The notes under the pieces: model-generated | Database searches by the model: none | Told to the model about the DNA's origin: nothing | The model's input: the letters and a program-made list of their open reading frames with translations, nothing else | In this document: piece by piece, positions 1 to 64,000 of the stretch | Layout: the number at the start of each line of letters is the position of its first letter | How positions within the stretch are numbered: the first letter of the stretch is position 1 | Position numbers and translations under genes: made by a program | DNA from: Chrysophaeum taylorii | Lineage: Eukaryota; Sar; Pelagophyceae; Pelagomonadales; Pelagomonadaceae | Reading direction: 5' to 3' | DNA length: 64,000 nucleotides | Assembly (NCBI GenBank): GCA_029834535.1 | Contig: JAQMWT010000200.1 | Coordinates: 62,001-126,000, forward strand

Positions 1-287
1 GGGATCCAACGCTGCCGCTCAGTCACATCGTCAAACCTTTATTAGCCCAACAACATTAGTCACAATAGAATCTCATCATCCCTACGGCCACTCTCACTAT
101 TCGCCTTCGGATCAATCATTGGGCTGCTGCACAATCCCCGACGGCCTGGCCCATGATCCCTATACTGTTGCTATCAGTTAGACCGCCTCGTTCTACTACG
201 AGGATCCCCCCCCCAGGGCCAAGCCACTTAGGATTTATCCACCGGCACGCACCGTCCCCTATCTCACCAGTCACTGAACACTTTTAT
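1..287. other. Left edge, no gene seen
   Basis: No reading frame here looks coding. The segment holds a run of ten C at about 207-216 and is probably the 3' flank of the minus-strand methyltransferase gene that ends at 288. Confidence 0.4.
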
Positions 288-1256
288 TCACTCGGATTCG
301 GGGGTGTGTTGTTGTTGTTTTTTTTTCTCGCATTTGAGGACCGCGCAGTACGAACCTTCGCGGCGCACCTCGACGTGGTCAAAGCCTGCCTCTATGGCGA
401 GGTCCTCGAGCTCGGAAAGATCGAAGAAGCGGAAGCCGGTCGGGCGATTCGACGACGAGGTCCCGAGGGCGCCCGTGAGAAAGGTGGTGGCAAAGAACTT
501 ACCGCCTTCGGGGGTGAGGGCCCTGTGGATCTCGGCGAGGGCGTCCTCGAGGCGAGGCCAGCAATGCATGGCGGCGCCGGCGTGGATCGCGTCGACGGAC
601 GACGTCTGAAAAGGGAGCTGGGCTGCGTCGACGCGGACGAGGTCGGGAAGTCTCGAATCGATGCGGCGGCGGGTCTCGAGGAGCATCGCCTCGCTGTAAT
701 CGGCGGCGATGATCCGAGTCTCCGGCAGCTGCTTCAAGAACCGGCGCGTCATAAGACCGGTGCCGCAAGAGAGGTCGACGAGGACCCCAACGTCCCCGAA
801 GAACTCCTTGGCTTCGGCAAACTCCTTGTCGGGGCCCGGGAAGCCGTTGCGCTCAAAATTCTGGCGCCAGCCTCGTTCGTAGAGGAACGCGGTGAGCGGC
901 GAACGGAACGTGTCGGTTTGGACTCGTACCGACGGCGACCGCGCGAGGAACCGCCGCAACGAAACCCCTAGGTCTTCGAAACTCGGGGGTTGTTGCTTGG
1001 GGTCGACGAGGTCGAGGTAAGCGTTCTGCTTGGTGCCGTAGACGGCTGTCGGCGAGACGAAGGTGGTCTCGGGGTCGCCGCCAACCATGCGCAGCGTCCG
1101 TTCCAAAAAGGGTGATTTGGTGACGGGGTCGGCGAGGACGGGATCGCGCACTCCAACGAACAACGACCGGAGCGTTTCCTTGGGGGCAACGACGGCGGTG
1201 AGGGCGCGCGCCGTGCTCGAGACGACGACGAAGAAGACGAGCCACCTCATCACCAT
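288..1256 (-). CDS. SAM-dependent methyltransferase, probably plastid or secretory targeted
   Basis: A 322-residue class I methyltransferase. Motif I is clear at about residue 155 (VDLSCGTGLMTR), followed by an acidic motif II (IIAADYSEAML) and the post-motif segment with VRVDAAQLPF and ALTPEGGKFF, the layout of UbiE/COQ5-type and plant plastid-localised methyltransferases. The first 20 residues are hydrophobic and fit a signal or plastid-targeting leader. The substrate cannot be read from the sequence. The start is the ATG at 1256; a second ATG two codons inside is an alternative. It is divergent from the helicase gene with only 35 nt between start codons, so the two probably share a promoter. 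Family assignment is firm, function is not. Confidence 0.85.
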   Translation of the reverse strand: MVMRWLVFFVVVSSTARALTAVVAPKETLRSLFVGVRDPVLADPVTKSPFLERTLRMVGGDPETTFVSPTAVYGTKQNAYLDLVDPKQQPPSFEDLGVSLRRFLARSPSVRVQTDTFRSPLTAFLYERGWRQNFERNGFPGPDKEFAEAKEFFGDVGVLVDLSCGTGLMTRRFLKQLPETRIIAADYSEAMLLETRRRIDSRLPDLVRVDAAQLPFQTSSVDAIHAGAAMHCWPRLEDALAEIHRALTPEGGKFFATTFLTGALGTSSSNRPTGFRFFDLSELEDLAIEAGFDHVEVRREGSYCAVLKCEKKKQQQHTPESE

Positions 1257-1291
1257 TCTAACGGATACTCCTCCTCAACGGACGACGAGGG
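1257..1291. promoter_or_regulatory. 35-nt bidirectional promoter interval
   Basis: Only 35 nt separate the start codons of the divergent methyltransferase and helicase genes. Promoter elements and 5' UTRs must lie here or inside the opposing coding sequence. No TATA box is visible. Confidence 0.5.
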
Positions 1292-2698
1292 ATGAGCGAC
1301 GACAACAACACCTGGGAGGCCCTGGGGGTCCACCCAAAGCTGAGCGAAGCGTGCCTCGCGCTCGGGTGGTCGAAACCGACCCCGATCCAGGAGCAAGCAA
1401 TCCCCCTCGGAATCGAGGGCCGCGATGTCATCGGACTCGCCGAGACGGGGAGCGGTAAGACCGGGGCCTTTGCCGTGCCCGTGATTCACCGGCTCCTCGA
1501 CAAGCCCCGGCGGCTATACGCGGCGGTGCTCGCGCCGACCCGCGAGCTCGCCTTCCAGATCCTCGAAGTATTCCAAGGCCTCGGCGCGGGCCTTGGGCTC
1601 CGAGCCGTCGGCGTCGTGGGCGGCGTCGATATGGTCGACCAGGCGGTCGCTCTCGCGAAGTATCCTCACGTCGTCGTGGCGACGCCCGGACGGCTCGTCG
1701 ACCACCTCCAGAATACCAAGGGGTTTTCGCTGCGGTCGACGCAGTGTCTGGTGATGGACGAAGCCGACAGGATGCTTTCTATGGACTTTGAGAAGGAGCT
1801 GGACGCGATTCTCCAATCGACGAACGAGGACCGGCTGACGATGCTGTTTTCGGCGACGATGACCAGCAAGGTCCAAAAACTCCAGCGCGCCTCGCTCTCG
1901 AACCCAAAGCGCGTCGAAGTTTCGGACAAATACAAAGCGCCGGCAAAGCTGTCGCAGTTCTACCTCTTTGTTCCCGCGAAATTCAAGGACTGCTACCTCG
2001 CCGAGATCCTCTCGGCGCACGCGGGCGAGCTCGCGCTCGTCTTTGCCGCGACCTGCTCGGGCGCCACAAAGCTCGCCTTGGCCCTGCGCCGCCTCGACTT
2101 TTCCGCGGTCTGCCTCCACGGCCAGATGTCCCAGCCCAAGCGCCTCGGAGCGCTCAACAAGTTCAAGGCGCGCCACGCGACCGTCTTGGTGGCTACCGAC
2201 GTCGCCGCCCGCGGCCTCGACATTCCCGCGGTCGACCTGGTGGTCAACTACGACATCCCGAACCATCTCAAGGAGTACATTCACAGGGTCGGCCGCACGG
2301 CCCGCGCCGGCAAGCCGGGAAAGGCCATCGCTTTTGTCACGCAGTACGACGTCGAGCTCTACCAGCGGCTCGAGCATCTCATCGGCCGCAAGCTTCCCGC
2401 CTGCTCGGTCGAGGAGAACGACGCCCTCCGCTGGCACGAGAGGGTCACGCAGGCTCAGAGACAAGCGACCATCGACCTCCGTGAGTTCGAGGAGGACAGC
2501 CGGAGTAAAAACAAGAAGCGCCGCCGCCGCCACAAGGGCCAGGACGACTTTGACGACGACGACGACGAAGAGGCGGCCGTGGCGGACAAGAAGCAGAACG
2601 ACATCTTCGGCCTCGAGGACGACGCCAAACCCCACACAACCTCAAAGAAGAAGAAGAAGAAGAAGGTGAAGTTTTTCACCAACCGAAAACGACACTAA
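1292..2698 (+). CDS. DEAD-box RNA helicase, DDX47/Rrp3 type
   Basis: A 468-residue DEAD-box ATPase with all motifs in order: Q motif (KPTPIQEQAIP), motif I AETGSGKT at about residue 50, PTREL, TPGR, motif II DEAD (VMDEADRML), motif III SAT, then the second RecA domain with VATDVAARGLDIP and HRVGRTARAG. The motif set and length best fit the DDX47/Rrp3 group, nucleolar helicases needed for 18S rRNA maturation. The C-terminal tail (about residues 395-468) is Lys-rich with an acidic run and looks like a nuclear or nucleolar localisation region. There is no intron. The stop lies 39 nt before the first copia insertion. DDX47 rather than another DEAD subfamily is a family-resemblance judgement. Confidence 0.93.
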   Translation: MSDDNNTWEALGVHPKLSEACLALGWSKPTPIQEQAIPLGIEGRDVIGLAETGSGKTGAFAVPVIHRLLDKPRRLYAAVLAPTRELAFQILEVFQGLGAGLGLRAVGVVGGVDMVDQAVALAKYPHVVVATPGRLVDHLQNTKGFSLRSTQCLVMDEADRMLSMDFEKELDAILQSTNEDRLTMLFSATMTSKVQKLQRASLSNPKRVEVSDKYKAPAKLSQFYLFVPAKFKDCYLAEILSAHAGELALVFAATCSGATKLALALRRLDFSAVCLHGQMSQPKRLGALNKFKARHATVLVATDVAARGLDIPAVDLVVNYDIPNHLKEYIHRVGRTARAGKPGKAIAFVTQYDVELYQRLEHLIGRKLPACSVEENDALRWHERVTQAQRQATIDLREFEEDSRSKNKKRRRRHKGQDDFDDDDDEEAAVADKKQNDIFGLEDDAKPHTTSKKKKKKKVKFFTNRKRH

Positions 2699-2737
2699 CC
2701 CCTTCTTCGTCTTCGAGGTTGTTTTATGGTACAGAAC

Positions 2738-3098
2738 TGTGAGGGAGCTATGACACTTACCCCTGCACCACGTATCCAGTATCCTTACCAGGGTCGGATA
2801 AGAAAGTTCGTACGAGCCGTTAACTATGTTTCAGTTTGTACTAAGACATACTCAACGGATCGCTGAGCTATGTTCATTTGTACTCAAGCAGTATGTGCCG
2901 CCACGCCGCGAGATCGTCGCGATGGACCTAGTCCCCATAGTAAAGTCGGCATCCTTTCGTCCCCTCACGCAAAAAAAGGAAAAAGCCCACGCGTTGTAGG
3001 ACCCGTCGTTGCGGCGCGGGCTAGTCTCGTTTTCTTATCCGACCCTACCTTACGTCTTTCTCTTATCGCTAGTCTAACGCCTCATACCATTCGTAACA
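2738..3098 (+). repeat. Left LTR of copia copy 1, interrupted by a small TIR element
   Basis: Starts TGTGAGGGAGC and ends TTCGTAACA, matching the right LTR (8293-8388) and the LTR cores of copia copy 3. Without the 259-bp insertion and its 6-bp duplication it is 96 bp long. Confidence 0.9.
2789..3047. mobile_element. MITE-like element inside the left LTR
   Basis: A 259-bp segment absent from all other LTR copies in the window. It is bounded by a perfect 16-bp terminal inverted repeat (AGGGTCGGATAAGAAA at 2790-2805; its complement at 3031-3046) and by a CCTTAC duplication (2783-2788 and 3048-3053). It has no coding capacity, which makes it a non-autonomous DNA transposon. The superfamily is undetermined. 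The exact end base and duplication length (5 or 6 bp) are ambiguous by one base. Confidence 0.88.
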
Positions 3099-3111
3099 TG
3101 GTAGCAGCTGG
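3099..3111 (+). other. Primer-binding site of copia copy 1
   Basis: TGGTAGCAGCTGG starts directly after the LTR. TGGTAKCAG at this place is typical of priming by the 3' end of initiator tRNA-Met in copia elements. Copy 3 has a related sequence at 31278. Confidence 0.7.
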
Positions 3112-3209
3112 TGTCCGTCACGGTCGCACGACTGCTTCACTTCACGGACAACGGCGACTCCTCCTCGGCTTCAGTTCATTGCTACGTGTTCGGTTCGTTA
3201 TCGTTTATC

Positions 3210-6200
3210 ATGTCCTCGATCGAAATTAAGGGTAGCAAGCTTTCGCAAAAACTCGATGCCTTCAGTGGTGAGCGACATCTTTTTCACCAATGGACCCGGC
3301 GCCTGGAAAACATGATCATTTCCACCGGTGATCGCATTATCTTGACCACTGACACTTGGACTAGCATTTCCGCTTCTGGCTGCTCTGAAGAAGAATTTGG
3401 TCTCAAGCAGCAACGCTGGTACAGTGCACTCTTCATGGCACTACCAATGCGTGATACTGATCGTGCGGATATCCGTGAAAACCGCGATATGAACTTCACG
3501 CGGCTTTACAAGCGCATTACTGATGTTAAAATGGGTCATGGAGATCGTGTCGCTCAGTCTGCAATTGCTTCACTGCATTCCTTGGTGTGCAACAACATCG
3601 ATGAACTTGAGTCTTTTCTTAACAAGCTCATCACTGGTGTTCAAGTTGCTCGGCATCATCAAGATTTCTTCCCTGACGCAAGTGCATTGCAGTTGCTTCA
3701 AACGAAAGAAAATCCCCGACTCGCTATTGTCTAAGGATCTCATTGCACTTGATCCTAAACTGCGCACATATGATGGTTTCGTTGATCGCCACCACAGTAA
3801 AGTTTTTGATTATCTTCAGACCAAGTCTGCGCATGTCCATGCTACGTTCCGTGAAAGTCCCCGTCATCGTGAACGTTCCAACTTTTACGGTCGCCATCCT
3901 TCTGATAAGTACTTTCATCGCCTCAATGCTTTGCGCTCTCAACAACGTTCTAGCCCACGCCCCTCTTTTCGATCATCATTCCGTCACCCACCTTCATCTT
4001 CACGAGGTTTTCATCGCAAGCGCCAACGCCATACTGATCTTTGTCACTTTTGTGGTATTCCTGGCCATCACCAGAAAGATTGTCATAAGCGCCAGCGCTA
4101 TTTGCTCTCACAAGCTACCGCCCGCCCACGGCATCAACACCAATACCCACGTCGGTTGCATTCCCAATACCCACCTCGGTCCACTCCCCAATACCCACCT
4201 AGGCCCCATCCACCCTTCTACCAACACCATCTTTTCACCCCCAATCCACCCTTGCCACCATCTCAATCCTCTCCGCCGCTTCTTGCGTTGCCACCCTCCA
4301 CCACGCCCTCTGTCCCGCCTCCCACCGCTGTCACCCTTCCTGACCCATCCCTTTCTGCACCCACCTACCCGTCCTACAATTTCCACCTTCTTTCCATCTC
4401 CCCCTCCATTCACCAAGTCCTTTCCTCCACCAACGCCCTTACCGCTCTGCTCACCGCTCGTGAGCGCGACTACCTTCACAGCACCAACCTTCGTCTCGTT
4501 GTCTATGATACTGGCGCCAACGTCAGCCTTTTTAATTCTCCCGCTGGCTTCACTGACCTTGACAACACTCAACAGCATTCCATCACTTCTGCTATCGGCA
4601 CTGGCTCTGTTTACGGTTCTGGCACTGCTCACTTAACGTTCCCTTCAATTGGTCCTCTTGACAATCGTGGTCTTCCTTCTCCTGCACCCACTCTTTCCGC
4701 CCCTCATGGTATACATGTCGCGTTCCCGCATACCCTCATCTCTCCTGGCCTTGGTGACAAACGGATTCTTTCGGATCATTCCCTTGAACAAGTTGGTTAC
4801 GATTGCCACACCATTCAGGCCGTTGGCCCTGCTTATCCGCAACGTATTTTACGTCACCGCCAAACGCATCACGTTATTCCCCTGCTTCGTCGCTGTGGTC
4901 TTCTTTTGATCGTCTGTTGGATCGGCAATACGACCGCTGCGCCCTACGCGGACTACGTTTCACCTTTTGTGGCATTTTCTTCTTCCCCTCGTGTCCATGA
5001 TCCTTGTTCGTTTCCCGCTGTGTCTCAACGCACACAACTAACTTTCGATCTTTGGCATGCTCGTCTTGGTCATTATAGTCCTGCCTATCTTCGACGTTTG
5101 TCTTCTCTTGTTGTTGGCGCACCGTTCTTCCCGAGCTCCGCGTCGCTTTCTTTTTGTCCTGCTTGTGCTCTCGGTAAAATGCATGCTGCGCATGTTGGCC
5201 AACGTAAAGCTCATGCTTCCACTTCGTCTCCTTCCTCCGAGCCTTTGTCTCGTCCACGTGCCGTTGCGCCCTACCTTATTATCCACGCCGATCTCATGTT
5301 TGCTGGCGTCCCATCCTACATATATCAAGATCGCGCGATCCTCACGTTTGTCGATGATCATACGCGCCGCCGCACGCGTTACTTTGCTCCACGACACGAT
5401 GCCCTTACGAACGCTCGTCAACTCGAACTTTTTCTGTCTACCGTGGTTCGCCCATTCGGATATCGCGTTGCCCTCATCTACACCGATCGTGACCGCTCTC
5501 TTATGGGCCAATTCGAAACCTTCTGTCTGGGCAACAATATTGCGCTTCGGCGCGCTCCGGCAGCACAGTCCAAAACTTCACAGGCTCACGCTTTTTCCGG
5601 TGTTGTGGAACGCTCTCATCGCGCAACCGCGGATATTACTCGCACTCTTTTGGTACATGCGCACCGTCCACCTGATTTTTGGCGTTGGGCCATGGAAACG
5701 GCTGACTTCATCTCTGAGCGTATGCCAAATGCCTCTAATTCTGGATATATGACGCCATATGAAATGCTACATGAAACACTCCCGCGTGTCGATTTTCTTC
5801 GTGTTTGGGGCAGTCCTGCTGCAATTCTTACTGGCGACAAATGGCCTACCAAAGCTATAACCGATATCTTCATTGGGTATCCCTCTGCAGGCCCTGGATA
5901 TCGCATATTGCTTCAACGCCCCACAGGTCCTGTCATCCACACCTCGATTGATGTTGTTTTTGACGAAAATTTCGCTCTACGTAAGTCACTGTCCACCCAA
6001 CCCCTTCCTCCGTCTCTCGTGGATTCTCGTTTTCCTGACTTGTTTTATTACGACCCTCGTCTATCTTCGGCCGTAGCCCCAATATCGTCTGTTTTTGATG
6101 CTCCGGAGCCGGCCTTATCGGGACTGATCACCCCAGAGTCACTGCCTACACTGTTACCGGCCAATACGAAACGTGCACCATTACGTCGTGCCAAACGGGG

Positions 6201-8116
6201 CCGACCGCGCAAAGTCGACCAACGCGCGTTACAACAACCAACAAACTTCTTTACGGGCCATGTTTCATCCTGTCACAATGTATATACGGGCCATTCTGAT
6301 GTTGATACGGGCCATTCTGATGTCGATACGGGCCATTCTGTTTCCTCTGTCGCTTCTGTTTCCCCCTGTAACTCTTTGTATGTCTCTTCTGTTAGCTTTC
6401 GTTTGTTAGTTCATTATGTCTTCCTTCCCCTTTGTTTAGCTAACACCCTTGTTGATCCTCATGCACACGTTTATTACTCTGCTTCCGAAGAAACGTCCCA
6501 GTATTCAGACATTGACGAAACTACTATCACTTCCACCCATTTACGTGAAGCTTTAGCTCCGACCAATCCTGAGCGTCCTGGCCGGTTGCAAGCCATCGCT
6601 AAAGAATACAGCTCTCTTGGTCAACTTGGTTGTTGGGATGTGATTCGCCTCCCTCAGACTTTTTCTGGCAACATTTGTACCCTCAAGTGGATCCTCCGCA
6701 AGAAGTATGACTCTGGCCGCTTCAAATCGTACAAGGCTCGCCTTGTCGTCCGCGGTTACACCCAGGTTCACGGCATTGATTATCATGACACCTACTCACC
6801 GGTTGCCAACATCGTCACGATCCGTTTCTTTCTGACCTTTGTCGCTGTTCATGACTGGGATTTGCACAAGTTGGATGTTAGCTCCGCTTTTATTCAAGCT
6901 CCCATTGACGAAGACATCTATGTCTGGCCACCCGAAGGCTATGCTCCTCGCCAACCCACCGATGGTTTCAAAATCGTTTACAAGCTCCGTCGCTCTTGGT
7001 ATGGTTGCAAACAAGCTTGTCGCAATTGGTGGCTTTATTTGGAACGCTTCCTTCTCAATGATTGTGGCTTCGTCCGCGGATCTGGTGACACTTGCCATTA
7101 CAAGCTCGTGCTCAATTCTACCGTGGTCCTCCGTCTCGTTTTGGTCGTTGATGATCTTCTTGTGGCGCACCCTCCTCATTGCATTGGCCATTACCAAGCC
7201 TTTTTCCTCCGTTTCCGAGCTTTCACTGACGTCAATGAACTCGATCTCACCTCTTACGTTGGTCTTCGCATTACGCGTGATCGCCCTCAGAAAACCCTCA
7301 CTCTTGACCAATCCCATGCTATCCGTGAAATCCTTACCGAACATCGCTTCATCAACAGTAAACCCGAACTCACTCCCGCTCCCAAAGGTCTTCATCTTTC
7401 TGCGGCTGATTGTCCTACTCCTGGTTCTCCGGATCACATTTTCATGGCACGCATCCCTTTTCGCCGTATTGTTGGCTGTGTCCTCTTCATCTCCATCATG
7501 ACTCGTCCTGATATCACTTGGTCCGTCAATCAGTGTGCGCGTTTTTCCCACAATCCTGGTAAACCCCACTGGCATGCTTTATCCCACACTCTGCGTTATC
7601 TCAACGGTACTCAGGATCTTGCCCTTATTCTTGGTCGCGATTCTACCCTTCATCTCTGTGGTTATTCCGACTCCAGCTGGGCCGACGACCCTGATGACCG
7701 CCACTCTACAACTGGTTTTTGCTTCCTTCTCGCGGGCTCTATGATAGCCTACTGCTCCCGCTCGCAATACTTACTTGCTCGCTCTTCTTTTGAAGCTGAA
7801 TTGCTTGCTCTTTACGCTGCTACTGCGGAGCTCTCTTGGCTTCTCAAACTTTTTGATGACTTTGATCTCCCTCGTCACACAGTCCCAATGTATGTTGATA
7901 ATAGCACCACCGTCACCCAAGTTCGTCTCCAATGTCTCACACGGCGGGCGCACCCGCCATATTGACATTCGCTTTTACAGTACCGCCGAATATCATCGCG
8001 ACCACATCATTGATCTCAAGCACATACCCCGCCTTCACAATCTTAGCGACATTTTCACCCGCAGTACGGAAGCTCCTTCCTTCCTCCGGCTTCGTGCTCG
8101 TTACCTCACTTCGTGA
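3210..8116 (+). pseudogene. copia copy 1 gag-pol, broken by two frameshifts
   Basis: Gag begins at the ATG at 3210 and is open to 3734. The continuation lies in another frame from about 3690, so a one-base shift near 3700 splits Gag. The long frame then gives a CCHC knuckle (CHFCGIPGHHQKDC), a protease DTGAN site, the HHCC and D,D,E residues of integrase (about 5040-5770), reverse transcriptase with VVDD at its active site (about 6640-7200) and RNase H (about 7650-8110). A 4-base duplication near 7942 (GGGC relative to copy 3) shifts the last 50 residues out of frame. A 21-bp tandem repeat at 6285-6341 sits between integrase and RT. Whether the Gag shift is mutation or programmed +1 shifting cannot be decided here; mutation is more likely. 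Confidence 0.85.
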
Positions 8117-8190
8117 TCTTCGCCCTGATCTCTGTTGTTTTTCTTTCTTGCCACAATGCCTTTATGACATCTTCGTCAAAGCTTCTCCTC

Positions 8191-8292
8191 TGTGAGCGTC
8201 TCACTTCCCCCTTTTTCCTTTTCCTTCTTTTTCAGCACCTGTGTGAGGACCTCACTTCCCCCTTTTTCCTTTTCCTTCTTTTCCAGCACCTG
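8191..8292 (+). repeat. Two tandem 51-bp units abutting the right LTR core
   Basis: Units 8191-8241 and 8242-8292 each start TGTGAG, carry a CTCACTTCCCCC plus T/C-rich tract and end CAGCACCTG, directly before the LTR core. The same unit forms the first 51 bp of the LTR in copia copy 3, so it is an LTR-derived unit that varies in number. Confidence 0.85.
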
Positions 8293-8388
8293 TGTGAGGA
8301 AGCTATGACACTTACCCCTGCACCACGTATCCAGTATCCTTACGTCTTTCTCTTATGGCTAGTCTAACGCCTCATACCATTCGTAAGA
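8293..8388 (+). repeat. Right LTR (core) of copia copy 1
   Basis: A 96-bp copy starting TGTGAGGAAGC and ending TTCGTAAGA. The last residues differ from the left LTR (AACA). It is followed by the AGAAC target duplication. Confidence 0.88.
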
Positions 8389-8401
8389 AGAACGATGTAT
8401 G

Positions 8402-8513
8402 CACCAGCCTGTCCCAGTGACACGTCACTGACACACCACGCACGCGCCACGTCGCCTGTCCTGACACTAGGTCACATGCCACGTTCACTTCATACACACA
8501 TGACACTCATGCG
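8402..8513 (+). repeat. Left LTR of copia copy 2
   Basis: Starts CACCAGCCTG and ends CTCATGCG; matches 12511-12622 over its whole length by eye. Confidence 0.85.
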
Positions 8514-8530
8514 GTTATGAGGCCCATGCT
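8514..8530 (+). other. Candidate half-tRNA-Met primer-binding site
   Basis: GTTATGAGGCCCATGC follows the left LTR. Its complement ends CATAAC(C), like the anticodon stem-loop of a Met tRNA. Drosophila copia primes from a 5' half of initiator tRNA-Met ending at this place, so a similar mechanism is inferred. Confidence 0.45.
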
Positions 8531-8572
8531 CTTCGTGTTCTAGCACGACGCTACCACTTGCGCACGAGTGTC

Positions 8573-11500
8573 ATGTCGGCCACCGAGCTCAAGGACGCAC
8601 GGAAGCGCCTGCCGGAAATCGTCAACCGGCTCCGCACTTTCACCCCCGAGGATGATGCGGTGGAGGACGCGACGCACCTGCGCCATATCGAACAGGACGT
8701 CGCGGACTACGCCCCGTTCCTGGCTGACACCACCGGCTCCATCCAGCTCCCACCGCCGACGCCCGAAGCCGACCAGTTCCTGCTCTGCCTCCTGCGCCGC
8801 GGCACCGCGGCGGAGGCGCAGCGCATTGTCGACCGCTGCCAGACTGGTGCCGACGCTTTGGACCGCCTACGTCAGCGCTTCGCCTTCAACAGCAAGACCG
8901 AACTCCGCCAGCATCTACACGATCTGTCCTTCGTCTCGTTCGGCACACCCGACCTTTACCTCGCGGCCTTCGAACGCAACATCGTGGCCCTTGAGGCACT
9001 GGGCGACACCTTCACCGACACGGATCGCATGCTCTACTTCCTCGAGGGCCTCAAGGGTCCCAAAGGAGGGGACGACCTAGCGGAGGCCCACCGTCTTCTC
9101 GCGATTGAATCCGCCCGGACCGGCACATCGTACGACACCTTCATTCAGGTCTTCACCCTGTACTGCCGCAACGCCGATATCAACCGCGGCAACTCTCGCG
9201 CACGCGCCCGCCAGACCGCCGCGCAAACTGCTGCCCCGCCCGGCAACTCTCGCGCACGCGCCCGCCAGACCGCCGCGCAAACTGCTGCTCCGCCCGGCCG
9301 CACCAGGCTCAACTACGACTCCCGTCCGGACTGGACCCCAGTCCCGTTCTGCAGCAAGTGCTACGGGCTCTTTCACACAGCCCGCATATGCCCTGCCGAC
9401 ATCACGAGCCGTATGCCGTGCGGATTCTGCCGCTACCCCACCCACACCACCGACAACTGCGCGCTCAAGCCTCCCGGCTGGCAGCCCGGAGACGTCCTCT
9501 CGATCCGCGACCTCCGCAAGTTGAGGGCTCTCCGCTCCCGGGACTGGTCCCCCGCCCGCCAGGCCACACCGCCCCACGCCCCGCAGGCACCTGAGCCTGC
9601 GCCGGCCGATGCCGCGGCCGCCCGCCGCACCACTGACGCCTGTCGAACCGGCTACACCATCGGCGCGCGCGCCTTTATGGCGCGCGGCATCGAGCCACCG
9701 TTGGTCTATCTCAGCACCCTTCACCTGATGTTGACGTTGCTCTTCGTAGCCGCCGGGGCTTTGCTCGGTCTCTGCCTCGACGGCCGTGTTGCGCTGCCCG
9801 CTCTCCTCCTCGTCCCCGGCCTTGCATGCGTCGTCCGCACTGTCTCATTCCCGACCCTGTGCAGCACCACGGCGCGGGCAACCCGTGCCCGCGCGGCACC
9901 ACCCGACGACTACGAGGAATGGCTCGTCGACTCCGCCTGCGACAACCACACGCGGCCCGAGTACAGCACGGTGGTCTCCTACACGAAGACGTGGCTGTCC
10001 TGGCTCCCGGGCGGCTTCTTCGACGGTGGACGCCACAGCCACGCTGTCAGTGGACACGTCATCGAGAACGTCACGCTCCAGACTACGGACGGCCACATCG
10101 ACGTCACCATCGCTGCAGCCATTACGCCCTCGCTCCCGCGGCTCTTCTCGGTCGCCCAGTTCGACAAGAGCGGGGGGCGCTTCATCAGCGGGTCGCGCCC
10201 TCGCCTCGAGACGAGCGACGGCAAGATCATCCCCCTCATCAAGCGAGGACAGGACTACGTGCTCATCACCCGGCGCACGGGGACCGAACCGGCGACGGCC
10301 GGCCCTGCGGCCGTCACCGCCGCGGCCCCCGCCGCCCCCCGCACGGGGACCGAACCGGCGGCGGCCGGCACTGCGGCCGTCACCGCCGCGGCCCCCGCCG
10401 CCGCCGCCGTAGCCGCCGCCGCCGCCGCCGCCGCTGCCGGTCGCCGGCTCGCGCCGCGCGCTGTCTATGGCTCGGCTTTCGTCTCCTCCCTCGTCGCGAC
10501 CGTGGTCTTGGCCGGCGCTATGGCTGCTGTGACGTCGTGCCATGCCGTTGGGGCGGCAATGCTGCAGCACCCGAGCGCACGGCCGGTCGACCCGGTCCTC
10601 ATGCCGGGCCTCCTGCAGCACCTGAGCGCACGGCCGGTCGACCCGGTCCTCATGCCGGGCCTCCGCCTTGACGACGTCTGCGCCCATCAGATGCTCGGCC
10701 ACGCCAGCGCTGATCGCCGGGACGCCCCGCTACCGGGCTTGTTCGACGACGATCAGGACCCTGCCCTTTGGCACGAGACGCCGCCCTCGACCTTCGTCTT
10801 CGACTACGGACCCCCCGACCCGACGGCCCCCCGATCCCTTCGGGAGGCCCGTGGCCGCCCGGACGCGCCTGGCTGGACGGTGGCCGTCCTCACGGAACAC
10901 GGCGCCTTCTTCCAATTCGAGGCCATCCGCGTTGTAGCCACCCGCGACGTCTCTGATGACGCCGTTGTCGTCGGCTGCATTACCGCCCTCGCCGTCAAGC
11001 GCGATGGCACGCAGAAGGCTCGCTTCTCCTACGACGGGGATCAAGCCAAACGGACCGAGACTGCGCATGCGCTCGCCGTCCCGGAGGACCACGACGATGC
11101 GCCTTGTACCGTCACTGCGGTTTCACCCTCGTACGCGTCGCCATGCGCTGACAACCATGCCGTGCTCGTCTTCGTGGCCGTCTGCACCCGCTACGGCTAT
11201 GTCGCCTGCGCTGGGGACGCACGGTGCGCCTACCTCCACTCTCACCCACTCCTGCCTCATGAGCGCCGCCACATGCGCCCACCTCGCCACATCGGCGACT
11301 ACATGGCCGACCTTCCTCCAGACCAACGATACGACCCGGCTCGGTCGCTGTGGCTCACGCTCAAGCCTGTCTACGACCAGCCCCATGCGGGCCGCCAGTG
11401 GTATGAGACGTTCGTCGAGTACCTCGGCCTTCTTGGCTTCCTCGAATCGCCGTACCACCCCTGCTTCTTCTACCGCTATGAAGATACTGGGCCGCCGACG

Positions 11501-12241
11501 GTACTCATCAGCGTTGTTGACAACATTACGCTCGCGGGCCAACCGGACGCCGTGGCTGAAGTCCGCGCAGCGCTCAGCGACCGTTTTGTCATGACGTGGG
11601 ACTTCAACTTCAACGTCGACCCCCACGTACCCGACAAGACGGCCGACAACGGCGACGTCCGTGCCGCGCTCGCCATCAACCCACGCGAGGCCCTTGGTCT
11701 GCTCATGTTCATGCGGGCGACGTTGCCCACCTTCGGGCGCACGGTTCACGTCCTGGCCACCGCCGTCAACGTGTGGTCCGCGCACCACGCTCGGGCCCTC
11801 GACCGTGCCCTGCGCTGGCTCGCGGCTCACCGAGACCTTGGCATCCTGTTTTCTGCTGCCTACCGAGGCGCCTTCCACCTCTCTGCTTATGCGGACGAGA
11901 CTCTTGGCTGTGAGCTCGCTCGCGGTGCGCACGGCTCTGCCCTCTCGCGCCTCGGTGGTGCCGTTCTCCTCCAGGGGGCCTGCGTCTCCGGTCAGCGCGT
12001 CTCTGCGACATGCCACAGCACGCCTGAGATTGCCATCTTAGCCCTGTCTCACACTGTCCGTCGCCTTCCTGGCGTGCGCCACCTCATCCAGACCCTCGAA
12101 GGGATCCAGACCCTCGAAGGGGTCCGGCCGCCTCGCACCACGGTCTGGTGTGATAACCAACCGGCACTGAAGATCGTTCGTCGCCGTCTTCTGTCGCCTA
12201 ACTTGCGCCATCTGCGTATCGTCCTCAATTCCCTCATTTGA
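8573..12241 (+). pseudogene. copia copy 2 polyprotein, long open frame lacking integrase core and RT catalytic residues
   Basis: The open frame of about 1,222 residues starts at the ATG at 8573. It contains Gag, two CX2CX4HX4C knuckles (at about 9345 and 9415), a protease-like VDSACDN site, a remnant of the integrase zinc region (HQMLGHAS), then directly RT-like and RNase H-like parts. The RT active site reads VVDN instead of YVDD and the integrase DDE core is absent. Two hydrophobic stretches (about 9720-9850 and 10470-10560) are unusual for this family. In-frame tandem duplications occur at about 9187-9298, 10278-10405 and 10562-10663. The TGA at 12239 is followed by the same frame open to a TAG at 12383, so it is probably a nonsense mutation. 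It cannot encode a working enzyme set, yet the frame is otherwise unbroken. Confidence 0.75.
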
Positions 12242-12510
12242 GCAGTTGACATGTACGACTGTGCCTACAAGTACGTCAAGACCAAGCTCAATTACGTCAG
12301 CGTCTTCGTTTCCAACGAGGACGCTGACCTCTTCGACCGCGATACTGCCTTCCTCACCGGTCATGTCACCCCTGACCTCTCCTAGACTCCTGGGCAGGTC
12401 CTACCTTGCTCATGTTCTTTCTTTTTCGCGCCCTTCCGCGGCGCTTCGCTCCTTTCACGTGCCTCCTGCAGCCCTCTCTTCGCACCTGATCGCTTCGCTG
12501 GATGGGGAGG

Positions 12511-12622
12511 CACCAGCCTGTCCCAGTGACACGTCACTGACACACCACGCACGCGCCACGTCGCCTGTCCTGACACTAGGTCACATGCCACGTTCACTTC
12601 ATACACACATGACACTCATGCG
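12511..12622 (+). repeat. Right LTR of copia copy 2, supplies the ATG of the next gene
   Basis: Matches 8402-8513. It contains the ATGs at 12609 and 12618, which run in frame into the downstream host coding sequence across the GTATG duplication. Confidence 0.85.
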
Positions 12623-13568
12623 GTATGTTCGTCTTTTGGTGGCCGCCGCCGCTTGTGCCGACGACTACGCGGAGGTGTTGCCGGCGGACCGCGAGAAGGA
12701 TCCGCGCGGGCCCCGGAAGCCGTTCGAGAAGGAGGATGGATGCGTGACGTGGGACAAGAGGGGTCGTCTTGGAAACTGCCTCGCTAACTTGGCCTTCGCT
12801 GCCTTCGAGGCGTCGTCCTGCGGCATTTCGTGCGTCGTGGCGAAGGGATCCTGCGGGCTCGATGCCCTCATGGATCTCCGGCGCGTTTCGGTTTCGACTT
12901 TGGAGCTGGCGCGATGCGCTGCGGTTGAGTGGTGGCGGCGAGAAGTCGGCGCGACGAGTTCGTATCCGCCTTACGACGTCGCTTCTAAGGTCCTCGGTCC
13001 CATCAGACTCAAGAAGACGCCGGCCGTCTTGTCGGAAAACACCCTTGTCGTGCATTTGCGGGGCGACGACGCGCTCCGACTCCCGGGGACCGACGACTAC
13101 CACCCAGCCCCTTGCGAATTCTATCGAGACGTCGCTTCGAGATTCGATAGGGTCCACGTCGTCTCCCAGGATCCTCTGGCTGGACCCCGACAACACCCCT
13201 GCCTCGCGAGCATTGGGAACGCGACGACGGCGACGACGACGCTCCAGCACGGGGATAGTGTATCGGACTTTATGACGTTGGTCTCGGCCGAGCACCTCGC
13301 GCTCTCGACCAGCAGTACCTTCGGCCTCGGCGCCGCCCTGCTCCGCGAGCCACCATCGTCGATCTTCGTGCCGGTCTTTCGGGGTGCACACGTAGGCGGA
13401 GACGGCATGTTTCGCCGTCGCCGCCTGGACGAGCTCTGCCGCCTCACGAAGGGCGGCGCCTTCGTCTACGAGTACTATCTCCCGCCAAACGGGCAGCGCC
13501 GCGACGGTCGGATTGCCTGGATCACCTCCTCGACCCCCCGCAACCACACAATCTACTCGTGTCATTAA
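12609..13568 (+). CDS. Secreted or Golgi glycosyltransferase-like protein (fucosyltransferase-like)
   Basis: 319 residues from the ATG at 12609 (316 from 12618). The N-terminus is a hydrophobic signal sequence (YVRLLVAAAACA). The body has GRLGNCLANLAFA, LVVHLRGDDAL, a YHPAPCEFY segment, VVSQDP and SAEHLALSTSSTFG. This order resembles alpha-1,2-fucosyltransferase-type (GT11-like) enzymes with an HxRxxD-type loop; that similarity is judged by eye and is moderate. The codon structure shows the ancestral start was ATG at 8395-8397, followed by TATG and then TTCGTC at 12628. Copia copy 2 inserted after the first codons and its LTR now provides a replacement ATG in frame, leaving the signal peptide almost unchanged. 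The gene ends 2 nt from the stop of the convergent gene. Confidence 0.7.
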   Translation: MTLMRYVRLLVAAAACADDYAEVLPADREKDPRGPRKPFEKEDGCVTWDKRGRLGNCLANLAFAAFEASSCGISCVVAKGSCGLDALMDLRRVSVSTLELARCAAVEWWRREVGATSSYPPYDVASKVLGPIRLKKTPAVLSENTLVVHLRGDDALRLPGTDDYHPAPCEFYRDVASRFDRVHVVSQDPLAGPRQHPCLASIGNATTATTTLQHGDSVSDFMTLVSAEHLALSTSSTFGLGAALLREPPSSIFVPVFRGAHVGGDGMFRRRRLDELCRLTKGGAFVYEYYLPPNGQRRDGRIAWITSSTPRNHTIYSCH

Positions 13569-13570
13569 AC

Positions 13571-14515
13571 TTAAACTTGCTTCTTTATTTTCCCGCCGAC
13601 GATCTCCACGGTGGGGGCTGCCTCGATATCATCATCATCATCATCATCATCGTGATGATTTGAGGCGGCGGCGGAGGAGACGACAGAAGCCGCCGCCGCA
13701 CTAGTAAGGTGCCTGGGCTTCTTTTTGGCTGTGGTGGTGGTTGCTCTGGCGTTCTTGTACTGCGCCCTGACCTCGACCGAGAGGTTTTCGTGCATCTCGG
13801 CGGGCGCGCCGCAGCGGCGACAGGACAAATGATCGACGCGGTTCCAGCTCCAGACTCCCTCCTGCACCTTGCCCTCGCTATCGACGCGCGGCTTGATGTT
13901 GCGCGGGGCGCCGCGCTGCTGCACGAAGCCAACGCATCCCGTCGACACGCAGGAGCCACGGACGACCCCCAAAAAGTCGACGTCGGGACTCGGCTTCTCT
14001 TCGCTTATTTTTTTTCGAGTCTCCTCGTCCCATTCGACGTCCTCGCGCGCGCACTCCGCCTCGACCTCCAAAGCTTCGCGTTTTGCCCTCTCGTCCTTCC
14101 GCACGCGCTCGAGGTGACCGGGCCACCCAATGCGATGACACTCGGCCGAGCAGAAGTACGAAATCGTTTCTCCAGTGATCGTCGACCTCGTCGTCGGCAC
14201 GCGACACACCAAGCACGCCGAGCTTTTGACTTTCTCGCCGCGCGGCCGCGACGCGAACGCCCGAAGCTCCTCCTCGCTCAGGTCCAGGTGCACCTCGTTC
14301 CCCCGACGACGCCCCTCCTCCTTGACTCGCGAGGAAGAAGAAGAAGAAGAAGGATTTGTGGACAACTTTTCGATCTGCTTTGTCAGCTTCGAGAGCCGCG
14401 CCTCGGCGTCCTCTATTTCCTTGGCCGTCCCGCTCTGCTCCTTGAGCCTCGCTAGTTTCTTCTGCTCCTCGCGCGCGAGTCTGCGAAACACGCCAACCTC
14501 TCGAGCGCGACTCAT
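13571..14515 (-). CDS. Cys-rich, coiled-coil protein of unknown function
   Basis: 314 residues. Residues 1-55 form a charged coiled coil followed by a Ser run. Residues about 100-135 hold a zinc-finger-like pattern (CLVC ... YFCSAEC), with a second Cys cluster at about 190-245 (CVSTGC ... LSCRRC). The C-terminus has a run of Asp from a microsatellite. The two Cys pairs suggest zinc binding, possibly MYND-like in the first cluster, but no family was recognised. It is convergent with the glycosyltransferase-like gene (2 nt between stops) and divergent from the oxygenase gene at 14677. Confidence 0.7.
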   Translation of the reverse strand: MSRAREVGVFRRLAREEQKKLARLKEQSGTAKEIEDAEARLSKLTKQIEKLSTNPSSSSSSSRVKEEGRRRGNEVHLDLSEEELRAFASRPRGEKVKSSACLVCRVPTTRSTITGETISYFCSAECHRIGWPGHLERVRKDERAKREALEVEAECAREDVEWDEETRKKISEEKPSPDVDFLGVVRGSCVSTGCVGFVQQRGAPRNIKPRVDSEGKVQEGVWSWNRVDHLSCRRCGAPAEMHENLSVEVRAQYKNARATTTTAKKKPRHLTSAAAASVVSSAAASNHHDDDDDDDDIEAAPTVEIVGGKIKKQV

Positions 14516-14676
14516 AATAGAGCAAGATTTTTTTTTTTCCTTCCGATTTTTTCTCCTTTTAGGGTTTAGGGATGAAATTAATTATTGTCGAAAAAATTGC
14601 TTCAACCAAAACACGTCAGTCACCACTCATCATATTCTGAAAACATTGAGAACATAAGAAGAAGAAGAAGAAGAAG
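14516..14676. promoter_or_regulatory. Divergent promoter with telo-box-like motif
   Basis: 161 nt between start codons. It contains TTTAGGGTTTAGGG at about 14557-14570, which resembles the telo-box promoter element of plants and algae, and a GAA microsatellite just before the ATG at 14677. The regulatory role is inferred. Confidence 0.35.
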
Positions 14677-15996
14677 ATGCGCGGGTTGAAGAAGAAGAAG
14701 AAGCGGAGGCGCAGAGAGGAGGAATGGAAGAGGGAGCTGGCCGCGATGTTGAAGGTAGAGGTCGGGTCGTTTCGAGGGTGGCGGTGCGACGAAACGCGCG
14801 GCGGCGGCGGGAAGGTGTGGTACGTTGATCCAACGGGTCGCGAATACGAAAGTCCGAGGGATGTTTTGTCCTATTGGAAGAAGAAGAAGCACGACGTGGA
14901 CCTCGAGGCGTACGGGTGGGAACGGCCGAGATCGGTATCGTTCGAGGCCGCGACCCGCGCGCTGCGCGAGGTCGCGATTCCAAAAACGAGAGCGAGGGAA
15001 AACGTATCGGACGTCGAGATCGAGTCGGCGTGCGCGGGGGTCGTGGCCGCGCGGGCGTCGGGAGTGGTCGCCTCGTCCTTCGCGCGCCAGAGACCTGCAT
15101 TGACCAAGCTCCTCGTCGTGTTCGGGTCGTCGCACCTTCCGCTAGGGTTTAAGTTCACGTCGATTCAAATAAACAGAAACGTCGAGTGTTCGATGCACGT
15201 GGACGACTTCAACGTCGGCGAATCTTATATTGTAGGCCTCGGCGACTACGAGGGCGGCGACCTCTGGACCCTCGAGGCCGGCACCCAGAATATTTGGTGC
15301 CGTTTTTTCCGGTACGACGGTACGGAGCCCCACGCGACGCTTTCTTTCTCGGGGGAAAGATATTCTCTCGTTTATTTCACGCACCAGACCCATCCCAAGC
15401 TCTGCAAACCCGACCGCGACTACCTCCGCGACCTCGGGTTCCCGCTCCCTTCCCCCCTCGAGTCGACCAGGAACCGCGCGGGCCGCGAGGGGTACGCGAT
15501 AGGCCGAAATCTCAGCTACGATCCTCCTCGTCGCGTGAAGCTCGCCGCGGGCGACGCGGCTTTTTCGGCTTTTGAGGCTGGAAGTTCCGTTCGGACCTGT
15601 CGAGCTGCGGGCGACGCGGTCTACGAGAAATGGCGATTGGCGGACTCCCGAGAAGCTACGAGGGATCAGCTCGACGCTTCGGGCCGTGTTTTTGAGGACG
15701 AGGGCGTGCGATGGCGAGTCCGCGACGTCTACTTTGACCTCGAGCTCCGCGTCGTCTGCGCCGAGTACTACGACTTCGACAACTTTGGCTACGATCCACA
15801 CGACGATCACGTCGAGTTCACGCCCTTCGACGAGCTCCTCACCTTTGCCACCTGGCTCCCCGACGCCCAAAAAGAACTCCGAGGCGAGGCCCGCGACGAG
15901 GCCCGTCGTTCCTACGATGCCCGCCTCGACGCCAAGCGCGCCTTCGAGGCCGCCGACGACGCCCTCGACTACCTCCAAGAAGAAGACTATATATGA
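14677..15996 (+). CDS. MBD-like domain plus TET/JBP-like 2-oxoglutarate oxygenase
   Basis: 439 residues. After a basic N-terminus, residues about 30-70 match a methyl-CpG-binding (MBD) pattern: RGWRCDE, KVWYVDPTGREY, then ESPRDVLSYW. Residues about 150-260 form a double-stranded beta-helix oxygenase core: NRNVECSMHVDDFN gives the HxD iron pair at about 173, then GESYIVGLGDYEGGDLW, a distal His at about 219 (EPHATLSF) and an Arg nine residues later (GERYSL) placed to bind 2-oxoglutarate. A C-terminal SH3-like part (RWRVRDVYFD ... EYYDF) follows. The core resembles algal TET/JBP-like oxygenases, which oxidise 5-methylcytosine or thymine in DNA; substrate here is inference. A related core occurs at 23508-24845. 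Confidence 0.65.
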   Translation: MRGLKKKKKRRRREEEWKRELAAMLKVEVGSFRGWRCDETRGGGGKVWYVDPTGREYESPRDVLSYWKKKKHDVDLEAYGWERPRSVSFEAATRALREVAIPKTRARENVSDVEIESACAGVVAARASGVVASSFARQRPALTKLLVVFGSSHLPLGFKFTSIQINRNVECSMHVDDFNVGESYIVGLGDYEGGDLWTLEAGTQNIWCRFFRYDGTEPHATLSFSGERYSLVYFTHQTHPKLCKPDRDYLRDLGFPLPSPLESTRNRAGREGYAIGRNLSYDPPRRVKLAAGDAAFSAFEAGSSVRTCRAAGDAVYEKWRLADSREATRDQLDASGRVFEDEGVRWRVRDVYFDLELRVVCAEYYDFDNFGYDPHDDHVEFTPFDELLTFATWLPDAQKELRGEARDEARRSYDARLDAKRAFEAADDALDYLQEEDYI

Positions 15997-17039
15997 CGGT
16001 TTTTTTTCAGCGTTGTTGGGAATAAAATACTGGGCTCGCTTCACTAGGTTTGCTGGATTTCGTGAGCGCCTCAAGGTGACGAGAGACTTCAAGAAAGGCA
16101 CGTGGCAGACAGACGACCATGCCCTCTTGGGGCCGGCCCACTTCAAGGCTGCGCATCCGGAGGAGGATTCGATTCGATTCGACGAGCTGGGACGTCAACA
16201 GCTCACCAAGAAACAGAAGACAGACCTAGAAAAGGAGGGCGTTTTTTATGACGGCCGTGGGCGTTGTGGCAGCAGCCTCGAAGGGTAAATCGGACGATAT
16301 TACGAGATACTTCATGGCCATGCCCAGCCAGGCAAAGCACTCTTCCCTGATGGCGTTCTCGGCTCGGCACTACGTGTACACGTCGCAGCGGATTTTTTCC
16401 AAGCGCACCTTTGACTGATGACGACGAAGATCATCGCAACCTCCTAATTGAGGCGTAGTATTACCGCGGCAGTGGCGGCGGGAAAGGCAAGTGCCCGTTC
16501 ATGACTCGAAAGGCGCTGTTTGATGAATGGGTGGAACAACGCCGAATATCGTTGTTTTGTTGTTCGAATCTTGAAGCACGGAGTGTTATTTGTGAAGCGG
16601 CTATCGGCAATCCATTGGCCCCCCAGGTACTGCATGACGGCGGGACACTCAAGGAAAACTTCAAGCGACAGGCCATTGGCCTTGTATCCTTCATCTGGCC
16701 CGATTGGAGTGGCGTTGAGACGGTGTTCCCGCGTGGGCCTTGTTCCAGCTGACGACGACGACGGAACCGATTCCGGCACGGCTTCTTCTCTGCTCCCTTC
16801 TGTGGTCGCGGACCGTGCGAGAATCGATATCGATTTGGCGGCCGCAACCATTGTTCAAGACCGGGCTCCAAAATTGGCGTCGCCGAAGAATTTTTTGTTG
16901 AGGTCGAAGCGAGTGTGACATGATATGATATCTCGAAAATCTCGGCAGCGGCATGTGGCGACTTGACATGATCCAGAGGCAAGCAGGTGATCAGTCCATT
17001 CCCAGCTGGCCAGGAGCTGCTGAACAGTGGTGGCCACGA

Positions 17040-18330
17040 TGGAACCAAGTACTTTTCTTACGGCACACACGTTTGAAGGATATGCACGCGCTATTGCCAT
17101 TACAGCCGGGGAAATAAATCGCCGAAGCTCAAGCTCGACCTCAATAAGACGAGGTTCCGGGCGCGATACCAACTTATTCGTTCCTTGCTGCGTATGTACC
17201 ACGTGCTCAAACTGTAGTACGCGGCTACCAACGTTGGACTCCCCTGGACAATCAGTGATGAGCAATGGGTGGCGTTGGCTGAATTCGAGGCGATTTTTGC
17301 TATAACGGATGAGGCCGTTGTTTTCGTGCAACATGAACACTTATATACGTGGGGGCGTGCGCCGCATTGATCAAGCACAACATGATCGAGTCTCTGCGAG
17401 CTGGGACGCTAGAAGTCATTTAATCTCCCGAACATAACTGCGAAATCCATGCCACGTAAGACTGTCGATGTTGACGACCTCAGCGAGACCGGCAAAATCT
17501 GTCTTGAGCGGGCTATTCTCGAATGCGAGCGTCGGTTATGCGGGAATAATGAAAACTACGTGCGTCACTTCGACTACGAATTCAACGATCGCGAGCTGAT
17601 TGCCTTCCTTCTTGACTTTCGGACTATCAACTGCCGGCACCTGTCGTCCAATCAGAGAGCTCAGGCCAGGAAGTTGCTTGCTCAAGGAAGAATATGTGAT
17701 TTACGCAGGGACTGCATTCCATCACGAAAAGGCAAAGACTTCTTCCGACTCTGCGCCGCTCTCCGAGCCTGCGCCTGCCCGCAGTCTCTTGGCGGCACTC
17801 GACGCACCCGGTGCTTGGGGGGACGACATTAGTGGCGACGTGCCTTCTTTTACTATGCCTGAGAACCAGATGCCCGATTTCAATGTGGAGTTTGAACAGG
17901 TCTTCACTCTATGGATCAGGCTGTCGAGATCGCTCAACTGGAAAGAGCATTATCCTGAACTTGAGAAGAAGGATGAAGTCGGCTTCACAGATCTGGCTCG
18001 ACGTTGGAAAGCTGTATCGACCGCTCACCAAGGAGCAGTATGGGTTCCTTTTTTCCGGACATGGCGAGAGCCTCTAAGGGTTTTTTCAATTGGTACACAT
18101 GGCGCGCAGAGCTACTACTGTGAGCGCTGCCTGGGCATTGGAAATCTTGTCCTGACCGATTGAAAGAAACACGCTGCTCGGCGCGGACGAGACGGACAAA
18201 GTTGCCAGCATACTGCGCATGAACAAGAATTTCTTCATTGCGGCGGCCCGAATTAAGTACAGGGACCTCGGACACGAGACCGAGTTTTTCAAAAACGCCG
18301 AGAGCACCATGAATGATTCCCCGTAGACTC
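17040..18330 (+). pseudogene. Transposase-like remnants
   Basis: Stretches in different frames read as protein but are interrupted by stops and shifts. At about 17135-17345 there is a piece with TISDEQWVALAEFEAIF. At about 17449-17690 there is one with CGNNENYVRHFDY and LLDFRTINCRHLSS. At about 17840-18010 a W- and YPEL-containing piece follows, and at about 18174-18320 a short piece before a stop. The first two are similar in style to hAT-like transposases of oomycetes and algae. Earlier fragments occur around 16030-16420. No intact frame remains. Family assignment is from memory of motif style and is uncertain. Confidence 0.4.
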
Positions 18331-18548
18331 TTTGGAGATGGAGGTTGATGAGGAAGAACCAGACGAAGATACCGAGGTCGGTCGTTCACATCGCCTAAAG
18401 TAAGAAACACTGAACCCCATCCACGGTAACTAACTCCTCCTTCGTCCCGAAATTAACGCGAATGAATCTAAGAGCACCAGACCTAGGAGGCAATAGCGCA
18501 CGGGGGGCACGGAACTGACGGGGCGCGGCAGGGATCGGCGCTGACGTT

Positions 18549-18563
18549 AAAAAAAAAAAAAAA
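18549..18563 (+). repeat. Poly-A tract
   Basis: A run of about 15 A within the right part of the hAT-like element, upstream of the subterminal GTTCACTTCA repeats. Confidence 0.7.
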
Positions 18564-18715
18564 GTGGCGTTCACTTCACAAAGGTTCACGATGGCCACGT
18601 AGGGTGACGTGTTCACTTCAAATCACTTCACCAATATTGCGTGGCTGGTGAAGTGGTTCACGTTCACTTGCTGAAGTGAATTCCCAACGCTGTAAATTAT
18701 TTTCGTTGTAATGTA

Positions 18716-20047
18716 ATGTTTCTAGTAACGCTTCTTCTTCTTCTTCTCGCAACTGCTGCTGCGGCGAAGGAGCTCGCCGTGCTGCTGCACGCGCAGGCCG
18801 CGCCGTCCGACGGGCTGGTGGTGGGATCGGTCGTGACGACCTCGGGACTCCGACGCTCGTTTCTGCGGTCGCCGCGCGTGCGGGAAGCGAGGGTCGTCTA
18901 CCCATTCCATTACGAAGATTCTCTGGAATGTTGTTCGTGGGACATCCTGATCATCGAGGGATGGGTCGAAAACATCAACGCCCTCATCCACGAGGTGCGG
19001 CGGACGTCCCCAAAGGTTGTCGTCTGGTTTTGGTGCTTGGACCCCGACTTTCCAGGCCTCGACGCGATTCGCGCGATCGACGTCGACGGCTACCTCACCA
19101 ACAGCGAAACCACTCGCGCTGATCTCCTTCTCAACAACAATGACGCTCACCTCGTGCTGCTGGGCGTCGACATCGAGGATGTTGTTGAATTCTCTTCGAG
19201 AAGCGATCGGCTCGTTTACGTGGGCTCGGCGCTCGGGATGGACACGAAGAAAAAATTGGGAGCGATGCTGCGGGAGGCCAAAGCGTGCTGCGGCCTCGAT
19301 ATCTGGGGAAAGGGCTGGGAGTCCTTTCCCGAGCTCCGGGACTCGTGGCACGGCGTGCTCCCGCACGGCGAGTTGGGGACGGCGTACGGCCGAGCCCTGG
19401 CCGTGCTGGGCGCGACGATGGACGGTCAGCGGGACGCGGGCATGGTCAACAATCGCGTCTTCGAGGCGCTCGCGAGCGGGCCCCTCATTCAAGAAGACTT
19501 TCCGGCCCTCGACGCCCTCGAGGGTCCTAACTTGTGTCGGTACCGTTCTCCCGGCGACGTCGCGAGATGCTACGGCATCTTCAAAAACCGGTCGGCTTTG
19601 AGCGCCGCCGAGGCCGACGAACGAACGCGCGCTTACGTCGGTGCTCACCACTCGTACGACGCCCGCGTCGCCCAGCTCCTCGCGATCTACGACGATGGTG
19701 GTCACAGCGGCCGCCGCCGAAAGAACAAGCTCCGAGTGGCGGCAGTCTACTACGGACCGTCGCCTCAGCCCCAGCTCTTCGAAACGTTTGGCCCCGCCGC
19801 CGAGATACTGGCGGCCGAATTGTACGATTTCCATTGGGTCGACTCGACGTCGACAAACGACCTCCGGGCCTTCGATGTCGTTCTCGCCGTGTCCGAGCTC
19901 GGAGGCCACGCCGACGCGCGCGTCCGGAAGCTACCGCGCGACGTTACGACCGCGCGACGCCTCCACCAGCGCAGAGTCTTGGTTCTGCTCAACGCCCTCT
20001 CGCCGCCGCCGCCGCCGCCGCCGCCGGAGAAGAGTTTTTCTTCTTCC

Positions 20048-20087
<40 letters not shown>

Positions 20088-21083
20088 CTCAGGACGCCTA
20101 CGGACGCCGTCTGCCTCGCGTCGGCGAAGGTCGCTTTCCTCGAAAAAAAAAAAAATCGCCGCCGCCGCCGCCTCCTCTCGATCGAAACCGGCTGCTTCGG
20201 CGTGCTTTCTTCTCTAGAAGACGGAGAAGAAGTAGACCTGAGCGGCCGCGTCGCCGTGTTGACCGACGTCGACGTCCCGATCGCGGCCGTCGCCGCGGCG
20301 GCGCAAAACCGGAAGCAATCCGTCGTCGCGTGCCTCGTCGCCGACGCGATCAGAGCGTCGCGTTTAACGGAAATGAAGAAAACCCTAGGCTCGGTAGCCT
20401 CGCTCCGGCTCTTCCCGTCCTCTCGACACCTCGCACACGCGCTCCGCACGGCGGACCGCGTCGTCATTCCGCATCCCCCGAGCGACCGACTCCCTGCCCC
20501 CGGAGAGTGGGCCGTGGTCTCGGCCCTGGCGTTTTCCGCCCGCGTCGAGATCTTCTTTGCCGACAACTGGCGCCTCCGCGAGATGGACGTTGCAATACCC
20601 AGCGGCGATCCTCACAAAGCCTACGCGGAGCGCATCCAGTTTGCTATCACTCGAGCTCTCTGTTTGGGCCGCGCCGCAGCCTCGATTTCGGCTCGACCCG
20701 CTTCCTCCCCGATATTCAAAACCCCCGGCGACCTCGCCTGGGACGTCGACATCCGCCATTTTGCCGTTGGCCGCGACGGTGCCTGGTGCCTCGTCGCGAC
20801 GCCCGGCGGTCTTGTCGCTTGCCTCCTCCAGCCCCAGCTCCGCCTCGTCCTCAGAATAGGGCGCGGAAATTGTACGCTCAAGTTTCACGCCGAGCTCAAA
20901 TCAAACATCTATGCCGACGTCCTCCTTCGGTCGGACCCCGTCGACCTCGTCCTGACGCCTTGGGATGATGCTACTTCTTCTTCTTCTTCTTTTTCGGAAA
21001 AAGAAGACGAAGACTACGACCAGACTCAAGTTCTCCTCTGGCATCTCGAAAACCCTTGTCATCCATCATTCCTGACTGACTAA
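18716..21083 (+). CDS. CgeB-like glycosyltransferase, secreted, with a frame change in the middle
   Basis: Starts at the ATG at 18716 with a strong signal peptide (a run of Leu, then ATAAAA). The first half (to about 20035) holds a family-1 glycosyltransferase of the CgeB/Glyco_trans_1_2 type: DRLVYVGSALG, WGKGWES, WHGVLPHGELG, then VNNRVFEALASGPLIQE, the nucleotide-sugar binding end. The coding signal then moves to another frame (LSGRVAVLTDVDVP onward) and runs to the stop at 21083. Between them lie CCG, GAT (13 copies), poly-A and GCC repeats (20004-20173), so the shift reflects a sequence error, a mutation or an intron I could not resolve. Acceptor sugar and function are unknown. It lies just downstream of the hAT-like element and 40 nt before the sulfatase. 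Confidence 0.72.
20048..20086 (+). repeat. (GAT)13 microsatellite in coding sequence
   Basis: Thirteen GAT units encode an Asp run; preceded by a CCG run at about 20004-20025 and followed by an A13 tract near 20143. Confidence 0.95.
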
Positions 21084-21123
21084 TAATAATAATAACCCTG
21101 CATGCGTAAATTTGGGTGACGCA

Positions 21124-22734
21124 ATGGTGTTGTTGCTCACAACAGGCTTCTTATTATTGTGGACCGCGAGATGCGAGAAAAGGAAAATCGTGGTCGCTGT
21201 GGTGGACGACCTCGGGTGGTCCGACGTCGGGTTCCAGGGGGACGAGCCCCTGAGAGCGACGCCAACCCTCGACGCGCTCGCAGCGTCGGGGGTGCGGTTC
21301 GAGCGTATGTATGGCGGGTGCGAGTGCACGCCATCGCGCGCCATGCTCCTGACCGGGAAACACGCCGTCAGCCTCGGGCTCCAGGACAGCGTCGTCCACG
21401 GCACCGAGCCGAGAGGAATGCCGTTGGAGCCGCCGACGCTCGGAGACAAGATGAGAGCTTTCGGGTACGGCACTTCGTGCGTCGGTAAATGGCACCTCGG
21501 GTTCTTCGCGCCACAGTACCTCCCACGGCGCCGCGGGTTCGACTATTTCTTCGGGATTTTGTCGGGCGGGGGAGACCACTACGCGAAGGTCACGACCGAA
21601 ATTTTCGAAGCGAGGGCGAGCAACGACGACGTATCTTCCGAAAGCAACGTCGTCCTGCTACGAGGACGGAACTTGTGGGAAAACGACGGACCCTGGGAGG
21701 GCTGGAGCGACGAACACTCGACCGTCCTCTACACCCAAAAAGCCCTCGATCGCCTCGATGATGATGGGCCGACCTTTGTCTACTTGGCCTACCAGGCGGT
21801 CCACGGTCCGGTTCAAGCCGGCGAGCTCCCGGTTGCGTGCCGGGACGCGACGTCGTCGTCCCCGGACGTCAACAGTGCGCTCAGACCCCGGCTCTGCGGA
21901 ATGGTGGGGATGATCGACGACTCGATCAAGAGAATCCACGAGGCAATGTCTCGCGACGAATTTGACTGGACGCTCTGGTTCGTCGCGGACAACGGAGGCG
22001 TCCGGCGCCACGGCTCGTCGAACGCGCCGTTGCGGGGAGAAAAGGGCACCGTCTGGGACGGCGGGGTCAGGCTTGTGAGCTTCCTGGCGGGATCTGACGT
22101 AAAACCGCAGAGGCACGTCCACCTCGCTCACCTCGTCGACATCCACGCGACGGTCGCCCAAGAGGGTAGTGGTGACGACCTCCTCGGAGGCCGACCGGTT
22201 CGGTTCGACGGAACGCCGCACCGGACCAGGGTCCTCGTGAACCGGAACTCGGACACCTGGGGGGGCGGGGGGGCGCTCGTCGCGAACGTCCGAGGTCGTG
22301 CCTACAAGTTAGTCGTCGAGAACTCGGTTGGTGACGCCGTCCTCTACCGGGCGGGCCGGGCGATGCTCGCGGAGCGCGCCTACGACCAGGCCGGCCTCGA
22401 CGCCGCCCTCGACGCGCGGCGTAAACTCCTCTTTCCCGAGCCGGTTGTCCACGTCTTCGACCTCGACGCCGATCCCGAGGAGGCCAACAACCTCCTGGAA
22501 AACATCGACGACGACGACGACGGGGCGAGCAACCTCCTGATCCGAGACGAGCTGCTGCGAGCGTGGTCCGAACTCGACGGGAAGATCCTGTCGTCCCCCG
22601 ACGTATGGCGGGACGACGGTCCCCTCGCCGACCCAGCCCTCTTCGGGGGCACGTGGCGCCCCTGGCGCGACGAGGACGGGCTCCCCCTCGCCACCTACCA
22701 GATTCAGATTATTACCACCTTTAATCCTGCTTGA
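21124..22734 (+). CDS. Secreted sulfatase (arylsulfatase B-like)
   Basis: 536 residues from the ATG at 21124, with a signal peptide ([17 protein letters not shown]). The N-terminal metal-binding motif [12 protein letters not shown] and the sulfatase signature [12 protein letters not shown] at about residue 70 carry the Cys that is converted to formylglycine. GKWHLGF and VADNGG, in expected order, complete the active site. The layout and the [12 protein letters not shown] segment near the C-terminus fit the arylsulfatase B/N-acetylgalactosamine-4-sulfatase group. In algae such enzymes act on sulfated polysaccharides or scavenge sulfate; the actual substrate is unknown. Its last 14 nt overlap the end of the convergent proteasome gene. 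Confidence 0.92.
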
Positions 22735-23446
22735 GGCGGAACACGTCGGTCGTTATCGCGTCCGCGGTAATGACGGCAACTTGAAGGGAGTCCCCCGTGT
22801 AGATGTCGCGCTCGCCCGCCGAGACAAAAGCTTCCTTGGCGATCTGGACGGCGAGCTCGGGGGTGAGCGGGGGCTTTGGGTCGAGGCGGTTCTTGTGCGC
22901 GAGGATGTTATCCAGGAGAGGAATCACGTAGGACTGCCCCGAACCCGTCGCGGAAAAAGGAACCCTCTCGAAGCTCCCGACGGCGTCGTACGAGTAGACC
23001 GCGCCCTTACCCTCCGCGTCGAGGCCCGCGAGGACGTTGAAGGCATAGTACGGAAAGAAGCGCTTGAAGTAGAGCGTGTTCGAGAGGAGCTGGGCGGTGG
23101 CCGTCGTGCCCATCGCCTTGCCAGTCTGGTGCTTATACATGCGGTGCCGCGTCGTGAGGGTGTTGACGAGGGCCACCACGTCCGTCTGGCACCCCGCGGC
23201 CCCGAGAATCGTCCTGTCTCCGAGTTGGTGGAGCTTGGAGATGTTCCGCGACAGTATGGAGTACCCCGTTGACATGCGCGTGTCGGCGGCGATCACCGCA
23301 AAGCCAGGACCCGCGATCGCGAGGGTCGTTCCGCCGTTGAAGTCGTACGGCGAGAACGCGTGCTCCTTCTTTGGAAGTGCTGGTGCTGCTGCTGCTAAGA
23401 AGGAGGATGTTGGTTCCGCGACGACTCCTGCAGTACCTCTGATCAT
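22721..23446 (-). CDS. 20S proteasome subunit beta type-1 (beta 6)
   Basis: About 241 residues from the ATG at 23446. An in-frame upstream ATG at 23509 would add 21 unconserved residues. The conserved start [16 protein letters not shown], then [30 protein letters not shown] and YKHQTGKAM identify the beta-6 subunit (yeast Pre7, human PSMB1) of the proteasome core, a non-catalytic beta subunit in most eukaryotes. No intron. The stop codon lies inside the sulfatase reading frame (14-nt overlap), so each mRNA must run into the other gene. Head to head with the Tudor-like oxygenase gene. Confidence 0.93.
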
Positions 23447-23507
23447 CGTCGTCTCTTCGCCTTGGTCCGTTGAACGAACGAAGGAAGGAACGAAGGAACG
23501 AAGGAAC

Positions 23508-24845
23508 ATGAAGAAGCGTCGCCGCAGTCAACAAGAAGAAGTCGTCCTCCTGGACGCGAGCGGGATGGCCATCTGGCCGGGGCAGCGGGTCCTTGCGATG
23601 TGGGGGAGCGCGAGCGACGGAAGCTTCACGGGACGACGATTTTGTGGCGACACCGGGTGGGAAGGCGGACGGGTGATGGTTGTGGATCCGAAGGTGGTGG
23701 TCAAATTTGACGACAGAGCCCCGAGCGGCTGCGTCGCCCTCGCCACCTTTGAGCACCGCCTCGTTCCGGCGTGCGTCAAGGTCTGGTTCGACACACCCAA
23801 TAATGTCTACGAGCTCGAGGCGCGGACAGCGTGCCAGAGACTATTGGACGGAGAGTGGAAACCGGCCGTCGTCACCAAAGTAGTCAACGGCATGGTATAC
23901 GTCGACGGAGAAAGGTTCAGGAAGGACCGCATGCGAACAGAGCTGCGCCCCTTGCCACTCCCAGAGTCCGCGAAAAGATCGCGTCAATTCGCCGCCGTCG
24001 TCGACGACCGAGTGAGGGTCCGCGGGTACGACGGCGTAGCGACGGTTCGGGCTGCTGCCGTAGGCGGCGGCCTCATCGTCCAGTTTGGCACGTCCGAGGA
24101 CAAGCTGGTCCGCGTGTTTGATGACGAAGTGGTGTCTACGGTGCCATCCAAGGTCGTCGCCCCCCCGAAGGCCCGCGACATCGAGGGTCTGTTGGTACGA
24201 TTTTTCCCGCGGTGCTGCAAGAGCGGCGGCGATACGACGCGAGTATTTCTAGGATCAACGAGTCGCGCCCAACTCGGCGTCACGCAAGAAACCTACAAAT
24301 TTAAACTCCTGACGACCGAGTTGTGTTCGTTTTTCAACGACCGCGCGTTTCCCGGGTTTAAGTACACGACGATTCTCGTGAATCTGAATTGCTCGTATCG
24401 CGCCCATCGCCACGCGAGCAATCTTGGGTCATCGTATATTGTGGGCTTTGGCGACTATACGGGCGGGGAGCTCTGGGTGGACGGGCACGGCTTGTACGAC
24501 ATCAAGCACAGACCGTTGCAATTTTGCGGTCGCGAGTACCACGCGAACGCGCCGTGCACGAACGGGTGGCGAGTGTCGGTCGTTGCCTTTTGCCACGACC
24601 TCGCGTTTCAGCAGCAGAGGTCATTTTCCAAGTGTCAAAACAAAAGCGTGTTCCTCGACGACCTCCGCTCCCAGCTCGCCGATTTTGGCTTCCGACTTCC
24701 GACTGGCGATGATGATGATGATGATGATCCCATCATCATCATCGAAGAGGAGGAGGAGGAGGAGGAGGCTGCCGCCCAAGCCCGCTTCGAGGCGGCGCTC
24801 CGCCGCCGCCGCCTTCGCCGCCGCCGCCGCGGTGCTACGCGTTAA
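23508..24845 (+). CDS. Tudor-like modules plus TET/JBP-like oxygenase domain
   Basis: 445 residues from the ATG at 23508; the open frame extends further upstream only as a shadow of the proteasome gene. Three SH3/Tudor-like segments come first (about residues 15-75, 85-145 and 160-205; for example [10 protein letters not shown] and [15 protein letters not shown]). Then comes an oxygenase core paralogous to the one at 14677: [30 protein letters not shown], a distal His at about 344 (EYHANAP) and an Arg ten residues later. The HxD iron pair is replaced by HRH (about residue 298), so activity is doubtful or altered. The acidic C-terminus (Asp and Glu microsatellites) ends with an Arg-rich tail. 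Stop codon overlaps that of the convergent gene as TTAA. Confidence 0.62.
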
Positions 24846-25603
24846 ACACTGTTATTCTTCTTCTTTTCGCGATAATTGTCTTTGGTGACGGGGGCGTAGA
24901 GCGTGCCCGGCGAATCCCACAAGGCGGGAGTTTGCTTTCGCGCCAGAACGACGACCTTCTTCTGCTTGGCGTAGATTTTGACCGCGCAGTGGTCGATGGG
25001 GTGTAGCGGCTGGATTGAAAACGTCCAGGCCCTCGGGCCCGCCTTGTGGGGAAGGAGGTCGCACGTCACCCGAATCGACGTCTCGCTATACTTGAGCTGG
25101 GTTCCCTCCCGACTCAGGCCGTCCCCGGGGACCACGTCGAACCGAAATTCCGCCGTCCTCTCGCCGTCCACAAAAGAAAAGTGATCGACATAGAGATGCC
25201 ACGAGCCGATTGGGGGGTTAGCTTTGACGTCATCGTTGTACCGCGTTCCGGCAATCATCGCCTCGAACACTTCTCCCACCCTCTCCGACGGACACGTGCA
25301 GCTCTTGTAGAGGTCGCCGTAGTTCACAACCTCGACCTTGAGGTCTTTGGGGAATTTCGCGTGTCTGTTCGAGCCGGCGTAGTATCCCGTCGCCTCGGAC
25401 CTGTGCTCCAGACCTTCCAACTCCGCGTTGAACTCGTCGTACGTCTCCTCCTCTTCGGCGAGATCATCGAGGAGCTCGTCGGCGACGTTCCGGGGCGGAT
25501 CGGGACTCCCGCCGCCGCGCTCCCGCGACGCCGCCGCCTCCATCGTCCGACCCCTCTCCACAATCATCGGCAGATCATCATCATCATCCGAATCGGAATT
25601 CAT
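24842..25603 (-). CDS. Unknown protein with a possible CS (p23-like) domain
   Basis: 253 residues from the ATG at 25603; longer frames need a non-ATG start and would run into the neighbouring gene. The N-terminal third is acidic and low complexity. Residues about 105-230 have alternating beta-strand character with conserved-looking aromatic and basic positions (IGSWHLYVDHFSFVDGERTA, CAVKIYAKQKKVVV), which suggests a CS/p23-like beta sandwich. I do not recognise the family with confidence. Start codons of this gene and the ankyrin gene are only 23 nt apart. Confidence 0.7.
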   Translation of the reverse strand: MNSDSDDDDDLPMIVERGRTMEAAASRERGGGSPDPPRNVADELLDDLAEEEETYDEFNAELEGLEHRSEATGYYAGSNRHAKFPKDLKVEVVNYGDLYKSCTCPSERVGEVFEAMIAGTRYNDDVKANPPIGSWHLYVDHFSFVDGERTAEFRFDVVPGDGLSREGTQLKYSETSIRVTCDLLPHKAGPRAWTFSIQPLHPIDHCAVKIYAKQKKVVVLARKQTPALWDSPGTLYAPVTKDNYREKKKNNSV

Positions 25604-25626
25604 CTCCGACCGACCGAGGGTTAGAG
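25604..25626. promoter_or_regulatory. 23-nt divergent promoter interval
   Basis: Only 23 nt separate the two divergent ATGs (25603 on the minus strand, 25627 on the plus strand). Core promoter sequence must overlap coding sequence. Confidence 0.4.
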
Positions 25627-26469
25627 ATGCCACTTTACCTCGACCAGGACGATGTTCCACGCATCCACTACTCGATCTGGACAGGGGCCGAGTACGGGGA
25701 CGAGGCGTGCGTGCGTGCGCACCTCGATCGCATGGACCCCAACGCCGAATCTGACGGTTACACAGCTCTCCATCTCGCCGCGCAGCACAACCATACGTCC
25801 GTCGTGCGGCTTCTTCTCTCGCGAGGCGCGAGTCCCGACCCCGGCACGCCGTGCACGCCCCTGCACCGCGCAGCCTACGCTGGGGCGCGCGAGGCCTGCG
25901 AGCTCCTACTGCGGGCCGGCGCGCGGCTCGACGCTCGCGACGCCTCCTTTGGAGACCTAAGGACGCCGCTCCACAAATCCGCGGCGGCTCGGTCGCCCGA
26001 CGTCGCGCTCTTGCTCTTGGACTGGGGCGCGCCCTTGGAGGCGCGCGATCGCCACGGGCGCACGCCCCTGCACGCCGCGGCCGAGGCGGGAAACCTGGAC
26101 GCGATGGACATCATGCTGGAACGCGGCGCCGACCCGGACGCGAAAGACGACGGCGGAAACACCCCCGCGCGACTCCTCGCCGATGCTGCTAACGCCGTCT
26201 CCTCCGATGCTGCTAACGCCGTCTCCTCCGATGCTGCTAACGCCGTCTCCTCCGATGCTGCTAACGCCGTCTCCTCCTCCTCCAGAGAGGTGGCCACCCC
26301 GCCGGTCCTCGCTGTGAGACCCCCGGCGCTTCCTTCCCGCCTGCCCGAAAACGAACAAAAGAGGGAGTCGGAGGGCTACGAGCTCCCCGACCACGCGGTC
26401 CGCGCCGCCAACTCGATCTTCCACGCCCTCCGCGTTTCCGACCAGCGTCGTCGCCGCTCCCGTACTTAG
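25627..26469 (+). CDS. Ankyrin-repeat protein
   Basis: 280 residues. Five to six ankyrin repeats cover residues about 15-180, with the TALHLAAQHNH, TPLHRAAYAGA, TPLHKSA and TPLHAAAEAGN helices visible. Ankyrin stacks bind other proteins; the partner is unknown. After the repeats come four 8-residue copies (SSDAANAV type) encoded by a 24-bp minisatellite, then a basic C-terminus. The stop TAG overlaps the stop of the convergent gene as TTAG. Confidence 0.88.
   Translation: MPLYLDQDDVPRIHYSIWTGAEYGDEACVRAHLDRMDPNAESDGYTALHLAAQHNHTSVVRLLLSRGASPDPGTPCTPLHRAAYAGAREACELLLRAGARLDARDASFGDLRTPLHKSAAARSPDVALLLLDWGAPLEARDRHGRTPLHAAAEAGNLDAMDIMLERGADPDAKDDGGNTPARLLADAANAVSSDAANAVSSDAANAVSSDAANAVSSSSREVATPPVLAVRPPALPSRLPENEQKRESEGYELPDHAVRAANSIFHALRVSDQRRRRSRT
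26182..26277 (+). repeat. 24-bp minisatellite, four identical copies
   Basis: Unit GATGCTGCTAACGCCGTCTC plus CTCC repeated four times without visible change, inside the ankyrin gene. Identical copies suggest recent expansion and likely length variation between strains. Confidence 0.95.
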
Positions 26470-27053
26470 TCGCAGGCTTCGAGATTTGTTGTCGTCGTCG
26501 GGACCGGTGGCGGGGTGACGACCTCCGGCGGTGGCTCGTTGACGATTAGGAGCTTCTCGGCCTCGGCCCTCGGGTGGCCGGGTTGCATGTCGAGGACCGC
26601 CTCAAAGTCGGCGAGCGCGAGATCTTTGGCGCCGAACCGGCTGCGGGCGATGGCGCGCCGCAGGAGCAACTTTGCGTGCATGCCGCCTTTCGCGCGCCCG
26701 AGAATGCGAGTCGCCTCGTCCGCGGCCGCCTCGTTCTGCTTCAACTTGAGACGAGCGAGCACGCGATTCGCGCGCACCGCCAACACGTCGTCCTTCGCGA
26801 GGGCCTCGCAATACTTCACGAGTGCCTCCTCGTACTTCCCCGTCCGCATACATGCGTCTCCTAATCGCTTGAGTCGCGCGGCTTCTTCCTTCGCGTCGCG
26901 TACCTCAAACGGGTTCGGACCCTTCCCAACGTAAACGAGGCCTTCCCCCTTGCACAGCGCACACATCACGTCGCGCACGATGCGCATCGCGTCCGTCTCC
27001 TTGAGCACACCCAATCCCTGGCACGTCAAGCACACCTTGGTGTCCTCCATCAT
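26466..27053 (-). CDS. Small TPR protein with a DnaJ-type zinc finger
   Basis: 195 residues. The N-terminus has two CXXCXGXG units (CLTCQGLG at about residue 8 and CALCKGEG at about 31), as in DnaJ zinc fingers, which would bind one zinc. Residues about 60-170 form three tetratricopeptide repeats (RLKRLGDACMRTGKYEEAL and later helices). There is no J domain. Such proteins usually act as chaperone adaptors; this is inferred from the domains only. The first two codons are both ATG. Confidence 0.8.
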   Translation of the reverse strand: MMEDTKVCLTCQGLGVLKETDAMRIVRDVMCALCKGEGLVYVGKGPNPFEVRDAKEEAARLKRLGDACMRTGKYEEALVKYCEALAKDDVLAVRANRVLARLKLKQNEAAADEATRILGRAKGGMHAKLLLRRAIARSRFGAKDLALADFEAVLDMQPGHPRAEAEKLLIVNEPPPEVVTPPPVPTTTTNLEACD

Positions 27054-27431
27054 ATGAGAGATGGCGTTGTGTGTGATATCGTGTCCGCCCGGGGGGGATG
27101 GATGGATAGATAGATACCCTTTCTGCTTGGTTTTTTAAAATCGCGCAAAACATATATTTGGTGTGTTGTTGGCGGGCGCGCGTAGCAACGAAAATGCTGG
27201 CGGGCGCATTTTTTTAGTATGTACTACAAGCTGTGTGCGCGCCGGACAGCAGTCAGTCTCGGCTGTTTGTTGTTCGAGAGATGGCGACTGGAGGTGACCG
27301 ACCGCCAGACGAACTACTAAAGATCCGCGGATTGACCAGCCCCACTACTCTTCGTAGTTAGTTCTGGGACGACGCCGATTATACCCCCTAAAGTTCCTGC
27401 ACTTGTGTGTAGTAAAAATTCTTCATTCTTC
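27054..27431. other. Intergenic, no gene seen
   Basis: Between the start of the TPR gene and the stop of the membrane-protein gene, both on the minus strand. It contains a run of nine G at about 27091, a (GATA)-like short repeat and a GGCGGGCGC direct repeat around 27171 and 27200. No RNA gene was recognised. It presumably holds the TPR gene promoter. Confidence 0.4.
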
Positions 27432-28139
27432 TTACGATGTGTGGTGGTGGTGGGGCTCCAGGAGGAGGCCTGAGGCTAAGAACAGATCGAGGGTGATGAG
27501 AGAGGCCGCAACGGCTCGGAAGGGGCGTCGACGGTAAGAAGCGAGGTGGGAGATCGTGTGCAGGACCAGGGTGTGGGAGGCGAGAACGAGGGGGATGACC
27601 CCGACGAGAATCCCGGTCCCCCAAAAAAGAAGTCTCGCGCGGCGGGTCTTGAGGCGCTCGAGAAAGGGGTACGGCGGGGCGGGGGCGTGGGAGACGTGGT
27701 AGGCGTAGGAAGCCGCGTAGACGACCCCGACGAGGAGCGTCGCCTCGCGGGGGGCCGCGTGGGCTCGGAGGAGGGTGGGCGGCTTGGCGAAGAGTCCCGC
27801 GAGAGGAATCAAGGGCGTGGGGGCGTGGACGTAATGCTGCCATCGCTCGCCTCGGTGGACGAGAAGGTAGTAGGCCGCGAAGAGGAAGATCCCCAACCCC
27901 AGAACAAAGGCGTCGGTGCCGTGGGCAATCGCCGTCAGAATTGTCGGCGCCCTCCCGAACATCTCTCTGAGCACGCATTCGCAGGTTGCCAGAGCCGTCG
28001 ACGCGAGTTCGATGGCGAGCGTGTGGACTGTGAGAAAATAGGAGAGACCGGGGGTGTTGAACTTGGTGTGGCGCACAAAGTTCGCAACGAAAGCCAACGC
28101 GAAGAGGGCGAAGTGGATCAAGCAACAACAAACCCTCAT
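27432..28139 (-). CDS. Multi-pass membrane protein, possibly AIG1/ADTRP-like
   Basis: 235 residues with about six hydrophobic segments (for example LIHFALFALAFVANFV near the start, and ATLLVGVVYAASYAYHV). His residues in the membrane part (LTVHTLAIE, VLHTISH) and the overall length recall the FAR-17a/AIG1 (ADTRP) family of membrane hydrolases, but the match is weak. Ends with a His run from a microsatellite. Divergent from the START/fibrillin gene with 48 nt between ATGs. Confidence 0.7.
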   Translation of the reverse strand: MRVCCCLIHFALFALAFVANFVRHTKFNTPGLSYFLTVHTLAIELASTALATCECVLREMFGRAPTILTAIAHGTDAFVLGLGIFLFAAYYLLVHRGERWQHYVHAPTPLIPLAGLFAKPPTLLRAHAAPREATLLVGVVYAASYAYHVSHAPAPPYPFLERLKTRRARLLFWGTGILVGVIPLVLASHTLVLHTISHLASYRRRPFRAVAASLITLDLFLASGLLLEPHHHHTS

Positions 28140-28187
28140 GCTGTGCGCGGAAGAAGAGCGGTGGCGCCACGTCAGAGAGGAGACACG

Positions 28188-29699
28188 ATGCTCACGACAC
28201 TCCTCTTTGTCAGCAGCACCACCACCACCACCACCACAATGTGGCGGCGGCGGCCGCCGCCAAGTGTCGTCGTCGTCGGGTCGACGAGCGACACCGTCGG
28301 AAGCCTATCGGAGGAGGTGTGCTTGGTGCCGGGGGAGGTGGTGTCGCGCGTGGACGTCGCCCCGAACAACGCGAGGAGAATATACTGCGGCGTCGATATC
28401 CCCGCCGACACGGACATCGTGTACGGGCTTCTCACGGACTACGAAGCCCTGGAAAACGTGGTCCCGAACCTCGTGGTGAACGAGGTGCTGGAGCGGCAGG
28501 CGTCGGGGGCTCGGCTGCGGCAGGTCGGCTCGGCGCAGGTGTTGCCGGGGCTGAATTTCCGGGCGTCTATGGTTTTGGAGGTCCGCGAATTACCGGATGG
28601 AATTAACGAGGCCGAAGTGGGCGGGTTCCCGGCGACGGGGGAATTGCGGCGGGGGGTCTACCCGCAGCCCTGGAGTCGCGGGAACGGCCGCGACGTCGCG
28701 ATGCAGTCGATACCCGGCGACGACGGCGACTTCACGTTGTACCAGGGTCTCTGGCGCGCGCAGAGTCTCCCGAGCTGTGCGATCGACGGAAAGAACGCGA
28801 CGCGCCTGACCTTTGCGGTGGAGATCCAGCCGCGGCCGTGGCTGCCGGTCGCGCTCATCGAGTCTCGCATCGCTCGTGATCTCGCGACCAACATGAAGGC
28901 GATGGCCGCCGAGGCTGCGCGCAGGGACCAAAAAGCCGAGCAGCAGTCCGAAGACGACCTCGTAGCCCAGGCGCGCGAGCAGCTCGAGGAGTCGATCCGC
29001 GGCGTCGAGCGGGGGGGCTGGGGCGCGGGCCGAGCCCGCGTCGAGGCGATCGAAACCGCCGTCGACAGCCTCGCGCGCGCCCACGCGCTCCGCGGCCAGT
29101 GGTACTCCTTCGACTCGCGCCTCTCCGGCACCTGGCGCGTCGTCTTCAGCTCGCGCCTGGCAGCCCTCGCGCGAGGACATTCCACCGACCGCGACGAACT
29201 GGTGGTCGCGCGATCGGCTCTGGCTCGCCTCTTGCCGCGACGCGCGGCCACGACCCTCGGCCGCGTCGCCCTCAACTCCATCCACCTCGAAATCGACGGC
29301 ACCACCCTCGATACCATCGTCGCCTTTCGCGCGCCCTTCGCCGCCCCCGCTCTGCGATTGGAATACCTTTTCGTCGCTCCGAAGCGCGGCTTCGCGGTCA
29401 CGATGATCTGCGACAAGATTCGATTCGAACCCGCCAACGAGGGGTTGCGCGGCTTCGCCCCGCGCCCCGCCCTCCGCACGGCATGGCTCGCCCCCTTTTC
29501 CTCGTCTTCGCGCACCGACGACCGAAACAGGGGTCCGCCTGACAACGTCGTTTCCTTCGATCTCATTCACGCGGACGACTCCCTCCTAATCACCCTCGAC
29601 GACGCGAACGACCTCAAAATATGTCAACGGACGACGCCCCCCGATCAACAACAGCCCTCCGCCTGGCGGCGCCCCTTCAATAAACGACAACATTTCTAA
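28188..29699 (+). CDS. START/polyketide-cyclase domain fused to PAP/fibrillin domain, plastid-type
   Basis: 503 residues from the ATG at 28188. The frame is open further upstream but only as a shadow. Residues about 60-245 form a SRPBCC/START-like (COQ10-type) domain: VDIPADTDIVYGLLTDYEAL, VVPNLVVNEVL and PRPWLPVALIESRIARDL match plastid proteins of plants. Residues about 270-450 fit a plastid-lipid-associated (PAP/fibrillin) fold: EESIRGVERG, LSGTWRVVFSSR, LNSIHLEIDG. Both domains bind lipids or isoprenoid-type molecules in plastids. The N-terminus has a Ser/Thr-rich leader. The fusion order START then fibrillin is readable in one frame. Confidence 0.8.
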   Translation: MLTTLLFVSSTTTTTTTMWRRRPPPSVVVVGSTSDTVGSLSEEVCLVPGEVVSRVDVAPNNARRIYCGVDIPADTDIVYGLLTDYEALENVVPNLVVNEVLERQASGARLRQVGSAQVLPGLNFRASMVLEVRELPDGINEAEVGGFPATGELRRGVYPQPWSRGNGRDVAMQSIPGDDGDFTLYQGLWRAQSLPSCAIDGKNATRLTFAVEIQPRPWLPVALIESRIARDLATNMKAMAAEAARRDQKAEQQSEDDLVAQAREQLEESIRGVERGGWGAGRARVEAIETAVDSLARAHALRGQWYSFDSRLSGTWRVVFSSRLAALARGHSTDRDELVVARSALARLLPRRAATTLGRVALNSIHLEIDGTTLDTIVAFRAPFAAPALRLEYLFVAPKRGFAVTMICDKIRFEPANEGLRGFAPRPALRTAWLAPFSSSSRTDDRNRGPPDNVVSFDLIHADDSLLITLDDANDLKICQRTTPPDQQQPSAWRRPFNKRQHF

Positions 29700-29733
29700 C
29701 AACAACAACAAAACTGTAATAATAATGGAGCCG

Positions 29734-31122
29734 CTAGACGCCCTGGGGTCCTGTCTCCGGTCCGCCCCCCCCCCAGTGCGTCGTCGTCGTCCTCGTCGTC
29801 GTCGTCGTCGTCGCGTCGTAGGGGGGGGGGTTGCGTTGCCGTTGCTGTTGGTGTTGCTGTTGGTGTTGCTGTTGGTGTTGCTGTTGGTGTTGGTGTTGCT
29901 GTTGGTGTTGGTGTTGGTCCCCCCCGCGGAGGAGCGCCCTCTGCTCTGGGGGTCTCCCAAACTGCTTGATGTGCTCGTACTCGACCCGAAACAAGGCCCA
30001 CATGAAGCGCCTCCCGATCTCGACCGCGGCCAGAAGAAGGATGATGTGCTGCTGGACGACGTCCTGCTCGGGGGACACGTAGACGGCCCAGCCCAAGCGC
30101 GCGAGGAAGTCGACGGCGACAGCGCAATAGTACGGCGTCGTCGAAGAAAAATAGCGCGTCGAGCGCGGGAGACCCCAGTCCATCGTGATGTCCCACGCAA
30201 AGTTGAAGACACTGCAGTAGACCGAAAGGACGACCCACGCACGGCTCCACGTGGCCACGCTCGCTGCGACGAGGCAGATCGCCGAGGCGTACTTGGTCGC
30301 GTTGAGCGCGTGCGACGGTCGCCTCTCGGTCGCGTAGAGGCGCACCGACTGGAAAAAGCGGATCACAAAGGGCACAAAGTTCAAGACGAGGTTCACAGCA
30401 GCGTAGCCCGCCGAGTTTGTGGGGGCTCCTGCCAGCAGACAGGCGGCGTAGTGAACGTCAGAAAAAATTTTAGGCATCGACGTCAGCACGTCCGCGACGA
30501 AGGTCCGCGCGAACGTGGGTTCTGTCAAGGGGGAAACCAAGACAGCGAGAACCTGGCGGAGGAGGGCGAGGCGCATCGCTCGGGATTTGGAATGGGAGAC
30601 GAACAACACCGGCGCCCTGTCGAACGGCCAGAAGATCATGAGCACCGGCGCGAAGAAGGCCAGGACGGGGGCTTTCCAGGCCGCGAAAATCGTCGGCAAC
30701 AGGAGCGCGGCGACGTAGCCGCAGAAGCAGGTGAAGGTAATGATCAGCGTCGACATGGCGTTGTCCAGCACGGCCTGGTATTTGAAATCGTCCGGAATTC
30801 CGAACAGCTTGTGGAATAAGATCATGTGGCGCCGCCAGGTGAACATGTCTGCGCCGAAGCAGAGGGAAGCAAAGCAGAGCAAGAAGGACGCGCGGAAGAG
30901 TGGGTACGCGCTGACGAGCTGATGAATGGCGCCCGACCGGGGATCGTAGGCGGCGACCATCACTACGATAGACACGAAGAATAAGGAAACCGACCAGCCC
31001 GTCACGACTCCCAGGACGAAGAATCTCGTCTTGACGGTATCCATATGTAGCCGCCAGACCGTGTCAGCGAACTGACGCGAAGAAGAAGAAGAAGACGACG
31101 ACCGGTGGTGGTGGTGGTCCAT
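29734..31122 (-). CDS. EXS-domain membrane protein (XPR1/PHO1-type, no SPX domain)
   Basis: 462 residues. The first 250 hold about six membrane segments. Residues about 270-400 match the EXS domain of phosphate exporters: YCSVFNFAWDITMDWGLPRS, TPYYCAVAVDFLARLGW, then EIGRRFMWALFRVEYEHIKQF. The SPX sensor domain that precedes EXS in XPR1, SYG1 and PHO1 is absent. Transport of phosphate is inferred from family. The C-terminus is a long His/Gln then Thr-rich tail encoded by repeats. Copia copy 3 is inserted 8 nt upstream of the ATG. Confidence 0.87.
   Translation of the reverse strand: MDHHHHRSSSSSSSSRQFADTVWRLHMDTVKTRFFVLGVVTGWSVSLFFVSIVVMVAAYDPRSGAIHQLVSAYPLFRASFLLCFASLCFGADMFTWRRHMILFHKLFGIPDDFKYQAVLDNAMSTLIITFTCFCGYVAALLLPTIFAAWKAPVLAFFAPVLMIFWPFDRAPVLFVSHSKSRAMRLALLRQVLAVLVSPLTEPTFARTFVADVLTSMPKIFSDVHYAACLLAGAPTNSAGYAAVNLVLNFVPFVIRFFQSVRLYATERRPSHALNATKYASAICLVAASVATWSRAWVVLSVYCSVFNFAWDITMDWGLPRSTRYFSSTTPYYCAVAVDFLARLGWAVYVSPEQDVVQQHIILLLAAVEIGRRFMWALFRVEYEHIKQFGRPPEQRALLRGGDQHQHQQQHQHQQQHQQQHQQQHQQQRQRNPPPYDATTTTTTRTTTTHWGGGGPETGPQGV
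29838..29920 (+). repeat. GTTGCTGTTGGT-type minisatellite
   Basis: Tandem GTTGCTGTTGGTGTT units, next to a G10 run at 29821. On the minus strand this encodes the Gln/His-rich tail of the EXS protein. Confidence 0.9.
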
Positions 31123-31130
31123 TCTCTTCT

Positions 31131-31277
31131 TGTGTGGACCTCACTTACCCCTTTTTCCTTTTCTTTCTTTTCCAGCACCTGTGTGAGGAAGCTATGACAC
31201 TTACCCCTGCACCACGTATCCAGTATCCATACGTCTTTCTCTTATCGCTAGTCTAACGCCTCATTCCATTCGTAACA
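31131..31277 (+). repeat. Left LTR of copia copy 3
   Basis: 147 bp, TGTGTGGACC to TTCGTAACA. It consists of one 51-bp pyrimidine-rich unit plus the 96-bp core shared with copy 1. A TGGTAACAGGTGC primer-binding site follows at 31278. Confidence 0.92.
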
Positions 31278-32548
31278 TGGTAACAGGTGCAGCGTTCGTT
31301 CGTTTCGATCGAACCTGCGCTTGACTTCACGGCGACTCCTCATCGGCTTCAGTTCATTGCTACGTGTTCGGTTCGTTATCGTTTATCATGTCCTCGATCG
31401 AAATTAAGGATAGCAAGCTTTCGCACAAACTTGATGCCTTCAGCGGTGCGCGACATCTTTTCCACCACTGGCCACGTCGTCTTGCGAACATGATCTTTTC
31501 TACCGGCGATCACATTATCTCTACCAAAAAATCCTTGGACTAGCATCTCAGCATCTCGCTGCTCTGAAGGCGAATTTCGCGTCAAGCAACAACGTTGAGA
31601 TATCCATGAAAACCGCGACATGAACTTCACGCGACTTTACAAGCGCATTACCGATGTCTACATGGGCCGTGGGGATCGCGTAGCGAACTTCCTCAACAAG
31701 TTCATCATCGGAGTATACAAGTTGCTCGGCATTGTACCTATCACCGGCGTTTAAGTTGCTCGGCATTTTACCTATCACCGGAGTTCAAGTTGCTCGGCAT
31801 TGTACCTGATCCGACGCACCCTCGAGTGTGTCCTCGCATTTGACTACGTGCATCGTGCTTCAAGCCTTACGGGCTTTGTTTTATCGTCTCGCGTTTCGTA
31901 CCGATGAATGTGGTTGTACCCTTGAGAAGTTCAACAACAACCAATTTCGATGGCATGCACAACCACTTCCGCCGCGCTATCCGCCGCGTCGTCAGCCACG
32001 ACTTCAGACTCTTCCAACTGACCTACCCTAGACACTCCCCTTTCCCAACAAACTGGCTCTACTCGATTCCGACGCACTACCTGATGTCTTTTTGGCGGCT
32101 GCAAGGATCACTTTAAGGGGGACTGCCGCAACTTTCAAAGTTCCTAGCTATTCCACGACAACGCCCTACCCACCATCGCCGTTCTTCTCAACAGCGCAAC
32201 ACTTCCAATGACTCCAAAAACACCCAACAACACCAACCCAAACCCACCACCACTAACACTACCTTTTCTGCTCCTATGCCTACTCCCACCTTGACTGATT
32301 CTAGTTCCACTCCGCCGCTTTTCTTAATACCACCACCTATTACACCCCCCTTCACCGCCTTAAACGGCCACACCCACCGTCTCTCATACACTTCCCGATT
32401 CTCTATCTTATCATCTTTGCGCCTTTCTGCCAATCAAGATAATTCCAAGTCAGCGTGTGTACCGCCGAATGTCTGATGCAAGCACATCAACAACCCCATC
32501 CCACGGAAGCCCCTCGTTTTTTTGTTTTTAGCTCCCATTGCACAGGCG

Positions 32549-32812
32549 CCTCGTTCTGTATTTTCCGCTATTCGTTGCTCAATCCCTCGTTCTGTATTTT
32601 CACGTCGTCGTTGCTCCACCCCTCGTTCTGTATTTTCCCCTCGTCGTTGCTCCTCTCCTCGTTCTGTCTTTTCACCTCGTCGTTGCTCCCCTCATCGTTC
32701 TGTATTTCGCCTATTCGTTGCTCCACTCCCCGTTCTGCATTTTCAGCTATTCGTTGATCCACTCTCCGTTGTGCATTTTCACCTATTCGTTGATCCACTC
32801 CTCGTTGTGCTT
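32549..32812 (+). repeat. 36-bp minisatellite in copia copy 3
   Basis: About seven to eight diverged copies of a 36-bp unit beginning CTCGTTCTGTATTTTC and ending CGTTGCTCCAC. In one frame this encodes repeats of about 12 residues such as RSVFSPRRCSTP. It is absent from copy 1. Confidence 0.85.
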
Positions 32813-33986
32813 GTCGGTTTTGGTAAAACCAGCGAATCACGTTCCATCGCGCATTTCACCTGCCACAACTAAGCTGTGCCTGTCAATTTTTCGCGTGCGC
32901 AGTTTTCGTGCTTCCTATGTGGTTGGATCGCTCATCTTCGGGATCCTGGACAAACGCTTCTTTGCTGTGTGATTTGTGGTTCTCCTTCACGCACTTTTTC
33001 GCCGCTTTTCTGACCTTTAAAATTCGGTTTTGCTATCGACGTGAATTCCGTGCTCAGCACCCGCGACGCTATCTGCAATGTTCTTACGTGCCACTGCGAC
33101 GCTATCTGCAAGCTATCTGCAACGTTCTTACGGCTCCCATGCTCGGGAGAGGTCTGAAGTTAGTTAGTTAGTTTACAACTGTTTTGCCACTGTTGCCAAC
33201 TTCTACCGCAGTCTATTCGAGTATGACGAACGAAGCTCGCCGCTTGCTCCTCCAACGTTGGCCCATATGGCAACTTCGTTCTTGCGAATGCGAAAACGGG
33301 CCACTTTCTTATCTGTCACAGCAGGCTGGCATACAGCAGCCTGGTCTACCCGTGTTCGTTCCTTACACCGCTGGCGCGTCCGAAGTCTTCCATTTTCGCG
33401 TACAGGACGCGGTCGTGCCCATGGCAACTTGCTCGCGCCACAACAACCAAACACCCAACGTTCGCATCAACCCTGTTTACGCCTTTTTTTTTTTTGCTTC
33501 AGTCGCCTCCGACCATCGTCATAACCTGGTCACCATACAACATATCTTCCCAAAGGCAACGTTCTCATCAGACGTCTGGTACACCGCCATCATATGTACC
33601 AGCCTGTGTTTCCGCTATCTTTGCCCCGCTGCGATCCTCAGTGGCAACAATCGTCTAACGCACGTCATCCCAGGCACTTTTGTCGCTATTGTTCTTCAGA
33701 CCTCGATTTTGCTGACATTTTCACTTACCCGATTTCCTGCAATGTCAACCACCGAAGGCACTTCAACGTTGTTCTGACTTTCTCGAATCACGCTTCCAAG
33801 CTCTCGTCTATTGTTGCCCCATTGTCACCTGTTCCTGCTGTTGCCCGATTGTCACCTGTTCTTCCGCTTTTCTTCCGCTGTTGCCCCCTTGTCCGCTGTT
33901 GCCCCCTTGCCCCTTGTTTGATGAGAATGCGCCGGTTTCACTGGGACTGATCACCCCATCACGTGAACCGACCATTCTACGAGCTC

Positions 33987-34064
33987 GAGAGAAAACAACA
34001 GAAAGTGCAAAAGAGAGAAAACAACGGAAAGTGCAAAAGAGAGAAAACAACAGAAAGTGCAAAA
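33987..34064 (+). repeat. 26-bp tandem repeat, three copies
   Basis: Unit GAGAGAAAACAACAGAAAGT plus GCAAAA, three copies with one substitution, inside copia copy 3. Confidence 0.93.
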
Positions 34065-36062
34065 CAAAGTCGCGCCAAACGGAGCCGACCGCGCAAAGTC
34101 GACCAAAGCGCATTACAACAACCAGCAAACTTTCATACTGGCGTTTGTCAACAACGCAATGTCGATTCTGTTTCATCCTGTCACGATGTTGATTCTGTTT
34201 CCTCTGTCGCTTCTGTTTCCTCCTGTAACTCTTTGTATGTCTCTTCTGTTAGCTTTCGTTTGTTAGTTCATTATGTCTTCCTTCCCCTTTGTTTAGCTAA
34301 CACCCTTGTTGATCCCCATGCACACGTTTATTACTCTGCTTCCGAAGAAATCTCTCAGTATTGCCTTGACGAAACTACTATTACTTCCCCCCATTTACGT
34401 GAAGCTTTAGCTCCGACCAATCCTGAGCGTCCTGGCTGGTTGCAAGCCATCGCTAAAGAATACAGCTCTCTTGGTCAGCTTGGTTGCTGGGATGTTATTC
34501 GCCTTCCTTCGATGATGATGATGTTTCTGGCAAGATTTGTACCCTCAAGTGGATCCTCCGCAAGAAGTATGACGCTGGCCGCTTCAAATCGTACAAGGCT
34601 CGCCTCGTTGTCCGCGGTTACACCCAGGTTCACGGCATTGCTTACCACGACACGTGCCGTCCTGTAGATGTCATCTCTGCTTTCATACAAGCCCCTGTCT
34701 GGCGTTGCTGTTCATGACTGGGATTTGCATAAGTTGGATGTCAACTCCGCTTTTATTCAAGCTCCCATTGACGAAGACATCTATGTCTGGCCACCCGAAG
34801 GCTATGCTCCTCGCCAACCCACCGATGGTTCCAAAATCGTTTACAAGCTCCGTCGCTCTTGGTATGGTTGCAAACAAGCTTGTCGCAATTGGTGGCTTTA
34901 TTTGGAACGCTTCCTTCTCAATGATTGTGGCTTCGTCCGCGGATCTGGTGACACTTGCCATTACAAGCTCGTGCTCAATTCTACCGTCATTCTATCGTTC
35001 TGGTCGTTGATGATCTTCTTGTGGCGCATCCTCGTCATTGCATTGGCCATTTCCAAGCCTTTTTCCTCCGTTTCCGCGCTTTCACTGATGTCAATGAACT
35101 TGATCTCACCTCTTACGTTGGTCTTCGCATTACGCGTGATCGCCCTCGGAGAACCCTCACTCTTGACCAATCCCATGCTATCCGTGAAATCCTTACCGAA
35201 CATCGCTTCATCAACAGTAAACCCGACCTCACTCCCGCTCCCAAAGGTCTTCATCTTTCTGCGGCTGATTGTCCTACTCCTGGTTCTCCAGATCACATTT
35301 TCATGGCACGCATCCCTTTTCGCCGTATTGTTGGCTGTGTCCTCTTCATCTCGATCATGACTCGCCCTGATATCACTTGGTCCGTCAATCAGTGTGCGCG
35401 TTTTTCCCACAATCCTGGTAAACCCCACTGGCACGCTTGGCACGCTTTATCCCACACTCTGCGTTATCTCAACGGTTCTCAGGATCTTGCCCTTATTCTT
35501 GGTCGCGATTCTACCCTTCGTCTCTGTGGTTATTCCGACTCCAGCTGGGCCGACGACCCTGATGACCGCCACTCCACAACTGTTTCTTTGTTTTCTCCTT
35601 GCTGGCTCTATGATCGCCTACTGCTCCCGCTCGCAGTACTTACTTGCTCGCTCTTCTCTTGAAGCTGAATTGCTCGCTCTTTACGCCGCCACTGCTGAGC
35701 TCTCTTGGCTTCTCAAACTTTTTGATGACTTTGATCTCCCTCGTCACACGGTACCAATGTACGTCGATAATAGCACCACCGTCACCCAAGTCCGTCTTCA
35801 ATGTCTCACACGGCGCACCCGCCATATTGACATTCGCTTTTACAGCACCGCCGAATATCATCGCAACCACATCATTAATCTCCAACACATTACTCGTCTT
35901 GACAACCTTAGCGATATTTTCACCCGCCGTACGGAAGCTCCTTCCTTCCTCCGGCTTCGTGCTCGTTACCACACCTCGTGACTTCGCCCTGATCTCTGTT
36001 GTTTTTTTTTTTTTCTTTCTTGCCACAATGCCTCTATGACGTCTTCCTCAAAGCTTCTCCTC

Positions 36063-36114
36063 TGTGAGGGTCTCACTTCCCCCTTTTTCCTTTTCTTTCT
36101 TTTTCCAGCACCTG
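36063..36114 (+). repeat. Extra 52-bp LTR unit before the right LTR of copy 3
   Basis: A diverged extra copy of the pyrimidine-rich LTR unit (TGTGAGGGTCTCAC to CAGCACCTG), as also found twice in copy 1 at 8191-8292. Confidence 0.85.
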
Positions 36115-36261
36115 TGTGTGGACCTCACTTCCCCCTTTTTCCTTTTCTTTCTTTTCCAGCACCTGTGTGAGGAAGCTATGACACTTACCCCTGCACCACG
36201 TATCCAGTATCCATACGTCTTTCTCTTATCGCTAGTCTAACGCCTCATTCCATTCGTAACA
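36115..36261 (+). repeat. Right LTR of copia copy 3
   Basis: 147 bp, same length as the left LTR and matching apart from one visible substitution; followed by the CTTCT duplication. Confidence 0.92.
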
Positions 36262-36345
36262 CTTCTGACGATACACGACCACAAAAAATCTTCCGTTGTT
36301 GCTTCCAACAAGAGGGATATGGGGGTGTTAGTCGTAATTTATTAG

Positions 36346-37260
36346 CTAGAGGGCGGCGTGGCCCTTGAAGACGAACTTGGCGTCGCCCGTCATGTAGACG
36401 CGGTTGTCGTCCGCGCGCCAGTCGATGTGAAGGTCGCCCCCGGGAAGCTGGACTTTGACGGCGCGGTCGGCGCGTCCCGTGAGGACGGCGGCGACGCCGA
36501 CGGCGCAGGCGCCCGTGCCGCAGGCCAATGTCGCCCCAGCCCCGCGCTCCCAGACGCGCATCTTGAGCACGCGGGGGTCGATGACCTCCACAAACTCGGT
36601 GTTGACGCGGTTCGGGAAGACGGGGTGGTGCTCGAACTCCTTGCCGAGGGTCTCGAGGTCGATCGCCGCGACGTCATCGACGAAGACAACGCAGTGGGGG
36701 TTCCCCATCGAGACGCAGGTCCCCGCGTAGTCGCCGAGGACGTCGGCCTCGATCACGCGGTCGTCGACCGTAGGTTTTAGGGTTGTCGGAACCTTGACCC
36801 CACTGAGTTCGGGCTCGCCCATGTCGACCGTGACGGTGCCGTCCTCGCGCAGCACGGGCACCATGACTCCCCCCAGGGTTTCGATGTTGTAGGCTCGACC
36901 TCGGTCCGACGCTCGGCCGGCGTCGCCGAGGTCGTCCAAGAAGCGCGCGACGCAGCGAATACCGTTCCCGCACATTTCGGGTTCGGAGGCGTCGCTGTTG
37001 ATGATGCGCATCGCGTAGTCCCCGCCGTTCGCGGCGGGCAGCACGAAGATGACGCCGTCACCGCCGACTCCAAAGTTGCGGTTGCACAGCTGCGCTGCCT
37101 CCTCGGGTCCGACCTTCAACTTCTCCGAGTCGCGGTTGTCGACGAGCAAAAAATCGTTTCCGAGGCCTTGGTATTTGGAAAACGCCACTTCGCGCCCGGG
37201 AGGAGCTGTCAAAGCCGCAGCCGCAACAACGAACCACATCATCATCATCATCATCATCAT
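36346..37260 (-). CDS. dapF: Diaminopimelate epimerase
   Basis: 304 residues; interconverts LL- and meso-diaminopimelate in the plastid-type lysine pathway. Both catalytic Cys motifs are present: MCGNGIRC (about residue 97) and ACGTGACA (about 244). KYQGLGNDF and MGNPHCVVF are further family signatures. The leader begins with eight Met codons from a CAT microsatellite (37237-37260), then [14 protein letters not shown], which fits a targeting peptide; the true start could be any of the eight ATGs. The first ATG overlaps the stop codon of the upstream gene on the same strand (ATGA). Its end is about 80 nt from copia copy 3. Confidence 0.93.
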
Positions 37261-38384
37261 TTTTGGGTATAATAAGGATTAGGGTTTGAGGCGCGGCGGA
37301 CGAGGTCGGGAGGGGGGGCTTCGCCGTAGTTCTCCACATACCACTCGACAAAAAAGTGGTCGTCCGTGCGCTCCAACAGCTGCTGCTGCTGCTGCTGCTG
37401 TTGCTGGCGGCGGAGGCGGACCATTTGGTTGGCCGCGTGTTCGAGGGCCGCGCGGGGCGGGTCCTGGCCGTACTCCTGGCGGTACCACGTGCGAAAGCGG
37501 GCAATCGAGTCGTCTTCTTGGGCGGCAGGAAAGAAGCGCCTTTTGCCGGAGGAGGAGGGCTTTTCTTCTTCGTGCTGGGGGGGCGGCGGATCGGGGAGAA
37601 GACGCCTTCCGGTGCGGCGCGGCGCGGGCGCCGTCAAGTCGGGGCCGAGGGTACATTTTCCGCCACCGGTTTCTGCCTCGAACACTTTCCGCGACGACGG
37701 CTTCGGGTTCTCTCGGGGCTCGCCCGTCGCTTTGTTCTTAGCGTCGATTTGCCTCCGCGAGGCCCGCGTCCTAAGCACAAAGTTCTCCGCGCGCGGATTC
37801 CCGATCGCGTAGGCGTCCCCCCCCGGAAGGGCACAGAGTAGGCCGTCATTTTCGGGGGGGGTCGCCTTTTTTTGGGGCATCGAGCGGCGGCCCGGGCGCC
37901 AATTCGAATCGTCGCGGGATTCAGGCGCCGCGACGCGCGCGCGGCCGCGCGCACGAACCGCAGGAGGAGGTTGTTCCGAGTCGTCGTCGAGGTTTGTCGC
38001 GAAAGGAGTTTTCGCGCGTACTTTCGGGGGGGCGGGGACGCGAACCGGTCCTCCCGTCGGAAGTCCCGAGTCCATCGACTCCCATTTCTCCAGCGCTTTC
38101 TGCCGCAACAAGAGCTTCCGTTCCTCTGCTGCGCGGTCGTACGAGGGCACCTCTTCTTCTTCTTCTTCAAAGACAGTCTCGTTTTCCTCGACCTGCGGCT
38201 CTACCACCTCCACAGCGTGCTCGCTCATCCCCGCCCATGCCCCCTCCTCCGGGCCCCGCAAGGTCACTTGCCCCGTTTCTAGGTCGTACATCTTGGCCGT
38301 GCGCCGCGCGAACGGCTTTCTTCGAGCCATTTGCGCGTGTCGCTGGGCTTGCGCCTTGGCATGGTTCTCAAACAGCGCCTGCAT
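37257..38384 (-). CDS. Unknown basic, low-complexity protein with two WYxxxYGxxPP repeats
   Basis: 375 residues, mostly disordered and rich in Arg, Pro and Glu. The C-terminal part holds two similar segments, [20 protein letters not shown] and [20 protein letters not shown], separated by a Gln run. The N-terminus ([20 protein letters not shown]) looks conserved. I recognise no family. It lies directly upstream of dapF on the same strand, with the stop TGA overlapping the first dapF ATG, and is divergent from the Band 3/NhaA gene. Confidence 0.7.
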
Positions 38385-38583
38385 ATTATTATATATCGGG
38401 GAAACGTCAAAAAAAAAATCCGAATGCCAGGAAGGAAGTCGTTACAACTCTGTCTCTCGAGGCAAGTTCAAGGGGGGTTTCGTCTTATTTCTCCGCTAAA
38501 GAAGTTCCTTCTGCCGGGTACGAGAAGGAAGGAAGGCCCAGCTATATACATTTTGTTTAAGACCGACCAAAAGAGACAAGACA
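38385..38583. promoter_or_regulatory. Divergent promoter interval
   Basis: 199 nt between the ATG at 38384 (minus) and the ATG at 38584 (plus). No clear motif apart from a TATATATC-like stretch at about 38391 and TATATACAT at about 38542. Confidence 0.35.
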
Positions 38584-39426
38584 ATGGGAGAATCCCCGTC
38601 GCCGTCGGAGCACGTGTTGGACCTGAAGAACATGCAGGTCGACGAAAAGAACCTGGTCATGTTCAGGAAGAAACACCTGTTCGTCGAAATGCACGAACTC
38701 GGCGACAAGGAGTGGCACGAGACCCACCGTAGGACGACGACGCATTTAATATTTGAGTAAAAAAGTCGGTCGCAGGTTGGAATTACGGCCTCGAGGAGGA
38801 CCTCCGCGGGCAGAAATGGACGAGCGCCCACCTCCCGACGATCTCCGTGTTTGGGATGATGGCTCTCCGCGAACGTTTGCGTCCCGAGCTGGTGATCTTG
38901 GACGTCGCGACCGACGAGGACAGTCCCTGCGGAAAGAAAATGCGGACGATTGCGCTGGAGATCGTGAACCACTTGGTGCGCGACGGACAGATCGATCCCG
39001 GAAACGCCGCGGACGCGTTGGAGGTGTTGCACGCGCACTTTTGCTTGAAGAAATGCGTCGACCACGACGCGAGGCTTAAGGAAGAAGCTCTCGAGCGCAA
39101 ACTCTCCCACGCGAATCTCCAGGCCCACGCGGCGATGAGCCGGAAGCACAGCCACGCGAATATCGCGCAGTCGGCGCCCGTCGAGGCGGCGATGCCCCCG
39201 AAGTCCACGAGCCTGGCGCGCTTGAGCTCGCTGGTGAACCTCGTCCACGCCCGGCAAGTCGAGGAGCCTCCTCCTCCTCCTCCGGAGGAGGAGGTGGTAA
39301 GCCAGACACCTCGAGGAGGAGGAGGAGGAGGAGGAGGAGGGTCGCTGCTGCAGCCGCCGCGGAATTTGCGGTCCATCTCCGACACGCGGCGCGTGGTGCG
39401 CAGGAAGTCTGCGCTCCAGCGCATTC

Positions 39427-39459
<33 letters not shown>

Positions 39460-41885
39460 AAAAGAAACAACCCGAGCGCATCACGCTCCAGCTGCCGGCG
39501 GAAGACCCGCTGAGGCCGGACGCCGAGGAAGAGGCCGTTCACGTTTTGATCGACGACCAGTTCAACCAGTTGAAGTCGGACGCGGTGGTAGTCGTGCGGC
39601 TGCTGGCGCCGATTGCCTCGGGCCTCGAGGAGCGGCTCGACTACGACGACGAGGAGGGCGGAAAGCAGCAGCAACAGGATCTGTTGGCGCGGTTTATCGT
39701 TTTGGTTTTGGGTCCGCGCCGGTCGGACGCGTCGAGCGAGGCCGGCCGCCACCTCCAGTCCCACCGCCACTCGGAAATGGGGGCCGCGGCGGCGGCCTTG
39801 ATGCAGGACGACGCGGTGGTCCGCGCGCTGTACGAAGCGACGAATTCGCGAGTTCTGTTGGAAGCTATCGACTTGCGGTTGTCGGCGATGAGGGTCTTGC
39901 CGCAAACGTCGCGGCCGACGAAAAAAGCCGTCCACGCGCGGGCCTCGCGCATGTATCAGCAGCTCGCCGAGCTCCGGCGCGTCGCCGAGGAGCAAGCTCA
40001 AGCGCGGCTGCGCGAGTCGGAGATTCCGCAGACGCCCGTCGAGGTCGTGGGCAGAACGAACACCGCGGGCAGGTTTTTGCGCCTCGAGTACCCCGACCAG
40101 GGCGCCAAGTGGGGGGCGCGCGCCAAAGACTCGTTTACCTACGGTTTTAGCGTCGGAGCCTTCTTTAGCTTCGCGCAAAAGTACGCGCTTCCCTTGCTGA
40201 CGGGGATCGTCCTCGCGCTCGTTTTGGCCAACGCGCGCGCGGGCGGCTACCGCCGCTGGGCCGGCGTTCACGAAGAAGACGACGATAATGATCATCGCCG
40301 CCGCTTGTCTTCTTCCTCGTCTTCGCATCATCCGACCGTGTTCGGACTGTCGATCAACGATCACGACGTCACTCTCCACTTTATCGTGAACGACGTATTG
40401 ATGGCGTTTTTTTTCGGACTCGCGGTCAAGGAAATCGCCGAGGCGTTTCAGCCCGGGGGGTCGCTCTACCCGCCCTCCAAGCGAGCCCTGAATCCCATGC
40501 TCGGGACGGTAGGTGGAGTCCTCGGCCCCGTCCTCGTCTACCTCCTCCTCCTCGCCCTCGCGACGCTCGTTCCCGTCGGAGACGGAGGAGATCCGCTGTT
40601 GGCGGCGAGCTACGCTGACCTGGCCAAGGGCTGGGGCATACCGACGGCGACCGACATCTCGGTCGCCTGGGTGACTGCGGTGGTCGTGTTTGGATCTGGA
40701 CATCCCGCCATTAACTTTTTGCTCTTGTGCGCGGTCATCGACGACGGCATCGGCCTTTTGATCATCGCGATCGCGTACCAGGACCCCGATCACCCGCTCA
40801 ACCCCGTCTGGCTCCTCCTCGTTGTCCTGGCGATGCTCATTTCCTACGTCCTCCGCAGGCTCCAGTGCGGTCGCTGGCAGATGTACGTCGTCCTCGCTGG
40901 TCCCTTCGCCTGGCTCGGCCTCCTCTACGCCAACGTTCACGCGTCCCTCGCCCTCTGCTTCGTCGTGCCGTTCATGCCCATCAAGATCCAACCGGATGAC
41001 GTCGAGTCCCTGAACGGCGACGTCGAAGAAGGTTACCTTTCGATCGTCGACGGACACATCACGTCGAAGGACGTACGCCACACGTCGCCGCTTCACGATT
41101 TCGAAGAAAGCGTCAAGGATTTCGTCGATTTTTGCGTCTTGTTCGCCTTCGGCGCCGTCAACGCCGGCGTCGATCTCCAGGAAGTCGGCGGCTTGTCCTT
41201 CATCATCGTCCTCGCCTTGGTGCTCGGGAAGACCCTCGGCATGAGCGTTGGCTCCTCGTTGGCCGTCCGTTTCGGCTACGGCCGACCCGACGGCATGTCT
41301 TTCCGCCACCTCGTCATCTCCGGCGTCATCTCTTCCGTCGGCCTCACGGTCTCTCTCTTTATCGCCGGCGAAGCCTTTCCGAACGACGAAACCTACGAAG
41401 ACCAGGCCAAGCTCGGCGCTCTCTTGTCCGTGCTCCCCTCGCTCGTGCTCGTCGCTCTCGCCAATTTCTCCACGACCGGCCGCCGCGCCCTCGTCGGTAT
41501 CCCGGTCAACATCAAATCGGACTTCCTCAAACACTCCACGCCGGCGGAACACCTCCCCGACCTCCCGACCCACGACACGGGCACGACGCCCAAGCTCGCC
41601 GCCGGTCTCGCGGGCGACGGCATCCCCGCCTCGCCCGCCGAAACCAAGGACCCGGAAACGGGAGCAGAGAAGGACGTTATCGACTACGAGGTTGACTACC
41701 CCGAGGAGGAGGTCGACCAGGACGAAGACCTCGAGGACGTCGTCGTCCGCAACATACAAAAAACCCTCAAGGAAATCCACAGGATCGAGAAGCAAGTCGA
41801 AACCCGCGCCGGAGTCCGCCGCTCCTCTTCCATGCTCAACGCCTTCCACCACACCTCTGCCCACCTCACAAACGCGGAACCCTAA
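38584..41885 (+). CDS. Band 3 (SLC4)-like cytoplasmic domain fused to NhaA-type Na+/H+ antiporter
   Basis: Two exons, 38584-38728 and 38776-41885, joined in phase 1 give 1,084 residues. Around the junction the protein reads VEMHELGDKEWHETH then RWNYGLEEDL and GQKWTSAHLPTISVFGMMAL, the pattern of the SLC4 anion-exchanger cytoplasmic domain. Its later part (VHVLIDDQF, ARFIVLVLGP, SEMGAAAAALMQDDAV) continues to about residue 400, interrupted by low-complexity inserts. Residues about 460-880 form an NhaA antiporter of bacterial type: FIVNDVLMAFFFGLAVKEI, NPMLGTVGG, GWGIPTATDISVAW and CAVIDDGIGLLIIA, including the paired Asp of the ion site. The acidic C-terminal tail may be regulatory. Role inferred: sodium/proton exchange at a membrane with a protein-docking N-terminus. 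Confidence 0.85.
38729..38775 (+). other. 47-nt intron of the Band 3/NhaA gene
   Basis: GTAGGA donor and TCGCAG acceptor. It contains in-frame TAA and TGA. Its removal restores an unbroken SLC4-like reading frame across the junction. Confidence 0.85.
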
Positions 41886-42223
41886 TTTCTTCCTCCCTCC
41901 CTCCCTTCCTTCGTGACCACCTCTCCTTTTTTGTGCTGGTGGTGCTCCTCGTTGTTTTGAATCGAATCAACTGAGGAGGAGGAGGAGGAGGAGGAGGAGG
42001 AACAACACCACATTTATTTTATGCCTCTCGTATGGGACGGAAATCCATCGTCTGTCTTATTACGAAGGAAGATCCTGTAATAAAAAAAAAAAAAAAACAA
42101 CCTGTGTCTCTCGAGTCTTCTACTACCCCCTGCGGACCTGCCCCCATAAGGATAGATAGATAACCCTGAATTGGGAGACCGTTCGCAAGACCGTTCGTGA
42201 TAATGATCAAATAAAAAAAAAAT
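41886..42223. other. Intergenic, simple repeats only
   Basis: Contains a (GGA)n run at about 41972-42001, an A run at about 42081-42096 and an A9 directly before the next ATG. No gene recognised. Confidence 0.45.
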
Positions 42224-42979
42224 ATGGACCCCCAGACAGCCAAGCAACTGCGCGAAGCAAAAGCTCTTCTCGACGAAGGCGTGCTGACCGAGGAGGAGTT
42301 CAAGACGACCAAGGCCGAAATCCTCGACAAGGCGAAGCAACGAAATAGTGTCGAGCCGGCCTTGAAGAAGCCGAAGACGGGACTCGTATTGGAAGACTGC
42401 GGCGCCGAGGGGGTCCTCGTCTCCGGAGATACCTGGAAGGCCAAGGATTTGTTGCGGCAGCTCGGGGGCACCTGGTCCAAGGGCGTGGGGGCCTGGGTGT
42501 TGAGCGCGGGCACAGCGGATTCGGTCGCGACGGGGCTAGAGACCGCCGGATTTGGCGTCGAGAGAAAAACTGGAAATCTCGCTGCCAGAACCGAGGCCCT
42601 CGAAGCCTCCAAGGCCGAGGCCGTCGCCAAGACAAACGCCGCGGCCACGCTCCAGGTGGAGCCCCACAAAAGAGCCATCATTGTCAAGGGCGAGACTCGC
42701 AAGGTCAGCGACGCGCTCAAGGCGTTGGGTGGCAAGTGGAATCGCACCCTCGGTGGATGGGTCTTCTCCCAGAAGCAGCAGCACCGGGTCGTCGAGGTCC
42801 TCAAGGCCGACCCCACAAACACGGTCACCCTCGACGACGCCCTCGATTCGGCGACTTCTGCGGCGGAAAAAAAGACCGACCATCCAGCCACCGCCGAGCT
42901 CAAGTCGAAGCATCAGTCCGTCGCCTCGACAAAAAGACACCATGACGAGGACGAGGCCCAGCCCAAGGAGGACGCATGA
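42224..42979 (+). CDS. SHOCT-type N-terminus with two GWVF-type repeats
   Basis: 251 residues. Residues about 8-35 match the SHOCT helix pair (LREAKALLDEGVLTEEEF, then KAEIL). Two copies of a roughly 45-residue module follow: residues about 65-110 (LLRQLGGTWSKGVGAWVLS) and 145-190 (ALKALGGKWNRTLGGWVFS). Modules of the LGGKWN...GWVF kind occur in phage, giant-virus and protist proteins, often with nucleic-acid enzymes; the function is not established here. The tail is charged with a likely nuclear signal (KRHHDEDEA). Confidence 0.8.
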   Translation: MDPQTAKQLREAKALLDEGVLTEEEFKTTKAEILDKAKQRNSVEPALKKPKTGLVLEDCGAEGVLVSGDTWKAKDLLRQLGGTWSKGVGAWVLSAGTADSVATGLETAGFGVERKTGNLAARTEALEASKAEAVAKTNAAATLQVEPHKRAIIVKGETRKVSDALKALGGKWNRTLGGWVFSQKQQHRVVEVLKADPTNTVTLDDALDSATSAAEKKTDHPATAELKSKHQSVASTKRHHDEDEAQPKEDA

Positions 42980-43105
42980 CTACTCTATCCATTTTTTCGC
43001 CCATCTCTAGGGTATTGGGCACTTTTATGTAAAAAACATGGATTAAGCCAGAGTTCTTCTACACAGTTCTAAAAAGTAGGAATAACGCCGGCCGTAGTAG
43101 TCAAT

Positions 43106-43546
43106 TTAAATGAAGCTTCGTAGAAATCGTGATGACTCCGGCCGTACCGCGTCCCGACTCTTCTCAACCAGCGTCGGCAGCCTGCGCAAGACTTCGTCGC
43201 AGCGCGCCGCCAGCAACAGCACCTGTCGGCAGAGATCTTGAAGATTTTTGGACATCGTGATGATATGTGTGGTGATCATCATCCTATACTAACTATTACC
43301 AAGAATTGCTCGCGTCTGAAGAACGAACGTCTCGAGCGGGTACTTCTTCGGAATCCGCGGTACGGCAGTGCGTAGAAGCGGGCTGATGCGAACGGGAACG
43401 ACGCGGGGTTCCTGGACTTGCTGAACTTGAACCGGACGTTGTTCGTTGTACATCCTCGCGGCCGGTTTTCGGCGACGCTTCGATTCGACACCTTTCCGCG
43501 ATGGCAGCGGCGCGCCCCGAGGCCCTGGCATCGGCTTCGTCGTCAT
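43106..43546 (-). CDS. Small spliced basic protein, unknown function
   Basis: Two exons, 43546-43300 and 43236-43106, joined in phase 1 give 125 residues. Exon 1 starts at the ATG at 43546 (MTTKPMPGPRGAPLPSRKG) and continues with QVQEPRVVPVRISPLL and KKYPLETFVLQTRAIL. Exon 2 continues as DLCRQVLLLAARCDEVLRRL, giving one long amphipathic helix across the junction. That continuity is the main support for the splice. More coding sequence may lie upstream (a frame with MPPKSKLERAIASATPN near 43670) with another intron I could not fix. No family recognised. Confidence 0.5.
43237..43299 (-). other. 63-nt intron of the small basic protein gene
   Basis: GTAATA donor and TTCAAG acceptor on the minus strand. 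Contains a stop in frame with exon 1. Confidence 0.5.
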
Positions 43547-44586
43547 CTCGATGCCCGCGCGTGCCTGGCGTTGGTGTTGATGTACGTAAACTGGATGCCG
43601 AGTCCGTCGGCGGAGTGTTCGGCGTCGCGGATGCAATCGCTCGCTCCAATTTGGACTTTGGTGGCATGACTATGCTCTTGTCGACGCTCGGAAGGATGTC
43701 CGAAGCCCGCATCAAGTGGCCGTCGCCCGAGCGCGTGGCTCGGCCAGATGGCTGCTGGACGCGACGAGCCTCTTCTCCCGCATACCACCACCTTCGGCGC
43801 GATCGACGCCTGCAAAAAATTTTGCGCGTTGCGGAGCCCACCAACCTTGACCTGCAGAAAGCGCGCAGAAAGGGCTGGTTTGTTTCTCCCTGCGTCTCCA
43901 TCGTAATCGTCTGGCTCATGGATGGGGTCGCGGCCTACGCCATATACTGAACTGCCCGTGCTCCTCCTCCTCCTCCTGGGATGATGATGATGATGATAGC
44001 GAGACAACATCCCAGGATGGTCGCCTCCCTCTATCATGTGCTCCTCGACGAGTCTTTCACGCGCCGCCCCCCTTCAATCTCGTCGCTGTCCCGGCCCCCA
44101 AGTGGGACTGGAGAAGAAGAAGAAGAAGAAGAAGAAGAAGAAGGTACTCCACCCCCCCCTTGAAAGCAACAAAAAGAACGACGTCGAAGAAGTCCTCCCC
44201 GAAGTAGAAGTCCCCGAGGAGGCTCATCATCATCGGGGTGCCGTTTTTTCCATGCGGCAGGCAGGTAGGCAGGCAGGCAGGCTGCTGCCGAGTGGGGGAT
44301 GATAAAGTTCAAGAGGACCACCTGCAGTCGCCTGCGGGGGAAAAAAAAACCACTCCCCTTCGAATCCCGCCAAGCGGCAGCGGCTTCTTTCTAGAAGACG
44401 TGTGTGCACCTCTCCAACCTCAGGACGCGGTCTTCTTCCATCATATATGGGCCCCACCCGCTCTCGACCCCACTCCTGACACGACTCTCTCAGCCTGATG
44501 ATGATGGTGGTAGAATAATAATTGTGTGCATAATAAGATCTTGAAGTTTACGTCAATAGCGTCAGGTGTTGGGTCGGCGACGATAG
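43547..44586. other. Region without a confident gene
   Basis: Open frames on both strands at 43550-43950 overlap and none is convincing; part may be upstream exon sequence of the small basic protein gene. From 43965 on it is mainly simple repeats: CTC and GAT runs at 43965-43997, (GAA)n at about 44113-44142, GGCA repeats at about 44254-44281. The end is the promoter of the phosphatase gene. Confidence 0.4.
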
Positions 44587-45795
44587 ATGCGGCGTCCGTC
44601 GGACGTGTTGAAGAACGTCGGGGGCGTGGCGCCCGTGGCCGTCGAGGACGAGGACGAGGAGTCCCTCGACACGCGGTCGGGCGAGGCGTCGTACGGAGTT
44701 GCCAGGCATCTGACCAAGGGCGAGGATATGTTCAAGGTGTCGAAGAAGAAGAAGAACAAGAGCGTCGTCTACGGCGTCTTCGACGGCCACGGCGGGAGCC
44801 GGCTCGCGAAGGCCCTTTCCGAGCAGCTGCCGCAGAGGCTGTTGCGGGGTCCGACGGTGGACGCGTTTTTTGACGTGGACGCCGAGCTCGGCCCGCAGCA
44901 CGAGAACGAGGGCTCGACCGCGACGTGCGCCGTAGTCGAGCGGGAATCGCCGTCGCGCGCGACCGTCGAGGTCTCGTGGGTAGGAGACTCGCGGGCGATC
45001 GCTGTCGAGATGCTGGACCCCGCGAGGCCGCTGTGCTTCGAGACTGCGCTGCACCACGTGTCGAACGCGGCCGAGATCGACAGGCTAGAGCGGCAGTGGG
45101 GCGCGAGGGACGGCGCGGACGACGACGACGATTTAATGAAAAGGTCGCGGGACTACGAGCGCCGCGTCGCCGCGTGTCAACCCGCGGCTTTCGTGCGGCA
45201 AAAGTCGATCGTAGCGCGGCGTCGCGACGCGACCGGCGCCGCGACCGGTCCGTTGGTGGTTCAAGCGCTCTGGGCGCCGACCGACGACCCGGGGAATCTC
45301 ATCCGCGGGGCCTCGACCTGCGTGACGCGCGCCATCGGTGACTGGGACTCGAGCCGTGGCCTGATCCCTTACCCGGACGTCGCGACCCACGCCGTGGAGG
45401 CACCCGCGTGGCGACGGTACGTGCTCGCCACGGACGGCCTCTGGGACGTCGTCGCGCCGGACAAGGCCCGGAAGGTCGTCGCGAGTTACGCGGATCCCCA
45501 AAGGGCGGCCCAGGCTCTCCTCCGCCGGGCCCGCAAGCGCTACGCCCGCATCAACGCGGCGGCCGACCCCTTCGCCGACGACACTACCGTCCTCGTCTTC
45601 GACGTCAAGCTCGGCACCCCCGACTTTGTCAAGCCCAAGCGCGCCGCGATCTTTTCCTGCATTCCCTCGAAGCACTCCCAGACCACCCTCGATCAGCTCC
45701 TCGACTACTCCTCCTCCTCGTCCTCCCGCCGCTCCTCGGCGGACTCTTCCTCGCCCCGAGAGCCTGGAAAGCCAAAGCCGCCGACATCACTTTAG
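44587..45795 (+). CDS. PP2C-family Ser/Thr protein phosphatase
   Basis: 402 residues. Metal-site motifs are in order: GEDMF (about residue 46), VVYGVFDGHGG (about 60), STATCAVV, VSWVGDSRAI, ASTCVTRAIGDWDS, VLATDGLWDVV (about 280) and DDTTVLVFDV (about 325). These give the Mn/Mg-dependent phosphatase core, somewhat enlarged by a charged insertion at about 175-215. The C-terminus is Ser-rich. Substrate unknown. The stop lies 26 nt from the stop of the convergent mysterin-like gene. Confidence 0.92.
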   Translation: MRRPSDVLKNVGGVAPVAVEDEDEESLDTRSGEASYGVARHLTKGEDMFKVSKKKKNKSVVYGVFDGHGGSRLAKALSEQLPQRLLRGPTVDAFFDVDAELGPQHENEGSTATCAVVERESPSRATVEVSWVGDSRAIAVEMLDPARPLCFETALHHVSNAAEIDRLERQWGARDGADDDDDLMKRSRDYERRVAACQPAAFVRQKSIVARRRDATGAATGPLVVQALWAPTDDPGNLIRGASTCVTRAIGDWDSSRGLIPYPDVATHAVEAPAWRRYVLATDGLWDVVAPDKARKVVASYADPQRAAQALLRRARKRYARINAAADPFADDTTVLVFDVKLGTPDFVKPKRAAIFSCIPSKHSQTTLDQLLDYSSSSSSRRSSADSSSPREPGKPKPPTSL

Positions 45796-45821
45796 TAATA
45801 ATAATAAGATGCTGTACATAG

Positions 45822-46095
45822 CTATTCTTCACGCGCGAGCCACTCCTTGCGGAGCGCGGCGAAAAGGTCGACGGCGGCGTCGGGTCCGGCGGCCTGCGGG
45901 ACGAAGCGGGCCGCGGGTCCTTTTTTGATGTCGCCGAGGAAGAGACGAACGGCCGCGCGCTGCTGGCGGGCCGACGCGGGGTTGGACGCGTAGGTTCCCC
46001 CCTCGAGCCGGTTCAGCATGTCAGCCATGTCGACGACGACCTCCTCGTGGAAGGCCGCCTCGCACTTGGACAGGATCGCGCTCAGCCTGTCCTCG

Positions 46096-46126
<31 letters not shown>

Positions 46127-49100
46127 GTCGCCGCGCTCGGGGTGCGAACGCCGCCGCCACCGCAAACAGCACGAGCAACAGCACGCCAAAGTTGCGAGGC
46201 CACCGCCGCCGCACTGGAGGAGGAGGAGGAGGAGGAGGAGGCCGGGAGGGGCGCGGCCGCGCGTCGAGAGGCGGCGTCGGCGGATCGGGCTTTGGCGGGT
46301 CCATTTTCTTGATCTTGCCGAAGAAGGCCACGAGCGTCGCCGCGGCCTCGGCTTTGCGCGAGTCTCGTTTGCGCTTGGCGCGCCACGAGCGCTGAATGGT
46401 TCGGGCATTGGTCTCCTCGGCGCTCGGCTCAAACCACAAACGGCGCGACGGCGGCAGCACGATCGACACGTCGTCGAGCGTCGACCACTTCCGTCGAGAC
46501 ATCTCGGCCGGCGGGCAGACCGCTTCGCGGAGCCGCTGCAGCGCGAGGCGGAGGGGCACGTAGTTCTGAAAGCGGAGTGCAGTAACGGCCGCGAGAACGG
46601 GATCGGCGCTATCGTAGCCGCCGACGGCGACGAGGTAGTCGCGAAGCGGACCGTCGTCGGCCTTGGCGGCGATGTCGCGCTCGGCGTGCGCGAGCGACGC
46701 GTCGAGCGCGTCGAGCTGGGGGGCTGCGAACAGCCGCAGGGTGGCTTCGGTGCCCTCGGGCAGCGGGACGTGGAGCCGGACGGGGAGGTGCGCGAAGTTG
46801 AAGGCTTCGACCTCGAGCTGCCCGCGCACGAAACTCGCGAGCGCCCGGAGATCCGACAGCCTCATCTGCGCGAAAAAGGTGGTCTGGTTCTGATCGACGG
46901 CAGGCACGAGCTCGAGGAGGTCGACGTCCGCGGCGCGCCGCAGCGCGGCCGACGCGTTGTCGTTCGAGTCGACGGCTTTGGGCTCCTGCTGCGAAAGCAC
47001 GTCCACGACCATCTTCAAGCCTAACAACAGCCCGCGGAGCTGCGCGAACGACGCGGCGTAGAACATGCCTCGGAGCGACGCCTCGAGGTCGGCCGTCTCC
47101 TTCACGTCGAGACGATCGAGAGCAAGCAGCACGGCCGTCGCGAGCGTCTCGCCGTCGTCTGCTGCCGAAGCGGTCGTCGTCGTCGTCGTCGTCGCTGCTG
47201 CTGCTCGAAAGTTGAAGACGCGCCGCAGCGACATGGGATCTGCGACTCGCGTGCACTTGGAGACGTAGAGCGTACGCATCGCCTCGAAGACGAACGTCGT
47301 GTCGAACGACTCCGTCGCGGGGTCCCAGCTCGCCTCGACGACCGAGTCGAAATACGTGCGGTCTCGGAAATCGATTTCGAACGGGAGCAGGTCTCCGACC
47401 ATGAGGTTGCCGTGGCTAATCACCTCCGGCTGGATCTCGGGCAGGTCCTCGGAAGCCACCCGCGACACCGACGCGTTGTACATCTCGATCATGCGCCTGA
47501 TGACGACGAAAAGGCAGTCGTTCCCTCCGAGCTCGTCCTCGTCGTCCGAGAGCAACCTCGCGACCGGGGTTTCGTCGGTAATGGGATCAAGCCGGTTCGC
47601 GCCGCCGCCGCCGGGGCGCTCGGCGCGCTCGGCGCACGCGCCGACGCCGATCCGGTAGCCCTGACTTTTCGCAAACCGATTGTACCCGACCTTGGCGCGA
47701 TCCCAGAGCTTCCCGACGCGTTCGCACGTCGACCGCGCGAACCGCGGCGGGGCGAGCTTGCTGAAGAGCTCTCCGACTGGCATCACCATCGCCATCTCGC
47801 GCGTCAGCAGGTGATCTAAATGCTCGGTGAACCACCCGTAGAGCTCGATCAACGCGGGGAGAACAGCGAGATGCCTCAGACCGACGCGCACCTCGACGAA
47901 AGCCAAGATTTGCTCGCGCCGGCGCGCCTCCTCGGGCATCGTCGACGACGCTGCCATTCCGTCGTCGTCGTCGTCGTCGTCGTCGTGATCATCATCATCA
48001 TCGTTGGAGGATGCCGCGCGCAACGTCGCGCTCAAGCTCGCACACGGCACCAGCGGTCCTTCCACCGCGACGATATCTGTGGCGACGGCGAGCGTCGGAA
48101 TGCTCCGGGCAAAAGCGCGAAACTCCTCCCAAAATTCGTGCCGCGCCGTCATTATTTCGAGCTCGCGCGTTGCCGCGTTCGCGCGATCCTGCATGTCCTT
48201 TACGTTCTTTACGTATCTTCGCGCGCTCTCCCATTCGAACGCCTGCCCACAACCTCCCTGCTGCTGGTTGCCGTGGAAGTCCCTTCCGCACACCATCGAG
48301 CCGCAACCGGAGACGCGCTCCACTACGCGCTGGCAGTTCGGGCAGTAGCGACACGTGGCCTCTTTCCTCGACTCGTCCGCGTTCAGCCCGTCGAGGGCCG
48401 TTCGCGCCTCCGCGATCACTCGCCGTTGTGCCGCGAGTGTTTCGGCGCGGGATTCGTCGTCCCTCCCAAACACCGCCTCGAACCACGGCCGGGACCACTC
48501 GAACCGCGATAGGTGCGAATTCGTCGACGCGCTCCGTAACAGCGCGTGAAGACTGGCCGAGTCGCGCAATTGCCTAAGAAGGCATGCAAAGAAGAATCGA
48601 GCCCACGCAACGCTTTGGTTCTCCATGAGCGTGGCCAGCACCTCGTAGACGGTCTCGGCAGAGGCCGGAGACGAAAGCGCGTTGATGCACCCCGGCTGTG
48701 CCGTCTCCGTCGCGAACTCGCGCGCGATGCGCGCCACGAAGACGATACAGGTGGCTGTCGCCACGATCGCGTCGACGTGCGCGGTCCCCGACGGGCTATG
48801 AGAAGCGCCGCGCCGCAAAAGTTGCCTCGCGCGGATAGCCAGCTGCGACGACGAGGCTTGATCGTGGGCAGCGAGGAATTGGCGCAGCAAGACGGCGTGC
48901 AACGCGTCCGCGAGCGGCAACACCTTCGAAGTACAAGAAGAAGAAGAAGAAGATGCGAGCCACGCAGGCACGTAGGACGGAACGTCGCGTTCTGTCATCG
49001 ACGCGGTGGCGAGAAGAAGGTTTTTCTCGATCGCGTTCACAACAGAGACCCTGAATCCAAGCCCGTCTACCCGCGAGGTCTGGCGCGTCGTAAGCATATG

Positions 49101-52100
49101 TCGGAGAACGACGATGCTCGTGCTCGGCGAACAACGACTGCCGGCGATCGCGCTCAAAATCACGCCGTCGAGAGACTTGATTCGCTCGTCGTCGCACTGC
49201 GAGAGTCGCCACGGCGAGGCGAGCCAGAAGATTGTGTGATCGCGGAACTTGCGCGAATCGAACGTCGCGTCGAAATTGTCGAGAAGACTCAGAAGTTCGT
49301 CTTCAACAAGAAAGCCACCACCACCACCGCCGCCGCCTAACACGTGCGCCACGCCAGCAACGGCGTGGTTAGGGTCGGTACAGGACGCGATCGCCGCGGC
49401 GGCCACCGAACATCGATCAAGATTCTCAAAAACGACGGTCGACAAGCGCGGCCAAGCTGGAAGATTAGCGCGGAAGTGAAGGAAAGCAGTCATCCACGCC
49501 TGGGCCTCGGAGTCCCAGAAAGATGAAGCGTCCTCGAGCTTGGCGCGGAGAGAAGTGACGTACCACGCGCTGATTGTTCCAATCAAGGCGTCGTCGTCGT
49601 CGTCGTCGGTCGTCGTCGAGAAAGCGAGCGTCTCCTCGTCTCTCAGCATCATTGCCAGCGGCTGCAACGAAGCGACGATGCGTACGACGTCGCCACGGTG
49701 AGCGCGCGTCCAGACGTGAAGGCTCAGGATGCTGTGCGACACATCGAGGCGGCCTTCGAGCCAGCGACCGACGTGCGTCGCGAGGGCGCGCGAGTCGCGC
49801 GAGCTCCCGAGCCTCGTTCCAACGTACTGCTCCAAGTATCGACGCCAAAGTTCCGGCGGCTTCGATCTGACTTCGGCTTCGATCGCTGCGACGAGAGAGA
49901 GCGCATCGTCTTCGTCGTCGTCTTGGCGCGCGACGTCGGCGATGCTCCGCGTCAGCCGCTCTCGGACCGTCTGTTCCAGGCCCCGCGCGTCGGTCCAGGG
50001 GTCGCGGATCGTCAGCAGAGAATGATCTGCATTTCCAGCGACGTTGATCGACGACGACGACGACGACGACGATGAGAGTGCCGCGTCAATGATCTCATCC
50101 ATGCGCGATGATACGTGCGAGAAAAAAGGGAACTGGGGGCTCGTCAAAGCGTTTTGTCTGACGCGGTGGACGTGATTGAGCAACTTGAGCTCGTCAACAG
50201 GGACCACCGGCACGCGAGCCGCAACGAACATGAAAAGTGCTGCGACTTCATCCGGAATATTGTCATCGGCGATGATGTCGCAGTTCATATCCTCGTCAAA
50301 CCTCACAATCGACAGCACGAGATAGTTGCAGAAGGTCGACAGGAGCGCCGACGTCACGGCTTCGGTCATTGGCAGGTGGGACTCCCCGCTCGCAATGCGC
50401 ACAGCCGAACTCGCGAGCTCGTCCGAGATAGAGCTGCTCGAGTTCCAGATTGTCGCAAAGCGCTTGCACAGGATGGCCTCCAGTGTCGTACCGCCGCTCT
50501 GCCACGCGAGGAGTCGCGCGAGACCTCGAACGCGATCGCGAAACGACGTGGACTGACGGAGGCCTTTACGAGCACAGTTTGGAAACTGGAGTCGCGAGGC
50601 GACGACACGGAGCGCTTGCGGAACGCATTTCAACAACGATGGCACGGGTCCAACCCAGGTCGACCTGAGGTTGCAGCCTACTTGGCAAAACTCGTTCACG
50701 TTGAAGGCCGCGGAGGCAGCACCGCCGCACGCGTCTAAGAATATGTGGTCCCAGCCTGCCAAAAAGAGCGCGGGGTACCGCCCCGACGTCCGCGTGCTTG
50801 ATGGGTGGTGCAACACCAGGACACACGTCCTCCTCCTCGGGGAGGAGGCATCACCACCCCCGCTGCTGCTCATGATTTGTTCGACCTTGAGGCGGACGTA
50901 ATTCACGCGGTTGACGGTAACCGCGTGCATGTCACACAAAACGAGTAGAATGCGATGCACTGACGTTTCACGCCACCAAGTGTCGAGCAAGCGTCGCAGC
51001 GCAGTTTCGCTCTGGATCTCGGTGAGCCGGACTATCGCGGCACCAGGAACGACGATCGCCCCGCTTGGATGATGACGACGACGAGTCTGCGATGATTCTT
51101 CATTGAGTGGCACGTTGTGAATACTTCGGATGGCCTCGGTGGTCCGCGTGAAGACGAGATGACGCCCGCCGCGCGAGCCAAGTTGATCAATCAACTTCAC
51201 CAAGTCAAAGTGCTCTTGTTGGTAATACAGACGACGGACCCAATCTGGCAAAGCGAGCCGGTTCGAGAAAATCATTTCGGGCGTCGCAATTCGCAGCAGC
51301 CGAGCCACTGCGACGTGAACCAAATACTGAGTGGCAAGCGCCTTCTGCGCCTCGATGGACGGTTCCAAGCCTTGCGCCGCCGCGTCTTGCGCTGCCACCC
51401 ACGGCGAAAACGGGTTCTCGTCCCCGACGACGACGCGGCCATCCAGCTCCAGCCGCTTGCGAGCCATGTCGACGACGTTCTGGCAGGACACGTCGTCGGA
51501 CGCCGCTTCGGGAATGTGTAAGCAGAGAACTTCTTCACGAAGATTGGCGATTATATTCTGGCTGTCGTCTTTTTCTTCGTCGCGAGAGGAGAGTCCTGCC
51601 GCATCCTTCTCTTCTTCTACCGGACCCTCTCGGCGGCGGCGACGAACTCTCCGGAACATGTCGACGAAGACAGAGTCGACGGTCTGTTGCTTGACGCCGC
51701 CAAAGAAGCCGTCGATGCCGACGAGGTCCTCGAGGTCTCGGACCTGCTGAATCGCGGCGCGCGCGACCTCTGCGAGCCACGACGGTTCGTCGAGCGCGTC
51801 GAGGGTGGCTCTCAGCACGGCAGACTGCGAGAGTCGAAACTTCTCGAATCGGTTCAAGAACGGCGCGGGCGCTTTGTCGACCTCGACCTGGCGCATGTGG
51901 ACGATGCACTGGAAGGCCGAATCGACAAGACACGGCTTCGAAAGAGAACCGATGGCGATGTTCGCGTAGTTGCGCACCGAGCCGTCGACGCCAGTGAACG
52001 ACTTGAAGTGTTGATTGAAAAGGTCGTAAAAAGCCTCGTTTATGGGTTCGGTCTGGCTCAGCACAACACGCCGGCCTTGGAGGCACGCGTACTTGACACC

Positions 52101-55100
52101 ACTCACAATGTTGACTTTCTGGACGTCGCCGTCCTCGGGGAAGTCCGAGAGCTTAAACAAGTCGTGATAATCGACGTCGATGAGGCCGTCGCACTGCAAC
52201 AACCGCGTCATCGAATCGTCGACGCTTTCGTCAATTATGAGTTTGTAGCGTGCCGTGTTGTTGTCGTCGAGACGCCGGTTGTCGCGCAGAGCGTCCGCGA
52301 CAACAGCGAGCGAGCTTCGCACCTCGACGGACGAGGCGGCCTCGCCGAGTACTGCTCGCATAAACGTCTCGACGATCTTCTGGAAGCATGTCTCGTCGAC
52401 ACCGTTGAAGTTGCGCTCGAGCGACCGAACGATCGCGTCCGGAGATGTTCGGAACAAATCAGTTTTGGAGGCGTCGCGTCGTAGCTGTTTCAGGAAATAA
52501 ATGAAGTCGCGCAGACCAAAGAATCGTTCAAACCAAGGAACCGTCCCATCTCGGTTTTTGAGGAGAGACGTGTAAGCGCGGCACACACCGTCGATGAGCC
52601 GGTCCACGGTGACACCGCGCGCTAAGCCAAGAACGGGTTGTGCCAGCGGCGGCGCGGCGTGCGCGTCGAAGAGGCACCCGAGCGCGATGTCGCGGAGCTC
52701 GGCAAATTCAGGTTCGGCTCGCAACAAGCAGACGCAACGATTGCTCTTGGCTGCGTCGAGGACGTGGTTGCTGATGGCGATAAAGCTCACAGAGGACCGC
52801 GTCGACATGTGGCCCTCGAGGTAGTAGTGTAATACCTTGAGCGACTCCTGCTCTTCCTCGGGCAAGCCGGCCTCGTCCATGAAGACGAGCGTCTGTAACT
52901 CGGAGTGGTCTTGGCGATCCTGGCGGGCAATGGCGCGCTTGAAGACGCTCTCGATCTCTGTGGACGTGCTGAGCCTCGAGCACTGGTAATGAAATCTGCG
53001 CGGAAGGAAGAAACGTATTATTATTATTATTATTATTCCAGAAGCTGACTGACTGACTGACTGAAGGACTGACTGAAGCACTTTACAATTACGAGACACG
53101 AACACGACACGACTATTGTTCCTCGTGAGGGTTAAAATTCAACTCTGAAGAGCGCACGGTTCGAGGCGCGGCATTTTCCGATAGTAGCTCTCGCGCGACT
53201 CCTCGCCTTTCGCGTTGCTGGTGATGATGTTTACCGACAACGTCTTCGACGAGCCGGGCGGTCCAATGATTATGAGGGGGATGCGCGAGAGCGCGCAAAC
53301 GAGCCTGCGCCGAAAAAATATGAGCGTCAGTTCAATTCGTAGACGCAGACTTATTATTATTTTAAGCCGCAGCTCAGGTTTTTTTGATTTGGACACTGAA
53401 CCTAGCGTCATGAACACGTTCTCTCTGAGGCCGGCGGTGCGGGCGATACCCGCGGGAATCTTCGTTCGCGAGACAACGTGATCAAGCGCCATGTCGAGGG
53501 CCGCAGCCAGTTTCAAATCCTGGTACGTCTCGCTCGGGAGCTCCTCGAGCCGCCGCAAGAAAAGCGATCGATACTCGGGCCCCAATCTGAGATAGTACAC
53601 GACTGCCAACGTCAGAAGCACGGCTCCACGACGCGAGTCGTCGTCGTTGCCGTCCACAAAGAATGAAGTGTCCCAGGCCGCGAAGAAATCTAGCAGCGTG
53701 AAGACCCGCTGGATGTCGCGCAGCGAGACGACAGAGTGCGCCCGCGACGTCGCTTCATTTCGCATTTCCTCGCCGCCGCCGCCGCCTGACGCGTGATGCA
53801 ACGCGAGCTGCGCCTCGATGTGCGTCGCTGCGAACTCGCGAATAGCGCGCTGCGATGTTGAGACAAGCTCGGTCATTGCTGCGTGATCGATGTCGGCGAT
53901 ATGCGGGTGGGTCGCCGCCAGCATTTCTAGCCGCATTTGGATGAACTCCTTCTCGGCGTCGGGGTCGAGAGACCCATAATTGAACTTTATGCGGTGGAGC
54001 GTAGATGGGAGATCGTGTACTTGATAGTGTCCCGACGCCCAATCCTTCCCGAGATCTGTGTGACGAAGGACGCCTCCTTGGGCCGTGGCGAGCGTCCGCG
54101 CGGGGTTGCAGGCCGCGATCACGACGACGTTGGAAGGCAGCGGTTTTCCAAGTATCGAGTGATCGATGAGGATCTCTTTGAAGAGACCCATCACAGATGA
54201 CGTGTTCACCTCATCCAAAAATACAACCACCTTTGCCGAACTGCCAGAATCTTGAATCCGGCGGGCCCTATCGACAATCTCTACGAATCGATCGGCGACG
54301 TCGTCCACGGCGAGAGCCGCGTGTACATTCAATTCGAAGAATAGTTGCACGAGGCGAGCCTCGGCGAACCAACGTAGCAGTCGCACGCAAGCCTGGGGGT
54401 CGTCGACACAGTCTTCGACCTCTTGGCAAGCGGCGTCGATCGTTTCTTTGTCGGGCTCCTCGTACATTCCTCCGCGGTCCCGCGCGGCCTCGAGGAGATC
54501 GGCACCTACGGAATTCAAGACTCCCGCAGGGTCCGTTTTGAGACCGTCCTCGAGGCGGCGGCGCACCAGGTCGTCGTCGTCGTCGTCGTCGTCGTCACCA
54601 TCGTTCTCGGGAAGCGCGTCGACGAGGGACTCGAGCACGCGGCGGGTCTCGACTTTGGCGGCAGTAAGAGCAGCCGTGTTCATCAAAATTGAGTACATTC
54701 TAGTTAGAGCTGTCTTCGAGACACCCGTTTCACCCTCCATGATGCACGGCACGTTGCATGCTATGCGTTCGTGGATGCTGAGAAGTTTGAGAGTGAAATC
54801 GAGCGTTAGCACGAAGTTGTTCTCGTCGATGGCTGCGATCCGATCCCGCGCATCGAGGGGGATTCCCATCGCGCGCGAGAGGTATGTGTCCAGGACCGCG
54901 CGACTACGCACCTCCATTGGGATGTCGAAGCCGAGGGCCTCGAACTCTGCGCGCGTCTTGGGGTCGACCAAATCCGGCGCGCTACTTATGAGGCCAAACG
55001 TCGGTCCATCCGGTCCCGTCATATCGTATATGAGCTGCTTGTGGTCTTCGTTCCGCCACGTTCGGCGAAAATTCTCGTTAAGCCCGACGCTGATTTCCTC

Positions 55101-58100
55101 GAGCATGGTCCTCATGAGGGTAGAGCCGAGATGGTCGTGCGACTCGTTGTAGTTGAACTCGGGCGACTCGTCAAACACTTTGACGCGGCGGTGCAAGTAG
55201 GAGATCCAGTGCTTCTGGAGAAGCTTGCCACCAGCGACGACGTGGGGTGGCATATATTCTGGGGTCGAGCTCAAAGGTAAGGGACATTAAGAACATCACA
55301 AGCACACGTATTACATTGTTGAAGAACAACGCGCGATAGTATAGGACAAAGAAAGATAGAAAAAAAAGGTCGTCGGACTCTGCATACTACGTTGAAGGTA
55401 CGACCGGCATTCGTTGTCGGAAAGCTCACCGTCGAGATCAAACGTCTGACTGACAGGGAGCATGGCTGCTGCCGTGGAAAACGCGTTATTAAGCGACTCG
55501 ATGTCCGCGGAAGTTGTCGGGATGTAGCTGCCGCGGCTCTCGCGGCGCGGCACACACAGAGCCTGCATCGCAGGAACAAGGGTGGGAGGCAGCTGGACAC
55601 CAATCACAATCAAGTGCACATCCTGCGCAACTGATAGTCGATTCCTGACCTCCGTTTCCGCCGTGTTTCGTGAAACGCCATCGGTGAGACAAATAATCCA
55701 TGTCTCGGCGTCGACGCCCGCTGCCGTTAAAATGGAGGACGCGTGAAGGTCCAACGAGGTGCGGAGACCCAACCACATTTCAGTCCCACCGCCGCGACAT
55801 ACCCGCTCTGCCTCGATGACCCTTCGAACGTGCGTTCTCTTCAAAGACCCAGCAGCCCCGATAACTTGAAGCGGCAACATGACGGCCGCATCGGACGCGA
55901 ATCTAACCAGGCCGATCATGTCATCATCGTTCATGTGCGTATCAAAGATTCGCAGCATGTTGTCGGCGGCCACAGCTTTCTTATGGCCAGCCATGCTACC
56001 GCTGTCGTCGATGACAAAGCAAACCCGTTTAGCTCGCGTCCGATTATTGAACTTGCGATTGATCGTACCGTCCGTATAGGCGCGCAGGTACTTGCAGACG
56101 CGCCGAATGTCGGCATCGACGTCGTAGGCCGCAGGAAGATCGACCACAGAGCCCACGTAGTACAGAAGCGGTACTGTGTGCAACATCCAGACTTCAAGAT
56201 CGTCCAGCTCGTCTTCCCCTGCCCTCGAGACGCCGATAAACTTGCGACACAAATCGTCGCTAACATGTCCACGGAGTGCGGGCAGCTCCACCAAGACGCG
56301 CCACCGGGAGTCTGCGGGGACTTCGAAGCGCAAGCCAGTTGCGTGATCGGTGACACACCCGATCACCAAGAGAGCGTAGAAAAAACTCTCTACCCTGGAC
56401 ATCCGCTCGAGCCAAGCGTCTTCATCCGTGTAAAAGCCAAGCTGAACTTGAAAGCAGACAGCGACTTCGCCGGATAACTCCCGGGTCGTATTGTGAAGCC
56501 GTCGGATCAAAGTCGCCAATGTGCAGGTTTCGTAAACGGGCACCACGCGGGTGTGCATGCCGGTAGCCTTGAGCTCGTCCATGCGCTTGCGCATGGCGTG
56601 CGTCTTGCCAGCACTGGGCTCAGAGGACGCGAAGACAGACACCTCAGCGATCGCAATATTGCCGACGACGAGCCTCGAGTACGCGCGTCGAGCGTCCGCG
56701 TGCGACGGCAAGATAGTGTTGCGTTGCGCTACCCATTCGCTTTTGCGGACCCACGGCGACGGCTGCAAGGTGGAGTCTCCACGCTCGATGCAATTTAGGT
56801 TGACGCTGTCGGCCTCGTGGCAAGACAGAAGAAACTTGACTACAAGTTCCTGACACGTTGTAGAGAGTCTGTCGACGTAGACGATTGAAAAGATCCGCGA
56901 TGTGCCGTAGTGCCGAACACGCTGCAAGAAAAGGCAAAGCTCGGCCGCCGTCGTGCCAGCGTCGTCGCAAGCAAGCAATTCGAAGCCTTCAGGCAGACGA
57001 GGATTGTAGATCCACAAGAGTAGTCGCAAAAGATCGGCAGAGTCACGACCAATCTTGTGAATGACGATGCCATTGCAAGCTTGCTGCCTCGCGGGGATAG
57101 CGGATGGACGCGTTGGTAAGGGTGGTAAACCCATTTCCATGTGCCAGTCTTGGAGGAAGCGACCAACAGCAGCCGGCCAGGCGAGCGATTGAAGGTTGGC
57201 GTCCTCGACCCTTGCCTTGATCGTGCGTTTTACGGCGCGCCTCGACGCAGTCAAAGATGCTTCGTCGTGTTGAGTCGCGCGACGCAGCTCGTGGCACAGC
57301 TCGACGATGACGCCAGGCGAAGGTCTGCGCTGGATGAGGTTTTTGAGCACTAAGGCCTCGCGCGTCGAATACAAGAGCAGGAGAGGGAATCGCGAACGGT
57401 TGGCATCGAGCTCGGCTCGGCAGTCGGCTAGCATGTTCTCGCACGCCAAGACCTCGTCCGCAACCTCGGCGTCAGTCCTGCGTAGGACTGGGATTGTCAT
57501 CGTCTGGTTGTTTTCAAACTTGGGGTGACCGTGCAGACGGAGGCTTAGGGCGCATTCGGCGAAGCGCCGGATGGAGTGGTGCTGCGCGAGGAATGCCTGG
57601 ATGGGCAGCGATCGAGCCTTATCGTCGTGTTGAACGAAGCCGAGTCGCGTGATCATGTCCTCGAGCTCGGGCCCTGAGAGCTGGGCGATATGGCCCGTGT
57701 TGGCAAGAGGCTTGTAGGCCAAGCTGAGCCGCAAGTCGCCGTGAGCGCTGGAGATGCGATAGTTGCCGTTGGCAACGATAGCGCGGAATTGGTCAAAGAC
57801 GGTGCCCATGTCGCCCATGCCTCGTGTAAACCAGATCCGCACCTGCGATATGTTCCGCTGGATCGTGTCGAGCTCTCGGAACGCAGTCTTGCGGCCGACT
57901 TCAGACATGACGCGGTGGCCCCGGAGGGAGGAGAGGAGCTCGGCCGGGCCAGCCCGACCATGGTACTCGGAGAGAACCGAGATATATCGAACAGCCGGGT
58001 CGAGTTCGTCGAGGACGTCCGACTCGTAAGCCTCGCCTTGCAGCAAGTTCGTTACGTTCTCGTACTCGTCGTTAAAGCGACGAAGCCCTTCGACACCGAT

Positions 58101-61100
58101 CCACTGCTTCTCGCGGACGAGCTTCCAGACATCGGCTGACTGCGCTAAAGTCTCAAAGAGCCCTAGATAGCTCAGGATGTCTTCATCGTTGGGCGTGGAT
58201 TCGGTGGTGGCGGTGGCGACAGACCCGAGCGCAAGCTTAAGCTGCATTGCGAGCCGGCGGCAATCGTAAACACCAGCCGACTTCATTCGGTTGTTGTCTT
58301 GCAGCATGTGGACCACCTGCTCGAGATGCGCAAAGTTTTCGTCGCCGTTAGAGACGCAGGCGAATCCGTATTGACGCAGGCATTCGAGAAATTCAGTGCA
58401 AGGATTTGCAAGCTTGGCGAGCTGGAGGACAATGATGATGTTCTCGAGAGCCCACTGCAGGTCAACATCTCCTTGCACGAGATCGAGAGAGGCGGCTATC
58501 GTTCGGAGCTCGTCGTCGATGTTTCTCATCCGCGCCGCTGCGTCGCGGAGGTCTTCGAAGCGCGCCCCACTCTCTCTAAAGAGTGCGGCCAGATCGGTCT
58601 TGGCGTCGTTGACTGCGACGACGAAAGCATCGAATGCTTGGGCTGACGACGAGTCTCCGCGGCGGCGGCCAAGATAGTGCTCGAAGAGCGAGCTAGCGTG
58701 CCAAGAAAAATACTCGATGACTTTCAAGCACTCGGCATACTTGTGCCTCCAAGTTTGAACGTGCTCCGCGTCTTCTCTAATAATCCTGAGCGCAAGTGCG
58801 TCGAACCGTTCAGCTCCGGGCGAGCAGCTTTCGTCATCGGCAGCATACCGCCGGAGGGTGGTGTCCAAAAGCGATTCGCTCTGGACGGCACGCCGATCGA
58901 GAACGCGAACGATGGCCACCGACCGGTTGTCACTTCGGAAATTGCTGGCTTCCATCGCAATGTTGATCTGGTCCTCGCGGTCCGACAACATCGCTTTGAG
59001 GTCTTCGACTTCGGGGCCGCCGTAATTGACAAGCGCTTTCACTCTTTCCTGCGCCTCGGGCTTTAGGAGTTCTCGAAGCTCGGCACCTACGACGTCGCAC
59101 GATCTGATGTGGTCCGCCCACGTGGCGACCAGCTCGCGGAACCGCGCTGTATGATCTAGCATCTCGTCGAGGGTGCCTGCACCAACGAGGGCGAAGATCG
59201 GCTCGAAGTGCTGCGCGTCCAATTTGATGACTTGGTCGGCCGTACGGGGCCAGAAGAGCTCACAGTGCCTTACGAGAGCACGACTCGCAAGAGACTTTGC
59301 AGTGGACCCTAAGTTGCTCGCGCCCAGGACGGCACACGCGCCGTTGATGACCTCTAAAGATGGTGCGTTTGGCGTGGCAAGCTTTTCGGCGAGCGCGTCA
59401 AACAGCGCTACATGGAATGCGTTGGCCTGGTCAAGACTCCCAATCTTGTCGAGCGAAGCGAACGCCGGCGTGCCAACCGTCCAGACGTCGTTAACCATCT
59501 TGACATCCCATGACTTCTCGACAATCGTGGGAGCTGCTTCGATGCATCCAATCGAATGCGCTAGCGCCGACATGTTGGACACCGCGCCCGCAAATGTCGC
59601 AAACGTGCGTCTAGTTTTTGGCATACTGACATATCGTCCGACAATTGCAATCACTGCTTGCCGCGGTACCGGCTTTTGCGCCTCGACGGCGGCGATGAGA
59701 GAAAGCCAATCACGCACGTTACCTCGATTCCGGAAACGTTCATAGTCGTCAGAACTCGCCCACTCCTCGCACGCAGAGAGAATCACGTCCGTATTTTCGG
59801 CGAAGATCGCGGATCGTACGAGCTCGGCCATGTGACTCACTCTGACAATTCGAGATGAAAACTCTAGACGCACCGCAGCCGCAGCGCAATCTCTGATTTC
59901 AGCCTTTAAGTCGTACCTTCCTTCGAACGCGAGGGCAACCAGTTGAATCAACGAACTCCAGCCCGACGTCTCCGAGAATTCCGACGAGTACCGGCCGATA
60001 AGTGTCTCGAGCCATCGATCGCATGGTCCCGGCAGCGAATGCAACATCAGCAGTGCGATTTTGTTGTTCATATCCATGGTAAGCAGCGCTTCCCGGATTG
60101 TATGGATGTTGTCCGCCATCCACATTTGTTCATCGTACTTGGCATCGTCTCTAAGATGCTCGACAACGGCAAGCAGCTTGTCGGGCGTCTTCGCTGCGCG
60201 AAGAAACGTTCTGCAAAACTGCGCCGGAGATAGAATTGCTTTAAACGCCTCGACGATCTTCGCATCTATGGGGATGCCTGCTAATTTTGTGCTCCACGAC
60301 TGCCAAAAATCGTCATCCTGACGCCGCGAGGTGGTCCGTCGTCGTGCGCAGTTGCCGTAGATCCATCCGATGCACAAAATATCCGACCCAAGATCGTGGC
60401 GAGCTCCCGCAAGCAGGTATTCCTCGACTTTTTCGAAAACAACACTCGGCAGCCGGTCGTCGTCGGCAAACGGCGCGGGGTCGCCAAGAGTGAAGGTACG
60501 GATGCTTCGACGGACAAACTGTGCAAGTACACTAAGTTGAGGCAGCGAGCTGCTGAGAGGATCCTTTCGTTGCTGTTCGAACACGCGCTCTATCGACATC
60601 AGCAAAGAGAGCAACGCGACGCTGTTGAGTCCGCCCTTACCGCAGTAGTCTTGCAAGAACGAGACAACGGCCTTGAGTTCCGCCCCCACCAGCTTCTTGG
60701 ACATGACTTTTTCGGCCCCTTCAATCTCCTCGTGCAAGTTTAGGACCTGCACATCTTTGGTGAAGAGAGATGTTTGGGAGACGACGTACCGTGCTCGACT
60801 CCAAATCGCACGGCGAACTGCCCGTCAGCTGCTCGCGAAGGCGCTTCGCGAGGTCGTACTCGAGGCTTGGTCCCAAAACCTTATCTTTCACGGAGACCGC
60901 CGCGTCTTTCACGGAGACCGCCACGTTTCGCACGCTGTCAATATACTTCTGGTGCCAAGCCTTGCTTTTCGGCTCGGTGCTCGACGAAGCCGGCTGCTTC
61001 TTGGATTCTTCTTCGACCTTGGTTTCTTTTAGTTCTTCTTCGGCCTTGGCATTGTGGTCTAAAGCCTGGACGACCGATGCAATAACAGAGCCGCCGTCGA

Positions 61101-61437
61101 CTTCGAGCAGTTCTTTCAACCACTTGTAGTGCTCGTCGGTGATCGCCACGACAGGAATTTCGGCACCGCCTTGGAGAGCGCGTCCCTCATCATCCGACAA
61201 CGACACATCGGATCCGACGAACAAGCCCGCGTACTTCGCCTGTTCCTCCAAAAGTTTCTCGACCCCGCGCTTCCCCGTCAACGTTTTCTTGACCAACCGG
61301 ACGCGCCCCTTGTCCTCGGTGTCGATGCCGACGACCTCGTATGTTGTCCCAGGGTCCCACGAGGGTCCGAACGGCACCCCGATAATCGAGAAGTGCTCGT
61401 CGCCCTTCTGGGTTATCCGAATCTCGACTCGCATCAT
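45822..61437 (-). CDS. Giant RNF213/mysterin-like AAA+ protein with a von Willebrand A domain
   Basis: Four exons (61437-60790, 60746-55388, 55258-53158, 52995-45822) join with consistent phases to about 5,093 residues, close to human RNF213. Order: unknown N-terminal domain; long helical region; VWA domain at about 1790-1980 with the MIDAS motif DDSGSM; AAA1 with Walker A GETGVSKT (about 2173) and Walker B VVFLDEVN (about 2343); AAA2 with Walker A GPPGSSKT (about 2667) and Walker B TLVFMDEAG (about 2734, split by an intron); the conserved TEPINEAFYDLFNQ and PFLNRFEKFRLS stretch; a Cys cluster at about 4250 (CRYCPNC ... CGSMVCG ... GGCGQAFEW) resembling an IBR/RING2 zinc site rather than the RNF213 RING; the RNF213-type C-terminal domain; then an IQ-like motif and a Pro-rich tail with one membrane-like segment. 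RNF213 is a dynein-like ATPase and ubiquitin ligase on lipid droplets and intracellular bacteria. An in-frame AT-rich stretch (about 53308-53400) may be one more intron. Confidence 0.87.
52996..53157 (-). other. 162-nt intron within AAA2 of the mysterin-like gene
   Basis: GTGCGC donor and GCGCAG acceptor. It holds ATT and GACT microsatellites. Removal joins KMPRLEP to FHYQCSRLSTSTE, as expected between Walker A and Walker B in RNF213. Confidence 0.85.
55259..55387 (-). other. Intron (about 129 nt) of the mysterin-like gene
   Basis: Acceptor CCCCAG is clear. The donor is either GTATGC (55387, chosen, giving SYLQRKYMPPHVV) or GTGAGC (55429); both keep the frame. Confidence 0.65.
60747..60789 (-). 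other. 43-nt intron of the mysterin-like gene
   Basis: GTACGT donor and GTGCAG acceptor in phase 0 join LESST to VLNLHEEIEGAEK. The intronless reading frame would stop shortly after. Confidence 0.8.
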
Positions 61438-61531
61438 CGTTCGCGCTGCGAACGTTCGCTGCGGACCACACAAAGAAGAAGGTGTCCGTTGAGGATCCGT
61501 TGGATCCGACAAAAGATGGGGGGCCGGCGCC

Positions 61532-61560
61532 TAATAATAATAATAATAATAATAATAATA
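61532..61560 (+). repeat. (TAA)n microsatellite
   Basis: About ten TAA units in the 136-nt gap between the mysterin-like start and the ATPase stop. Confidence 0.95.
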
Positions 61561-61573
61561 GACGATGGTGGTT

Positions 61574-63775
61574 TCAAACGAGCTCGAGGAGGGTGGCGGT
61601 GTCGCGCGAGGAGGGGGTCTCGAGGAGGAGGAGGTCGTCGTCCTCTTGTTTGTCGGATAGTATGGTGTGGTCGGGGAGGGAAGCGAGGGGTCGGAGGCCG
61701 TTGAGGAGGACGAGGAGGAGGGCGAGGAGGTCGGCCGCGACGACGAGCCAGAGGTGGGGGGCAAAAAGAAGCGAGAGGAGTGCGGCACTCTTGAGGATGA
61801 GGGCGATGGCGAGGTTCTGGAGGACGATGGATCTGGCACGCGCGGCCAAATCGAGCGCGTCCGCGAGTTTGTGGAGGTTGTCGTCGAGGATGACGACGTC
61901 GGCGGCGTCGACGGCGAGCGCGGAGCCGCCGGCGCCCATGGCGACGCCGACGTCGGCCGCGGCGAGGGCGGGCCCGTCGTTGATGCCGTCGCCGAGCATC
62001 AAGACGATTCGACGACCTTCGCGTCGTCGTCGCCCCAAAAGCGTCGCCGTTTCGCGATCAGGATCCTTGCGCTGCGCCGCGCGCACCCAGTCGAGCTTGT
62101 CGCGGGGCTTCATGGCGGCGCGGAGGGTGAGGTTTGCGGCGTCGAGCTCGCGGACGACGGCCTCGGCCGCGGCTCGCTGGTCGCCAGTGATCATCGTCGC
62201 CGTTCTTCCTCGGGCCGCGAGCCTCTGGATGAAGGGCCTTGCCTCCTCGCGGATCGGGTCGTCGATCCACAGCACCAATTTCAACTCGTCGTCGACCGCA
62301 ACGAAGAGCTGGCCCTCCATATCTTCGGGGGCACCGCAGAAACCGGCGGTGCCGACGCGCACGCGGCGGTCGTCGACCGTCGCCGCCACGCCCTCGCCCT
62401 CGTGCATCTCGAAGTCCTTGATGTCGTCGCTCAACACATCTGCCGCCTCGGTGACGTAGGCGTCGACGCAGCCGACGGCGAGGTTGACGACGGCAGCGGC
62501 GAGGGGGTGGGTCGACTTGGTTTCGACCGAAGCCGCCAACACGAGCGCGTCGCGCGCGTCCGAAGCGACGTCGCGCCGCCGGACCACCCGGCACCGGCCC
62601 TGGGTGAGGGTCCCCGTCTTGTCGAGGGCGACCACCGACACCTTGGCCATCGCCTCGAGGGCGGTAGCGGACTTGACGACGATGCCGCGGCTCGCGGCCG
62701 CGCCCATCGCCGCGACGTTCGGCGCGGGCGCTGCCACCAAAAGGGCGCAAGGACACGCCGCCACCAAGACCCCGAGTGCCATGCGGAGGGAGCCCCCCGC
62801 CAGGAAGACCCCGAACGCCGCCACGGCGATCACAGGAGTGAACCAGGTCGCGAACTTGGCGACGGCGTCTTGGGTCGGACTCGTCGACGCCTGAGCTTCG
62901 TCGACGGCGCGTCCTAACTCGGCGGCCGTCGACGTCGCCGCCAACTTCGAAACTCGAATGCCCAGGAACCCGTTCACCACCACCGTCCCGCCCACGACGC
63001 TCGCCTCTTTGCGCTTCTCGACGGGCACCGACTCCCCCGTCAGGCTCGACTCGTCGACGGTAGCCTTCCCTCGCGTCGCGACGCCGTCCGTCGGAATCCT
63101 GTCGCCCGCGCGAACCAAGACCTCGTCGCCTACGACGAGCGTCGAGGCCGGTACCCGCTCGCCATTAACCTTGGAGACCATGCTCTCGATGGTCCGGGCG
63201 GTCGCGCCGCGCAGCGCGCGCCGCGCGCGCCGCAACGCCTCCTCTTCGACCGCGTCGGCGATCCTGAGGGCGACGACGAGCGTCGCAGCTTCGAACATCT
63301 CGCGCAGGTACACCGCCCCGCAGAGGGCGAGGAGCATGAGGGTGTTCACGTCGCGCGCCACGCGAACCGCCCGGACCCCGAGCCTCGCAGCGCCGGCGCC
63401 GGCGACGACGTACAGGAACTCCTCGTGCCAAAACCCCAAACCCAAGCCCGCGACGAGCGCGAGGCTCGTCAACGCTGCCACCGCCTGCGCGCGCCTTTCG
63501 CGCTTTTCCTCGGACGCATCAGACGACGCGCTCGACTCCCCCATCTCCGCGATCGAGGCCCCGAGGTGCGACGCGTTCAAGATACGCACCAACGCCGCCG
63601 ACTCGGCGGGCTCGCGGAATTCCACCACGGCCGCCCGCCCGATCACGTTCACCTTCACCGACTCGACGCCCTCCACGGGCTCCAGCAGTCGCTTTATCAG
63701 CGTCGCCTCGCGACCGCAGCACAAGTTGTCCACACGGATTCGGCTCTTCTGCGACGACGACGACGACGACGACAT
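61574..63775 (-). CDS. P1B-type heavy-metal transporting ATPase
   Basis: 733 residues. The N-terminal metal-binding domain carries DNLCCGRE (about residue 17), like the CC-containing HMA domain of plant Zn/Cd pumps HMA2-4. Then come membrane helices, the actuator TGES (SSLTGESVPV), the CPC metal motif (AACPCALLVAAPAP, about 345), the phosphorylation site DKTGTLTQG (about 395) and GDGINDGPALAAADVG (about 600). This pattern indicates Zn2+/Cd2+-type export (P1B-2); specificity is inferred. No intron. It is transcribed in the same direction as the mysterin-like gene, which starts 136 nt downstream. Confidence 0.92.
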   Translation of the reverse strand: MSSSSSSSQKSRIRVDNLCCGREATLIKRLLEPVEGVESVKVNVIGRAAVVEFREPAESAALVRILNASHLGASIAEMGESSASSDASEEKRERRAQAVAALTSLALVAGLGLGFWHEEFLYVVAGAGAARLGVRAVRVARDVNTLMLLALCGAVYLREMFEAATLVVALRIADAVEEEALRRARRALRGATARTIESMVSKVNGERVPASTLVVGDEVLVRAGDRIPTDGVATRGKATVDESSLTGESVPVEKRKEASVVGGTVVVNGFLGIRVSKLAATSTAAELGRAVDEAQASTSPTQDAVAKFATWFTPVIAVAAFGVFLAGGSLRMALGVLVAACPCALLVAAPAPNVAAMGAAASRGIVVKSATALEAMAKVSVVALDKTGTLTQGRCRVVRRRDVASDARDALVLAASVETKSTHPLAAAVVNLAVGCVDAYVTEAADVLSDDIKDFEMHEGEGVAATVDDRRVRVGTAGFCGAPEDMEGQLFVAVDDELKLVLWIDDPIREEARPFIQRLAARGRTATMITGDQRAAAEAVVRELDAANLTLRAAMKPRDKLDWVRAAQRKDPDRETATLLGRRRREGRRIVLMLGDGINDGPALAAADVGVAMGAGGSALAVDAADVVILDDNLHKLADALDLAARARSIVLQNLAIALILKSAALLSLLFAPHLWLVVAADLLALLLVLLNGLRPLASLPDHTILSDKQEDDDLLLLETPSSRDTATLLELV

Positions 63776-64000
63776 GCTGCCAGCGCTTAATCAAAAGCGC
63801 AACGGATCTATTCGCGCCAAAAAAAAGCGGAAAGGGCAACCAACCAACCAACAAGAGACGTTCTTCTTTCGCTGGTGGAAAAACTTGGCGACCGTTTTTA
63901 AGTCGCCGTCGTCGTCGTCGTTGCCTCTTAGTGTCGTCGTCGTCGTCGTCGTCGACCAGTCGGAAATCATACTATAGTCACCGCGCCTCAAAGACGAGGC
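63776..64000. other. Right edge, no gene seen
   Basis: 5' flank of the ATPase gene. Contains GTC repeats at about 63908-63955; no confident coding frame. Confidence 0.4.

Follow-up and report, generated by a model that had tools for sequence, protein, structure and literature searches.

This locus of the alga Chrysophaeum taylorii raises the question of whether a single gene joins the cytoplasmic domain of SLC4 transporters (Band 3 and its relatives) to a bacterial-type NhaA antiporter, and, if it does, where the two parts came from and what the first does for the second. Here we analyse the gene within its window (the whole 64,000-nucleotide stretch of DNA) and compare it with further loci of the same genome and with bacterial relatives. 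With moderate confidence, we favour the reading that this nuclear gene encodes an NhaA-type antiporter of bacterial descent, which gained an SLC4-type N-terminal domain and was then duplicated, the domain being dimeric and regulating antiport.

The first-pass annotation of the window proposed a Band 3 (SLC4)-like domain fused to NhaA across a 47-nt intron, and both proposals hold: the two domains score above their Pfam cut-offs in one frame, and the fusion is present in two intact copies and a broken one. The genome surveyed comprises 70.8 Mb in 697 contigs, in which a genome-wide NhaA search gave two scored matches, the window copy and the paralogue C167. C167 is one uninterrupted frame of 938 codons encoding both domains in the same order (NhaA, 180.3 bits; Band_3_cyto, 29.1 bits, E 9.8e-7, in two stretches and below the 34.3-bit cut-off). 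The third locus, C670, carries the first half of the domain, the second half and pieces of the antiporter in order, but its frames shift and contain stops, and on its sequence it is most likely a pseudogene. Between the window copy and C167, 243 of 414 aligned antiporter residues (59%) are shared, as are 43/104 (41%) and 53/137 (39%) in the halves of the Band 3-type domain, the domain thus being less alike between the paralogues than the antiporter. In the C-terminal tail, 24 of the 83 aligned residues are identical.

The intron (GT-AG) falls at a place that is uninterrupted in the paralogues (ETHRWNYG in C167, ETRRCNYG in C670), and because both read straight through the site, the splice is backed without recourse to RNA. 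Inclusion of exon 1 extends the start of the Band_3_cyto match from profile position 29 back to position 2. The junction between the Band 3-type and antiporter parts is crossed by one open frame. The first membrane helix of the antiporter lies near residues 510-535, as judged from an AlphaFold2 model and the sequence, and an antiporter that includes this helix has no start of its own because Met is absent between residues 441 and 591 of the spliced frame. At the level of sequence, the window gene is thereby confirmed to encode one protein, with the Band 3-type domain followed by the NhaA antiporter. Coordinates of its features are collected in the table.

Table. Features of the fusion gene in the window (positions counted from the first letter of the window).
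Feature	Position	Strand	Details
Two-exon gene	38584-41885	+	Spliced open frame of 1084 aa
Exon 1	38584..38728	+	Residues 1-48 plus one base; N-tail and start of Band 3-type domain
CR1-like first half	38674..39050	+	Residues 31-140, intron inside; Band_3_cyto, PDB SLC4 chains
ETHRW, counterpart of SLC4 ETARW	38719..38780	+	Residues 46-50, codons split by the intron; aligned to SLC4 'ETaRW'
Intron	38729-38775	+	47 nt, GT-AG
Exon 2	38776..41885	+	Single open frame up to TAA stop
VR2-like low-complexity insert	39051..39524	+	Residues 141-298 (158 residues); poly-Gly, poly-Thr and Pro runs
CR2-like second half	39525..39980	+	Residues 299-450; Band_3_cyto positions 228-290, E 1.9e-5
RVLP	39891-39902	+	Occupies the SLC4 dimer-strand site; helix-like stretch after it
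Linker, Band 3-type domain to membrane part	39981..40175	+	No in-frame Met codon, residues 442-590
NhaA-type Na+/H+ antiporter domain	40176..41465	+	Residues 516-945; Pfam match 40338-41450
Asp675, equivalent of NhaA D133	40653..40655	+	Alignment to E. coli-type NhaA
Asp704-Asp705, equivalents of NhaA D163-D164	40740..40745	+	Alignment to E. coli-type NhaA
His770, equivalent of NhaA H225	40938..40940	+	Alignment to E. coli-type NhaA
Lys867, equivalent of NhaA K300	41229..41231	+	Alignment to E. coli-type NhaA
C-terminal tail	41466..41882	+	Acidic stretch and helix-like stretch partly common to C167 (IHR.E)

The spliced protein gives a significant match to Band_3_cyto (PF07565) in two stretches (57.2 bits, E 2.7e-15; the best covers residues 31-183), above the curated gathering cut-off of 34.3 bits, as the first-pass annotation had expected. 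Band_3_cyto is also the best family for all five fragments taken from the three loci (both halves of the window copy, both halves of C167 and the first part of C670), each aligning at the matching place in the profile, with scores of 20-31 bits (E 2.7e-7 to 6.1e-4) that individually lie below the cut-off for the whole domain. Band_3_cyto was not among the families matched when the antiporter part was scanned by itself for comparison. Exon 2 alone is matched by the anion-exchange protein model TIGR00834 of NCBIfam, with a score of 39.8 bits (E 1.5e-10) that falls far short of the cut-off of 599. A phmmer search of the PDB with the N-terminal part finds eight distinct SLC4 sequences at E up to 1 (best 8d9n, E 7.4e-7), which cover both halves in order, the second half being weak by itself (8.7 bits). 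The window protein does not match HCO3_cotransp (PF00955), the bicarbonate transporter family, at E up to 1. The fold assignment rests on these sequence profiles, as a single-sequence fold of the domain has a mean pLDDT of 44.6 and is unusable.

Excerpts of PMC5608694 describe the SLC4 N-terminal domain as having a disordered variable region, VR2, flanked by the conserved regions CR1 and CR2, and as carrying the motif ETARWLKFEE. This layout of two halves split by a variable region is found in the window copy and in C167, although most of the VR2-like insert is missing from the latter. The region of the motif reads ETHRWNYGLEED in the window copy, ETHRWNYGLQQH in C167 and ETRRCNYGLEED in C670; E, T and R are kept in all three, W is lost in C670, and the LKFEE part is not kept as such, so that ETxRW is preserved in both intact copies. 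The algal domain resembles that of the animal SLC4 proteins (AE1/Band 3, AE2, NBCe1 and NDCBE; PF07565) in its profile, its CR1-VR2-CR2 order, its ETxRW and its N-terminal place ahead of a membrane part, and differs from them in its altered dimer motifs and in that the membrane part is NhaA instead of a bicarbonate transporter.

The membrane part matches Na_H_antiport_1 (PF06965) over residues 570-940 of the spliced protein (178 bits, E 3.4e-52; gathering score 23.5 bits). Among the PDB sequences, phmmer retrieves eight NhaA entries at E up to 0.01 (best 3fi1, E 3.7e-23), and the AlphaFold2 model of this part (mean pLDDT 76.3) has NhaA structures as its 12 best PDB folds, the closest being 7s24 (E 7.1e-14, TM-score 0.64/0.76). 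Equivalents of E78, D133, D163, D164, H225 and K300 are kept and are invariant over nine aligned sequences. D163/D164 and K300 belong to the NhaA transport site. In comparison with E. coli NhaA (PDB 1zcd, 4au5 and 7s24), the algal protein is alike in fold and in these six positions, but other residues align to R81 and E82, large N- and C-terminal parts are added, and the score against the NhaA equivalog model TIGR00773 of NCBIfam (140.1 bits) is below the cut-off of 254. The window protein is predicted to run Na+/H+ exchange as an NhaA-type antiporter.

As stated in part of PMC8396727, the N-terminus of the NhaA family faces inside, and the Band 3-type domain should therefore be cytosolic, as it is in SLC4. 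Passages of PMC4664831 assign determinants of AE2 pH sensitivity to the non-variable region of the SLC4 N-terminus, and describe an EIIA-like fold for the SLC4 N-terminal domain, EIIA being a regulator of a potassium transporter in E. coli; for these two reasons, regulation is the leading idea for the function of the algal domain. By analogy, the domain is probably a pH- or ion-responsive regulator of the antiporter. It would pair two protomers via the strands that dimerise SLC4 N-termini, and would adjust the rate of antiport to the pH of the cytosol, to ions or to a bound partner, as on SLC4 transporters; that it senses pH in particular is a hypothesis. A comparable arrangement, distant in fold match, is found in SLC9C1, the sea urchin sperm Na+/H+ exchanger, in which cytosolic regulatory domains are likewise added to an antiporter fold. 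The added domains of SLC9C1 are voltage-sensor and cyclic-nucleotide-binding domains and not Band 3.

Two other roles for the domain have been weighed against regulation, both of which we consider unlikely. In one, it would be a docking or anchoring platform (for the cytoskeleton, metabolic enzymes or a carbon-uptake complex) that leaves the transport rate unaltered. The long variable insert and the C-terminal tail could hold binding sites, and the variable region of the red-cell AE1 N-terminus binds cytoskeletal proteins, as given in parts of PMC4664831; the same parts, however, place the eAE1 determinants in Nt-VR1, and here the residues ahead of the domain (MGESPSPSEHVLDLKNMQVDEKN) number about 30 and are not strongly acidic. 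The insert, moreover, is the part mostly missing from C167. Docking of ankyrin or glycolytic enzymes, as raised in the first-pass annotation, is not supported, given this N-tail and the failure to find any ankyrin link: the ankyrin-repeat gene that had been reported in the window is unconfirmed, since the 28 ORFs scanned, out of 34 listed single-frame ORFs of at least 180 aa, contain no ankyrin match at E up to 0.001, a scan that a gene of many short exons could escape. In red-cell band 3, it is a long, strongly acidic N-tail that binds glycolytic enzymes, and the algal protein has no such tail.

In the other role, the domain would be kept for assembly, dimerising and helping a foreign transporter to fold, to reach its membrane or to remain stable, without any signal input. 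SLC4 N-terminal domains dimerise through strands with the motifs L[ST][LF] and [TVIL]V[LI]P (from excerpts of PMC5608694), and both halves of the domain that form this interface are kept in the algal proteins, where the three copies also resemble one another just beyond the second strand. The motifs themselves are nevertheless kept only in part: the strict forms are absent, and near-matches identified by eye are ISV with RVLP in the window copy and ISV with HVVP in C167, with RIMP as a further near-match to [TVIL]V[LI]P among the copies. The strict L[ST][LF] form is not universal, since LNF stands at the corresponding site in the anion exchanger 8d9n. Against a role confined to assembly, NhaA dimerises alone, as in the dimer structures of the PDB, and bacterial relatives in the same clade manage without the domain (4/4 scanned).

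These bacterial relatives bear on the origin of the parts. Thirteen relatives were recovered from prokaryote species genomes, and matches were found in 39 of 199 Planctomycetota genomes (18 above 170 bits, best 304.7) and in 60 of 198 Bacteroidota genomes, where only two exceed 90 bits (226.6 and 187.5); sampling of this extent points to a bacterial donor but to no one phylum. The best ten planctomycete matches score 250-305 bits with 43-50% identity in the profile alignment, and the ten planctomycete loci included in the tree are 38-45% identical by blastp. The tree has 25 rows, five similar Comamonas rows of the 28 bacterial loci having been left out, and separates the algal pair together with the planctomycete, two Peregrinibacteria and two Bacteroidota sequences, the closest antiporter sequences found, from ordinary NhaA with support of 100/100. 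Within this clade, a group of 13 rows (the algal pair, ten planctomycete sequences and one Bacteroidota sequence) is supported at 95/91, and gives the algal pair no firm sister. Viral scans of IMG/VR confirmed no relative among 11 pattern-matching stretches for the domain and 157 with an antiporter alignment.

The stop-to-stop frames of 15 bacterial members of the clade are 398-537 aa long, and all four that were scanned contain the antiporter domain only; for this reason the sequences suggest that the fusion more likely arose in the eukaryote. Frames of 647, 739 and 890 aa occur among the weaker planctomycete matches, outside the four scanned. Planctomycetota also carry Band_3_cyto matches (17 of 294 genomes, 10 above the cut-off), and the five proteins scanned (L046-L050) are all SLC4 transporters with a PTS EIIA-type domain. 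They are like the algal protein in having an EIIA/Band 3-type domain ahead of an ion transporter, but their transporter is HCO3_cotransp, and their domain, of an EIIA-like type, in all five carries the His motif PH(A/Y)Y (PHAY or PHYY) and, by eye, lacks ETxRW. Their best Band_3_cyto stretches lie within profile positions 197-290, one protein also matching at 56-108.

A bacterial PTS EIIA-type domain that arrived with the antiporter would be an alternative to a eukaryotic SLC4 domain. Planctomycetota hold both the closest antiporters found and EIIA-type domains on SLC4 proteins, and in one of their genomes (G070), separate genes encode an SLC4 of this kind and a plain antiporter from the clade. 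This origin is nonetheless very improbable and was rejected: neither the window protein (E up to 1) nor the fragments (E up to 10) match PTS_EIIA_2 (PF00359), the algal domain has ETxRW and matches Band_3_cyto from position 2, and the scanned bacterial antiporters are bare. Because it has no EIIA match, the algal domain is, as judged from its sequence, of the eukaryotic SLC4 kind. On this view, the algal lineage would have acquired the antiporter from bacteria; the eukaryotic SLC4 N-terminal domain would then have been joined to it, and duplication would have followed.

That two adjacent genes or a mis-assembly have been taken for one protein is scarcely credible, since, although the single intron was inferred from sequence alone, separate genes and mis-assembly are ruled out by the one frame over the junction, the missing internal start before the first helix, and two further loci with the same domain order, of which C167 is a single frame without an intron.

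Bacterial contamination is likewise ruled out, as the contig of the window (C200) bears 2 of the 84 Chloroa_b-bind matches of the genome. Of two other light-harvesting frames, L058 (contig C531) has the fucoxanthin chlorophyll a/c protein 7vd6 as its closest PDB entry (E 7.2e-80), and nothing in the PDB matches L054 at E up to 1e-10. Together with the 84 matches to this chlorophyll-binding family, the result makes a chlorophyll-c alga the most likely carrier of the gene.

The SLC4 transporters of the alga itself are represented by HCO3_cotransp in two loci (C74 and C441), the open frames of which give no Band_3_cyto match at E up to 1 when scanned as single frames, an upstream exon with the domain being possible. 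A genome-wide Band_3_cyto search carried out exon by exon returned the window copy and C670 only (29.1 and 25.6 bits, both below the cut-off); the domain of C167, seen by direct scan, was missed, and the genome-wide search thus misses weak copies. With these caveats, the Band 3-type domain appears from the sequences to be found only in the three antiporter loci of this genome. The first-pass idea that the fusion is an independent wiring of the same regulator is plausible in the light of the SLC4 open frames and of the four scanned clade bacteria, none of which has the domain. More tentatively, and with rather less confidence than we place in the regulatory reading, we suggest that the SLC4 cytoplasmic domain may be a portable acid-base control module, carried in this algal lineage only by Na+/H+ antiporters that descend from bacteria. 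The SLC4 bicarbonate transporters would lack it, and the same cytosolic sensor would thereby govern the other side of acid-base balance.

Both domains are known singly, and their combination appears to be new: among the best-matching papers, covered by titles and the openings of abstracts, none describes a Band 3-NhaA fusion, and in one subset of them none names both domains. Relatives may already be present, unremarked, in public proteomes, and expression papers on E. huxleyi reportedly name a gene NhaA2.

A regulator known from one transporter family thus appears to have been moved to an unrelated transporter family. If the domain regulates here too, its sensing can be studied apart from bicarbonate transport, and if the response is shared, the signal would be cytosolic pH or a common ligand and not the transported ion. 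The favoured reading, if true, would show in what way a eukaryotic control element came to be attached to a bacterial Na+/H+ antiporter in an alga, and would bear on pH and sodium balance in phytoplankton.

The fusion gene, in which a Band_3_cyto domain precedes the NhaA antiporter, is spanned in its entirety by an antisense open frame that exceeds the exon 2 sense frame in length and is probably a by-product of codon usage. A third copy of the fusion, at another locus of the same genome (C670), is disrupted by stops and frame changes, and is adjoined on the opposite strand by an open frame that we named CLC-like by eye.

Features in the window and at two other C. taylorii loci
Feature	Position	Strand	Score (bits)
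Repeat copy 1	window 3048-8390		
Repeat copy 2	window about 31130-36260		
Diaminopimelate epimerase gene	window 36349-37278	-	231.6
Antisense open frame, 1156 codons	window 38499-41966	-	
Open frames of 2438, 715 and 1837 aa	window 45825-60824	-	
Third fusion copy	L010:4358-6800 (C670)		
SLC4-type protein	L013:3180-5582 (C441)		

Elsewhere in the window, the three very long frames nearly abut one another and possibly constitute a single giant gene with short introns; the sole domain found among them is a VWA domain in the 1837-aa frame. Diaminopimelate epimerase is expected for lysine synthesis in the plastid. The repeat copies share ~92% identity across 2.1 kb, with strong negative GC skew in stretches around both, and copy 1 contains a Copia-type retroelement frame (RVT_2, gag_pre-integrs).

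The SLC4-type protein at C441 has an N-terminal stretch, hydrophobic as judged by eye, which could be a targeting signal, possibly directing the protein to the plastid. In all five SLC4-type bicarbonate transporters scanned from Planctomycetota (L046-L050), the N-terminus is occupied by a PTS_EIIA_2 domain, each retaining the PHAY/PHYY His motif. These transporters are perhaps under PTS control, and their PTS_EIIA_2 domain may represent a bacterial precursor from which the Band 3 cytoplasmic domain arose.
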